DNA of 64,000 bases from Hirudinaria manillensis (lineage: Eukaryota; Annelida; Clitellata; Hirudinida; Hirudinidae): contig CM067527.1 of assembly GCA_034509925.1 (NCBI GenBank), positions 9,736,001 through 9,800,000 on the forward strand, read 5' to 3'. Position 1 is the stretch's first letter, and each line of letters begins with the position of its first letter. The notes under the pieces were generated by a model. It was not told the DNA's origin and ran no database searches. It saw nothing but the letters and a program-made list of their open reading frames with translations. Shown in pieces: positions 1 to 64,000 of the stretch. Both the position numbers and the translations under genes were made by a program.

Positions 1-110
1 TAGACATATTGAAGATAAATGTCACAAAAATTAATTTAAAAAACGGAATCCAAGATTTGACAAAAAAAACAACAAATATCGGGGTGCAATTGTAACCCTA
101 ATGGGCATCC
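1..110 (+). repeat. dispersed repeat, copy 1
   Basis: This stretch resembles 48766-48870 in the same orientation. Shared words include the opening 'catattgaagata' (versus 'catgttgaagata'), 'tttaaaaaacgg', and an A-run followed by 'acaaatatcgggg' (versus 'acaaatattggga'). No coding potential is visible. The family is unknown; it is likely the edge of an old interspersed element. The copy may continue left of the window. Confidence 0.5.
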
Positions 111-282
111 AAGGATTGTTATCATTTTTAGGTAAACGGCGTTATTAAAGTTAATCAAAATGCAAACTCCGCCAACCAGTAATGCCCATTCGGTATTTAT
201 ATTTTATTTTCATTTAACATATTATCTGCATTCTGATTTAATTTGTGAAATATATCTTCAATATTTATTTACATACTTGCCG

Positions 283-400
283 AGGCCGTGGCTTAATGAA
301 ATGTAAAAAGCTCCAATATGTTTATTTTTTTACAAATTCTAAACGCTTGAGGGTACACAATATTTTTAGTTGTTCCGTTCTCTGTATGATGGTATCTACT
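283..400 (-). mobile_element. Helitron 3'-end fragment
   Basis: Positions 336-395 match the end of the helicase reading frame and 3' flank of the Helitron at 41.4-43.6 kb, notably the shared run 'agttgttccgttctctgt'. A degenerate version of the terminal GTGGC hairpin arm is at 285-297. Only the last part of the element remains, so this is a decayed second insertion of the same family. The coding frame is not intact. Confidence 0.6.
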
Positions 401-1005
401 ATATTATTACAAGCGCTGAGGAAAAAATAATTGGCGTCTGAGGTGTGTTAATCTCCCTAGACGGCTTAAGGGTTAACTTTTGAAACACATCTGGACGCCG
501 TCAAACGATTTTTTCCGCTTATATTCAAACTTTCTCCATAAATCAATTGAAATTTGATTGAGAACAGAGGCATTACATAATTGAAACAAATCCAATCCAT
601 GCCTTTGAAACCCGTTTTGAATGACCGCTCATGACAACGAAGCCGGGCCAAGCTTTTGCGTTGGCTCTCTGTGCTGTGTGGAATAGTAGGAAAATATTTT
701 GTATAAATCCAAACCTCTACACATAATTTTTTTTAGCATTTTAGACATTATTTTAATTTCCAAAAAATATTCACACCACGACAGAATTTTCATAAAAATT
801 AAAAGTTTACTTTTTCTCACACGAAATTCTTGACAAGTCGTAGAGTTTAGCTGCTAGATAATATATAATGGATAACTTTATTGTGTAATGAGTATCGCAC
901 AAAACCAAAATTTAAAAATATCCTTGCGTTGATGTGATTACTACCTGCACATCACTTAAACTTTGAACTTGAATACACTCCTATTTTTCTTTTTTCCATA
1001 TGAAG

Positions 1006-1511
1006 CAACATTAACAAAGTGAAGAGAAACGATGAAGATGTGCCAGTTCAGGTGTTTAAATTACTGAATATTGAGAGTCCCAAAGTCATCGCATATCTCG
1101 CGTGTTAGTCGTTCTAATCATTTAGTAAGGTCCAAAACTTAACCCTCACAAGATCCTTAAACGCAATCCGAATTTCGGTAGTTCGCATTCAGTGCCTTGT
1201 TCCTAGTTTATAAAAAAATTCTTCTCCCACTCAGTTGACCTTATGCGATCAATAAATTAAATAAGTAAATTGACATTGTCGAATTTATTAGAATTATTAT
1301 AGAAATGATAGAAATAGTTACCCTGTACATAGATTAGTTTTTCCTGAATTGTTTTTATGCCAATATACATGTATATACATGTATATATTCATATGCATAT
1401 AAATATGTGGTTACAGATGTTTCAGAAAGCGCTCCCATAGCCTGGAGAAATCTGTGGATCGTGCAATTGATCGCGATACTCAGTCAGATGTTGAAGCCAT
1501 GGAAATTGTAA
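1006..1511 (+). CDS. 3' exons of an array propeller/GPI-type protein (remnant)
   Basis: Two exons match exons 6 and 7 of the array genes to the right. The first (1006-1103) follows an AG, reads SNINKVKRNDEDVPVQVFKL and onward to PKVIAYL, and ends at a GTTAGT donor in phase 1, as in the paralogues. The second (1417-1511) starts after CAG, reads VSESAPIAWRNLWIVQLIAI plus a short tail, and ends in TAA. It has the same 95-nt length as the last exon of the 18.7-kb gene. The hydrophobic tail suggests a GPI-anchor signal. I found no exons 1-5 between here and the window edge. Either they lie outside the window or the copy is truncated; the Helitron and other repeats upstream favour disruption. Confidence 0.65.
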
Positions 1512-1925
1512 AGGCGTCGATTGTGATGATCCATTAAGCATCACGAATTGAAAAAATGGATTTGTCGAGGATATTGATAGATAAACTAAATTATTATTTT
1601 TCTTTACAATAAGTTCAGTTACATGCTTTCGATTACTTTGATGTAACGTACAAAAGTTATCAAGTAGCCAATACATTTATGGTTATCACAGATTTGGGCA
1701 ATGTTATATACCATAAATTATTTCGTAAAAATTATGTAAAACAAACGACACACTTAACTTAACTATCTTTAATTGCATTAGTTATTTTTCAGTTCAAAGG
1801 TCTATTTATTAGAATATAACGCATTGCAAAGCAAGTTGATGCCTCACGCTTTATCCACAAAATTCAGCGATGTTTAAATAGCTGGCATATATAATATACA
1901 TATTAGAAAACGAACAAATGCAATC
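1512..1925. other. gene-free spacer
   Basis: A+T-rich spacer. The small minus-strand open frame at 1422-1676 overlaps the terminal exon of the array remnant and has no support of its own. Confidence 0.5.
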
Positions 1926-2269
1926 GAGTAAAAGCATTAACAAAACACAAGAATCTCTGAATTGAATTTAATGCAATTTAAAATGTCATCATAGAATAAT
2001 TGATTTATTATTTTAAAATCATATCGAAATAACAAACTTAAACTTTTTGTTATTTTTCTATTCCTAATATCAACACATTCAGTTTCCATGGAGAGCAGGA
2101 AACGCATTTCTTTCTCATTAAGTCGCATGTTTCAACAACATTTGGACAGTTGACTAAGAATGAAAGCTTCTTCATCGTTCAAAAGTTGAGGCTAATAAAA
2201 ATATAAGCCACAAATGGATCTGCTTTTATTGATAATAAATTATTTCCAATCGTAATTGCTGACAGTTTA
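1926..2269 (+). repeat. 344-bp segmental duplication (left copy)
   Basis: Nearly identical to 11281-11624 (about ten differences by eye), in the same orientation. The right copy is the 5' flank of the array gene at 11.7 kb, so this is a duplicated upstream region rather than a transposon. The short minus-strand frame (63 codons) inside both copies is probably incidental. Confidence 0.85.
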
Positions 2270-2610
2270 TCTCACTAACCAATCGTTGTTGTCAGATCGA
2301 TTGATTCAAAAGCTTCAAAAGTAACATTATTCTGATGGCTGTGAACAATACATCGAAAGTCTCTGCTGAAAAGCACATGATGACAAAGTATAAGTCCTTT
2401 CCGAAACGGGCGCACCAATGAAAGGAATATTGCATAAAAATTGTGAACTGCCAGTGAGCTCTGAACCGAAGTATCTTACAACGGCCAGCATTTCCATGAA
2501 ATTCAAGAAGTGTGATGATCTAGTCGCAATGAGAGTTTTCATTGGATAAAAAAAAACATGAGCCAAAATGTCCATTCTCTTGTAAAATTTGTTTTTGAGT
2601 TTTTCCAATG
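2270..2610 (+). pseudogene. decayed exon 2 of an array gene
   Basis: Immediately after the duplicated 344 bp, this copy jumps to sequence matching the intron 1/exon 2 boundary of the 11.7-kb gene ('cactaaccaatcgtt', then 'agatcgattg'). Exon 1 and intron 1 have therefore been deleted. The frame is broken early by a TAA, but a stretch reading NTSKVSAEKH aligns with NSSKIFGEKH of the intact exon. Beyond about 2400 similarity fades. It is a pseudogene fragment of a partial gene duplication. Confidence 0.65.
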
Positions 2611-3691
2611 GTCTGTTAATAAATGCAAATTAAATTGTGTCAATATTTCGAAATTATTTGATATGACGGACATCTATGTCAAGCGATCAGAAGGAGACGA
2701 GACCGAGAAGCATATCTTTGTTCGATGAAGCGGTCAGCCTTGACAATCTTGTGGTCGAAGTCACTGGAGTCAGAATTAGAATTGTCATCTTTCTTTCGAC
2801 TGGCACGGAAAACCTTTAGGAATTACTTCAGAATAATGCTGGAAGAAATCAACAGTGAACAGAGAAACAAATTTGCTTCATAAACAAGGATCTACTATTA
2901 TTTTTGCAATGTTTTTTTTCCTCGTAGTATTCCACCATCATCCCTCATGATGCACCCCGTCTATAGATTTATTGTTTGATTCTCACATGTTTGATTTTGA
3001 TACAATAAAAATTGATTTTATAAAGCATGATTTTTGCGTATAAGAGATGATGGATATAGTCTCCTTTGTCCAACTGATTTTTCTACAACATCGATTTTGT
3101 TTCGAATGATAGCACTTGGGCTTCCATGCGTGTGATGCTCGCATCAAGTTCAATGTAGTTTCCTATTAAGCTCATGAAAATGAAAGGCAACATCAAGGAG
3201 GACAAAGCCAAACGTCCCTAAAAAAAACATCTCCCTGATGGAGAAAACAATTTTATAATATTTTATTCAATTTGTTATTAATGAAAATTTATTTGCTAAT
3301 TTGCTAACATTTGTCCAATATTTTTTTTAAAGATTTAATTACATATATGTTAGGGTTTCTTCCACTCATCTCATTGAGTGACCCCGCATTGAGTTGAACT
3401 TTATGAATTTTTTAAAATCTATTTACAAAGTACAATTGCATAGTTCTAGATTTATCTTTCGGTTGAACCGGATATTCGCAATAATTGCAGAATATCTAAG
3501 CGAGATAATACTTGAGCCCCTCTTACTGTACTCCTAATTCGTCTGTAAGCGATTTTGAAGAAATCGAGGATAGTTTGTTGGATTAAATCCGTAAGTTGCT
3601 TATCACCTGAAACGATTATATTATTTGATATTATGAGAACAAATTTCTAGTTCAAAGTTTATTTGCAGGCAGTATCTACGAAATTGGAATC
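2611..3691. other. gene-free stretch
   Basis: No supported gene. At 2665-2880 a short open stretch (beginning DIYVKRSEGDETEKH) is faintly like exon 6 of the array genes, which also start D-I-x-x-I-x-R. It soon meets a stop and I do not call it. The remainder is A+T-rich. Confidence 0.4.
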
Positions 3692-4010
3692 ATGGATGCA
3701 TATTATTATCTTCTGGTTTTGCTTTCCTTTGCTACCCTTGGATCAAGTGCGGTTTAAACTGATTAACTAACTTTCAATTACATTAAACAGCTTTTTTAAA
3801 CTCATTCACTTCACGAATTTTAATTTCAAACTATCCGACAAGTAATAATAAGTTAGCGAATATTAAACGGTCGAGTTTTATTGGGAGTTTGTCATTAAAA
3901 TTTAGTCTAAAATGAAAATAAAACATCGAGTTATTTGTAAAGCTTCAAACCTATACAGTTGCATGATGAAAATAAAACATTATTATCAATATCTTTATTA
4001 TTATAAATCC

Positions 4011-4046
<36 letters not shown>

Positions 4047-4055
4047 TACTATTAC

Positions 4056-4125
<70 letters not shown>

Positions 4126-4700
4126 GTTGTTGTTGTTGTTGTTTTTGGAATTAAGGTAATTACAAAATGTATAATTATACTTTTATTTATACTTACTTCA
4201 GCATTAAACGAGACCCCCGGGCCACCCACGACGCAACATTTGCCAGCAACCACAATAGGAAGTTAGATTACTTATTTTCAACTTTATAATATTTGTACAT
4301 TATAATGTACTATATTTACACCTTCGTAAGGATAAATTATTCATGTATCATTTTATTTAATGATGGTCTATAATCTAATATAAAGATTAAGGTTAGATTA
4401 ACAAAATAACCGAAAATAATTAAATTCAGACACTGAATACACAGATATAAATCCAGGCGTAGTTCCAACAACAGGTTCTATTTGTATAATATCGATGCAA
4501 CACGAATTGTTTCTAAATGGACGGAAGGTTTTACTCATGTGGAAATTTGATATTAATTTATTTATTCGAACAATCATTTAAGTTTAATTATTTAACTTGA
4601 TTATTTTCAAGATCTTCCTTCCGGTGGGGCGTCAATCATTCTGGATTCGAAAATTACCTTCTTGACTCTTGCCTGGATTTTATTTCATGTCTTGTTATGA
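3692..4700 (+). CDS. small secreted GPI-type peptide, four exons (mini-gene)
   Basis: Function unknown. Proposed exons 3692-3746, 4202-4261, 4445-4474 and 4612-4700 give 77 residues, with every intron in phase 1. Exon 1 is a typical signal peptide (MDAYYYLLVLLSFATLGS). The two middle exons are Thr/Pro-rich and contain the word VVPTT. The last exon has small residues (LPSGGAS) followed by a hydrophobic run ending FHVLL, as in a GPI-anchor signal. A 55-nt exon 1, phase-1 joints and the tail exon are shared with the propeller genes beside it. The VVPTT exon end is also found in the 17.1-kb mini-gene. Intron 1 holds a long ATT microsatellite. An AATAAA lies at 4912-4917. Confidence 0.6.
4008..4132. 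repeat. ATT/ACT microsatellite
   Basis: Long (ATT)n run with interspersed ACT units, grading into GTT units, inside intron 1 of the 3.7-kb mini-gene. It yields artefactual poly-Tyr and poly-Ile frames on the two strands. Confidence 0.95.
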
Positions 4701-5887
4701 TGATGATAATTATTAATATTCATATTATGATCGTTATTAGTTTGTATAAGGAAATGGTGATTTTAAAGATTTAGATTTAACTTCAGGCTAATATTTTGAT
4801 AGATTTATTAATAACTGATAAAAAGGTTGACCTACTATACATAACGATTAATCGTTATTTTAACATTTGTACAATCCTGATTATTGGATTGTTTGTATTT
4901 AACGACCCTACAATAAATTCTAATCCAAATTAAACAAATTTTCCTTTACCAAATAATTAAGGCTTGTTTATTAAACACTTGGTAGTTTTGCTGATAATAG
5001 AGCAATTATTGAGGAAATTTCTGACTTTCTGTTGGAACTAACTATTAGTGGTTTTGTTGTTAGATAAGATATTCATAATTTAAAGCTTCCTGATCACAAC
5101 TTTACTTCACAATATATTGTGGTTCACCAAACACAGATTGGCAAAAGGTTTGGACGTGGAGTCCAGGCGAGAAGTTAGGGACTTATTAAAAACAAAAACG
5201 GAATTAAGCCAAGATGATTTAACTACTGCAGTAACAGGATATGATTCACATAGAGTAAATTAACTTCTTCATTTAAAATCAGTAAGACTTCTGCAAAATG
5301 GCTTACTAAACCAATATTAATCAGACTCTTAAATTAATCATTTAATGGCCAGCCAGTGTTACACTTTAACTGGGACTCCTCATTTTGAGATAAGTTGAAT
5401 TAGAAAATGTTAAAAATAATTACTCTTTAGTTATGACTTAATATCATTAAGCCGATGTTTCGATGAGCCGTGTCTACAATAGGATTTGCGAACTAGCGTC
5501 TTCAATTTATCAAAAAATAAAAATCAAAATCAAATATGGAATATGTTAAATGAGTCCTTTAAGTTAATACTTCAAAATGCAACTTGTGCAATCTTAAATA
5601 CTCGCCAAATAAAAGGAAAATGAGGTAGTTGCGGCCGTGATGTGATGATAATGCTAATGATGATGACGACGACGACAATGACGGCGACAATAATGATGTT
5701 GACGCAATGCTGATGGTGGACCTCGTAAGCATTAGGTCAGAGGTGAAAAGAAATGTTCCTGATTTAATTGCAATTTTAATGAATGTCTTTAGTGCTTATT
5801 AATCAATATTTAATTAATCCAGCATTCAAATATTAACTCGCGACACGAATTTCACAGCTCTCAAAATTTGTCAAATTCGTTGGCATC
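4701..5887. other. intergenic spacer between array genes
   Basis: No gene recognised. It contains a short run of GATGATGACGACGAC-type trinucleotides at about 5645-5700 and otherwise A+T-rich unique sequence. Promoter elements for the following gene cannot be assigned. Confidence 0.5.
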
Positions 5888-7936
5888 ATGAATATTTACT
5901 CTGCAATATTGTTTATGTTTTGGTCATCAGCTTTTCGAGGGGAAAGTAAATTATTTTAAAATATTATTTCTTTTATATGTATATATATATATAAACTTCA
6001 ATATAAAATAAAATCGATAAATTTGGTGGACATTATATATATATATATATATATATATACTTATTTATGAATGTTATTGTGATTCAGATGTTCCCTTGAA
6101 AAACAGCCTAGCTGTTTTGGACTCTGTTAACATTTACCAATTGTCTATGGATGATTCAAAGGAATATTTTTCTGGTAAACATGGACTGAATGATGTCCAA
6201 TTTCTGAATGCCAAGGTCTTTCCTGCAAGTTTCAATACCGTTTATGGGAGCTGTAATAGCAGTTCAGTCGGCTATTTCAGACAACTTGAAAAACTATACT
6301 TTGGGACGCTAAAATTGAGTGATTTAGGTGTTTATTCTCATGTTTTTTTAATTACCGATAATTTTTAAAATTCTTAAATTCTATTTAATTGTTGATAATT
6401 TCATTTTATTAAGAATTAGATAAGACACCATATTTTATTAAATTTCGATAGGGATCATAGGGATATGCGATACAGTGCCAGCTTTTCATATCAACACTTA
6501 CTACTCGTCTCTGACCAATGGCGAGATCAGATTGTTTGATTGGGGTTCTAAAAATGAGACAATAATTTTAACATCACCAGATAACGCCACAGGTATTCGT
6601 GTTAACCTTCAAATAGATTATGATAACAAGTAAGTAACTTATCAGTGGTTTGTTTTATTAACTAGATTTTCCAAAAGTTGCCACAAGAAAAATTAAATTA
6701 TTAAATTATTTATGGGCTAATTGACTTTTATAAATATCTTTAATAATTTAGTTTTATTCAACTTTGATTTAATACATTTCATTCTTAGATTCTTATACTA
6801 TTTGGAGATTGGCTGTCCACAGAACGACTTCGTGGAACTCAAGAAATTGAATCTTGAAACTTTAATAACTCCTTCGACTATAAAATTCTCGGAAAAAATT
6901 CGAAGTTTTGAAATTGATTTTAGAAGTTAGTTAATTTGAAATTTATTCGCATTCCAATTACAATTCATTTTTAAATCACTATCTTTCAGAAAATGAGATA
7001 TTTGCAATTTCTGAGACCGACGCATTGCTAAAGGGAAAATTTGATGGTTTTCAAGAAGTCCATCTAGAAGGATTTAAGAGTTTCGAACAAAAGATAGTCG
7101 ATATCGCACTAACTCCGTCGGATGTGTATTATATTAATAAAGAATCCAGGTAAACAATTAATAATTAAATACTTCAACCAAAGGTTGTTCTTCTCTTGCG
7201 ATCTGTATTATAAGATCTTTATAAGAACTTAAACAACAGTAAATATTTTTTAAAATGTGAGATTTTTTCGATTGTATTAGCTTTTGCGTTTCTCATTGGA
7301 GACATATTCTGGATATTTTTGTGGTCACACCATTTCATATTTCATAACTTAAATTCAGACAACATGTTTGATATGCGGAATGTTATTTAAGCTGGTGATT
7401 TGAGAGGGTTGCTCACATAATAATAATAATAATAATAGTTTTGCACCATCTATAATATAATTTTATTGCTCTACTAATACTGTTTTGTCAAGTACCATCG
7501 AAAAAATTAGAAGATCAGGAGGTAAAGCAAAGCGTGTGTTTGAGTCCATTCCTTTCAAAAATCCCAAAGTTATCGGTTACATCCAAGGTTAGTTACCCGA
7601 ATTAATTCAAGAACATTTTTTGTTAAATAATAACTAACGAAAACCAAAATAAATATTAGAAATAAATTTATATATAATTAAATATTAATCTAATAATTAA
7701 ATTTGAATAAATAAATAAAAATAAAACAAAACGTGGTGTCTAAATTCTATTAAATGATTAATTTGTTTACTAATAATTTCAATTAATTTCCTTGCGAACG
7801 AATTCGTAAATGCATTGGAAAACTTAAATTTAACAAAATCTTACTAATTGCAGTTTCAGGTTCGGGTAATCCGACCAATACCTGGATCTTTGGAAACGTA
7901 TTGATATTCTTCGGTATTCACCTGTGGTCAAATTAG
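5888..7936 (+). CDS. secreted beta-propeller-like protein with GPI-type tail (array gene, intact)
   Basis: Seven exons (5888-5945, 6088-6327, 6452-6629, 6789-6925, 6990-7149, 7493-7587, 7854-7936) join in phase to give 316 residues; all donors and acceptors are GT/AG. Exon 1 is a signal peptide (MNIYSAILFMFWSSAFRG). Exons 2-6 contain repeated blade-like motifs: NIYQLSMDD, GEIRLFDWGS, NEIFAISE, and DVYYINKES followed by a hydrophilic IEKIRRSGGKAKRVF stretch. The last resembles LDL-receptor class B (YWTD) blades, so a six-bladed propeller is my inference. Exon 7 has SGSGN then a hydrophobic end, typical of GPI signals. The exon lengths and intron phases (1,1,2,1,2,1) recur in the three other seven-exon copies. 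The ligand or role is unknown; an extracellular surface protein is likely. Confidence 0.8.
5976..6059. repeat. TA dinucleotide repeats
   Basis: Two (TA)n runs, at about 5978-5993 and 6034-6059, within intron 1 of the 5.9-kb array gene. Confidence 0.9.
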
Positions 7937-8718
7937 AAACTTTTTGCTACAACATTTATATAATGCTTTTAATGCATTTGTAACCATTTATTTTTTAATA
8001 ATTCGATGTTTTCGTAATTAATTCGTAGTTAATTTTAATATTGTTTCGCTTGGAATTAGTTGAAATTGATTGGTATTCGTGTTGAATTAGTTATATTATA
8101 CTGATAAACCGAATAATATGCACATTGTATTATTAATCACAATTTCTCTGATTGCTGTTTCGAATTCCTACGATGATGATGATGATGATAAAAAAAATGT
8201 TGCTTCTCAGTATTACAAACTCATCTTAAATCGTAAAATTTCGATTTGGTATCTTTTGAATTTTATTCTTAATGGACATTGACAAACGCGCCAAAGGCTT
8301 TGGTTTTAGCATTTTTTAAAAAATAAATATAACCAAATTTAAAGAATTATGTCATTTAAACTCAAAAAAGCCTAAGTTAGCTTTAGTGAAAATCTGTTGA
8401 AGCAATAATAATGTATAATTTAAATCTACTCGAAATGACTGGAAACCATTTGGCTCAAAACTTTAAATAATGTTATAATGGACCTCTTGAGAAACTCAAA
8501 GCATACTCAATAATTGTTCTGTCACTCACTACAGCTTAAATAATCGGCCTTATTAAGTAGGAAGTAATTAATTTTGGTCATCCGAGTTAACAAATAATCG
8601 CGTCACTACATCTTTGAAATATCGGTTTGAATCGTAAATCTACCAAATTCGGTGTTGAAATAATTTATAAATCAAACCAAATTAATATTGCAGATGAACG
8701 GATTAAGAAACGTATGGC
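7937..8718. other. intergenic spacer between array genes
   Basis: A+T-rich with no recognised gene. A short GATGATGATGATGAT run is near 8172. It presumably holds the 3' end of the left gene and the promoter of the right one. Confidence 0.5.
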
Positions 8719-10794
8719 ATGAATTCATACGTTTTATTCCTGTCTTTGTTCCTAACGTCGACAAGAGGAGAAAGTAACCCTTTTAAAGGATATTCTATTA
8801 AAATAAATTTATTTTAAGTTTTACGATTTCTAAACAAATATCGAGGAATTAAAAAAAAAATATTTACTCGAATGTAGCCTCGATTTTTATGTTCGATGCG
8901 AATAATGTCGTAGGAACTACAAATGAAGATTGTATTTATGCCAGGTGCTCATCTAAAAAATTTTATTCTTGTTATGGACTCTGGCAACATTTACCAACTG
9001 TCCATGGACGATTCATCAGAGTACTTCACTGGTAAACACGAATTTGTGGTCGACGCACCATACTTAAACAGCAAGAGTTTCCAAATTAAATTCACTTCAG
9101 TTTTTGGAAGCTGCCAGAGTTCGTCAATAGGATATTTTATGCAAACTTATAAGCAGTTCTTTTCCTCATTAACTTTGGATCATTTGGGTAAAATTAAACG
9201 GTTTCAGTTCATTTATTTATTCCAGCACGTCTAAATATTTTGCTTGTTCTTCAAAAGGAGGATAACGAATCTGTGATGTTGTGCCTGGTTTTAACGAGAA
9301 TACATTTTATGCTTTGCTGAAAAACAATTCCATCACACATTTCAATTTGATCGAAGCAAAATTTTCCATAATTCTTGCGCCGAGTGATGAATGTCTTTCC
9401 AATCTTCAACTGGATCATGAAAACCGGTAAGAGACTCGACCTGATAGCCCTGTTGCATTTATTCTTTTTTAAGAAATGGCCATAATTTGATTATACTTTA
9501 CTTAACCTTGAATTTCTTTCAGTCTCTTGTACTATTTGAAAGGCTGCAATCGTAATGAAAACTCGCAGTTAAGGATTCTAGATCTTGAAAAATCATTGAT
9601 TTCAAACTTTCAATCATTATCGCGACACGTTCGAAACTTTGAAATAGATTTTAGAAGTCAGTTGGATTTAAACTGAAGTTTTTTATTTTATTTTATTGAA
9701 AAGTTTTCTAAAATGACTTTTGGAATTTTTGAAATAAATTGATCAAAATTCACATTTATTTCAGAAAGCGAAATATTTGCAATTTCTGAGAACGATATTT
9801 TATTAAAGGGAAAACTTGGTGAATCTAAAAAGGTCGACTTAGAAGAAATTACAAATTTCAATCAACAGGTAGTTGATATTGCAGTCACTCCTATTAACGA
9901 ATTACATTTCTAATTTGTTGATTTATTATATTTTTACAAGTTTAGTTTTCAAAATCGGAGTAAAAAAATTGAACGCGATTATTTTATTTATATATTTAAT
10001 AATCTTTTATATTGATTTTGTAACATCAATAAGATGTAGGAGTTAAAAAATAAACCAACAGCTATGTGACAGATCACACGATCAATTTTAGTTTGGTTAA
10101 AACGAATTTAAAATTTGAAACATTTGTAAAGTTGGATATTTCATGAAAAATTATCACGATTGAAAACTGGTTAGTCATGACTGCCATGTCAACTTTGTAA
10201 TTTCTACTTCTAGAGACATTAGAAAAATAAGCAGGTCAGATGGTACAGCAAACCGTGTTTATGAATCCACTCCGTTCAGAAACCCAAGAGCTGTTGCTTT
10301 TCTCCATTGTTAGTCTGTTAATCAAAATAATTCAATGCTTTCATGATTTCAATAATTACACTTTTAATATGCATTTCGATAATTACCAGAATCATTATTT
10401 AATAGCAGAAGCTAATTAGAAATATTTCAAGTTGGAAGAAATAAATTAATTAGGATATCATCAAAGATGAACCAAAACTTAAAAAAAAATAAACATTTAA
10501 TAAATGTTAATCTTAACCTTTTTAGACAATAGCATATAAATCAATAATACCAATACGATTCATTTTATCAATAATATCCCATTTTTACCATAATAAATGT
10601 TAATCTTAACCTTTTTAGACAATAGCATATAAATCAATAACACCAATGCGATTGATTTTATCAATAATATCCCATTTTTACCATTTTCAGTTCCAAATTC
10701 AAGTGCAACGATTGATATTTACAAATCAGAAGCAATTCCGTTGATTTTCATATTTGTTCTAAATCTCATCAATCTTGAATCGTACAATGTTTGA
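8719..10794 (+). pseudogene. array propeller/GPI gene with two in-frame stops
   Basis: All seven exons of the family are recognisable: 8719-8773 (signal MNSYVLFLSLFLTSTRG), 8945-9187, about 9258-9426, 9523-9656, from 9765, 10214-10308 and 10691-10794 (hydrophobic tail from PNSSATIDIYKSEAIPLIFI). Exon 2 has NIYQLSMDDSSEYFTGKH, very close to the 5.9-kb gene. Two lesions are visible. Just inside exon 3 the frame reads TAA, three codons before the conserved ICDVVPGF-type motif, at 9264-9266. In exon 5 the end of the exon and its phase-2 donor are lost, so the frame runs into TAA at 9911-9913. Exons 6 and 7 remain open and in phase. Probably a recent pseudogene; otherwise a truncated product of exons 1-2 could be made. 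Confidence 0.7.
10501..10686. repeat. 93-bp tandem duplication in intron 6
   Basis: The unit starting at 10501 ('taaatgttaatcttaacc') is repeated at 10594 with only a few differences. It ends next to the acceptor of the terminal exon at 10689, so the duplication copied the pre-acceptor region. Confidence 0.85.
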
Positions 10795-11280
10795 CGATAA
10801 TTGAACCCTGCTTCGAACAAGTGCTTCTTAAGTGATATTACATGCAAACCGAGTTCATTTGGATTTCCAATATTTGGCAAAAATTCAATTTCATTACAAT
10901 TCCATAAAATTGACGAATAATAAATTTTTCGTCTTTCGATGGTCTCGTCTAAACCACCCGGATGGAGCAGACTGTAAAACCTCCAGGACGTGTCATTGGA
11001 GAGGCTGGAAAAACCGTGTGTGTCTGCTGAATGCGCTGATCCTGGTGTTGTCGAAGTGCCTGCAGATCGAGTCGTTGAGCAGGGGATTTTAAGTTTATTT
11101 TTGTGACAGTCGTTTGCCTAGAATTGTAAACAACTAACAGATGATTGCATTCACGTTGGGCGATCATATAATATTGAGATCATGTAAGATATTCTGGAAT
11201 GACGTGCGATCGATCTGTATATATATATACATATCATACTCTTATCGATTCTATATATATACACATGGTACATAATCTCC
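10795..11280. other. intergenic region, unassigned
   Basis: There is a comparatively G+C-rich block at 10950-11090 with small frames on both strands, none recognised. It may be an old mobile-element fragment. A (TA)n-like run lies at 11218-11262. Confidence 0.4.
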
Positions 11281-11624
11281 GAGTAAATGCATTAACAAAA
11301 CACAAGAATCTCTGAATTGAATTTAATGCAATTTAAAATGTCATCATAGAATAATTGATTTAATATTTTAAAATCAGATCGAAATAACAAACTTAAACTT
11401 TTTGTTATTTTTCTATTCCTAATATCAACACATTCAGTTTCCATGGAGAGCAGGAGACGCAATTCTTTCTCATTAAGTCGCATGTTTCAACAACATGTGG
11501 ACAGTTGACTAAGAATGAAAGCTTCTTCATCGTTCAAATGTTGAGGCTGATAAAAATGTAAGCCACAAATGGATCTGCCTTTATTGATAATAAATTATTT
11601 CCAATCGTAATTGCTGACAGTTTA
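11281..11624 (+). repeat. 344-bp segmental duplication (right copy)
   Basis: Partner of 1926-2269. It ends about 60 bp before the first exon of the 11.7-kb array gene and so is probably part of the gene's 5' flank, which makes this the likely parental location. Confidence 0.85.
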
Positions 11625-11686
11625 ACAATTTTTAATGGAAATATAAAAACATTAACATTATTTACAGGCTCGGATCGGTTACTGCC

Positions 11687-14600
11687 ATAAAATTATTCCT
11701 GTTGGCTCTTTTTGTTTATATGTCATTAGCAAAGTTAACTGGTAATGTTAGATATTTTCTCGTTTTATCACATTTAAAGAATTCATTTCAGTTGAATTAA
11801 TATGTTTGAAATTTTATTCGATCTGGCGATCATTTAGAAACGAATTTCCTTCTAACATCCCACTAACCAATCGTTATTTCAGATCGATTGCTTCAAAAGG
11901 GTTTCATTATCATTTCCACTACAGATGTTGTTCTGTTGAGTGCGTATAATTCATCGAAAATCTTTGGTGAAAAGCACAACATCTCAAATGCTTTTTTCCT
12001 GGCCGCAAAACCTTATATTAATGGCTTCGACATCACTTACGGAAATTGCGAAGGCATTAACGTTGGATGGTTGAGAGTGCAAGATAATGAACTATATTCT
12101 GGATTAATGCCTCTAGATGGTAATGATTCAACGTTTTTATTCAAGTGAAATTTTCAATTCTCAATTTGTTTTTACACAGCTCATATAACAATTTGTTGCC
12201 TCGCTCCGGCTTTTCAGCAGAACACATATTACGTAGCTCTAAGAGAAGGATTCATAATACACTTCGATCACAACACAGGTATAATGGAACCGCTCACAGG
12301 GATAAATACTTGTTCTTTCAATCTCCAATTAGACGAGAGCAAACGGTAGGCCTACTTTTGTTATTGTAGTGAAACGTTTTAATAAAATAAAATTGAAAAA
12401 CACCAAAAAAAGACTTCATCTCTGTAGCTTACGCGTTCGGCGCTATATAAATGACTTATTATTATTATTATTATTAATAAAATTATAAAGTTTTGTAAAA
12501 GTAAATGGGTTTCGTCATAATGAATAGATGATTTTTACAATAAACTTAAATGTAATTAGATGTTATAAAATGGCGGGGTTGAAATGAAATTTTGCCTTTA
12601 ATAGAATACACCTTTTTCACTCTAAACTTTCAGGTTAATATACTTTTTGGGAGGTATCTGTGGTGATATAACGAAATCCAAAAGTTTGATTGAATTTGAT
12701 AATCAGACAAAGGTGACTAAGAGTTATGAAATTTCGACTTCAGTATTGAAGTTGATAATGGATTTTGATGGTGAGTTGATTTAAATTTTATTTTATTTAA
12801 AATTTTATTTTTCAAATTAAGTTATAATTTTTATTCTTAAATTCACAGCGGACGAAATATATGCCCTCTCAGAATCACGAAATTTAATGAAAGGAAAATT
12901 GGAATCCGACAAAATCACTTTAACACAATTTAAAAACATAAATCAACTGATTAGAGACTTTACCCTAACTCCTGATGAAATTTATTTCATTACTAAAACT
13001 AACAGGTAAACAAATCATCAATCATCAATTGATTAAAACCAAATATAATGATCCTGGTCTAAAAATTACCAGCAAGTTTAAGATTAAAAAAGTAAAAAAT
13101 TTTCTATACATTCAGTATGATTGACTTAAGTTGTACCCTTTCTGTATGTGTCAAAGCAGTACTGCGCTCTCTCCGCTAATGGTTTAATGGACTCCATACA
13201 ATTAAATAATTATTCCAAATTCTTATTTTAGAGAGAGTTTTGTTTACTTGAGTAAGTAAATAATGTAAATATTTTTAACAATGCCTCAAAAACGTTATTA
13301 TATTTGCTATCATTTATGCTGTTTATCTTTTCGGTGTATTAAAAGTTAAATTTTATCTGGGCCTTAATAAGATGCTTGGAGTATGAGGCAGATGGAATCA
13401 ATTCAGGATTTGTGACTCGGTATACGTTCTTATGACCGAATCCATAATTTACAGTATCATCCACCGCCAGATTTCTTTTAAAAAATAGAAATGCTTTGTT
13501 AGCGTACTTTTGGTCTATCAACTTCTTCTTCAGGTCTCGGTATTATTAGTGCCCATTATTAGTGCTTGGTCTCTGCGCTGACGACGTAGGACTAACAAGA
13601 ATCTTCTTTGATAAATTCGGCAACAGCTGAAATCTGAATTTCTGCTGTTCCAACAGACGATGCTGTTAGTTTCAAACAGCCCGGCCAAATATTGAAAGCA
13701 TGACATTTTCACCATTGGCATAAACTCGTCGTTGTTATAATAAGATGTCGGCGATGCTTGTCGTTTAAAGTTTTCACCGGTATACATTCAGCAAACTGGT
13801 CAAATTTTTAATGTTTTGAACCAAACTTTTGAAACGACCTAGCAGTTGATGATGGTTTTTTGTTGACTGCAGGAATTTTAGCTCTTTATCGATTCTGACA
13901 AAAATGTCATAAGTATTGCACCCCAATTTTTCGAGAATTTCATTGATACACTGTTGAATAATGACAACAGCCTTTCTTTCCAATTTATGCCTTAAATGAA
14001 TTCATGAATGACGTTGGTTTTAATATTCCATTTGGCTCCGTCGTCCCCATGGATTGACAAGCGTAATTTCAGGTGAGATTTAAGTCAATGTAACTTTGTT
14101 CAAATATTAGAGACACTTGCTAGTCAGCCCGGACAAACACCGAGTCTAACACATTTATTCAGTCATCCAATCCGTTGCCTTTTGAAACGCTGAAGTGTTG
14201 ACCCGATGAGCATCTTCAGGTTCCATCTTTGGGTCTCTGAGATTCTGTGTTGTTTGATATGTTGGGGCTTAACTAACTTTTCGACTTTGATGCTCTTAGG
14301 AAATCCTAATTATACCCTATCCTAAAGCCACCAACTGATTGATGCCATTTGCCATTTGCCAGGGTTATGACAATGTTATCAAAAATGTTATAGGATCGAA
14401 TTTTACTTTAACAATAATGTTATTTGCAGTAAGCAACTTTGCTAATAAAACCTAACTGCTTAATTTTTATATTTTAATGTGCACGTAAAACTCATTTGAT
14501 CCTTTCTTAACGTTGCTTTATTTAATTCAAAAACCTCAAGTAAGGTCTACAAAGTGAACAGATCAGATGATGGAGAGGCAACTGAAATGTTTCGATCACT

Positions 14601-14948
14601 CAATGTTGACTCACCTTTACTAATTGCCTTTCTTGGTGGTTAGTCATTCTAAATATTTTGTAATACTTTTTGCAACAATTTTTATCATCTGCTTTTGTAA
14701 CAATACAATCCTAAGTTTGGAAGGATAATCCAAAAGCTAATTTCCGTACGATACTCATGAGTCGTCTAGAAAATTTGTTTACATTTTTAATTAATTCACT
14801 GATTTGTTTGACATCATTATCAATTCCAGATGTCCCCATACCGGTCACAGAGAGTTCTTTCTCGACTTCATTAAGTCCTCTACTTTATTTGCTAACGTTC
14901 CTGGTTACGCTGAAGGCATGGAGAACGATTTTTTATCTTTTCTGCTGA
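11687..14948 (+). CDS. array propeller/GPI gene lacking a start ATG
   Basis: Seven exons (11687-11741, 11883-12119, 12180-12345, 12634-12770, 12849-13005, 14541-14635, 14830-14948) keep an open frame of 321 residues with the family's intron phases. Exon 1 encodes a good signal sequence (KLFLLALFVYMSLAKLTG), and its 55-nt length equals that of three neighbours, but the codon where they have ATG is ATA (11687-11689). Upstream in frame there is no ATG before a TAA. Blade-like motifs include DEIYALSE and DEIYFITK followed by KVYKVNRSDDGEATEMF. The last exon has TESSFSTS followed by a hydrophobic run ending IFYLFC. Start-codon loss or a non-AUG start are the choices; the body otherwise looks under constraint. 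Intron 5 is enlarged to 1.5 kb by foreign sequence. Confidence 0.7.
12420..12478 (+). mobile_element. SINE-like 3' tail with ATT repeat
   Basis: In intron 3 of the array gene, 'ttcggcgctatataaatgac' runs directly into (TTA)n. A 'GCGCTATATAAAT' block ending in an ATT microsatellite is a common 3' end of short interspersed elements in invertebrates, from general knowledge. The 5' limit is not visible. Confidence 0.4.
13339..13983 (-). pseudogene. unidentified transposon-like relic inside intron 5
   Basis: Three minus-strand frames follow one another (13983-13774, 13787-13530, 13521-13339) and read as one decayed protein. The first contains ILEKLGCNTYDIFVRIDKEL and the second KRQASPTSYYNNDEF. 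The layout (a domestic gene on the plus strand, foreign frame on the minus strand within a swollen intron) suggests an inserted element. I considered a hAT-like transposase but no catalytic motif can be shown. 14000-14300 may belong to the same insertion. Confidence 0.35.
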
Positions 14949-16949
14949 AAATCGACAATAACTCATTTGACGAGGAAATTAACAAATTTAGCTCGATTAG
15001 ATCTAAGAAGTTTACGTAAACATGTACTTATGTATTTGTTTTATATTTTATACTTATATATTTATTTTATTTTTTCATTTATTTTCAAACTTACATGACA
15101 CATAGCACTTACACAGCATTTACGTGAAAAAAAAGTAGAACATTGGATCGATGCAGAGCAAATTAGACTGCATCCACAATTTTAAAAAGACATTTGTCAG
15201 TTAAATTAGCTTATTCAAAGTTCTTTACAAGCAAGTGATAGGAACCGATTTAGATTTTTTATTCAATTCGTGAATTAGCAAAATGTAGGCCGAGTTCCAA
15301 TCAGCTTCGAGGTTTCGTCTATGAATTTGCTTAAAGTTTGTAGCTAGGAGTTTGTGTTCTTGAAGAGCCATGAGTTGAAGAAGAAACTGAACTTTGCGCT
15401 TTTAGTATTTTTTTAACTTGTTTTTTAAAAATGTTTTTTTTTTTAAAGAATATTTTGGTCTCTTGTAAAAGTAAAAAAAAAAACATGATAGAATGATATT
15501 GACATTATTAACGCTTGTTTTGATGATAATCAGCTGCTTAAATATTATAACCCATTGACCCCTGACCCTGTGAGCAATTTAAGCCCTTCTGACGGGGTTC
15601 CTTAAATAAAATTTGCATATAAATGGTAATTGATAAATGTTTGCGCATCTCATTTTTCCTTCCCCATAGTTAAGGTCAGGGCTCAAGAGATTGGCTATAG
15701 TAGCCAATGAAATTGGTGCTAAGAAAAAAAATGAAACATGCAGTAAACTGTTAAGGGATTGCCATAAAAAAAATAAAATATTTAAATCTCCACATTGAGC
15801 CACATCGATTAAGTTCATATTTAGATGTTATAATTATAACTTTACTGTTTGTAATTTGTTTGAAATTAATAAATTTCTCGAAAACCATTCTTGACTCGTA
15901 TTATTTGCATAACAAATTGTTTCAACGTTGATAATCCTGCCAAAACAAAGAGCAAAGTTAGGTTAATTTATTTCAAGTAGCAGTTTTATTTATTTATTTT
16001 GTCCTAAACTGAAAGTCACATGACAAAATACCCATCCCATTTTCAGTCTAAACACATTTTAATGTAGAAATATTCGAAAAAAACTAATTTTGGTCGTTAA
16101 ATTTATCTTATTTAGTTAGCAAACTTTAGGTTTTATTTTTATTTTTTAAACTATACTGATATAAATATGGATATCCATCGATAAAAGATTCTCTTCCTTA
16201 TAAATTCTTTAGATACTCTCAATAACGATAGTTGTTTTTTAACACTAATGTTTTTGTCATCTTAGATTTAATAATCAGTACAACATTGCTACAACAACAA
16301 CAACAAAAATAAAAAAATAATCAAATATTATTATCATAAAATTCTGCAAGAAAGCAAGGAAATAATTTCTGAAAATAAAAATTGATCACATCAGAAGACA
16401 ACAACAACAACGGCGATGACTAAAATTTCATCGACAATACCGCCATGAGGGTCGCACATCCGGTCTGGTCCTAAAACTACAGTTAATAATCCAAGTCAAG
16501 TACTTAATAATAATAATAACAATAATACTAATAATAATAATAGTAATAATAAAAATATTCAAACATTATTTAATAAGAATATTATTTAAAATTAGATTAT
16601 TTGCGTAAATAATATTATTATAATAACTCCTTCATCAGCTTAAGTTTTTGCCAATAAACTTAACTCCGCTCACTTGATCTGTTTTCAGGGGAAGCCAGAA
16701 AAATAAATTACAAAATGAATTATAAATTTATCAAATATCCGGTTTTACTTAGTCACCATTCAGCATAAAAGTAGCATTCATTCAAGTCTTTCGCTTCCTA
16801 GTTTAGTGTTTTAGTCGGATCGAAATATTTTGGATATTTTGTGCAATTAAATTAAAAGGTTAGACAAATTGAAACTATCCTTTCAGTTAGGTGATAAGAT
16901 CACAGAATGTCATAATTTACTATTTACTGATATATTTAATAATAATAAT

Positions 16950-16990
<41 letters not shown>

Positions 16991-17089
16991 TAATAATAAT
17001 AGATGATGTAAAGGTGTGCAAGTCAGGCAAAATCATTAGTTGAAAAAATATACGAATAGTTATATTTGCTTGTAGATTCAAAAGGAACA
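14949..17089. other. intergenic region, no gene seen
   Basis: Two kilobases of A+T-rich sequence. There are AAT/AAC microsatellites at about 16506-16550 and 16938-17000, and a CAA run near 16290. The minus-strand frame at 15579-15818 has no recognisable features. Confidence 0.5.
16938..17000. repeat. AAT microsatellite
   Basis: (AAT)n run with an AAC interruption, about 90 bp upstream of the start of the 17.1-kb mini-gene. Confidence 0.95.
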
Positions 17090-17927
17090 ATGCACTTACA
17101 TGTCCTTCTCGTCGCCCTGTTCTTGGTGCTATTCTCTTCATCTGGTATTAGTTTGAATTAATTATAATTTGTAATTATCAATTATGACTATAAAACAATA
17201 TCTAAATCATTATAATTATGGCTGTGAAGTGAGGTTTCCTGTCGAATCTACTTTATGTTATTATTTTACAAAACAAATTGAAAAGATTATTACCTCTTGA
17301 TTCATTTTATTTTATTTCTGGACCAAATTCAGGCAAAAGTCAGAAAACAGAGGAACCTAATCCATCAAGAGGTCAAAGTGATTCTCCTGTTGTTCCTACG
17401 ACAGGTTTCATAAATGCTTTAAGTTGAAATTCATTTTTAGTTGAAGGGATGGATTTTGAAGAAAATGGTTTGAATCAAAAGTGTGATTATTTGCTTGCAT
17501 AATTACATTGTACTTTAATTAAATTTCGGAAGTTCCCAAACTAGAATATTTGGGATGAAATCGTAATATGAATTAATTTAATTAATTAAGTTTAAAATAA
17601 CACAATCAGTTACATGATTATTCACTTATAAATAACAGATTGCTCCAATACCAGCTCAATTTACTCATAAATGAATTTTAAAGATTGTTTGTATATTAAT
17701 AATTAAGACAATTACAAGTCGTCGCTAAATAAATCACACTGCAGTGTATTCTAATTGTATTATAAAAAGCTAACAACAAGTTGCAAATGCAATTAGCCCT
17801 GTTTGTTCCATTTTCGTTTTCAGCTCCAACATCATCAGATGCTAAGAAAAGTATCTCGAGTTCTCTCGAACCTACTTTGGCAATCGCTCTCAACCTAGGC
17901 ATCTTCATCCTCCTCACTCTCAATTGA
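17090..17927 (+). CDS. small secreted GPI-type peptide, three exons (mini-gene)
   Basis: Exons 17090-17144, 17333-17404 and 17824-17927 give 76 residues, with both introns in phase 1. Exon 1 is a 55-nt signal exon (MHLHVLLVALFLVLFSSS). Exon 2 is hydrophilic and ends SPVVPTT, exactly where the 3.7-kb mini-gene has GVVPTT. Exon 3 is Ser-rich (SSDAKKSISSSLEPT) and then hydrophobic (LAIALNLGIFILLTLN), as expected for a GPI signal. The mature peptide would be only about 30 residues. An AATAAA at 18085-18090 could be the poly(A) signal. It sits between two propeller genes and shares their first- and last-exon design without the propeller exons. Confidence 0.65.
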
Positions 17928-18693
17928 CGATGATAGTGATGACGTTGATGGAAACGTATTTTCAAAAGAATGAAGTTGTAATTTCCTTTAACAACCACTT
18001 TAATAATTCTTTCTGCTCAAATTTAAGAAATTTTAATAGAAAAAGTTTAATTGTTAAAGAATTTTTATGTCTACTTTTCGTTACAATAAATGTTTGGATT
18101 TGAAAGTCTGCATAGTTTTACGATGTTGTTGGTTCATCAGAACCTTGATAATCAATCTTGAATAATCTTACTTAAAGATCTTTCTTAATCTTACTTAAAG
18201 GCGTTATTACTAACACAGTTGACCTAAGATTTCGCGAAATATTTGACCTCTGATGGGCTCTCTAAGTTGTAGCTGTCAACGAAATGTTTTGACACCCTTT
18301 CCTTATTCTCAGCAATTGAAGTCCATTCCAGGTACATAATTGATGTAACAACAGAAAAAAGTTTGGAAATTACCAATCGTTCAAATAATAATAGAAACAA
18401 TAAATTAATTGTTTCATGCGCAGATGTCCAAATATTCTGCGGCAAAGCAATCGATGATTTAGTCATTTGCTTTAATAATAGCATCGCCTTTGGTATGCTC
18501 AGGTAAAGCGATATTGAACAAAGAGAGGCAAGCTTTCAATTCACTAGTTTGGCTTCAGATTCTAAGGTCGACTGATTATAATGCATTAAACATCTGATAT
18601 TGTAGTATTTAAAAGTATCAAAAATAATTAATGTAAACTAAATATCTTTTGGAGTCTTAACAAACCTTTGCCAGACCTTTAACTTTGCCAGAA
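17928..18693. other. 3' flank and spacer
   Basis: Carries the AATAAA at 18085-18090 for the gene on its left. The minus-strand frame at 18224-18484 has no recognised motif and is not called. Confidence 0.5.
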
Positions 18694-21037
18694 ATGGCGA
18701 TGTGCAGTTACACCATTTTGGTCTCTTTGCTGCTTATCGGACCAACTGTACTTGGAGAAGGTCAATAACATTTTCTTAATTGTTTGTAATCTCTTTGAAC
18801 TACATGAAATGAAATTTAAGTATCAAATTTAAAAATTAATCGTCTCTGGAACTTTTCAATGAGTTTCCAGCCTGATTGATGAAGTAATTGTTGATTGAAT
18901 ATAATTTACCCATGATATATCCATGCATTATTTTTATAAAAAAAAAATTCCCAATAATCAATCCATAATTGGCTGTAAAGGAAACTCAACTTGCTTCAAA
19001 GAGGTGTTCATGGAACCAATTAAATGCCGCAATTAATATTAGCAGATAGGTTGTTCCACTATGACTTTAAAGACACAGGTTCTTAGCTTTTTTCTAGTGC
19101 GACACCTAGACTTGACACAAAAAAGTCGACACATCTTGCAATACGACTTAATGAAAGATATGCATTTTGTATGCATTTGATATATTTATACAAATGTTAT
19201 AGATGTACATGAAATATTTGAAACTTTCAAGTGAAGGTGCAGTTTTAGACTCTGTTTTGCTCAGTCGTGCTCGGTGGAAATTAGACTAGTGATCGAAAGG
19301 GGATAGAATTTCAATGAGAAATTATATTACTTAAGTTATAAATTAATCATTTGAATCCGATCCCTTCCTCCAAGAACTGAGATTTCTTTTATATCGCAAT
19401 AGGTAAACCATTAATTGAGCGTTAACTAAACATTCGATAAAAATTATTTAAAAAAAAAAAACAATTGAGATCATTATTGATTCAGATGACCATTTGGTGA
19501 ACAGTCTCTTGGTCTTTGACAAGAACTACATTTACCAGTTTCCAGTTAACTCTATAACGAACAAAACTAAATATTTGCACGATTCACGAAGCAATGCTGG
19601 CTTCGTTGATTTTTTGACAGTCAGAAGGTTCAGCAATAGTTTCTTTGCCGTTTTCGGAGGCTGTGAGAGTAGTGCTGTTGGACTGTTGATTCAGAATGAA
19701 AGTACACATGCATACCAACTTCCATTAAATAGTCAGTTTAGCTATTTTCTTTCTTTTAAATAAAAGTCTGAAATTTAACAACTATGTTGTCAACCAGATT
19801 CACTTAGGGTTTGTTATGCTGTGCCGGCATTTGTTAACGCCAGCTTCTATGCGCTGCTGAAATCTCAGGAGATAGTCTTACTTGATTCCAAGGACGATTC
19901 TACAAGAGTGGTTTTGCGGTTACCAGAAGGAACAAAGTGTTCTCGTTCAAATCTTCAAATAGATTACGAAAAACAGTAAGTAATTTAATGAAAATGTTTC
20001 GCGTGTGCTTTAAAACTTAACGCTGAAGGTCTAGCAAGATGGAGAATGGTGAACTCAAATTGATTGTTTTTAGCCTTCTATTCTATCTGGACTGCTCTCA
20101 GAATGTCACCCAATTCTTGAGGATCCTAAATATTGCCAGTAATGTTGAGACTGGAAAGTCACTCTCGAGGAAAATAGAAAAGTTTGAAATCGATTTCAAC
20201 AGTAGGTGAACTAATGTTTAATCAATCCAAGATAAGTTTTAAACAAAATGCATTTTGTTTAGCAAGTCTTAATAAATCGATTGCATCAACTTGTGCTTGT
20301 AATTTAAGTATGTATTAATTTTAATTAGGTAACGAAATATTTGCTTTTTCCGCAAATGTCTTGCTCAAAGGAAAACTGAATGAGTCGAAGAAAATCAATT
20401 TGGAATTGTTTCATAATGCTTCCCATGCAATCGATGATCTTGCAGTTTCTCCAACAAGTGTTTATATTAAGCTTACTGGAGGAGGGTAACGATAAGATAA
20501 AATTTCTATCTAAAATGATGATCGTTATTTTGAATCGCAACTGGACTCTTTGGCACTTATCGGTTTCAGCAGAACTTGTGTCTTCGAAATTCAAAAGTCA
20601 AATGTTTTCCTAAGTCTTAGCGATGATATTTAAGAGATTAAATTATTGTAATTTAATAAAACTAAATAAATAAATACAAAGTGTTGGTTAATTTTAACTC
20701 TAATTTTTACTAATTCTTATAAATAATAATTCTTATTCTTTCGATAGTGATATTCGTGTAATTCGAAGAGTCGATTCAATATCAGTCCCACTGAATTACA
20801 GCTTCGATGAAGCACGAGCCATAGCCTATCTTGAAGGTAATTAACATATTTATTTATCATATTTTCATGTTTTTTATGGCTTATTTATTTTTATTCACTC
20901 TAAATTCGAGCTAATCAATAACTGATTTTCATTCACGTGCAGTGACGAGCGCTCTTTCTATGAACAATCTCTCAATCATCACGAAAATCTTGTTGGTTTT
21001 GATTTGGATTTTGTCTTCTAACATACTCGACCGATGA
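18694..21037 (+). CDS. secreted beta-propeller-like protein with GPI-type tail (array gene, intact)
   Basis: Seven exons (18694-18760, 19486-19731, 19798-19975, 20074-20201, 20329-20485, 20748-20836, 20943-21037) give 319 residues with the same intron phases as the 5.9-kb gene. Exon 3 is the same length (178 nt). The signal peptide is MAMCSYTILVSLLLIGPTVLG. Blade-like motifs: NYIYQFPV, QEIVLLDS, NEIFAFSAN, and DIRVIRRVDSISVPLNYSFD. The conserved GGCESSAVG corresponds to GSCNSSSVG of the paralogue. The tail exon has SALSMNNLS followed by a hydrophobic run ending ILDR. A possible poly(A) signal is at 21335-21340. The most divergent full member of the array, but no lesion is seen. Confidence 0.8.
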
Positions 21038-22459
21038 TGAAATGGAAAATTAAAACCTACAAAATTACGTTAGAAGAGCCATTTGGTGATTTTTATTTGG
21101 TATGGCTTGCTTTATATATCAGTATCCATTTTCAAGTTTGAGGTATAGTTAAGGTAAAGCAATTAATTGATATGGGGTTTTGTAATGAGAAATAATAAGT
21201 AAACACCTAAGTATTTTTTTTATGTTATCACAAACTTACAATTAATTGTTCTGTTGTTTATAATATGTCGAAACGTTATCGATCAATTACTGTTTACCAC
21301 CTATTGATGCTTGTTGTGTGATTCCCTCGGCCAAAATAAATGCGTTAATTAAATAAGTATTCTTTATCGAGGTGTTTAACACACTGCCGCATAATTTATT
21401 TTTTTAATTTTTAGTTTATAACCAAAAAAACTGCACGCATTTTATATCCTTTAAAATCAGACAAAAAAGGGATTCCATCGCTCTAAGATCTACAATAATA
21501 CAAAGAACAATGAATCAAAAGAATAAAAATATATATTTGATGATTCTTTTCACTATAAGGTGAACAATTTCTAAAAACTACAAATCATAAAATTAATTAT
21601 TAATAATAAAATTAGCTATAATAACCTTTGTGGTTCCAACTTTCAAGCGGACAAGGCATAATGAAAAGTTAAGTTTCTGAACTTCCGTCTTATATTGGAT
21701 TATAATTGGTCTGGCGTCAGTCGACAATTTCTCATTTCGCTACTGTTCTTGATTCAATGTTCTCAGTAATCGCTTTGTAAGAGGACATTTATTCAAAGCA
21801 GGCTTCACGTTTAGACCAATTGAACTCCTTATTTCTGTTAAAAATTATTAATTCGAACTATTGATTTCTCTGCATAGAGGTGTACAACAATTGAGTTATT
21901 CATGAGGATTGGTTAAGCAGACGTTGTAATTAAAAACGATTATCGGTTAAATAATGGATCGACAAATAAAAGCAAAAACTGTAAACAGTAATAATAAAAA
22001 TAATAATAATAATAATCATCATCATCATCATCATAACAATAATCATAATAATAATATGCCAAACTTTTTTAATTAATTCGGCACATATCGCTCCGACTTG
22101 CATTGGCACGACAAAGTCTGAATAAAAAGAAATTGATTTCAAGGCATTTCACGCACCGCTCAAAGCTCTCTTGTTAAAAGCCCACACAAGTACCGGACTC
22201 ATTCATTTTTAATGTCAGTAACATCGGTTGCAGTGATACAACAGAGTGTGGTTCATGCGTTGCAGAGTGTTTATTATAAATTTAACAAATTATTAATCGA
22301 TATCAAGTTAACTAATTAGTGGGCTTCTAATGATCGACTTAACATTGCCTCTAAAGTTGTCCAGAAGCTTTCATTAAACTAGTTAACCATGGTCTAACGT
22401 AATAAATGTTTGAAGCTTAAACAAAAATTAAAGAAATTTGGAAATAAATACCTAAAAAC
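21038..22459. other. intergenic region, no gene seen
   Basis: A+T-rich, with an AAT/ATC microsatellite at about 21990-22055. No further propeller exons were found here; this is the right boundary of the array. Confidence 0.5.
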
Positions 22460-23692
22460 ATGAACAATTCTATCATTTACTGGTTAATCCTCTGTCTCTC
22501 AGGTGAGCCAAAATTGACGAATCAATAAATGCAGGTGTTTCTACATAAATTTGCTAAATGACATGCTTTTTCCATTGACAATATTTTTTTTTTGCAATTT
22601 TAAGAGTAAATGCGTCAATATTAATTAGATTGGATATTACAATACATTACGAATTACATAAATTAATTGAGACACCGTCTCACTTAGCTTTCGTACGGAT
22701 TTAATTACATTTTAAAGCGAAATTAACCATAACGAATACCAGTTATAAAGAAATAGTAGCTGTAATAATAAGAGAAATATTCAGAATATTCATTTATTGT
22801 TCTGCATCATTCAGGTGCAAATTAAAATCTTTCAGGTGCGAAAATGCTTTTTAATTTGTTAAAAATCAATTCTAAATGGAAACGACAATTCGATTCATTC
22901 CGCCTCCAATCATTCAATTTGCTGTCCTCAAATGAGAAGGATTTTTTTTTTCATATTTTACAGAATTATGGATCAAATATTTAAATTATTTATTTATTTG
23001 ATTAATTAATGATTTATTATTTAAATAAATTATGTGATATCTTTTCCTTTCTTTTCCCGCTTTCAAGTTTTATTTTATTTTTTTATTATTTTTAGCGGGT
23101 ATTTCATTTTTTTCTTTACAAATGCTTTATATTACCTACTGCTTTGGAACAAGTATCGGGTCTGCTTTTCTTCAATTCTTCAGGAGGCGATATTTTTTAT
23201 ATATATAAAAATATATTTATGCAGTTTCATTTTTTTTACTTTAACAGCCATAATAATAAAAAAATAATTAACGTTATTAATATACAATTATATTATTAAT
23301 AATAACGATAATTATGAGAATAATAGTAATTATTATGAATGATGAGACAGCAATTGGTCGCTGTTTACTAATATTCGTTACATCGATATTTAACTTATAT
23401 TAATAATAATTTTATTAATCTAATTATAGAATAATAATGGTATCTATTAATTATAAATGTTAACATTATAGTAACAACAACAACAACAACAACAATAACA
23501 ATAATAATAATAATAATAATAATAATAAGAGCAGGACTAATGCGCCACACAAAGTAGTTAGTAGGTAATTCATTGTGTGTCGCTCGTCAAGGCTGAGATT
23601 CGAGTGAAGATAATTCTGTCAATCGCTGTTCGGTGTAGATCTTTGTGCGGATTTCTTATCTTAGACCTCCATCTTCATCTCCCGATCATTAA

Positions 23693-23758
<66 letters not shown>

Positions 23759-25711
23759 GTTGTTATTGTTTTTGTTGTTTTGTTGTTGTTGTTGTTATTT
23801 TTGGTCGCAATGGTGTTATTGCTATTACTTTTGGCGGTTGTTGTCGCTTTCATCATCATTATAACATTGTTATTGTTGTTGATGTTGTCGTTGTTGGTGG
23901 TGTAGTAGTTGAAGTAGCCATTATCGTCGTTGTCATTACTAATGATATTTTCATTGTTATTATTATTATTGTTATTATTATTATTACAATTGTTGTAATT
24001 GATGACTTAATGGAGTAAATTATTTCCCATCTTGCCATTCATTATGTGAACTTGACTCACTTTTAGAACCTCTGTCTTGACGACGACGGCTATAACATTA
24101 TTATTATATTATTAATATTATAATAATATTAAGATTATAAATTCTTATCATAAATAATGGACGGCATTTCTATTATTATTATTACAATTAGTTTAATCAT
24201 AACAATCCCTTATTTAAGTCTATTGCAATTCGAAACATCCTTGTTACTTTCATTTTATTGTTGTTGTGGTTGTTGTGGTTGTTGTTATTGTTGTTATTTT
24301 TGTTGACGAGCAACAAATGTCTGCTGATTTACTTAAGTGCTTTTTGTTGCTCCAGTCTCTCGTAAAATCACGTTTGACCCGACATTTCACATGAAAGTAA
24401 CTGCCGTAAGATTATTCTTGAATGTTAACAGAACTGCAGCATCGTTCGTAATAATTAATCAATATTCATGTCCCTTAATAAATAAATTAATAATTAATTT
24501 CTCTAATTTATGGACTGGTAATAAATTAATTAGTTTTTGAAATTTATTAATTCTCATTGAAATACCTTTGATTATAAGTGATGTACTGCAGTAATACTTT
24601 CATCTTTTAATACTTGACCTCATAAGGTCAACAATGTTGATAAACAAAGGACGATATAAAGTAATAAAGAAATATATTTGAAAAGATTCTCATTAAAATA
24701 ATAATTTAAAATTATAATTCAATATTTGTTCCATAATTCGAACAAAACTTCTCAACAAACACTAATTGATGAGCATCCCCTTAAAAGCTTTTTGACTCCT
24801 TTAATTAGGGCCGATGAAAGGAAACAGTTGCTTCTGGATGGATGGATGGATGGATGGATGGATGGATGGATGGATGGATGGATGGATGGATGGATGGATG
24901 GATGGATGGATGGATGGATGGATGGATGGATGGATGGACGGATGGACGGACGGACGGACGGACGGACGGACGGACGGATGGATAGATAGATAGACTAATG
25001 TACATTTGACTGGCCATCAGATTGTGTTACTTTAAAAAGTAAAATTTGGATACCCGATGATATGATTAGTAAATTAATAAATAAATTATTAAATTAATAA
25101 AATAAATTGATGGTATCGCTTGAAAAGTTATTATGAATCGTCCTTAACTTTTCCAACCATCCATTCCAGCTCTACGTGTTAAGGCGAAGAGCGGAAATGA
25201 CGTCATAGTGGAATGCGATGACGTAAGCATTCAGGAGACGATTAGACGCTGCTTTGAAGATTTCGAAGAACAAGTGGATGCTTTCAAGAAGCACGAGGGG
25301 GAAATTTTGTTCGGTGGAGTTGATGTTGAAGTTGTCAGGTCGTTGTGCAGGTTGGTTGCAGCTGAACTTCACCAGGATTACGTTTTTAATTAATATTTTA
25401 TTATATTATTTTATGTATATATATAATCAAACATTCTTCATTAAAATTCATTCGACATTCTTTAGTCCATTATGCAATTACAGAATAGTACTTAATATAT
25501 GAACATCACTGCCAAATATAAAAAATGCTGTTGTTATTATTATTATTTATTAATTAATTACTAATTAAAAATTTCAGTCACCTGGCTGCTGCAACTGGCT
25601 GCTTTCAGAACTCCATGAAGGAAAATTGTTCCAAGAAATCGACGTGGAGAATGTTGGATGAATTTAAAAGAAATTTCGTGGCTCTTTGCTCCCGAAAGCA
25701 TTTGTTTGAAG
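22460..25711 (+). CDS. secreted cysteine-containing protein, paralogue 1 (3' end uncertain)
   Basis: Exon 1 (22460-22502) encodes a signal peptide ([14 protein letters not shown]) ending in phase 1. After a 2.7-kb intron filled with microsatellites, exon 2 (25170-25350, phase 2) reads [15 protein letters not shown] through [20 protein letters not shown] to SLCR. Exon 3 (25578-25711, phase 1) reads [20 protein letters not shown] and on to [13 protein letters not shown]. Regularly spaced cysteines in predicted helices recall small extracellular helical domains (DUF19 or 27-kDa hemolymph-protein type); this is a weak resemblance. No terminal exon was settled. An open stretch at 25876-26169 would fit only with a different donor. 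Paralogue 2 follows at 26.8 kb with the same joint between exons 2 and 3. Confidence 0.55.
23693..23760. repeat. TTA microsatellite
   Basis: Long (TTA)n run grading into GTT units, inside the first intron of the 22.5-kb gene. It produces a spurious poly-Leu frame. Confidence 0.95.
24836..24992. repeat. GGAT/GGAC tetranucleotide microsatellite
   Basis: About 25 GGAT units followed by a run of GGAC units and then GATA units: a clean tetranucleotide tract of more than 150 bp with a composition shift along its length. It gives artefactual WMDG and HPSI repeats. Confidence 0.97.
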
Positions 25712-25875
25712 GTGAGGCTGACTCGTTGCTAAGTCGGAAAGTGGATGTTGCAACTAATTTAATCAGATTAATTGGTCAAATCAAATAAATAAATAAATAA
25801 GCTATCTATTCATTTATTTAATATTTAATTTATTAATTGAAAATTAATTATTTAATCGAATAAATGGTTGGTTAG

Positions 25876-26169
25876 CTATTGGATTTTTTAAGACTTAATT
25901 ATGACTCTTCAAAAGTGAATAAATTTGATCCGCTCAACGTAACTAGTTCATTTAATCCTTTGACCATTAAAATTTCTTTGGCCTTCTCAAGACTTCTGAA
26001 AAGTCGGCAGGCAAAAAGTATAATGAAATTAAATTTACTGATCTGTAATTGGAACGAATATAAAAAAAATTTAATTAATCCGAATTACGAGGAAGGACAA
26101 AATGGGAATCTGAAAGAACAAATGAATTGCTTTAAAACGCTTCTTGCTGGATGCGTTAAACTTTTTTAG
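25876..26169 (+). other. unassigned open stretch, possible exon
   Basis: Follows a TTAG acceptor-like site and stays open for 97 codons in A+T-rich DNA, ending FKTLLAGCVKLF and TAG. It would need an incoming phase 0, which the best donor of the preceding exon (25711, phase 1) does not provide. A weaker donor about 35 nt further on would. Could be the last exon of the 22.5-kb gene or chance. Confidence 0.3.
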
Positions 26170-26773
26170 CAAAATGTAAATCAAAGCTGAATAGCGTTGA
26201 TCTCCGTTGAAACAGTCGAAAAATATTTCAAACTCTTCATCAACCTCAATATTCTCAAAATACAAAACATACTCCAGAGAAAATAAAAGTGAATTCACCT
26301 CTCTCTAAGAAGAGTTTTCCTCTCTAAAATTATAATCAAGGATGTCATTGGGTTCTGCTTGCAATTCTTCAATGACAGGGTCAAAAGGATTGTTGAAGAG
26401 ACTTATTTTCTGCAATCACGCATCTAAGCCAAAGAAATTATCCTGAAACAATGAAAATGAAACAAAGTTTGATTGAGTTAAAAACAATTATTCATTAACA
26501 AGAGCTAATTATATCCAAACTAATTATTTTGAAAAATTCAACGAAATATTATGTAACTTAAGTAATAAAAGTGTTACTTTAAGCATGTTCTAAAATTGAA
26601 TGATATTTATATCTTAAACAAATCATCTCCGAATGTAGCAACAAGACATTGTATCTTCAAAAATATCAAAGTCCTCTGATGGATGGGACACAATTTGTTG
26701 ATTTTTCCGATTTTTCAAAAAAAACTACTGGAATAGATTCCTGTGGTAGGAAATTTCGTGGCAATTATTAGAA
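26170..26773. other. unassigned stretch
   Basis: Minus-strand frames around 26071-26430 (for instance FDPVIEELQAEPNDIL) are suggestive of coding sequence but have stops between them and no partner exons. Possibly an old insertion. Confidence 0.3.
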
Positions 26774-29700
26774 ATGCCATCCATTATTTGTCTTATCTCG
26801 CCCGCCATCTTGCTTGGCTATTTAGGAACCACTTTTGCAGAGGATAGTTTAAAGAGTAATTATGAACGTGCTGCTAGGAATTATCGCGTATAATCTGCCT
26901 CGGAATTTTTCAAACTTTAGTGTTTTCTAACAATGGCCATTAATTACAAGCGCATTCGATACGAGACATCAATCAAATTGAAACTGATATTCGTTGATGG
27001 GACAAAATCGCTGCTGCGGGCACGTACTGTTTTATTTGAGAACTTCCGAGATATTATGAAATTATGGTGCTAAATGTTTTTAAAAGAAAGGATTTAGTTA
27101 ATAGTTATTCACTAATTAAATATTAGTTAATTGCTTAAAATGATTTATACGATTATATTATGTGTGCCTGTGCTAATTCCATGCTTAAGCTGCTGCAACT
27201 GATGTGCATAGCAATTACGCCTGTTTAAATGTAGATTTATATCTAAATATTGTCTGGTCACACGATAATAAATGTTGATATTACTAAATAAGGTTTAATA
27301 AAATCTAAAGACTACAAAAGAGCGCAAAATCCTTTTGTACCTTGAAAACACTTCAAATATTTATTTCTTCTTTGCAGATGTTTGCACTACTTCATGAGAC
27401 CACTTGAACACACCTGGAAAAAAATAATTTTGAAATGAGGTCAACAATTGTAAATGTAATTTTAGAAATAATAATAATTATTATTATTATTGGTTTATTG
27501 AAATATTTCAATATTGGACTCTAAATTACGTCAGAAATCCGATAACAAATTTTCTCGAGTTTTTATATCGCGTTAATTAAAAAAAATTCCAAGAAATGGA
27601 TTTACTAATTTATTTACTTTATTTAGAGTTATTTTATTTATTTCTTAATTTATTTACATTCTAAAAAATAGTAAAATACTCCAAGGATATTCAATAAATA
27701 CGAATCGGCCATTGTTAGGAAAACAGGGGTCACGAACAATTTCTTTCTTGATGACGCCAAAGTCATCGCATTGAGAGAATAACAAAGACATTAACCCAGA
27801 ATATTGACGTGTCTGTGTCATTCAACAGAATGCATTCAATTTTGAGTTCAATGGGATCTTTGATTGGTATGTTTTATCTTGGTCTAAGCTATCGCCGTCA
27901 TCGTCGCCATCATCGTATTCGTCTTCGTCATCATCATCATCATGACGCAAATAATTTTATATATCAAATACAAAAACGAGTGTCGCATATGAATAACTTT
28001 TTTTTATTTTATGAATAGAGTACCTAATTGCACTTCGATTAGAAGAATTAAAATAATTTAAAGCAATTTCGAGCAAAACGTACCTTCAGGGACACAAAAA
28101 AACAATCTCGAAAAACTATAAACCTCTGTGACCTCCAAAATGCTAGCAATTAACTAAATCAAAGGTCACGATCTCAACTTATTTCAACAATTCAACGACA
28201 AATTAATCATAATAATGAACAATTTAAATTATTTATTAATATTTTATAAAATATATTTTTAATCTAAAATCTTCCAATGGCTCCATTTTGTGCCCTTGAG
28301 AGCAAACAAAGGTCAGATTGGTTTCAAATCGATGCCAATGAATGTTCGAACGTTTTTGCTGCTCGGAGATCGTCACTCAAGTGATAAGAATCCCCCTTAT
28401 CTTCGGGATGATCTCTCTTATCAATGAAGCGGAACATCTCATGCTTTCATTGAATGCGACCGATGATTTTAATCGAAATACCGTCTTTTATAATATCTGA
28501 CTAAAAACCAAATTCTTTAATAAAGTTTAATTTTTTTTTAAATATGAGTTTATTAAGGTATCAAAGCAACTGAAAGAACAAATAGCAAATTGAACATGTA
28601 CAATATCAAACAAACAATTATGTACATAACACAATGAAACAAATGAACTTAAAAAACAAACAAAATAAACTCATAGGGTCAGTCTTAAGGAAGCGCAAGC
28701 TTCCGCTAGACAGACTGGCCCTGGAAATCATAATATATATAACACAAACATGTAAACTCAAAGAACTTCTCTCACTAGATGTGACTTATACATTAATTGC
28801 TTTAAGTAATCAAGCAATAAAATTAAATAAATATTATTAACATTATAAATTTATTGTTTGTTCATTGGTTTAATATTTGTTTAATCTTATTTATGACTGT
28901 TTGTGGCAGCCAATCAACTTTCACGAATGTGTAGCTTTTACTTGATGTTATCAGCTTCAATCTAAATATCTTTCAGTGACTGGTTTGACCAAAGATTGCC
29001 CAATAGATTTAATTGTGGTAATTCTAAATCTTACAAGTGTTTATATATAATGCTCACATTTCGCTCATTATTGTTTTTAGCATTAGTTTATATTCATAGA
29101 TAAAACATAGCTTATATTCATTTAGTTTTCTATAGCAACCGTAGTGCCTTTATCGTAATTGTTGCGTTTCACTTAATTGTAATAATAATTGTTGTTGTAA
29201 TAATAATTATTATTATAATTATTATATTTTAATAATTAATATAATTATTATTATTGTTATTATTATTATTATTATACTCAATTTATTATACTCAAGTGAT
29301 TATCAATAATTAATTATTAATTTATTGTTCACAAAACTGCAAACAATAGAATGAAATAAAAAGTTATTTTAGAATAATAATGACGATAATAATTAATAAT
29401 AATGACCAATAATGTGAATTATTCATTAATATTTAATCATTTCCGGCAGACTATGCCATGGTCCAGCACTGTTTCTGGGAAGCAAGGAGAACCTCATTGA
29501 ACTGTTACCAGTCTTTCGTCCAGCAATCAGGACACGCTACCACCATCACGCCAAGTGATTTCCATCATTATCATCATCAGCAAAAGCTGCATCACCATCG
29601 TCATCAACACCAAAACAGTCATCATCATCATCATCATCACCATCGTAACCGAGATACAAAAGATGAATACAATGTGCACGTGGTCCTTTCCGGCGATGAA

Positions 29701-30031
29701 GATGATGATGATGATGATTACAACAGATTTCAAGACAGGGAGAAGTGCAGGTGATTGGTCGTTTATTTTTGAGACTTTATCATTAAAAGCCGTTAATAAA
29801 TTATCATAAATTATCATTATTAATAATAAAATCTTAGACATGATATTTCACAACAATATTACATACTGATATCGCTTGCATTACTTTTAATGAAGTTATT
29901 ATCGCTCAAGTTATTTAAAAAGACCTTAAAATTAAATTAATTAAATTAATTAAAGACCACAAATTCGTTTAATTTTCTATAGCAACCGCAGTACCTTTAT
30001 CGTAATTGTTGCGTTTCACTTAATTACATAT

Positions 30032-30078
<47 letters not shown>

Positions 30079-31088
30079 TGCGCGTGAGCTTCAGGGGCGC
30101 TAAAAATTAGTTAGGTAAATAATAAATATTGACGACGTTTACAAATAAAATAATATATTGATAAATAAATTTATTCTCACCTCATTTACTTCCTGAACCA
30201 GACTACTCAAGCGCTTGAAATCATGCGTCCATTACAGTCTGAGATTCTGCGGTCAAAGGTCTCTTGAACTTTCGAACGACCTCGTCATCGTCTCCGTGCC
30301 ATTTTCTCAAATATCGCTCTGTCCCGTCCAGTCCAGCCAATGGCAGGGCGTCTTTCCAGATGGAAAAGACCACGTGGAGCGGAATGATTCGATGCCATTT
30401 GACAACAAAGAGTCCAAGGAGAAGCACGCTGATGGAAGGAAAATGGTTGGTGATTGGATTTACACGATAGGAAATAAATTTATTTATTTATTTATTTATT
30501 TTGTATATGTTCTATGACCTAAAAAAAGTAATTATTGGTAATAAAAATCCATTTAATGATTCTAATAACATCGTTACTTGTAATTGTTATTATTTTTATT
30601 ATTTTTTTTATATTATTATTATTTGTGTAGTTTATAATATATTTAAATGTCTGCATCATGTTAACATCAACACCAGAAAATTATTATTTTAGTTATCTGT
30701 TAAATATGTTAACCTACGTATCTAGTTTACAAGCATTTGTTGCAATTTGAAACACTTTGACTAGGATAAAATCACTAATTGGAATAAAATGTTACAGCGC
30801 ATCATTAAAAAATATAATTAATTAATAAATTAATAATTTATTAATAAATTAATAATTAATTAATTAATTAATAATTTATTATAATAAATTCCTTAGGGAT
30901 ACCTACTTGATGACAAGACAGGTCATCCTGTACAACAGCAGCAACAACATGGAAGATCATCCGAGATGTCTTCCGGAGTTTTGTCTCATGATTATAGCTT
31001 TTGTAAAATTTCAATCACATTCGTAAACATCATCATCGTCGTCGTCATCAACAACGTCATCTTCGGTTTTCAACAAATTGTTTTCTGA
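26774..31088 (+). CDS. secreted protein with His-rich and Asp-rich segments, paralogue 2
   Basis: Four exons (26774-26855, 29450-29750, 30238-30445, 30897-31088) join in phase to 260 residues. Exon 1 is a signal peptide (MPSIICLISPAILLGYLG) ending in phase 1 with a GTAATT donor. Exon 2 begins YAMVQHCFWEARRTSLNCYQ, carries a histidine-rich stretch (29563-29645 codes for dozens of His with Gln and Arg) and an aspartate run, and ends KCR in phase 2. Paralogue 1 ends the matching exon LCR in the same phase. Exon 3 holds LRFCGQRS and later SLCPVQSS. Exon 4 ends in a hydrophobic run (ITFVNIIIVVVINNVIFG), GPI-signal-like. The His and Asp tracts are encoded by CAT/CAC and GAT repeats, so they probably arose by microsatellite growth inside an exon. 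Metal binding is possible but untested. Confidence 0.55.
26856..28527. other. intron 1 of the 26.8-kb gene, left part
   Basis: No exon supported. Contains an inverted AAT/ATT stretch at about 27468-27492 and a CATCGTCAT-type trinucleotide patch at about 27895-27945. Confidence 0.45.
28528..28735 (-). mobile_element. LINE 3' end (3' UTR with hairpin and A-tail)
   Basis: On the minus strand the segment has an 11-bp stem (28675-28685 with 28712-28722, one mismatch) enclosing a second perfect GGAAGC/GCTTCC stem. Downstream comes an AATAAA signal (28547-28552) and then an A-run of nine at 28533-28541. A structured 3' UTR, a poly(A) signal and an A-tail indicate the 3' end of a retroposed non-LTR element. 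No coding part is present, so it is strongly 5'-truncated. Confidence 0.55.
29160..29280. repeat. ATT/AAT-rich tract
   Basis: Imperfect ATT/AAT repeats in intron 1. A nearby phrase, 'tctatagcaaccg' to 'gttgcgtttcacttaatt' (29130-29180), recurs almost exactly at 29978-30024, again just before an AAT run. This looks like a duplicated element flanking exon 2. Confidence 0.7.
30027..30078. repeat. AAT microsatellite
   Basis: Uninterrupted (AAT)n run in intron 2 of the 26.8-kb gene. Confidence 0.95.
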
Positions 31089-34000
31089 TCGTTTTTATAT
31101 TTTTTTATCGAGCACATTATGATATTGAATTATCATTGATTTGTTTTGTATTACATTGTTTATATTAAACTTTATTTTGATATTTTGAAAGTATTAGAAC
31201 AACATTACTCGCCATTAGAACATTTTCACTTTCTTTTTTTTTTAATTTATTTTGAAAAGTCTGTTGTACATAGAGGACGATAATTGGTGGATGGAGTTGT
31301 GAAGATTCAAGTTTGTTGAGCTCGAGCTATTACATGATGGAAACTGATTAATGATTGATTAATGATGTTTTTAAAAATAACCTTTAATAGAATTTTAAAA
31401 CACACAATTAGTTTATATTAGTTGTAAATCAATTTATTTTGTTGTAAAATATTAGCCGCTTTGATTGTCTTAAAATGACTGATCATACTATATTACGAAT
31501 ATTAAGAATATAATGTAGCTTGCCAAACTGCCAGGATTTAAAATCTTATTTAAAAGTTTTAAAAAAATTTTACTTTTCGTATTTGAAGTCCAGAATTCTG
31601 GAGATCGGATTAATGACAGCATTAGCTAACTTTTTAACTCCATCTTCTTCACGCATGCTTTAACAGCATCGTAGATGCCTCGGTTACAGGCTGACCACAC
31701 CAACGTCTCTCAGAAAAGTCTCAGCTTGAAACAACATCTCGTTTTCCCATTGACTCATAAAATCTAAAACAATGAAATTGCTAAATTTGAATGCGACATC
31801 AATGTCATTTCACGCCACCTGGCGGACCACTGCCAATCTCCCTACTTCGAGAAGAATTACGATATAAGAGTGGTGGATTCGAAGTGGCCTCCTAACTCCA
31901 CGCAACTTGAGTTTATAGGCAGCACTTTAAAGTTTCGGAAGTTAAAGATTTTCGCGTTTTAATTCTTTTTAAGCAACCTCAGAGAAACGATAACACTCAT
32001 CACAACCACTTATTTTTCAAATCTGAAACAAATGACGAATCTGATGGATACAAATGACGATAAAACTGATAATCGAAGAGAATTTTCCTTATAGGCACGT
32101 TGATAGGTCATTGTTCCATTCACCCTGGAGGTTCTGGTGGTTGTCGCATGGGGGCGTTCCGAGCCTTTGGGTGGGAGCTTCGGCCATGACCTTTGTTGAG
32201 GTTTTTGAAGTTTTAAATTTTATTTTCAGGCTTTTCTTGAAAAAGTTGGAGTCCAAATATGATATCATTTTCACTTTCATAAGTATCCAAATCAGTAGTC
32301 GTGCTAATGTTTGGAATTTTTGATTGTTTTGTTTTTTAATTTAGTATATTATCTGAAAAATATTATAATAAAAATAAAATTATTATTTTCACTGATTGAC
32401 AAAAGTTTTAAAACAATCATCGCAAGACCAAGATTGTTTCATGAATTATTTGTAATATTGTAATAATATAATTATAATTATGATTAATTTTGTAAGAAAT
32501 ATTGTATAAGATATATGTTGTTCCTAGTAGGAACTTTCATTTAGGAATGGGTTCGACTGGGAACAACTCAATATTGGCAATTATGACCTCGAAACTCTTT
32601 AAAACGTCAGCATAAAATTGGTCGTTATGAGCACAAGTTTCATTGAATGGTTAATTGCTTTTCAGAGCAAAAAAAAATTTATTCCATCGAGTCAGTCTTT
32701 TTATATCCATTGCTACCATTTGCACGATGGATTCCATTTCCACTTGAGTTGGACACAACACTTCAGGGACCTGCAGGGGCCGAATTTTTCCTGCCCAAGC
32801 CCAGCCCGTTCGAATCATAGAAAATCTTGAATTAGCCAATTTCTGAGATTTCTAGGAGTTTGAATCGCCCTAAAAAGGTTATTAGCCACCATTTAAATGA
32901 TTTTCAAAGTAAAATGCAAATCTGGGCTGAGAACGCTCATCTGACTGAAGCCGATTGGCCCATATACAGGTCTCTGCCACATTTGACGATATCAAAACAC
33001 AAGCTAAAACTTAGAGCCCCATTTAAGATAATCTTTATAGATCAATTGATTTTTTGGATCTATTCACACCATATCTGTGGCAGCAAGTTTAAAAACGACA
33101 ACAAATAATACCAATGAGTCCAAACCAAATCCATTAAATCCATCAATCCTTATTTTCAGGTATTAGATCCAAATAACCAAATGTCCATTCCTCAGAACAA
33201 TTCGCCTAAAAGAACCAAATCATTGCAAAAAAAAATCACATGACAAACATGATTTATGACCAAATTACCGAAACAAAAACCATGAATTTCACTCAAATAA
33301 ATCATTTGCAAAAAATCACTGGTCTTACATCTTGATACTAAGAAAGCATTTTAAATTCATGCCCAATTTTGAACACAGGTCCATTTTTTTAAATATGAGT
33401 GAGCAAAACAAGAACAAATCAATGAATTAGTTAGTAACTCTACCAATACTTAATCAACAGAAGCCTATCCATGAATGCTTGCAATTGCAATAAAATGCAA
33501 CTTTGTACAGCACGGCTAGTTCAAGAAATTATTATGTCAGATTAGAAGTTAATACTCTAAAACAAACTACTTAACTGTTACTAAAAGTTAAAAAATCAAG
33601 AAATTATTGAAGGAATAAAATTATTTAGTCATATGGCTACATTTGATTCCAAAGTCACTTTTAAAACAGAGAACTGACACATGCGCATCAAACTTGAACT
33701 ACGAAAACATTGCAGCAACGATGGCAACCAGGTCAGAGTCAATTAATTAACAGGAAAAGCAAATCAACAATCGCATCAAAACTCAAAAAAGAGTTTGTTT
33801 GTTTACAATTTGTCATTTCCACGATTTGCGACGTACCACTTTGGTCGACTTTTGAACAGAAAATCCATTTGCAAAAACACGATACCAATCGTTTGTCTCG
33901 AGATGCCTCGAATGATTTCAACAAGAACCAGGATAAAACGATATGGTCCCTTCGGATTAAAAATTTTGTTGATTGTCGAGAGAAATGGCCGTAAATATTA

Positions 34001-34559
34001 ATAGGTCACCGTAATTGTCGATACAAAAATACAACAAATAACTCTCCAAAACATTTTAGACATTGCATTCAGTCATGTAACTTATTTAACATGTATGCTC
34101 CACAAAATCAACTATCAATTAATGTTACACATTACTGTCCAGCATCTCTCAATCACAAGAAAGTCCTTCAAGATGGATGATGATTTGCAGAACAAGATCT
34201 TCAGGGCTTCAGGAGATCAGGTTTTAACAAATCTTTTGAATGATTCTTGAACAACGTTTGTCTCATGAAGATTTCACTTTACTGCTTAAAGATAATGAAA
34301 TTATAATCTTTAATATTTATTATTTAATAATAATATTTAAGAATATTAAATAAAGAGTTAAAGCCCAACAATACTGCCCCAAACTACCGGCAATTTCTTA
34401 TTTTATTTATTTAAGTTTTCTAGTATTCTAACAAACAAATCTACTTTCATAGTGAAGTTGTAATATAGGGATAACCATCAAAATACAAAATATGTGTTAG
34501 TAATCCCATAAATCAATGATAATCATAAATTACATCACAATAACGAATCCCAGGCGATT
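31089..34559. other. long unassigned region
   Basis: No confident gene. Open stretches with some coding character: 31784-31962 plus (CDINVISRHLADHCQSPYFE), 31640-31765 minus (WENEMLFQAETFLRDVG, then in another frame CNRGIYDAVKACVKKMELK), 32860-32970 plus (LNDFQSKMQIWAENAHLT, followed by a GT donor-like site) and 33795-33995 plus. Their cysteine spacing is vaguely like the two secreted paralogues on the left, but no phase-consistent exon set could be built. They may be exons of a decayed family member. Confidence 0.3.
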
Positions 34560-36972
34560 TCATACTAACTTCCGTGCTTCTTTTGGTCGACCAATGAGAT
34601 GAAGGAGGAGGGGCCAGATGAGAATGTAGAAGATGTGAACAGAGTAGTACATCGAGTGATAAACCTATTTCATGAGCAACAATGGCAAATTATGAATGAA
34701 AGATCATTAATCCCTGGTTCATTCGCTGGCGACCGATAGAAGGAAGTGGTGAAAATGAAAATAAGAAATAACATTAACTAACTGGTAAGTATCTGGAGTA
34801 GGTGAAAAGGCAGAAGCCGACGAGAGCGTAGCCGAGGATGAACTGAACGTGGATCTTCTTGATGATCCACAGCAGCAACCAACCGCCAGGTAATCGGCTC
34901 ACCACGTCCACCACTTTTGTGGTGAATGGCAGAGAGGAAGCCTTTATGGTAATGAGACATGTAATGACATGTGATGTTATTGTGTTGTGACATAAAATGT
35001 TGCGAGAAGTTTAGAACATGAAACAATAATGTTAACAACGGACTACAACATTAACACCAAAACATGATTAATTTGCTTGCATTTTGACAAATAATGGAAA
35101 ACATGAGGATATGTTTTCGACTGAAATCATGTCAAAGAATGTCAAAGCTTGCAGAAGGAATGAGGATAGTAATCATAATCACCTCTCTTTCAAACTTAAT
35201 GAGGAAAAACTCGAGGAAGAAATTCACGAAGTAGCCCGAATACAATCCATGCCACAGGGCCAGGAAGGCTAGAGTGGCAAGCTGAGAAATGTCCTTGTTG
35301 CCAAGGAACTTCAATCTCTTGAAGACATACCTTGAGAGGAAATTAAATAATTACATAATTAATGTAAATTATTGATTAATTAAAGCATACTAATTAATTC
35401 ATCAACAGGCTTTTTTCAATAACAACTGCCATTAAGGGAAATGCCAAACGGATTCATGACAACAACAACAATGACAACAACCATCACAAGCGACAACAAC
35501 AACCATCGCAAGCAACAACAACCATCACATCATATCGCACGACTCTCACTTTCCCATCCATTTGTTTGTGTTGATGTTGAAAGAGTTGACAAGTTGTTGG
35601 CACGTGGAAGCAGTTTCATAATTCCAGAGGTTGACGTTGGCACAGCCGTCCCAGTTTGTTTCGCCAGCTTCGTTGGTGCCGTTGTGCGTCAGTCCCGTCA
35701 AAATGCAGGCTCCCTCCTGGATTTGGAAATGATTCGGTCATCACTAGAACGATAAACCATTGATGGGACGAGGTCACGGTTCGACGGTTTTATGAGCAGA
35801 CGCACAACAATGTGTCGAATGAATCTATTTGAAGGACTGAGAATAATTTTGCAATAATAACAATAATGGTCAGGAGAATATTGCAGTCCCAAATCAAGGT
35901 CAAATGTTGAACATTTCTATAAGTCTTAAGATTGGTTTGAACCAATAAAGGATAAAACAAACATACTTATATTTAAGAGTTAATTTATAAATATATTTAA
36001 ACATCTATCACTTGCAGTGATACCATAGTTTTCAGCATATGCTGATAAATACTGCACTTTTTATCCAACATTTTCAAGATAAAATCAATTATTAATGTCT
36101 ATTTATTTTTGAACCCACCTCAAGTGCACCAAGTACAATTTATAAATAGTTTATAAATTATTTATAATTAGTTTATAAATGATTAACTCACTGTAATTAG
36201 CCAGCATCCCACATACTTGTACAGCATCACCTTTGACCAAATGACCACAAAGAGACAGATGCCCAAAAAGGATGATTTCTGTGAAACAACAATTTAAAAA
36301 GTTACCAAACTCAAAAATTGCAAATTAACTTTAGAATGTTTTAGAATCAGCTATCCAGGTATTCACGTGGTTCGCAGAAACTAAAGTAAAATTATGATTT
36401 AACTTATTATAATTACTATAAAATAAAATTAATTCAAGTTCAAAAATATCCCGAATGCATGTCATGTGCCCATCAATTGTCTTCTTCAATTAATGATAGT
36501 GATAATAGAGACAAATTATTAAGCATGTAATCATTATTAACTGTACACCATGTCGATTATAGAACCACATCTTAATGTTAATGTAATATGTAATGTTAAA
36601 TTAATCTTAATGTAATATCGAAAGAACTTCAAAACAGATTTTAGAGTAAAAACAAAACCTCCAAAAATTCTTTAGAGAGGAATGCAGCATCTGGGAAAAA
36701 TGGATTGAAAACTTGGTACAAAGTGATGCAGACGAGACCGAGGAATAACTTCTGCAATCCAGCTTTGATGCTGTTCACCACCAATGATGAAGTAATAAAT
36801 TAATAAATAATAAAGTTAAAAAATCTATATTAAAGAATTAACATGCAAACTATTCTATTAAAACTCACCTATCTGGGGCTGACTTTTTGACTGCAAGGAA
36901 ATGTCCATTGACAAAATTCAAATATCTTTTCATTGAGAACTACAAGAGTGCAACAGAAACATTATGATAATG

Positions 36973-37040
<68 letters not shown>

Positions 37041-37893
37041 TGTAGTAGTAATAATAATGTCATACAAACATTGCACATACATGCACAACACATTACAATC
37101 ATAGAACGTATCATTTTTAGATAGGGTAGGCATAAATATTGTGCGATCTGATCAATATCTGATATTTTTATGTTTTCATTCCAAGTTTAGCATTTAAAAC
37201 TAATCACAATCTAATTTTGTTGCAGCAACATTTTAGTAATGAATTATTTAAATATTAACTTAATGCAACTTAATCACAGCTGCAAACTCACCTGTGGACC
37301 AACAAGGAACCCTCCAAAGTAGTAGGTATATCCACAGATCTCAAGCAGAGATGGGCGTTTCTTCAGGTAGGATTCCTTTTGTTCAGAGCTCAATTTCTCC
37401 TTAATTATTAATAACATTAATAACTCCTTAATAACATCATTTGCTTTGCAACTGGTCAGGTTATTATCGACAGAAGCGATGGAAATAATATTTTTTAATT
37501 TAAAACAAGCAACCACTAAATTCGACGAGTTACATAGTTTAATAAATCTATAAATATAAATTAAAGTCAACAGACTTATAATTTCAATTCACAAAAGATA
37601 ACTTAATCAACATCTGTTGAAAATGGAATTGATCTTTGGCTTGTAAGTGAGCATGTAAGATTGCAAGCACAACAAACAATCTGTCTCCTTTAATGTTGCA
37701 ATCTTCTGAGACGACCCACTAAGACCGTCGGCTCATCACCTCACATCAAATCACAAGGTGAAACAAAAGTTCAAAGCCTGAGCATGGGCTTTAATCGTTT
37801 TATCAACAACTGATGTCAACAACCTTTTTGTTTCTTAGACTGAACTTTTGATGCATAAAAATAAATAAAAACGTTCCTTTGATGTAACGGTAC

Positions 37894-37927
<34 letters not shown>

Positions 37928-39026
37928 TCACAACAAAACATAATCATTTATAAACATTAACAATATCAATGTGTCAATTATTTCGTTTATTTAATAAATT
38001 TTGTTTTATCTTTTAAATTATTTGATGAAGTTTAAGAAATAATAACTACACAATATAAGTTTTTATTCTCATAAGCATCAAGGCATAATATTAGAAATAA
38101 ATTATGATAATTTACCTCCTTGAGCTGACCATCGTAGACGTCCAAGACAAGACCAATGAGCCTCAGGCAGAGGACACAGTGCGGTGTTGTCCACTTGATC
38201 TGATAGTTCTCGGACATCGTCCAGTAATAACCAAGGCAGAGATAACCCTATTATAATTATTATTATTATAATATGGACCATCACAGTTTAAAGGACCAGT
38301 TTTCAATTATCTTTCCAACATCCTAGGCACACAGTGCAGTTTTTAATTAGTGGAATTGGTTCTTAATAAAAACTAGTAATTGTTATTCATAATAAGCCTA
38401 AAATGGTATGTAGCCATTGTAAATCAGTCCAATCTAATGTACAATCAATTGACATAAATGATCTTTTGTGATGTGAATAATAATTACAAATTACCATATT
38501 TATTATAAAGGCCAAGACAACAGATGTCACAGTGCCACCAGCAGCAATCAGAAGGAGGTGGATCAACAAAATGTTTATCAAAGAGTGCACGGTGTGCCAT
38601 CCTTCAAAAATAATTATCATGTTTATAAAATATTATGTATTGATCAATTTTCAAAAAGAATGTGTAACCAACCAAAATTAAAATAGCATAGCCACAACCC
38701 ACAGGCAGTAAAAAACAAATGTTGTATCAGTGGTTTTTTTCCCAAAAAACATCTTCGGTAGAGGAATGCCAAGGGATAACCTTAAAATATAAATAAGAAA
38801 CAGTTAATTAAAAAACGAGACATTAACTCACGACACAATATTACAGATCCACAATCTTCATTACTGTTAAAATCTGATGCACATGTCTATATGGTTACAA
38901 AAAATAAAACACACCCAGTAGGAGAGAAATCACAATTTTTACTCCACCGTCGGTTGCATGGAGTATATCAGAAAGTTGATAAACGTATTTAAAGACGTCA
39001 CTGTTATCCATAAAAACCGCCTCCAT
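34560..39026 (-). CDS. LPCAT3: lysophospholipid acyltransferase, LPCAT3/MBOAT5 type
   Basis: Acyl-CoA-dependent reacylation of lysophosphatidylcholine and related lysolipids in the ER membrane (established for the family). Twelve exons: 39026-38915, 38780-38673, 38601-38495, 38247-38116, 37399-37292, 36939-36869, 36770-36659, 36278-36192, 35716-35550, 35330-35183, 34941-34783 and 34664-34560. They join in phase to 471 residues, close to the roughly 487 of human LPCAT3. Diagnostic stretches: IKWTTPHCVLCLRLIGL, GFLVGPQFSMKRYL, LYKYVGCWLITEGACILTGL, NINTNKWMGKYVFKRLKFLG, and FLALWHGLYSGYF with the catalytic His near residue 362. The family's active-site Asn lies in the NINTNKW segment. The protein is largely hydrophobic, as expected for a multi-pass enzyme. 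The C-terminus (EARKLV) has no KKxx signal. A TTTATT at 34402-34407 could be its poly(A) signal. ATT and GA microsatellites fill several introns. Confidence 0.93.
36967..37040. repeat. AAT microsatellite
   Basis: (AAT)n run in an intron of the LPCAT3-type gene, just upstream of the acceptor of the exon at 36869-36939. It gives spurious poly-Asn/poly-Ile frames. Confidence 0.95.
37892..37928. repeat. GA microsatellite
   Basis: (GA)n run with one interruption, in the intron between the 38116-38247 and 37292-37399 exons of the LPCAT3-type gene. Confidence 0.95.
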
Positions 39027-39963
39027 ACTTCCACTTGCAGTTTGTCACTGAATCAATCTGCCGGCGGCTCACAGCAACATCAGGTCATGAATGAGTATAC
39101 ACAACTATTAATTTTAATGTTGATGCATTTAAGTAATTATAAAGATTGAATTTATGAATAACATACTGAAAATTAATAAATTAAACTATATAATATAATT
39201 AAATAATAAATATATTTAGATAATTGAACATTAAATTATTCAATACAGCATTTTAAAATTATATTGCAAACTTTGTAACAATAACATTCAATTTAACAAA
39301 TTTGATTATACCTTTTATCGATTGTTATTATTCATGCGAGAGTCGTAGATCTTTGTCATGGACTTGGAGGAGGAGAGTTTGTCCGACCGTGGATTGGTTG
39401 AAACTAATTCATTTAATAAAGAGGTTGCAACGACTTACAATGTAAGTTATTAATTAGATTTGATTAGGAGAATGATATACTCTCGAAATTCTTTTCGGTT
39501 CGATATTATTGTATTGCTTTGCGAGCGATAAAATAACGTCCTAAAGAATCTGTCAAAAATTCTCACTTTACTTTGACGTCACGTAAATCATTCAAGAGCA
39601 GGATCATTTACATTTATTTAGCCAATTTTTAAGGTGCTCGATTTTATTCCAACGGGATGTAAGGGTCCCAACAGACACATCTACAAATCATCAGACACAT
39701 GATAGCAAACTAGCGGCTAATTTAATACAATGAAAGGAAACTAAAGAATAAAATTAGAATTAAAATGAATATTTAGGAAGGAATGAGAAATTTGATAAAA
39801 AATAAATAAATCAGGTCAGAGATATTCAATCAAATGCGAAATGAAATATTTTGCTATGAGGGTTCTTTAAAAAAATTAGAAATAATTGTCATTAGCACAA
39901 CTATATAGTTCTTTTACCTGAATTTGTATTTTCTTTTTGTGTTAAACATTGCTATTTTAAGTC
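39027..39963. other. 5' flank of the LPCAT3-type gene
   Basis: A+T-rich, no gene recognised. It should hold the promoter and any 5' UTR of the minus-strand acyltransferase gene. No TATA box or other site can be assigned with confidence. Confidence 0.4.
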
Positions 39964-40601
39964 TTAAATTAGTAGCAGTTTCTGAGTGCAGATTAGAAAA
40001 TTTGTTGAGATCAAATTTGGTTGCATTTCCCAGTCTTGACCTTCCTCCGTAACACGCCTCTGGTATACATACAACCCCTCATCATGGCCTTTGCAATATA
40101 AATGTGAATTGATCACTTTGGAATTGCTCAATATTTTATTTATTTCAATACTCGAGCATTTAGGCCATTGGCCTCTTATACTTCCCGTGAAATGCACAAA
40201 AGAAAAAATTGAATGACGCTATGAGTGACATAAAAATAGCAAAAATCTAAGTCATTATCAAGGTCTTTGAATTGGCTGCGTGCCAAAGTCTTTTACACTT
40301 TTGATGGTCTCTAGTTGGTGTGAGCCAATATGTTAGGATGGAGCATTTTTATTTCAGCATTACCTAAGGAGCCCCAGGATTACTTGCCACATTGCTCCAT
40401 ATTAGCAAATTGTAGATTCGCTTTCTGCATTTTGGGAACTCCATCAGGTGACTCTGATTTTGATGTCGCTAGCAAATAGCTTGATTGAGGTAGGTGGGGA
40501 AATAAGCTGTCAGTAATGTTATTTATATACACTAAAAGTAATGTGGGTCCAAGATCACTACCCTGAGACGCTCTGCTGGTGACAAAAACACCCATTGACA
40601 A
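39964..40601 (-). mobile_element. LINE reverse-transcriptase relic
   Basis: The minus-strand frame at 40601-40380 reads ASQGSDLGPTLLLVYINNI, which matches the reverse-transcriptase motif xPQGSxLGPxLFxxYINDI of CR1/jockey-like LINEs. Downstream fragments in other frames (for example TIKSVKDFG near 40260-40320) fit the region following the catalytic domain. Multiple stops and frame changes show an old, inactive copy. Frames at 40673-41012 on the same strand may be its upstream part but are not recognisable. Confidence 0.55.
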
Positions 40602-41383
40602 GTTGTCTGCAATCTTCCAAAAAGGTTATCCATGCAAACAAATCATTTGAGATTTGTAATGCTCTTTGATTTTTATAAATTAAGTTCTATTGAGCGGCAA
40701 GCTGATGATGTAGTTTGGGAATCTGCTCTGCCCAAGGAGCAAGCAACAACTGGTATTTTTGAGAATATCCATAACTGATGGTGGAGGATCTGGAGGGTAA
40801 ATGACAATTGGAGATATTGATAAAACACTAACACTTTCGTTTTCCTGTCCATGCACCCAGGAGCGAATTTCTCGGTCACGGAAGTTGGCAGTGTTGAGAT
40901 TTCCTGACCTGACCTGATCTGTTGCTGCTGTCAGGTCGCTGAAAACCAGATCCATGTCGTGTTTGAAGTCGGAATCTGTTTTCCAGTCTAGAGATGGGTG
41001 AGGCATGCACAATGCATAGATTGTTCATGTCGGGCCAATGACATCAGGAATGGCATGATTTTGCTTATCTCCCAAGGTCTTTGGTTGGAATGAGAAGGGG
41101 TTAAACCAATGTTAATGATAATAGTTAATTTGAAAAACACCATATTGCATCAGAGATGCAGATATTGTCATCCATCTGGTATTGTGATGGGCTTGAAGCC
41201 TTGGGTATAGCTTGTACTTGCTGTCGGGTAAATACTTTTAACTCATTTGTGAGGTCCCTTACATCTTTCATAGAAGTTGACCCACAACTTGCTTTCTAGC
41301 AACTTATCTCATCACTTTGAGAAATGATGATGGTCTCTGTTGTGTTGAATAAAGTGATTATGTTCTGCAATTTTATTCCTTTA

Positions 41384-43620
41384 CTAGCCCAGCCATGCTT
41401 TGCCGTGGCTCATTCTGATTAATTTGTAAAGAAAGAAATTTAGCATACATTTTCGAATATCTTTATTACTAGAGGGCCCCTGCCACGCGTTGCTGTGGCT
41501 CAATCTGATTAATTTTAAAAGCAAAAAATTTAGTACACATTTTCGAATATCTTTATTATTACAAATTCACAATGCTTGTAGGTAAACAATGTTTTTAGTT
41601 GTTCCGTTCTCTGTGTAAATGAAGAGATTGTCAGGTTTGCCGACTCTAGAACGTGCAACATATAATTGTCCGTGCGAGAAGCAGTCTGTGCCTAGATCTA
41701 ACCCAAACAATTCCAAAGATTGTCCCTGGGCTTTGTTTATCGTGATTGCAAATGCCAATCGAATTGGGAATTGCAATCTCTTAAACTGAAATGGCACATC
41801 CGTCGGTGTCATGGGAATGCGAGGAATGAACACATCTTCGCCATTCATAGGTCCAGTCAAGATTGTTGCTTCTAGGACATTCTTCATTAATGCTTTCACT
41901 GCAAGTCGCGTGCCGTTGCAAAGCTTTGGCTGATTGATATTTCGCAACATAATAATAGGCACGCCGACTTTTAATTGCAGTACATGTGGTGGCATCCCTG
42001 GAAGATCAAGTGAATTTAAAAATTCTATTGGGTAATGAGCTGCTTCATCTGCTTCCACAACAGTATCGATGGACTTGTACGTGAAGGTCTCGCTTTGAAT
42101 GTTTGATTGAATGATATTGTTCAGTTCATAGACGTCTTTGTTTTTGGCCGCAAGAATGGCTCGTTCCCCCAACCAATCGTGATTCCTGTAATTTGTTTGA
42201 ATATTGGGAAACACTTTTTCAACCAATTCTTCTTTTGAATTCAATAAATTAGTTGTGAGGCAATGAAATTCTTCCTGAGATGGAGTCAACCGGCATCGTT
42301 CCGTTGCCAATGTCCACATCATTTCGGGATCGAATTGCTGCCAGAAATAGTCTAATTAAGAACGTTTTGCCAGTTCCTCCTGGCACATCTAAGAAGAATA
42401 CTTCCCCAACTCCTTTATTGACAGTTTGCATTATTCGATCATAAATGCCTTTTTGTTCGAGCATTAGCTTAGAAATGTTTGATTGCACATAAAGCAAAAG
42501 ATCGCTCATATTGTAATTTTGTTCACGATGCAATTCCACATCGAAAGAAGCGGCAGCAGATCGATTCGGTGATGGCATTCCCAATTGATTGAGAACTTTG
42601 TTCGCGATTTCCAAGCACAAATCTTCAATCTTGATCAGCGCTTCGTTATAGATTTCTGCCATGAAATCTATATTCCTATTTGAATACTCGTTGCATATTC
42701 GACTGGAAATATCTTCCGCCATATGCAGTTTGTATTTCTCCCACAATTCTATTGGAGATGAAGGAGAGCAGGAGGTCAAGATGATTGCAAACAATCCACG
42801 AATTTGGTTTGGACGCGAAGTGTTACATGCATCATTAATGCACATATCCCAATGTCGACCGTTCTCCAGTAAATTTAGAGCTTGACATGCACTGCGGTAT
42901 GTGGTATGTGTAATGCCATTGACAATTTTCAATTGCTGGAAAGATGTTGGACCGGGCACATTTATCAACAGCATGCGAAGAAAGAAACATTCATCTTGAT
43001 TTGGATGCACAGTCGTTCAAATTTTCTATTCGCATTCCATGTGTAATACATAGGCACTTCCGAATATAGCAGTGTTTTTGCAAATGCATCATTTTGACAT
43101 AACGTGAAGAAAGCAGTTAATGTTGTAGCCGGTGGATTCAGGGCTTTTTGTCGCACGTTTGCATGTGTGAAATAAACATGCTGTCCATTCGAGATGCACT
43201 GCTAAGTGAACAACAGCTGGACTTCGTTCATGTATCGGAAATGAAAGAATCCGCCATATGGCTTCATTGCTGCTTATGTATCTTCCGGCCAGATATCATC
43301 GATATGTATGAGCCCATTTTTATCATTTCTTTCTGTTTGCATGCCAAAAACTGCCATATCGCTGCCTTTGTTCACATATTTGCAAATATATTTGATCGAT
43401 TTAACAGAGTTACAGTATTCCACGTTTATGTGTGCCTTATATGTTTTTGATAGCAAGGCTATCCCCAATGAATCCTGAGATGGTTTGCTCTGGCCAGACC
43501 CAAGGATGTCTTTCTTTTGTTGGAAACAAGAACTGATGGTTTCTAACAAATTCCCGGCCATCCGGGTCCCGATCGCATACCTTCTCAGTCCCAAACGGGA
43601 TTTTACCACTCCTTTTCTAT
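41384..43620 (-). mobile_element. Helitron with two tandem 3' termini
   Basis: The element reads on the minus strand. Its 3' end shows a hairpin (41482-41499, arms GCCAC/GTGGC) followed by CTAG (41472-41469) and then T: the Helitron signature of hairpin, CTRR end and insertion before T. Ninety base pairs further on the same arrangement recurs: hairpin 41392-41409, then CTAG at 41387-41384, again followed by T. The final 90 bp are therefore tandemly duplicated. The coding part is the Rep/helicase relic at 41567-43609. The 5' terminus (TC) is not located and lies upstream of 43.6 kb or was lost. Confidence 0.85.
41567..43609 (-). pseudogene. Helitron Rep-helicase, frameshifted
   Basis: Rolling-circle replication initiator fused to a Pif1-family helicase, in at least four frame segments. 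43609-43274 holds the C-terminal Rep motif with paired tyrosines ([12 protein letters not shown]). 43156-42965 (PATTLTAFFTLCQNDAFAKT) is the linker region typical of animal Helitrons. 43010-42249 contains the Walker A motif GGTGKTFLIRLF. 42322-41567 contains the late helicase motifs INKAQGQSLELFGL and LYVARSRVGKPDNL. The N-terminal zinc finger and the HUH motif of Rep are missing. Frameshifts between segments make it non-functional. The last frame ends about 100 bp before the 3' terminus, the usual spacing. Confidence 0.88.
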
Positions 43621-43779
43621 TTGAGCATAATTTTTCTCACAGTCTGTGAGGGAACGACTTGAACATTTTATTCAGCCCTGAGCAATCTGTAAGATCACAT
43701 CAACCATCTACCTCATCTAATATTTTAGGTCCTCCATTGGGTCAGGGATCACCCTAGGACCATCGCAATAATAAAATTA

Positions 43780-44545
43780 TTAATAAATAATAATTTAATA
43801 AAATTGTCCGAGAAAAAAAGAAATTCTAAGAATTAGAAATGAGATATTGTTTTTTAGTCCGTTTGCGGTTCCATCCTCGTTTCCTCCATATGCTGGACTT
43901 CCATATCTTCCAGATCCGATATGACTCCGACATTGTCTTGATTGACAACCACATGAGAAGTCGCCTTGAGACACCATGCTGTCTCCAAACCTTCCACGAT
44001 TCCGCCGAGATGGCTCCTCTCCAGTTCGCCACGAAAGCTGTGATCAATCCCTCCTGTTCTCCAGTGACGCCAGATGGATTGTTTTGCTTCATCCACTGGT
44101 TGATGTCTGGCATGTTATACTTGTCGACCTTGAACCTATGGAAGTAGTTCAGGTCGAACGTGTCAGCAATCACCGCCGTATCGCAAACCATATATCGCGA
44201 CCCGTGCCATGCAAAGAGGTCGGGAATTCTTGTCCCATTCCGCGTTGGAATTCGTGGCTCTAACTTCACGATGTAGCCTCTTCTTTCGAGGTGGGCTGCC
44301 AGCATACGGACGAGGGCATCGTGTCTGAGGTGACGAGGGCCATTCGTTCTATGACAGTTTTGAATGATGTGGCCCAGTGATTCTGTCACACCGCAACCGG
44401 CATCGCAGGATGTGTCGGCAACTGGGCATCTCCTTGCCGAACGCAGCTTGTTCTGTAAGACGCCGGCGCGGACCTTCACACATTGCAGAAATTGTTTATT
44501 TTTATAGGCAGCTGGTCCATCTCTCTGCTTGAAACACATACGACC
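43780..44545 (-). mobile_element. R2-like non-LTR retrotransposon, 3' part
   Basis: One 237-codon frame (44539-43826) covers the C-terminal part of an R2-clade protein. It contains LQCVKVRAGVLQNKLRSARR, then a CCHC finger (CDAGCGVTESLGHIIQNC), then a restriction-like endonuclease region with PDLFAWHGSRYMVCDTAV (the PD...D motif). The reverse transcriptase is absent, so this is a 5'-truncated copy. Its 5' edge abuts the gypsy gag relic at about 44.55 kb. R2 elements normally insert into 28S rDNA; no rDNA is visible around this copy. A short A+T-rich stretch (43763-43800) follows the coding end. Confidence 0.82.
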
Positions 44546-44549
44546 ATTT

Positions 44550-45732
44550 CAAAACTTTATTTGAATCACCAATTAAATCAAAAGAGTCAATGGCAAAGGT
44601 CTCTTGACCTTCTATGGTCGCAATGTTTTTAGCACGACAGACCTTAGCAAAATGGTTCGCTTTCCCACATTTCCTGCAGGTTTTTCCTCTTGCTGGACAT
44701 GATAACTGGTGGACAGTTGAAGCACTGCTTTGAGGACTGCTTAACTTTGCTAGGATGAGCCTGCTTCAATTGGTCCACTTGACTGGCAAGTTGCAGGTGT
44801 GATGATACGAGGGATGTGCTATTATCGACTAAACGGCGGTTTCTCTGAGAGTTCTCGAAGAGTACAGCAATCCTCTGGAGATTTTGTAATAATGATAACC
44901 GATGTAAGTGTGTCCTGTATGTAGAAGCCCATATGATATTGCAATAAGTTAGGTAGGGATAGATGAGTGAGAAATATAATAAAAGTGCTATTTTTGTATT
45001 GATAAAAGGCTGAATCCTTGAGATTATTCCAATATTTATAGAGAAGCGATTTGGTACATAAGATATATGATTAAGCCAAGAAAGGTGTTCATCTATTGTG
45101 ATCCCTAAATATCTAATACTTGTGACTCTATTAAGGGAAAACCTATCTATGTAGAGAGAGGAGTTACATTCAATGACCTTTCTAGAAGAATGAAAAACCA
45201 TAAAATTCGATTTGTAAACATTGACAGATAAACAATTGCTCGCAAACCAGTTTTTCAAAAGAGTTAACTCATTATTGAGTAAAGTAAGAAGATTATTTAT
45301 GTTTTTTCCTGATGTGTAAATAACAATATCATCAGCATATTAATACAGTTCTTAACAGAGTGTCTCAAACGGTCCAGGAAATCGATGGGGAGTTCTCCTG
45401 GTCATCTTGAGACTTCGTTGAAGACTAATCGTTCCACCAACACGTGCCTTCTAGGTGCGAATCTTTCTTCAAATCTGTCAAGGACACGTTCGTGACTGAA
45501 TTTGTCCTCTGCATTCGGCCAATCCATGTTGTAGTAAATGGTATTGGCAGCATCACCCAGAGCGTGTAAAAGAAGAGCCACCCGCCGATGTTCGGATAGT
45601 TAGCTACAGTCACATAACATGTAGTAAGTCTCGTAGCTGCTTCTCCAAGCTCCAGGCCTCTGTGAGATTTGTAGAATTCACATCCATGCTTGGTGGTGAT
45701 CCGACGTTCAACGAAATTGCCGACTGCACCAT
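44550..45732 (-). mobile_element. Ty3/gypsy gag relic, split by a LINE
   Basis: The gag begins at an ATG at 45732 and, after a frameshift near 45615, continues through LSEHRRVALLLHALGDAANT and FAPRRHVLVERLVFNE, which match the capsid region of Ty3/gypsy gag proteins. Near 45.345 kb a LINE interrupts it. On the far side the C-terminal zinc knuckle of the CX2CX4HX4C type (CRKCGKANHFAKVC, 44678-44637) is present in a different frame. There are at least two frameshifts and one stop, and no pol or LTR is visible nearby. A dead fragment. Confidence 0.72.
44880..45345 (-). mobile_element. 5'-truncated LINE inserted in the gag relic
   Basis: The copy starts essentially at the catalytic YADD box (45339-45328). 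It continues through LKNWFASNCLSVNVYKSNFM and TSIRYLGITIDEHLSWLNHI, the usual region after YxDD in jockey/CR1-like LINEs, and ends at about 44.84-44.90 kb, where the gag frame resumes. Extreme 5' truncation is normal for target-primed insertion. No clear target-site duplication could be seen by eye, and the 3' boundary is imprecise. Confidence 0.72.
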
Positions 45733-45772
45733 GTCGTGTTTGGATACGTTTATTTACAAAGACTGTCAACAG

Positions 45773-47387
45773 TATCCAGCGAGAACTGAGCGAAAAAGTG
45801 CCCGCCCACGCTGCCCTGATATGTATGACAGTATTTGATGCTGATCTGCTGCTTCTTATTCACGTCTTTTAGCCATTCTCAATCTATTGAGTTCATTTTG
45901 TTGAGATCACAACGTGTTCACAACTCGCAACCGTGCATTCTCTAGTCTGATTGCACGTTGCTCTGTTGTTTCCTCGACACGCTTTCAAAGCATTCTTTAT
46001 CTTTTTCGTGTGGTCTCTAAAGCGTGTTCTTCCTCAGTTTGATTGAAACGAGCTTCTTTCTAATAATATTAAAGATTGCCAGTGATTTCTGCACTTTTGC
46101 TTACTGAGTTCATGATTATTCTATAATCCTCTTCACTTTTGTAACTTTAATAAAACTTTTTTGTTTAACTCAGGAATCATGAGTTTATCTAAAGGTACTT
46201 CACAAAATTTTTCTAAATGCATCTGAGTTTGTTAAGTGATGTTATGTGAAGTTTATGTGATTATTTTTGTCAGTGCTACAATGTAATACTTTTGCATGTG
46301 TTTGACAGCAGCCATGAGAATTTTAGTTTAGTGTGAGTGACATGTTAATATTCTCATTTCGGGCAAAAGCCCTCCATCCTAAGCTATTTTTTGTCTTATT
46401 CAGTTATTCAAATATGGTTACATTCATGATGGCATATCTGTGAAATTGACTGCCCCATGATCAGCAAAACAATAAAGGGATAATTAAATCACAATTTACA
46501 AGTTCCATTCCTTTTTATTTATTGTTATGCTTTGTTTATGATATTACAAATTTGTCTTATCCAGTTAGTGATTGACTTTTTCTGGGTTGAGACTGGTAAC
46601 ATGTTGGAAGATAAGAATTGCAATATGCCAACATCTTTCAAAGCATTTGGGAAAACTTCATTCCAAATGTGTTGCCATGCTTCCTGAGCATTCTTTATCT
46701 TAAAAAAACAGGTTCATAATTACTGAATGTTTTTCATTTCCAGTCCGCATGTACAAAAATATGAGACCTAATAAGAAGACATTTGGTGAAATCTCAAAAA
46801 TAAATCATTAAAATTATTTGGAAACAAATTGCTGAAGTTGTATTTGGTGAGGTCAATCCAGACTAATTTTGTAACTGACCCATGATACCAAAGTGGGTAG
46901 TTGGAAGAATGCTGACAATTGGACTTGCTTTCTGAGTCCATGTACTATTTTAAATCAATTAGATATCTAAGACTTCAGTTGACTTCCACTTTATAATCCC
47001 AGTTGCCAATGTAACCACTTCATCGTAAAGATTGTTGTAGTTGCTTTGTAGATTGCATCTTATGCAATTTGGCTGAAGATTATGTAATCCCTTCAATGAT
47101 TTTCTTTTTCAATCCAAATTTTCCAAAGTGCTTTTTCTTCACTCTCTCCCTATACAGATTTTGAAGAGATAGTGATAAATGTAAACAAGAAACTCTTTGG
47201 AGGGACCTTCATATGCAAAAATTTTGATTTTATACGAATGCTTTTTTAGTTTAAATGGATTCTAGATTGCCAAGCTCTCTTTGGTTGATCAGATTGGAAG
47301 CTATACAAAACTGGGTCAACAAAAATCCAATTCTTTGAATTTTGATTTTATGATTAAATCATTTTGTCTAGTTTCATTTCTTTAAAG
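45773..47387. other. unassigned region upstream of the YAE1-like exons
   Basis: A first exon for the YAE1-like gene is expected here but was not found. On the minus strand 46725-46570 is open (AQEAWQHIWNEVFPNALKDV) after an acceptor-like TTTTTTTAAG and ends at a stop; it could be the last exon of an unknown gene. No partner exon was identified. Confidence 0.35.
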
Positions 47388-47989
47388 GATGGCTATCGAG
47401 ATGGTCTGACAGCGGGTTCCACGAAGGGATTTCTCGATGAATTTGAGAGAGGTTTTGGTTATTCTCTTCCAATTTTGACAAAGCTATTCCAGTTGAACTT
47501 TATGGCTGAGTAAGGATTTTGGATTATAATATAACTGGTTCATGTTTTATATATTTTTATGTTTGCAATTATGCTTATTTGTTGAAACATTAACCAAGTG
47601 TTATTTTACACTATAGTTTTGTTAATCGTATCTTTATACAAATGTCCCAAATTTCTAGCCGATGCCTTCGAAATTGCAAGAGCATCATTCTCTCAGAAGA
47701 TGAAAGACGAATTTTTGTTAAAATCCATGAATTGACAAACGCAGCAGCCAAAGAAGTGATAAATAGTTTCATCAAGTCGAACAATGCCAACAAAATGATA
47801 TGTGGGCAAGCTCCAGATCAAGGTGCTGACTCAGAAATGTTTGATGATCGGGAAACATTATCAAGACAGAATTTGTGTAAAAATTTGCAATATTTGCACA
47901 CTTGTCTTAGTGATAAAGGGTATTTGAACCTTCTGCAAAATACTCATATAAATGAAATTCTGTTGTTGATAAAGGATTATTGCTCTTGA
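47388..47989 (+). CDS. YAE1: YAE1-like protein, 3' exons
   Basis: Yae1 with Lto1 acts as an adaptor that delivers the cytosolic Fe-S assembly machinery to the ribosome-recycling ATPase Rli1/ABCE1 (established for the family). The exon at 47388-47509 reads DGYRDGLTAGSTKGFLDEFE and on to RGFGYSLPILTKLFQ, matching the deca-GX3 motif; the human protein has EGYRDGIDAG at this place. It ends in phase 2 at GTAAGG. The last exon, 47659-47989, continues in phase (DRCLRNCKSIILSEDERRIF) to a stop after LLIKDYCS. The 5' exon, which must end in phase 0, was not found. The frame is intact in what is visible. Confidence 0.7.
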
Positions 47990-49096
47990 GTTATCTGAGT
48001 TTTTTTTTTATTTGGTGAGTGTTTTCTTGGATGTATGTTTGAATAATTAAACGAGTTGTGATATAACTGTTCTGTTTGCTAAAATCTTGTTTGGCAATCT
48101 AGGTCTTAACTAAGAATTTGTTGGTTTTCTGATACAGATGGATAAATTGGGCAAGGAATTTTGCTTATAATGATCAAATGTCTTGATGATATGCTCACTT
48201 TTATAGACTTGAGCATTTCCATGTACATCAATGTGCCTATATGAACTGTGAATTAAAATTTAATTTATTGCTAAGTACGCAGGTTACTTAAATTGGCAGG
48301 CAAAAGTGATACTACCAGGTATCAACTAATGTTGTAAGGCTTTTGGCATGAGTGAAGGGGGAAGTGTACAACTCAATGTTTGCACAATCATTTTCCAGCA
48401 ATTTATAAATGCTTAATTTTTTCCAATTGAGACTTGCTGCCCACTTTCCAGTTTTTATGGTAAAGCTTTTCATGGAATTGCAAAAAGTTTTGCTTGACAT
48501 TTTTTGTTAAAGGGGTTGATTGTAGGGACCTGCGTAGTCCTAAATTTATACCCAAACCTGTCCCAGCTCACTTCAAGATATAGCAGGTCCAGTTCATAGC
48601 ATACCATATAAAATCTGGTCAACTTGAATCGTGTGTCCCTTAGAAGACGATTCTATGTTAACTGTGGACTTTAGTGCCCAACGTATAAATGTACCCCATG
48701 TCTTTTGAAAAGTAAAAAAGATGCTTTTAACTTTTGCCAAAAAATATTTACGTGACATTGTAACGGACATGTTGAAGATAATTCATACAAAAATTCGTGA
48801 CAAAATTTAAAAAACGGTCTCCAGTATTTAAAAAAAAAACAAATATTGGGACACAAATCAGAGACTCCAACTCAATATAATCAGAAAAGAAATAAATAAA
48901 ATAGCAAACAATATATGACTCATTATTCAGATAAGAAAGTTGTAAATGAAAGCGATCGACAGTGGTAACACTGGAAAGTTAAAATGGAACATGAAAAATA
49001 GACACTCATAATCTGTAAACATGATGATATGTGAATGAAAAAAATGAAAATAAATCAACTCAGCACTATTGCACAGGCATCTCAAAAACTCATGAT
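47990..49096. other. spacer with a dispersed repeat
   Basis: Between convergent YAE1-like and Ig-receptor genes. The segment 48766-48870 is a second copy of the repeat at the window start. Minus-strand frames at 48312-48500 and 48671-48856 are not supported as genes; the second overlaps the repeat. Confidence 0.45.
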
Positions 49097-50570
49097 TTAC
49101 ACATTGTTTGTAATACTTGAAGACTGTTTCATTACATTCTTTTTCCTCTTGTGCCTCCTATGAAGCCATAAAATCTTAAGTATACCCGTAACAATTGCCA
49201 CAATCAACGGTAGTAACAACAGTAATAGTGATGGGTTTGTAGCAGGAGATGCTTTTGAACTTGGCTCTGAAAACAATGGATGGAGACAGAATTAGCTGTT
49301 AAAATTATTACATACCATATTGATATAATCATTAATTTATAAACATATATATGCTTGTGTACTTTGTATTTGCAAAATTAAATTAAATATTTCTTAGGGC
49401 AAATTAAATATGATTTTACCTGATATTTCCAAATTAAACTGCCTGCTTTCTTTACAATTTCCACAGCTAAAAAGATATATTCCTGCATCATCTTCATTAC
49501 ATTCCCTCAATGTCAAGTTGGTTTTGTTCTCATTGAACTCATATCTTATGTTGTTTAGAACACCATTAATTAAAATGTATTCGTTGTGTTCAACTTTCTT
49601 GAAAGTGCAGGAATCAAGTTCTTGAGGACAAGAAAATTGAAAAGAAGCATTTTCACCGGCTGAACACTCCAGAGATCTACCTTTGTAGAAAGTATTAAAA
49701 AATATAAAGCCAACATATTTAATATAATAAAATAACAAAATAAAATGCTAGTAATAAATAATAATGATATTGATCCCTTTCCCTGAAATAACATATTAAG
49801 GAATTCAAATATAAATTCTTTTGCCTACTTGCATTTTGCAAAGTTTATTCTGTTAGGAAACACACTTAACTTATACTATCAAATTTTAATTAACTCAAAT
49901 TTGATTGAATATAAGATTTATGTTTTTATGTCCTTTTAGGTATTTCTGATCTAAATGTTATAGACCAACTTGCAACTTTAATAACTTCCAAATGAAACTG
50001 TTTGTTAATGTTGCTCTTTCCACACATCCAAACATATGTTCCTTCATCATTTTCATTACATTCTTTCAAAGTGATGTGACTTTTGTTTTCATTCAGCAGA
50101 TATTTTTGGTTACTAGTCAATATGCCATCCCGTGCTATGTAATGTCCGTTGAAGAGTTTTTTGAATCTGCTATCCTTAAACTCCTCAGGACAAGAAAAAT
50201 CAAACTTGACATTGTTCCCTTCAATGCACTTCAAGGAATTTGTTTCGGCTGAAATATTAATCAAGTTATTTTGAAAAGTGAAAACTCAAAGAAAGCTTTC
50301 TCTTGATTGTTTTGTTTCCATATAAAGGAGATTTATAACTTTTTAATTAAACATAATCTTAATACTTGTGACAATTAAACAAACTAGGCATTAATTCATT
50401 CAACAAGTGGAATCCTCCCTTGATTGCAATTAAAGATATTTAAATCGAAAATTTTCTTAATAAAAGTAAAATTTTGCAAATCTTTTGATATTAATAAAAT
50501 TAGAAGTACCTGATGTCAAGGTGAGGATCATAGTAATAAAAATGTGATATTTCTGAACAGTAGGAATCAT
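49097..50570 (-). CDS. membrane receptor with two immunoglobulin domains
   Basis: Four exons (50570-50510, 50248-49970, 49680-49420, 49266-49097), all introns in phase 1, give 256 residues. Exon 1 is a signal peptide (ending ILTLTS). Exons 2 and 3 each encode one Ig domain. In the first, cysteines lie in KFDFSC and in NENDEGTYVWMC; in the second, in SFQFSC and NEDDAGIYLFSC. The D-x-G-x-Y motif marks strand F. Additional Cys pairs (LKC/LEC near the start, and a late CGKS/CGNC) suggest an extra disulphide. The canonical strand-C Trp is not evident. Exon 4 encodes a short stalk, a hydrophobic membrane segment (LLLLLPLIVAIVTGILKILW) and a basic 22-residue tail with no ITIM or ITAM. The two domains are close paralogues of each other, pointing to exon duplication. 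The ligand is unknown; adhesion or recognition is inferred. Confidence 0.8.
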
Positions 50571-51893
50571 TCTTTAATATCCTCATAAAGTAATTAACTG
50601 CTCTGGAAAAATATGATTTACAAGTTATTTTTTTTTATTAATTATGAAAGAAGATTATTAAATAGTGCCTGTAAAATTCCATTTTAGCTAAACAAAAAGG
50701 TAAACGTGACTATTAATTAAACTTTACATCTATTTAATTAATTAACTCATCCACAAGCATTTACAGCTTATTAGTTTTAGATTGATTTTTTTTAAATTTA
50801 ATTCTGAAGAGATCTTAAAATCTTTATATTAATAAAACACAGTTACCTCATCACGTACTTCAGCCTGCTAGGTATGAGCAACATTCGAATTACGCCGAAG
50901 CTTTTATAAGCTGATAAAAGCTCGAATAATGCTGGGAAATCCAACAAAAAGTATTGCTTTTTTAACATTATTGGGTGAGAATATTTTTACGACGGTGAAG
51001 TTGGCAATCTTTTTAAACTCCAATATCTCCGGAACGGAAAGAGCTAGAATCAAAATTCGTTTTATATCTTATAGATAATGATCACAGAAATGATGTGGAT
51101 ATATTTTTTTTTTAAATTAAAAATTAAATTTTGTTTACATTGCGAGCCGAAGCACAAGCCAGAAAACGAGTAGAAAGAGCGCCAAACCAAATCAATCAAT
51201 TTAGGGAGCTTTTATAATAAGCCTTATACCAGTGCGGGAAAATTGCATTTGTGGATAGTCTGAAACGCTTTTGAACTAGCTATTGAATTATCTATATTTG
51301 GCGCAAAGCAGTGCGACGAGTGGAAAGCACGCCAAACGAAAGAAAAAGATATAAGAAGATAAGGGTCGTTTTAAAAAGATTATAAAGCGTCTTGTACTGG
51401 TCTGCTAAAATATTGTTGTAGATTTTTTGAAAGGTCTTTGAAAGTGCTATCGAAATATCAGTCAATTTTTCGCACAAACCAATGCGACGAGTAGATAAGG
51501 CTTCACGCGATGGAAAGAGAAGATCTGAGAATTTAATGATTTCGGTGATTTGCGCGACATCAGCCTGCTCAAGCAAAATGTTAATTAAAATAATTTTTCT
51601 AACTAAATTATGTCATATTCTAGAGACAGAAACTATTTTTGCTGTAACTTAATCTCATTCCAAATTGGCAACATAGAAATTGATGTTTTGATAATATTCT
51701 ATGTAATGCCTACTAGATGAACTTGGCAGAAATTGTTCTAAACAAGTCAAACAAAAGTCGTCTGGAGGAATGCAACTCTCTAAGTTAGTCTCAATAGATG
51801 ATGATTATTTGCAGATAAAATGTCACCAATAATTTACTAAATGCCATATGAATTAAGGAACGACTTACCATTTTGAAAAATAGGCCATCAATC
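50571..51893. other. 5' flank of the Ig receptor and spacer
   Basis: Holds three degenerate direct repeats at 51140-51530 (listed separately). No gene recognised. At 51000-51070 the phrase 'aatatctccggaacggaaag' could be a fragment of an old element, but nothing supports it. Confidence 0.4.
51140..51530. repeat. three degenerate direct repeats, about 165-bp period
   Basis: Similar blocks begin at about 51141, 51300 and 51470. Each has G/C-rich words of the form 'gcgcaaagcagtgcgacgag' followed by 'tggaaagcacgccaaac', preceded by an A+T-rich 'gaaatat' stretch. Divergence is high and no reading frame is conserved across them. Confidence 0.6.
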
Positions 51894-52684
51894 CTAAGTG
51901 TACCTCACAAAAGCATTAGCAGGAACAGCTACATCCTCGCCAAACCCCTTCATGAAAAATAATTATGACAATTACATATTATAATATCAATTATATTAAT
52001 GCATTACATCTATCCATCAATAACATTTATATTGTCACATAAGTAAATATTGAGAAATTGAGAAAATATAAATATCTTAAATAATAACTTCGTAGTTAAA
52101 TAAATTAATAAAATAAATAATAGATGAACTAACCATCTTACTTTTGAATAATTCATAACGGCCATACATGAAAAAGCGACATCTATCAGTTTCAAAGAAT
52201 GTTTTGAATTCAGGACAGTCTAGGATGCCAATAAAATCAATTCTCAATCCTGAACTAAACTCCACAAATAAGGGAAATCAGCTGAAAAGACACAACAATG
52301 ATGCTAGCAAAGCCAAAAGGTACAATCACAGTAACATACAAACAAGATAATGTATGATATTGTAGCCATGGATATGGGCAGTTGAAATAATTAGAATTAT
52401 ATTGAGATTAATTAATTTAAATGATAATCCAGGGTTAATAAAATTATTTATAAATATTCAAAAGTAAATTAATACCGAGCTCACCAATCAATGTTGAGGA
52501 CAGCCTTCCTGAGTGAGTTTAGAAGTATCTGTGCCTTCTCAACATTTGATCCACTAAATTTTCTTCCTGCATATAATTCTCCTTCATTCGAGTCTGCTTC
52601 ATATAATAAATCTTCTCTACTTACGTAATACCATAAGAAAGAAATTTTTGATGCCATAACATATTTTAAAAAAATGAACTTCAC
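51894..52684 (-). CDS. unrecognised small protein, three exons
   Basis: Exons 52684-52485, 52254-52134 and 51947-51894 join in phase (2, then 0) to 124 residues. All three junctions use GT/AG. The N-terminus (MKFIFLKYVMASKISFLWYY) is hydrophobic and could be a signal, a mitochondrial presequence or an over-extension; an alternative start is the second Met. The body contains EADSNEGELYAGRKFSG, FIGILDCPEFKTFFETDRCR and a tail GEDVAVPANAFVRYT. I do not recognise a family. Support comes only from splice consistency and protein-like composition. Further 5' exons are possible. Confidence 0.45.
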
Positions 52685-54261
52685 GATCAGGAAAGACTTT
52701 TGATTTGTCTATCACGTCCAGCCATGCTCTTGGTATTTCATTTGTTTTTATTTATTTTGATTTATCATTGCTATCTCCAGTTAAGAAAAAGTTAAGAAAA
52801 GTTAAAAAAAATATAAATTATCTTAAGAAATGATAATTTATATATTTTTTGCATTCACTAAGCCATTGTAAAATTACAACTACGTCCACTTTCAACGGCA
52901 CTCCAACTAATTTTTAAATCAGAAACATTACAAAAGTGCCTTGATTACAATCCTCCTCATCCCCACAAGCAGAGGAGATTCCAGATGTCCAGTAGTCAAA
53001 CGTAGTTTGCATCGTCATCGTCACCGTCATCATCATCATCATCATCATCAATTCCATGACTCCCTATCCATTCGAAAAATAAAAGAAATATTAATGGAAC
53101 TTTCCAATAAAAATTTTTTAAAATGTTCATAAATAAACCTTTGTTGACGCAGGTAAATTTTATGGTCACACGTGTTTCCATCACCCCGCGTTATTACTTA
53201 CCAGCCAATTAGAAATATTAGTCGATTGTTTATGCATTCATTATTTATACAGTAACTCATACATCGCTTAGTCATTCATACGCACAAAGAGCGCTACTTA
53301 TTCAGATTTATTTCTTATATTTATTATTAAAATAGGTTAAAATAGGTTGAAACTTCACTTTCTTTAACTTTAGATAGTTGTAAATGGTTCGAAACCAAGG
53401 AATGATACAATAAAGCAAAATTAACCTCCCCAAACAAATTTATCGAACTGGTCGATAGATGGAAGGGCGGGCAATGCGACCAGGTGTGCTCAGACAGTTC
53501 AGGTTAACCCGATTTACCTGTGTCTACAATCTAACATATGGAGTGTTGCATCTACAGCTATAGGCCAGTAGATGATGATAGTGATGATGATGATGATGAT
53601 GATGATAGCAATGAAAATATCTTTTTTCAACGACTGATGGACTCTGTTGTGTCATAGTAGAGCTGAAACATCATACTAGTGTTGTTTTTGTGCCGTGGCT
53701 GACTGCAGTTGCATTAACAATAATAGCAAAGACAAGGATTTGAAACGTTGGTAAGTTTCACTCAACGAGATCGTTGGAGGTTTGGATGAGTTTACAACGT
53801 CAAATTTTCAATTATTCTAAATGTATTTTAATGTTATTCCTACGAGTAATCAAAATGTTCGGTCGATGTTCTTATTATTAAGCTTGCCATGTGGGCTAAA
53901 GACATTAAATCATTTTCAGACAGTCATCGATAAAAAAGAAGTCTCTGGAAAATATTTCTAACTTTTTCATTCAACACGGACTTGAGCGGATATCCTAGCT
54001 ACCGGATTTGCACTTGTTGGTGCAATTATTTGCAACAATAAGTGTTGGCTTAACTCAATTTAACTATCTAATGCGAGTTGTAGCATCAAGGTTAAGTTAC
54101 AATACAGCTACTTTTACTTAGAATATTGATTTATATTCTTTTGGCCAAAAAAAACTTTATATTTCCTTCTTTCTTTTTTTTTAAATGTATTTTTTAAAGT
54201 TTCTTAGCAGAATTTATTTTTTCAAGGCTTTCATTATTCAACGTGAGGAAATACTCCAGCC
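52685..54261. other. spacer and 5' flank of the 54.3-kb gene
   Basis: Contains ATC/GAT trinucleotide tracts at 53016-53050 and 53576-53608. No additional gene seen. The segment just before 54262 presumably includes the 5' UTR of the intronless gene; no promoter element is assignable. Confidence 0.45.
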
Positions 54262-55818
54262 ATGCATCTGAAATCAGAAGTGGAAGAAAAGACACCAAGA
54301 CAAGATGACCTAGTCAGGATCATCTCCCATTGCATGGAAGGAAGATTCAAACCTGGAGAGACTTCGAGAACTTGTGCGGCAGTACTTAGATCACTGCTCG
54401 ATTACTGCGACATTTTCTTGGGCCAGGCTGCCCAATTCCAACCTCAGTCTGTGGAACTTCCCGATAATTTTCATTTCATCGGAGAGCCTTCCGCTTTTCT
54501 TCTGTACGATTCAGATAAGTTTACAGCTGTGGAACACGTCTGGTCTCCTCAGAACAAAGTCGAGGGAGAAGTTAAACACGTCGTCTGCAGAATGAAATCA
54601 AAAGAAGATCCTCAGATAGAGTTTTTCGTTCTGTCCTGGTTCGTCAGGGAAACTTATTTCAATTATAACGGCGTCAGAAAATGTTGCCTTTTGTTTAGGC
54701 AGTTAATTCAGTTGGTCCAGTTGCTGGGGAGAGATTTACCGGTATTAGTTGGTGGCAATTATCAATTATTACCAGAAGAAGCAGAGTATTTTATCAGTAG
54801 AGAGCAATTGTTTGGCTTCTCAGACGTGGAGCTGTTTTGCTTGACTTACAAACCGCAGACCGTTCGAAAGCAGATTAGATCCTGCGGTTTCTTTTTGTGC
54901 GGCAACAAATTCTTGGACACGAGCATCGATAACATCGTAGGAACTCGAAGTATCAAGGGAAACGTCATATTGAACGGATGCCGTGATGAGTTCTGGAGAA
55001 ATCCAGAGGATTCTTTCTACTGGGATCCGATGACCCTCGATCTCAGTTCGAAGAGAATCGTGGAAACAACGACCGCGTGTTCAGCCAGAAATAAAATCCA
55101 AACTACGACACCGTCGCCAGTGTCAACGACAACTTTCAATGAGAGCGAGGGAATCTCACTCCAGTCTGGATCACAGGAAATTGGAGATGAGAATGACTCG
55201 AGACCGCTGGACAATTTCAACTCGGTTGCAATCGCATCGAATCTGCAGCATCTCGATCTGGCCGAGAACGGTTCGCAGCGGTATCAACAACAGAAGCTCA
55301 ACACGCAAAGGGAGAAGCTTCAAGAGCTGAGGAATTTTTTGGAATCGCTAGAGATGAAAATGGATGCCGAGAGAACGGCCGCATCCTTCTCCGTGCCTCA
55401 GAATTACTTGCCTTATGAACAGTCCAATTTATTCGTCGATGTGACCGAGCAGCCCGATGACGTGGCCAAATCTCTGAGCACCATTTGCGAACACGAGGAG
55501 ACTCACCTCAGCTCCAGGGCTTCCGTTACAGACGAATTTTCTAGCCCGTCCGAGGAAATGTCGAAGGATAAAGTGAAAGAAAAAGAAGAAACGATCGAAT
55601 TAAAAGTTCCAGCGGGAAATCTCAGTTTCGAAGAAACGTGCCAGGAATACATCAAAAAGATGGACACCATCTTGACTCAGAGAGCATCGAGGAACACAAA
55701 TATCGAAGGAGCAAATGGGGATGACCAAACTGATTCTAAGAAGTCTCTCGCTTCTGAGGGCACTGTAGTCGATTCGGAGAATATGACCATCCCGGCTGAC
55801 TCTTGCGCCGTGATGTGA
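54262..55818 (+). CDS. intronless EEP-related protein, apparent pseudoenzyme with CaaX tail
   Basis: 518 residues in one exon, clearly higher in G+C than its surroundings. Residues 1-240 resemble the endonuclease/exonuclease/phosphatase fold: a domain start around RIISHCMEGRF, strand FFVLSWFV at 121-128, VLVGGNYQ at 161-168 and LFCLTYKP at 191-198. Active family members have GGDFN at the GGNYQ position and a catalytic Glu where this protein has GQAAQF, so catalysis is probably lost (inference). Residues 240-345 are low-complexity Ser/Thr-rich. About 345-385 is a predicted coiled coil (QQQKLNTQREKLQELRNFLE). The remainder is acidic. The protein ends CAVM, a CaaX box favouring farnesylation, so membrane tethering is expected. 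An AATAAA lies at 56173-56178. The lack of introns suggests retroposition. Confidence 0.75.
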   Translation: MHLKSEVEEKTPRQDDLVRIISHCMEGRFKPGETSRTCAAVLRSLLDYCDIFLGQAAQFQPQSVELPDNFHFIGEPSAFLLYDSDKFTAVEHVWSPQNKVEGEVKHVVCRMKSKEDPQIEFFVLSWFVRETYFNYNGVRKCCLLFRQLIQLVQLLGRDLPVLVGGNYQLLPEEAEYFISREQLFGFSDVELFCLTYKPQTVRKQIRSCGFFLCGNKFLDTSIDNIVGTRSIKGNVILNGCRDEFWRNPEDSFYWDPMTLDLSSKRIVETTTACSARNKIQTTTPSPVSTTTFNESEGISLQSGSQEIGDENDSRPLDNFNSVAIASNLQHLDLAENGSQRYQQQKLNTQREKLQELRNFLESLEMKMDAERTAASFSVPQNYLPYEQSNLFVDVTEQPDDVAKSLSTICEHEETHLSSRASVTDEFSSPSEEMSKDKVKEKEETIELKVPAGNLSFEETCQEYIKKMDTILTQRASRNTNIEGANGDDQTDSKKSLASEGTVVDSENMTIPADSCAVM

Positions 55819-58800
55819 CTTTCGCTAATTTCGCTTCTCTTTTTGTTTAAACTTCCCGCTGTAGAAATTAAATTTCGCTTAGCAGCTTTGATGAAGCAGG
55901 CTCTAAATGCATCTTCGTTGAGGCTTTGAGTATTTCCGTAGGCAATTTAGAGTTATCTGCTCCTAGCGCTCCCCAGTTGCAACCGAAAGGCAATGGGTCA
56001 AGCACTAAGTATCTAAGCTCGAAATGCTTAGTTTATCTTCTTTTTGAACTGCCAAAGCAATCCAAATACAAATACGTATTATATCTTTTGTCGAAGCTTT
56101 TGACAAGCGAGTTAAGCTGTTCTTTCATTAGGGGTAGACTTTGAAGACTTTCATGCAATTCCTTGCTTTTTCAATAAAATTGCATAAAACAAAGCAGTCC
56201 AAAACTCAAATGGATCAGATTTGATTCTCCAGTTTTTTCTTCTTTTTCTTTTCAACTTCTAAACCCAAGTCATGGAAATCAACGTCAACAAGAAACAAGC
56301 GCTGGCTCAAAGCATAATTTTTAATGCAAATATTTTTTACATGTTTTTCTTGCTCAATAAACTTTTTTTTATCCCAATTAAATGAAATTAATAATTTGAA
56401 AATTAAATAAATTTAACGATTGAGTTAAATGTTTAATACAATTTTGCTTTCTGTCGCAATAAAATAAAATCCAACGGTCAGAAATATTTGCTGTTTTTTT
56501 TTTTTTTAAGAACTCGAACATAGTTTTCCTTTTAATACTTCTCCATTTATTCTGAACATGGCTTCCCTTGTAACATCACAAGATACGATTTAAAAATAGC
56601 GCATTATTTCAGTAATGGAGGAGATACCTTACGAGGTTCTGATCTCAACACAAAGTTTTTCAAAGACAAGACAGCCACGAAGAGGCTTCAAAACTGAAGA
56701 AACTTTCACTATTTTTTTGTTCCTAGGGAGATATTAGAGGGAAAGATGTTTCAGCGTGTTTTGATCCTGCATTTTATTTATTTATTTATAATTAATATAG
56801 TAATAATAATAATAATAACGTTAACAGTCTCTTAAGTAATTTAAATTCTTTACCGCAACATTAGGATAGCGAATGATTGAAAAAAATTGTTATAACATCT
56901 CAGGGGATCAGTGGCTGTCAAATGTTTTGAAGTTGCTCGAAATTTCTTCTGATTTGAAAACAGTTCCAAATGAAGCTTCAGTGTTTATTTCTACAGTTGA
57001 TCTGCAATTTTGTAAGAAATCAGAATAAATATTAAGACTAATGTTGTTGCCCTGAAGTGTGGAAGGAATTAAATTAGGTCGGATTAGGTAACAATTTAAG
57101 TTATTAAGAATCCTGCAGTCACCAAAACGAAAAGCAAATTATTTCATTAATGTTTGAAAATACTTTAAAATGACCGCACGATATAAAGACAGATACACAA
57201 TCATTTTTGTTTAATAATTTACCAATTGAGAAATTTTGTTAATCTGCATTATTATTAAATATTATTATTAATAACTTCAAGTCAAAAACATAAAAATCTA
57301 CTTTTTGCGAGTGACTAACCTTGACTAACCTTGAATTTCAAGATTTAAACTTCCCGGAGATTTAAAATATCAAATTAAGTGAATGGATTTCAATACTCTC
57401 AATTGACCAAAGTCGAATAAATAATAACACTCCATGTCAAGTATGGAAATTTATTTGACCGGTTTTTATGGCATCAACTTTATGACTGCAGTTACAAAAT
57501 ATTCCTTTCAAAGCCTTTCCTCTCTTAAAAAAAATTGTTGGATTCCGTTGTTGATTCCTTTTAATATCAACCTTAGAAGAAGGGCAACAAAATTTGTGAT
57601 CGAGTTGCTTTCAGGGTTGTTGTTGTTGTTGCAGTTTGCTTGTTTTGTTTTGTATTTTTATTTATTCTGCTTTGTATATTGTTTTGTGTATTGTGTGTTC
57701 CGGCGAGGGTTAAGCCTATTTTCGAAATTGATTGCCTAATTTAATTTCGAATTACTTGCCTGAATAATCGGTCAATTACTGATTAATTGCAAGGAAAAAG
57801 AGCAATACCTGCCATTAGAAATAGAAATAACATTTACTTTTCTTGGTAATGTTATCTAATTAACTAATGAATGTTATAATGCAAGTGCTTTTAAACGTAA
57901 GGTCATTTAAATTTAACGCCGTTGAGTTGGGCGATAATTGGATTTACAAGATGGTAACAAAGTGCTTGGATTCTGAGCTTTTAGAAAGATGTTTTCAATT
58001 TGAGCTTCGCTTTGCACTTGATTAAACATTTATTTTTTGAGGATCACGTGATTCTCCAGTAAGACGTTCATTTCTAAAGTCGTTTCAAGGCCATTGACTT
58101 TGTAACCTTGTTACCTTTCATGAAAAAGAACAAAATTAAAATTGAACAATTTGGAATATTATATTCATTATTTTTCAAATTTTTCCTTCAAGAGAAAAAT
58201 TGTAAAATTATTAAACTTAACAAATTTAATTAATTTAATGAGCTCTTAATTATTACTTTATATTTCCAGTACAAAACCAGAAAAACAAAATTTAAATTTA
58301 AAAAAATCCGCAAATATTATTTTGGTGCTCATTTTTTTTACTTTGGTTAAAACGTCTGCCATTGGACAGATAACGTTTGAGGGCAGAAATGCCACAATTT
58401 TTGTGATTCGTGTTGTGTTCTATGGTTTCACTTTCGTTTGGTCGATTGAAACCAGGAAGTTCAAAGTGAAAGTGAAACTTCAATTTTTAGAAATAAATGC
58501 ATAGAGAACGGATGGATATTGAAATTACTTGGATGATTGGAGCATATGAAACACATTTCTGAAAATAAATAAATTATTTATAATATTTGTCATATTTATA
58601 TCTTGTCGTAATTATTTCTAAATTATTAATGAACGAATTAATTGCTCAACATGATAAGCTATAATTGAGTTATTATTAAAATTGTTTGAAAATATAGTAG
58701 ATGTTCAAATTATATTCAGAGCGAAAGTTTTATTGGCTCTCAAAATATCTAAGAAAGCAGCTAATGAGGAATGTCTCAAGCACTTAATGATTCCCTGTTG

Positions 58801-58976
58801 TTGTTGTTGCTGTTGATGCTGCTGTTTTTGTTGTTTTTGTTGTTGTTGTTGAAGGTACATGTCAGTTCAGTTCGTGGTGCTGTGAAATTACTTTTTTTCC
58901 AAAGAAAAGAAGCTGTTTGTCAATTCAAAATTTAGTTCTCCTTTACCAATTGTTATAAAAATAGGAGGTAAAGCGA

Positions 58977-58993
58977 AAATAATAATAATAATG

Positions 58994-59037
<44 letters not shown>

Positions 59038-59038
59038 C
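58977..59038. repeat. AAT microsatellite
   Basis: (AAT)n with one ATG-type interruption. Confidence 0.95.
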
Positions 59039-59824
59039 ACAATTATAATAATAATACAATTATTAATAATAATAACAATAATAACTAGCAGCAACACTGC
59101 CACTATTATCCTCACAATTATAAACCGACTCCTCATTCACCTTATTATTCTTGACCTAACTTAACACAAAAACATGGATTACTAACCTAGTGTGACTTAA
59201 TTAATTTTTATTATAATGGGCTCCCATTTTGATTTAACTTAGTCTTCATTTCACGGAATAATTCAAAGTTTGTTTCATAAACCATACAATTATAAGGTAA
59301 TTTCTGTAAAATATAAATTAATTTCTATAATAAAATCAAATGACATAATAAAATTAAACAAAAGAAAAGAAAAATGATTATTTATTGCAAGTAAATATAA
59401 ATGGTGGCTGACAGCAACCCGGTGAATACTTAATTAGGTTTATAAATAGCAAACAGATAAATTAAAATATTTTCCGTTCGTCAACTCATAATTAGTAATA
59501 ATTTAACACAATGTTACTAGCATCAACGACATGGCAAAGGTATTGGTAGCAATGGAATTAATAATGACAATGTATTTATGATTATTTATTTATTGTTATT
59601 GTTATTATTACGTAAATAATAAAAAAAATATGGTATAACATAATTATAATTATATTAATATTAATGTAATGATAATTAATTATTATCACAAGTAATTATC
59701 ATAAAATATTACGAAAGTTGATTGATGCTGTGAACGAGATGTGTGGGTAATTGGCCAGCTATAAAAGGGAAAAGTGTCTGCAAGTGCACCTCATGTTTCG
59801 CTCTGAACAATGAGATGGCATCCT

Positions 59825-59945
59825 TTTTGACATCATCATCGTCGTCGTCGTCATCGTCGTCACAGTTATCATCATCGTCATCATCATCATCATCATCATT
59901 ATTATCATTAACATCACTATCATCGTTATCATCGCTGCAGATTTT
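59825..59945. repeat. ATC/GTC trinucleotide tract
   Basis: Imperfect ATC, GTC and ATT units. It generates a poly-Ser frame on the plus strand and a poly-Asp frame on the minus strand, neither with other support. Confidence 0.93.
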
Positions 59946-61045
59946 GCCGTAATCGTCGTCATCATTACAGTAGATTTTATTGTCAGTATGTGGCTTTTTA
60001 GTTTCATCAGCGTTGTCATCATCGTCCCTCCTAGTGACGTTACACGGTCGGATTGATGAATCGACTGTTGTTTTTGTTGTTGTTGTTGTTGTTCTGTTGC
60101 CAGTCGTTCGCACAGGTTGGTTAATTTTTTTATAATTATGGTTTTATCATAATTATTTTAAAAATAATTTATACCTTTTATATTATTTTATATTTACGTT
60201 ATTTATTATATTATTGTTATTAATATCAGCAATATCATTACTTCCAGCACATAAAAAATGCCGTTTTTAAGTATAAAAGGGTCTCTTAATCATTAGGTAA
60301 TCAGTCAGCACGTGTTGCAGAATTCGTAATTCTATGGCATAATTTTAAAGATTAATTTTTGCTTTTTTACCAATAATCACATTTGTTTAATAAAGTATTT
60401 ATTTATTTAAAATATTTAGCAAAACATTTGAGTAACCTCGTGTTTCTTGTTTCAAAAGTATGTCTGATTAATCCTTTTTGTGTGATTTATAGAAAAATTC
60501 GTATTTATATCTTCGTATTTATTGTGTTATATCATAGAGATGACATCCTCTATATTAAATATTGTATTATAATAATACAATAATACAATATTATATTATT
60601 TATAGCGTTTCATATTTCTTTAAAATCTGTAACTCGGCTGCATTTTAATCTGTAAATATTTACATTGCAAACAAAAACTTCATAACCTCCGAAGTGAAAG
60701 TAAAAAAAATAAAATAAAATAATAAAAAATAAAAACAAAATAATTAAAAACTGCCTCCTTTGAAGTCCCGAGTGTTGAATTTCGAAGATGACTGCCGAGT
60801 TTAGCGTTCTTAAATGGTATTAAAAAGCGCTCACTGTGGTCCACAAAGGACTCACTTTTCTCACGTAAATTATATGTTTAACAAGTGTAAATAGAATAAA
60901 ATAAATACCGTTGCAAGTAAAATGTTTACTGCAGTCGTTTAAATTTAATTGCATCGTTTGAAAACATGGCTTATTTGCGATATATATTCTTGTTTAGTTA
61001 ATTTCAAAGTATCACTTAAAGCCTTTGCTGAGTTAAAATCAATGC

Positions 61046-61145
61046 ATGGGATTGATTGACTGATTGATTGATTGCTTGCTTGCTTGATTGATTGATTGAT
61101 TAATCAATCAATTAACTAATTAATCAATCAATCAATCCATCAATT
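61046..61145. repeat. inverted TTGA/TCAA tetranucleotide repeat
   Basis: A run of TTGA units (61046-61100) meets its mirror complement, TCAA units (61101-61140), through a short TTAATCAATC centre. The whole stretch can fold back as a long near-perfect hairpin. Confidence 0.85.
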
Positions 61146-62095
61146 AATTAATTTATTTATTTTTTACTTATTTTTTTATTTATTGTGACATTCTGAAAAA
61201 CAATTTCGGCTCAAATTAATTGTTTTGTTTAAAGACTTCCATTTGAGAGCCGCAGTTATTATTATAATTACCTCCGAAGTTGTTGTTATTAGCTTTGTTG
61301 TTGTTGTTGCTGTCATCGACTGTTTTAAAGACTCTTAAAGTAAAATAGGTCTTGTGCCGCTAACCGTAGAGGAGTTTAGGGGTTCCATGTTCGGAATATA
61401 ACCATATACAAAGGCTTGTATGACATGCCATAAACACATCGTTATATATGGCCACAACATAAACATTGCACTACAAACATCATTTTCTAGTTATTCTCAA
61501 GGGATTCACATGGCAATGATCATGACGATCATGATGGCAACGACGACTGCGACGATGATGATAATAATTTCCAGCGATACAATTCAACGATTGATCAATT
61601 CCGTTCGAAGAATCGTTGATCAATTTTTAATCCAAAATCAAACATTTTCTCGAAGAAATCAGAAATCTAAATCTCATGACGGCCATCACAATTTAGCACC
61701 GTTTTGGAAGATGTCATCGTCGTCGCCATCATCGCACTGATTGCCATCGTCATAGGCATCATCATCGTCGTCATCATCATCATCATCATCTGTAGCAAAA
61801 ACCCACGGTTCCTCCTACTCTGATCTGTTCTCTTTTCCAATCGATCAATCCGTCCGTTGTTTTTATCCAGTCTTTTTTACACTTTTCTTTGAAACAGCAT
61901 TTTCTTCCGCGATATTCCGACTCGGTATGAGTTTGGTGTCGAGTTGTTTATTTTTAGAACGCGGAGTAATTCCAACGTCATCAGCTTTTTGTAGCGCACT
62001 TGGATTTTGTTGGCGCCAGACATTCGTGTTGAAACCGGTCGAGCATTGTTCTCATTTGTCAAGGTCCGTGGTATTTGCAGTCATTGATATCAAAG

Positions 62096-62162
62096 CTTTT
62101 ATTATTATTGTTATTATTATTATTGTTATTATTGTTATTATTATTGTTATTATTATTATTAG
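62096..62162. repeat. TTA/TTG microsatellite
   Basis: (TTA)n with TTG interruptions, at the left border of the second R2-like relic. Confidence 0.93.
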
Positions 62163-62289
62163 TAGTATATCAACTTATATCAACGCTCATCATACATCAT
62201 ACACACAAACCTATTCGCCGCCAAAAAACTACACTATTTCTTCTCCATCAATCTCCTCCAGTTGCAGACGAACGGATTGACAATCCCTC

Positions 62290-63070
62290 TGGGTTTGATG
62301 GTGCCTTCGGGTACTTTCCTCGAAATCCATGCATGTCTGTCCGGTACATGAACTACTTTCTGATCTTCATTTCGTGGATACTGTCCAGATCCACCATCTT
62401 AGCGCCTGCGGTGACGTCGTAGACTTTATATTCCTCATCATTCCAAGCGCATAGCTCTGGAATTTTGACCACGTCACATGATGAGATGCTAGTTCCACAC
62501 TTATGGTAAAACATCTTTCTTGTAGATGTGTTTCTAAATTCCTCACAAGTGCCTTTCATGACAGGGTCCTTTGGTTCTCTGGCACTTCTGAATCGTGTGA
62601 CCCAGAGGTTAGAAATGGTCGCATCGCTCGTCATGCTTTGTGCTGCTTAGCTGCTGCCATCTCGGCAATTTCGACTCGCATTGAAGTGCTGCAGCTCGAA
62701 CTTTCAAGCACCTGACGTTGATCAGATGGCATTCAGGGGACAATATCCATTCACTCATGCCTATTGGAGAACGATTGTAAACTGAATCCAACGATTGTCT
62801 CGTACAGACTTTCTGCGACTCTCCCTCTCCAAACATCTTTTGGCAGACTTGCAGTCTCAAACCTTTTATATTCTTTCATCAACAAGACATTGTTTCTGAA
62901 AACATCAGCCAAGAATATGTTGCTTCCTCGGACGGCCTCTTAAAAAAATTCCTTCCAGCCTTTGCATTCTAAGACGCGGAACACGTTGCTTAAATTGTGA
63001 TATGCCCATGCCACCGTATTTTGATAGGAGTCTGATAGAATTGGACTGCTTGCAATTCTACAAGAACCAC
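62290..63070 (-). mobile_element. second R2-like relic (decayed)
   Basis: Minus-strand fragments in several frames follow the order of an R2-clade C-terminus. Near 63018-62998 the sequence reads YGGMGI, followed by a PRLRMQRLEGI-like stretch. 62860-62609 carries SPECHLINVRCLKVRAAALQ, comparable to the LQCVKVRAGVL region of the copy at 44 kb. 62634-62353 carries the endonuclease region KIPELCAWNDEEYKVYDVTA, with PE instead of PD. It is more divergent than the 44-kb copy and belongs to a different lineage. Stops and frame changes show it is inactive. No rDNA is visible nearby. Confidence 0.68.
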
Positions 63071-64000
63071 AACTGGAGGTTTAAAATTATTATTATTATT
63101 GTTATTATTAATATTATTACTATTATCGTTATTTCTAAATCTATTTAAACGATTTCTAGAATATAAATTTAAAACACGTTTATCTGTGATTATGTTATTT
63201 ATTTCTTCGTTCGTTGGAAAATAAAAATGACAACTTCGGAAAAGGAGAAAACGGTTTCATCACCTGCAGGTTATTTACAACGATGAATGGATGAGCGAAT
63301 GTAAAGAAGAAAAAAAAAAACTGAACGAACTCCAGTCATCGTCGTAGTCATCATCGTTGTCGTCGTCATCATCATCGTCGTTGTCGTCGTCATCATAGTC
63401 ATCGTAATCACAATCATAATCACCTTTATCGACCTCGTAACTCTGCTTGCAAGGGGACAGGTAAATCTAATTTAAAACTAATTCAGTCGGAGGCAGCAAC
63501 TTTGTTTTTTTTATCAGGATTTGAAATAACAAGAGTCATGATGAAGAGATAACGTACGGTGATGATGATGATTGCCATTATGAGTGCTACGATAGTATGA
63601 CGAAGATGACGATGTCGGACGATATGATGACCACAGAAATTTCAAAAGGTCAGGAAAGATAATCAGATATGAATCATTAAAACAAGAGTGCATATAATTT
63701 TGCAGGGAATCATGTAATTAAATACAATGTAGCGCATTGCATATCACATTTACGAATGATTTTTAGTAATAACATTAACATTAATAATAACATTGATATT
63801 TACATTAATAACAATTTATTTATTGCATTAATAATACAATTATTAAAAAGGTGATTATTACAATAACATTTATTTTAATTATATTAAATGCAATAATAAT
63901 AGAGTTATTAAATACGTGAATGTTATTAATATAATTAACTATTAATTAAATTAATATGATATAGTTTTATTATTAATAAATTGTTATTATTACAATAGTA
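63071..64000. other. gene-free right edge
   Basis: ATT and ATC/GTC microsatellite tracts (63086-63130, 63336-63410) and A+T-rich sequence with repeated 'attaataa' words. Nothing coding recognised. Confidence 0.5.

Follow-up and report, generated by a model that had tools for sequence, protein, structure and literature searches.

Among described gene families, the closest parallel to the leech locus examined here comes from venom. In viperid three-finger toxin genes, introns are >85% alike and some exon segments are 12.5-50% alike, a pattern called accelerated segment switch in exons (ASSET), and the origin of the new toxin-gene segments is given as unknown (PMC2474615, PMC2711939). In an ASSET-type family the switched segments are also expected to alter molecular targets. 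Like the toxin genes (PMC2474615, PMC2711939), the leech genes are duplicates that retain one exon layout. In the leech pair that can be compared, named g4 and g5, introns 1-3 are 89-92% alike and so lie above the >85% figure, while intron 4 (74-80%) does not; exons 3 and 4 of this one pair differ by 37% and 47%, with exons 1, 5 and 6 conserved. The leech family differs from these toxins in that its domain is unrelated to three-finger toxins and probably surface-anchored, and in that the case consists of a single measured pair. Two other systems resemble the predicted leech products. The units of the encoded domain look by eye like the blades of YWTD (LDL-receptor class B) six-bladed propellers (PF00058), without a profile match. 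CD52 is a small GPI-anchored mucin-like peptide, and two predicted mini-genes at the locus have a comparable layout of signal, short Thr/Pro/Ser stretch and hydrophobic end, the comparison being one of layout and not of sequence. Among the open-licence papers listed in literature searches, none described such a system, and annelid recognition genes are, to our knowledge, little known.

A single cluster of ten paralogs

The window that we analysed comprises 64,000 nt (C2:9736001-9800000) of a 148.4 Mb genome in 23 contigs, whose mitochondrial gene order, set beside the annelid ground pattern, points to an annelid, perhaps a leech. It cuts through a cluster of ~54 kb (C2 9703-9757 kb) whose left part lies outside it; with 46 kb of upstream sequence added, the genes g1-g6 were found to begin upstream of the window. 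Ten paralogs, g1, g2 and g3 on the minus strand and g4, g5, g6, A, B, C and D on the plus strand, form this single cluster together with one decayed copy, and they spread by gene duplication. Exon similarity between members reaches E 7e-16, which is beyond chance. Whole-genome protein searches with A, D and the core of g5 listed 28, 30 and 22 matches (E up to 10), and among the matches listed all fall at C2 9703-9757 kb and none elsewhere in the same genome, although distant relatives could have escaped because these searches score the best candidates only. Rfam and tRNA scans of the whole window returned nothing.

In the window, only A and D are intact, full-length members. A (5888..7936, plus strand) is an open gene of seven exons (5888-5945, 6088-6327, 6452-6629, 6789-6925, 6990-7149, 7493-7587 and 7854-7936) encoding 316 aa, and D (18694..21037, plus strand) is likewise open, with seven exons (18694-18760, 19486-19731, 19798-19975, 20074-20201, 20329-20485, 20748-20836 and 20943-21037) encoding 319 aa. 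Both have AG/GT junctions and intron phases of 1,1,2,1,2,1. The window's other two full-length members, B and C, are damaged. B (8719..10794, plus strand) is pseudogene-like: its exons at 8719-8773, 8945-9187, ~9258-9426, 9523-9656 and 9765-9913 are followed by an exon-6-like segment at 10214-10308 and a tail-like segment at 10691-10794, whichever acceptor is taken for exon 3, a TAA precedes the homologous codons, a second TAA ends exon 5, and the boundary scan left exon 3 without a usable acceptor and exon 5 without a usable donor. C (11687..14948, plus strand; exons 11687-11741, 11883-12119, 12180-12345, 12634-12770, 12849-13005, 14541-14638 and 14830-14948) has 322 residues and is open except for its start codon, where ATA is found at 11687 in place of ATG; a start could in principle come from a 5' exon spliced at 11667. 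Alignment with C also revealed a decayed partial copy of its 5' part (flank, end of intron 1 and exon 2) at 1925..2420 on the plus strand.

A sequence-only reading of the window had placed the left edge of the array at position 1006. Exon similarity search and boundary scan identified 1006..1103 (plus strand, 98 nt) not as the beginning of a gene but as exon 6 of g6, whose exons 1-5 lie on the plus strand at C2:9732217-9733393, 2.6-3.8 kb upstream of the window.

The members share a layout in which five core exons stand between a signal exon that ends in phase 1 and a hydrophobic tail exon that is entered in phase 1, and we could follow it end to end in 7 of 10 members. This is the layout that the sequence-only reading had proposed for every member with both ends visible; the layout holds, but "every" was too strong, given the ATA in C and the stops in B. 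The proposal of five inserted exons with an identical phase order agrees with the phases of A and D, and the reported length identities also recur, with an exon 3 of 178 nt in A and D, an exon 4 of 137 nt in A and C, and a signal exon of 55 nt in four genes (B, C and both mini-genes). A 95-nt exon 6, by contrast, had been counted three times and within the window occurs only in A and B; it measures 98 nt in C, 89 nt in D and 98 nt in g6, with g4 and g5 at 95 nt each. In g1-g6, suitably phased AG/GT sites lie at the homologous positions or close to them, but equal lengths modulo 3 in these genes are no independent evidence because the boundary scan imposed the phases. Exon 3 of g3 has a GC donor. 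Core reading frames are open in nine members, B being the exception.

Hydrophobic signal exons of 52-67 nt with an ATG were found in g2-g6, A, B and D, and C has a counterpart without the ATG; a search for that of g1 found none. Tail exons were found in g1, g3, g4, g5, A, B, C and D and were sought without success in g2 and g6. The signal and tail exons, previously described as common to the array, are common in position and phase but have no detectable sequence homology between members except in g4 and g5, whose tail exons differ at 7 of 34 residues (hand count on the alignment). A home-made filter for GPI-like ends passed 9 of 10 tails, compared with 64 of the window's 875 ORF ends, which agrees with the GPI tail claimed earlier, but the tail of C fails, the tails had been picked partly for hydrophobicity, which biases the comparison, and both GPI and signal-peptide calls are heuristic. 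As read from these tails, the proteins would be GPI-anchored at the surface.

Divergence of exons 3 and 4 between g4 and g5

The genes g4 and g5 are segmental duplicates that are alike across 1.5 kb and further, and they are the sole functional pair measured and the sole pair young enough to compare. Exons 3 and 4 of this pair are several times more diverged than the enclosing introns and flank, a contrast known from genes engaged in recognition contests. In aligned noncoding sequence, 92 of 759 bases differ (12%), compared with 62 of 169 in exon 3 (37%, Fisher p=8e-13), which was located by eye in both genes, and 63 of 134 in exon 4 (47%, Fisher p=1e-18). The remaining exons differ at 5 of 55 bases (exon 1), 38 of 231 (exon 2), 21 of 163 (exon 5) and about 1 of 95 (exon 6, with identical protein). 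The interior of exon 4 is almost unrelated between the two genes, yet both ends of the exon, its length and the adjoining splice sites are kept. The noncoding background is uneven: introns 1-3 are 89-92% alike, whereas the difference is 26% in intron 4 (74-80% alike) and 16% at the start of intron 5.

Nonsynonymous changes per site in exons 3 and 4 together amount to 0.425, compared with 0.121 changes per site in noncoding sequence (p=3e-22), while the nonsynonymous rates of exons 2 and 5 are not above the noncoding rate (p=0.14 and 0.88, respectively). The dN/dS ratio is 0.97-1.16 in exons 2-5, 0 in exon 6 and 1.02 overall. It stays at about 1 because dS is also raised in exons 3 and 4, and selection of the substitution type is thus not separately demonstrated for this pair. 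Since the raised dS lies beside intact introns, segment replacement is favoured over point-wise positive selection.

The decayed copy at 1925-2420, compared with C, provides a second but weaker example: 10 of 344 bases differ in the flank and 43 of 124 aligned bases in exon 2, with 113 gap columns.

Explanations for the divergent exons

We tentatively favour, at somewhat less than an even chance, a surface-anchored family for recognition or binding whose middle exons have been diversified. The products would be GPI-anchored, mostly-beta surface proteins that bind something changeable, such as a partner, pathogen, host or mate, in the order signal peptide, variable beta domain, Ser/Thr-containing stretch and GPI-like end. 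Exons 3 and 4 would encode the variable face that does the binding. They would have diversified in one of two ways, through piece-by-piece replacement with sequence of diverged copies or alleles, or through very strong selection acting on point changes and small indels. Exons 1, 5, 6 and 7 would maintain scaffold, secretion and anchoring. We infer secretion, anchor, binding and selection for the family proteins. Recognition had been among the roles suggested from the sequence alone, and it becomes more likely because exons 3 and 4 of g4 and g5 exceed the divergence of their introns, with host, immune and mating roles all candidates. A bolder form of this reading, which we consider doubtful, holds that exons 3 and 4 are a dedicated variable cassette in a GPI-anchored, mostly-beta scaffold, replaced wholesale between copies or alleles as the remaining exons and the introns stay in place, in an undescribed immune, mating or host-binding system.

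If the favoured recognition reading is confirmed, a family with no known relatives would join the few animal genes outside venoms in which exons evolve more quickly than introns, variation would best be sought in exons 3 and 4, and annelids would gain a testable candidate recognition locus. The stronger reason for renewed attention to the array is this exon excess in the neighbouring pair g4/g5, which was absent from the sequence-only reading.

An unlikely but serious alternative is that g4 and g5 are old duplicates in which gene conversion keeps the noncoding sequence alike, exons 3 and 4 having either escaped it or taken up a tract that originated in a diverged gene or allele. This account calls for no special role in recognition, though it does call for selection to keep the exons different. 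It fits the patchy identity of the pair, which is 100% in the intron directly before exon 6, 96% at the start of intron 6 and 84-92% elsewhere, as well as the identical exon 6 protein and the joint rise of dN and dS in exons 3 and 4. It also fits the observation that the exon 4 proteins, 25% identical to each other, are each closer to another member (g6, 42%, and g1, 43%). However, the account requires tract boundaries at or within the exons on two occasions, flanked by introns 2 and 3 at 89%. The search for a donor was unsuccessful, each exon 4 as a DNA query returning only itself; this donor search is insensitive because it also missed the other exon 4.

Rather less probable is that secreted proteins under low constraint, engaged in no contest, are encoded here by a commonplace tandem family in partial decay. 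The damage to B and C, the decayed copy at 1.9-2.4 kb and a dN/dS of about 1 are what such a family might show. Low constraint should, however, yield at most the noncoding rate (12%) and not 37-47%, and relaxed constraint alone is therefore insufficient for exons 3 and 4; the open core frames of nine members, B excepted, also speak against it.

The array as a whole raises the separate question of duplication or exchange. A tree of the cores separates {g1, g2, g3, D} from {A, B, C, g4, g5, g6} (support 100/99) and joins g4 with g5 (100/100), with three of seven inner branches lacking resolution. Distances between members agree for 6 of 10 pairs of exons (Mantel p<0.05), for 7 of 10 when B and g5 are left out, and for 6 of 10 when B and g4 are left out. 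Exons 3 and 4 disagree with exons 5 and 6, and the disagreement of exon 3 with exon 5 or 6 appears in every subset; exchange of exons 3 and 4 as a block between members is therefore possible. Exon order is constant, with no reordered member among those traced, which favours whole-gene duplication as the origin of the array. The internal exons are asymmetric (1-2, 2-1), which leaves exon 2 and the pairs 3+4 and 5+6 as the sole symmetric units. Phase-1 junctions are commonplace in genes for extracellular proteins. Exon shuffling, the origin put forward in the sequence-only reading, in which symmetric phase-1 cassettes are swapped among members and loss of the core yields the mini-genes, is improbable: although the outer junctions are in phase 1, the pairs 3+4 and 5+6 are symmetric, and exon 3 distances fit those of exons 2 and 4 and do not fit those of 5 and 6 (a pattern that persists when B and either g4 or g5 are left out), it is opposed by the constant exon order in every traced member, the asymmetric internal exons, the ordinariness of phase 1, end exons that lack homology except in g4/g5, g4 and g5 exons 3 that remain mutual nearest neighbours, mini-gene exons without convincing likeness to family exons, and the noise of a distance test on short exons at 20-40% identity.

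Predicted proteins and mini-genes

A well-traced member encodes a signal peptide, a domain of ~265 residues and a short hydrophobic C-terminus. Scanned against Pfam, A, D, pieces of B, and g2 yielded nothing above cut-off, including no PF00058, and PDB profile searches gave no match apart from two at chance level (E 1.9 and 2). The family is thus without a match in the libraries searched (Pfam for these four cores, and PDB).

By eye, the domain contains six units of ~40-48 residues that resemble YWTD blades, with phi-x-phi-D ... YYL motifs (e.g. LQIDYEKHLLFYLD), and the sequence-only reading had called it a propeller. A profile built from the YWTD repeats of the same genome was compared with the ten cores and 200 shuffles of each. 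Only g2 and D exceeded all 200 shuffles; A was beaten by 4 and B by 5, the cores of g4, g1, g6, g3 and C by 11 to 53, g5 gave no match, and reversed A outscored A. As for an internal six-fold repeat, the second self-match had E 0.17 and the best blade pair E 0.015, with reversed controls down to E 0.028, and blade profile comparisons were no better than reversed controls. We therefore rejected an internal six-fold repeat and sequence homology to known propellers, there being no Pfam or PDB match, weak YWTD similarity and a profile comparison that was not significant. AlphaFold models of two pieces of C with in-frame introns retained (exons 2+3, pLDDT 43.3; exons 4+5, pLDDT 41.9) consist mainly of strands; the first piece also has a single helix, of low confidence, at residues 20-31. 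A Foldseek search with this first model found no match at E<=0.001, the best being E 0.46. At such low pLDDT and with no Foldseek match for the first piece, homology to known propellers was rejected for the fold of these pieces as well, although the whole domain may yet be a propeller. Judged from the models, the domain is probably mostly beta.

Two mini-genes with tiny Thr/Pro exons had also been proposed, and both can be read with 55-nt signal exons. Mini-gene 1 (3692..4700, plus strand, 82 aa; exons 3692-3746, 4202-4261, 4430-4474 and 4612-4700) has exons of 55, 60, 45 and 89 nt for a signal, two Thr/Pro stretches and a GPI-like tail, with a weak first donor (GTGCGG). Mini-gene 2 (17090..17927, plus strand, 76 aa; exons 17090-17144, 17333-17404 and 17824-17927) has exons of 55, 72 and 104 nt for a signal, a Thr/Pro-rich stretch and a hydrophobic tail. 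However, a filter designed post hoc, with both mini-genes already known, returns the second at 17.09 kb on the plus strand of 50 kb and misses the first at 3.7 kb; it returned nothing on the minus strand or in 8 Markov shuffles (9 controls). A genome search with mini-gene 1 matched only itself, neither mini-gene had a convincing match elsewhere in the genome (one at E 3.06), and their exons showed no convincing likeness to those of the family. The predicted mini-genes are thus less well supported than the full members, being plausible but not established. An internal exon ends in VVPTT in both of them. Elsewhere in the window, an Ig-like receptor at 49.1-50.6 kb, unrelated to the cluster, also has a signal exon that ends in phase 1 by our own reading.

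Exon 6 of the duplicate members g4 and g5

When g4 and g5, two plus-strand segmental-duplicate members of the paralog cluster that both lie upstream of the window, were aligned, their identity was 96-100% around exon 6 (C2:9715600-9716235 and 9723293-9723928, respectively) compared to 84-92% elsewhere. Since identity is elevated in this stretch relative to the rest of the pair, it is likely a gene-conversion tract.

Within the window, a 93-base unit adjoins the tail-like exon of the pseudogene-like member B and is present in two tandem copies that are 97% alike (10498-10683).

A predicted Ig-like receptor gene

By-eye exon reading predicted a small Ig-like receptor gene on the minus strand (window 49100-50569): its signal exon ends in phase 1, and the rest consists of two Ig-like exons and a transmembrane end that carries a short basic tail. 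In a Pfam scan, its I-set matches (E 0.0039 and 0.15) both fell below the curated cut-off.

Other open frames and a cox1 copy

Minus-strand ORFs at window 40680-45859 resemble, by eye, a Helitron-type helicase and a non-LTR reverse transcriptase. On the plus strand, an open frame of 523 residues (54247-55818) lies in a G+C-richer stretch; a Pfam scan of the first 308 residues of this frame gave no match.

Elsewhere in the assembly, a cox1 copy (G000:C9:3026446-3027786) that scored equally in the search to cox1 of the mitochondrial contig, C23, would represent either a recent nuclear copy or an assembly error.
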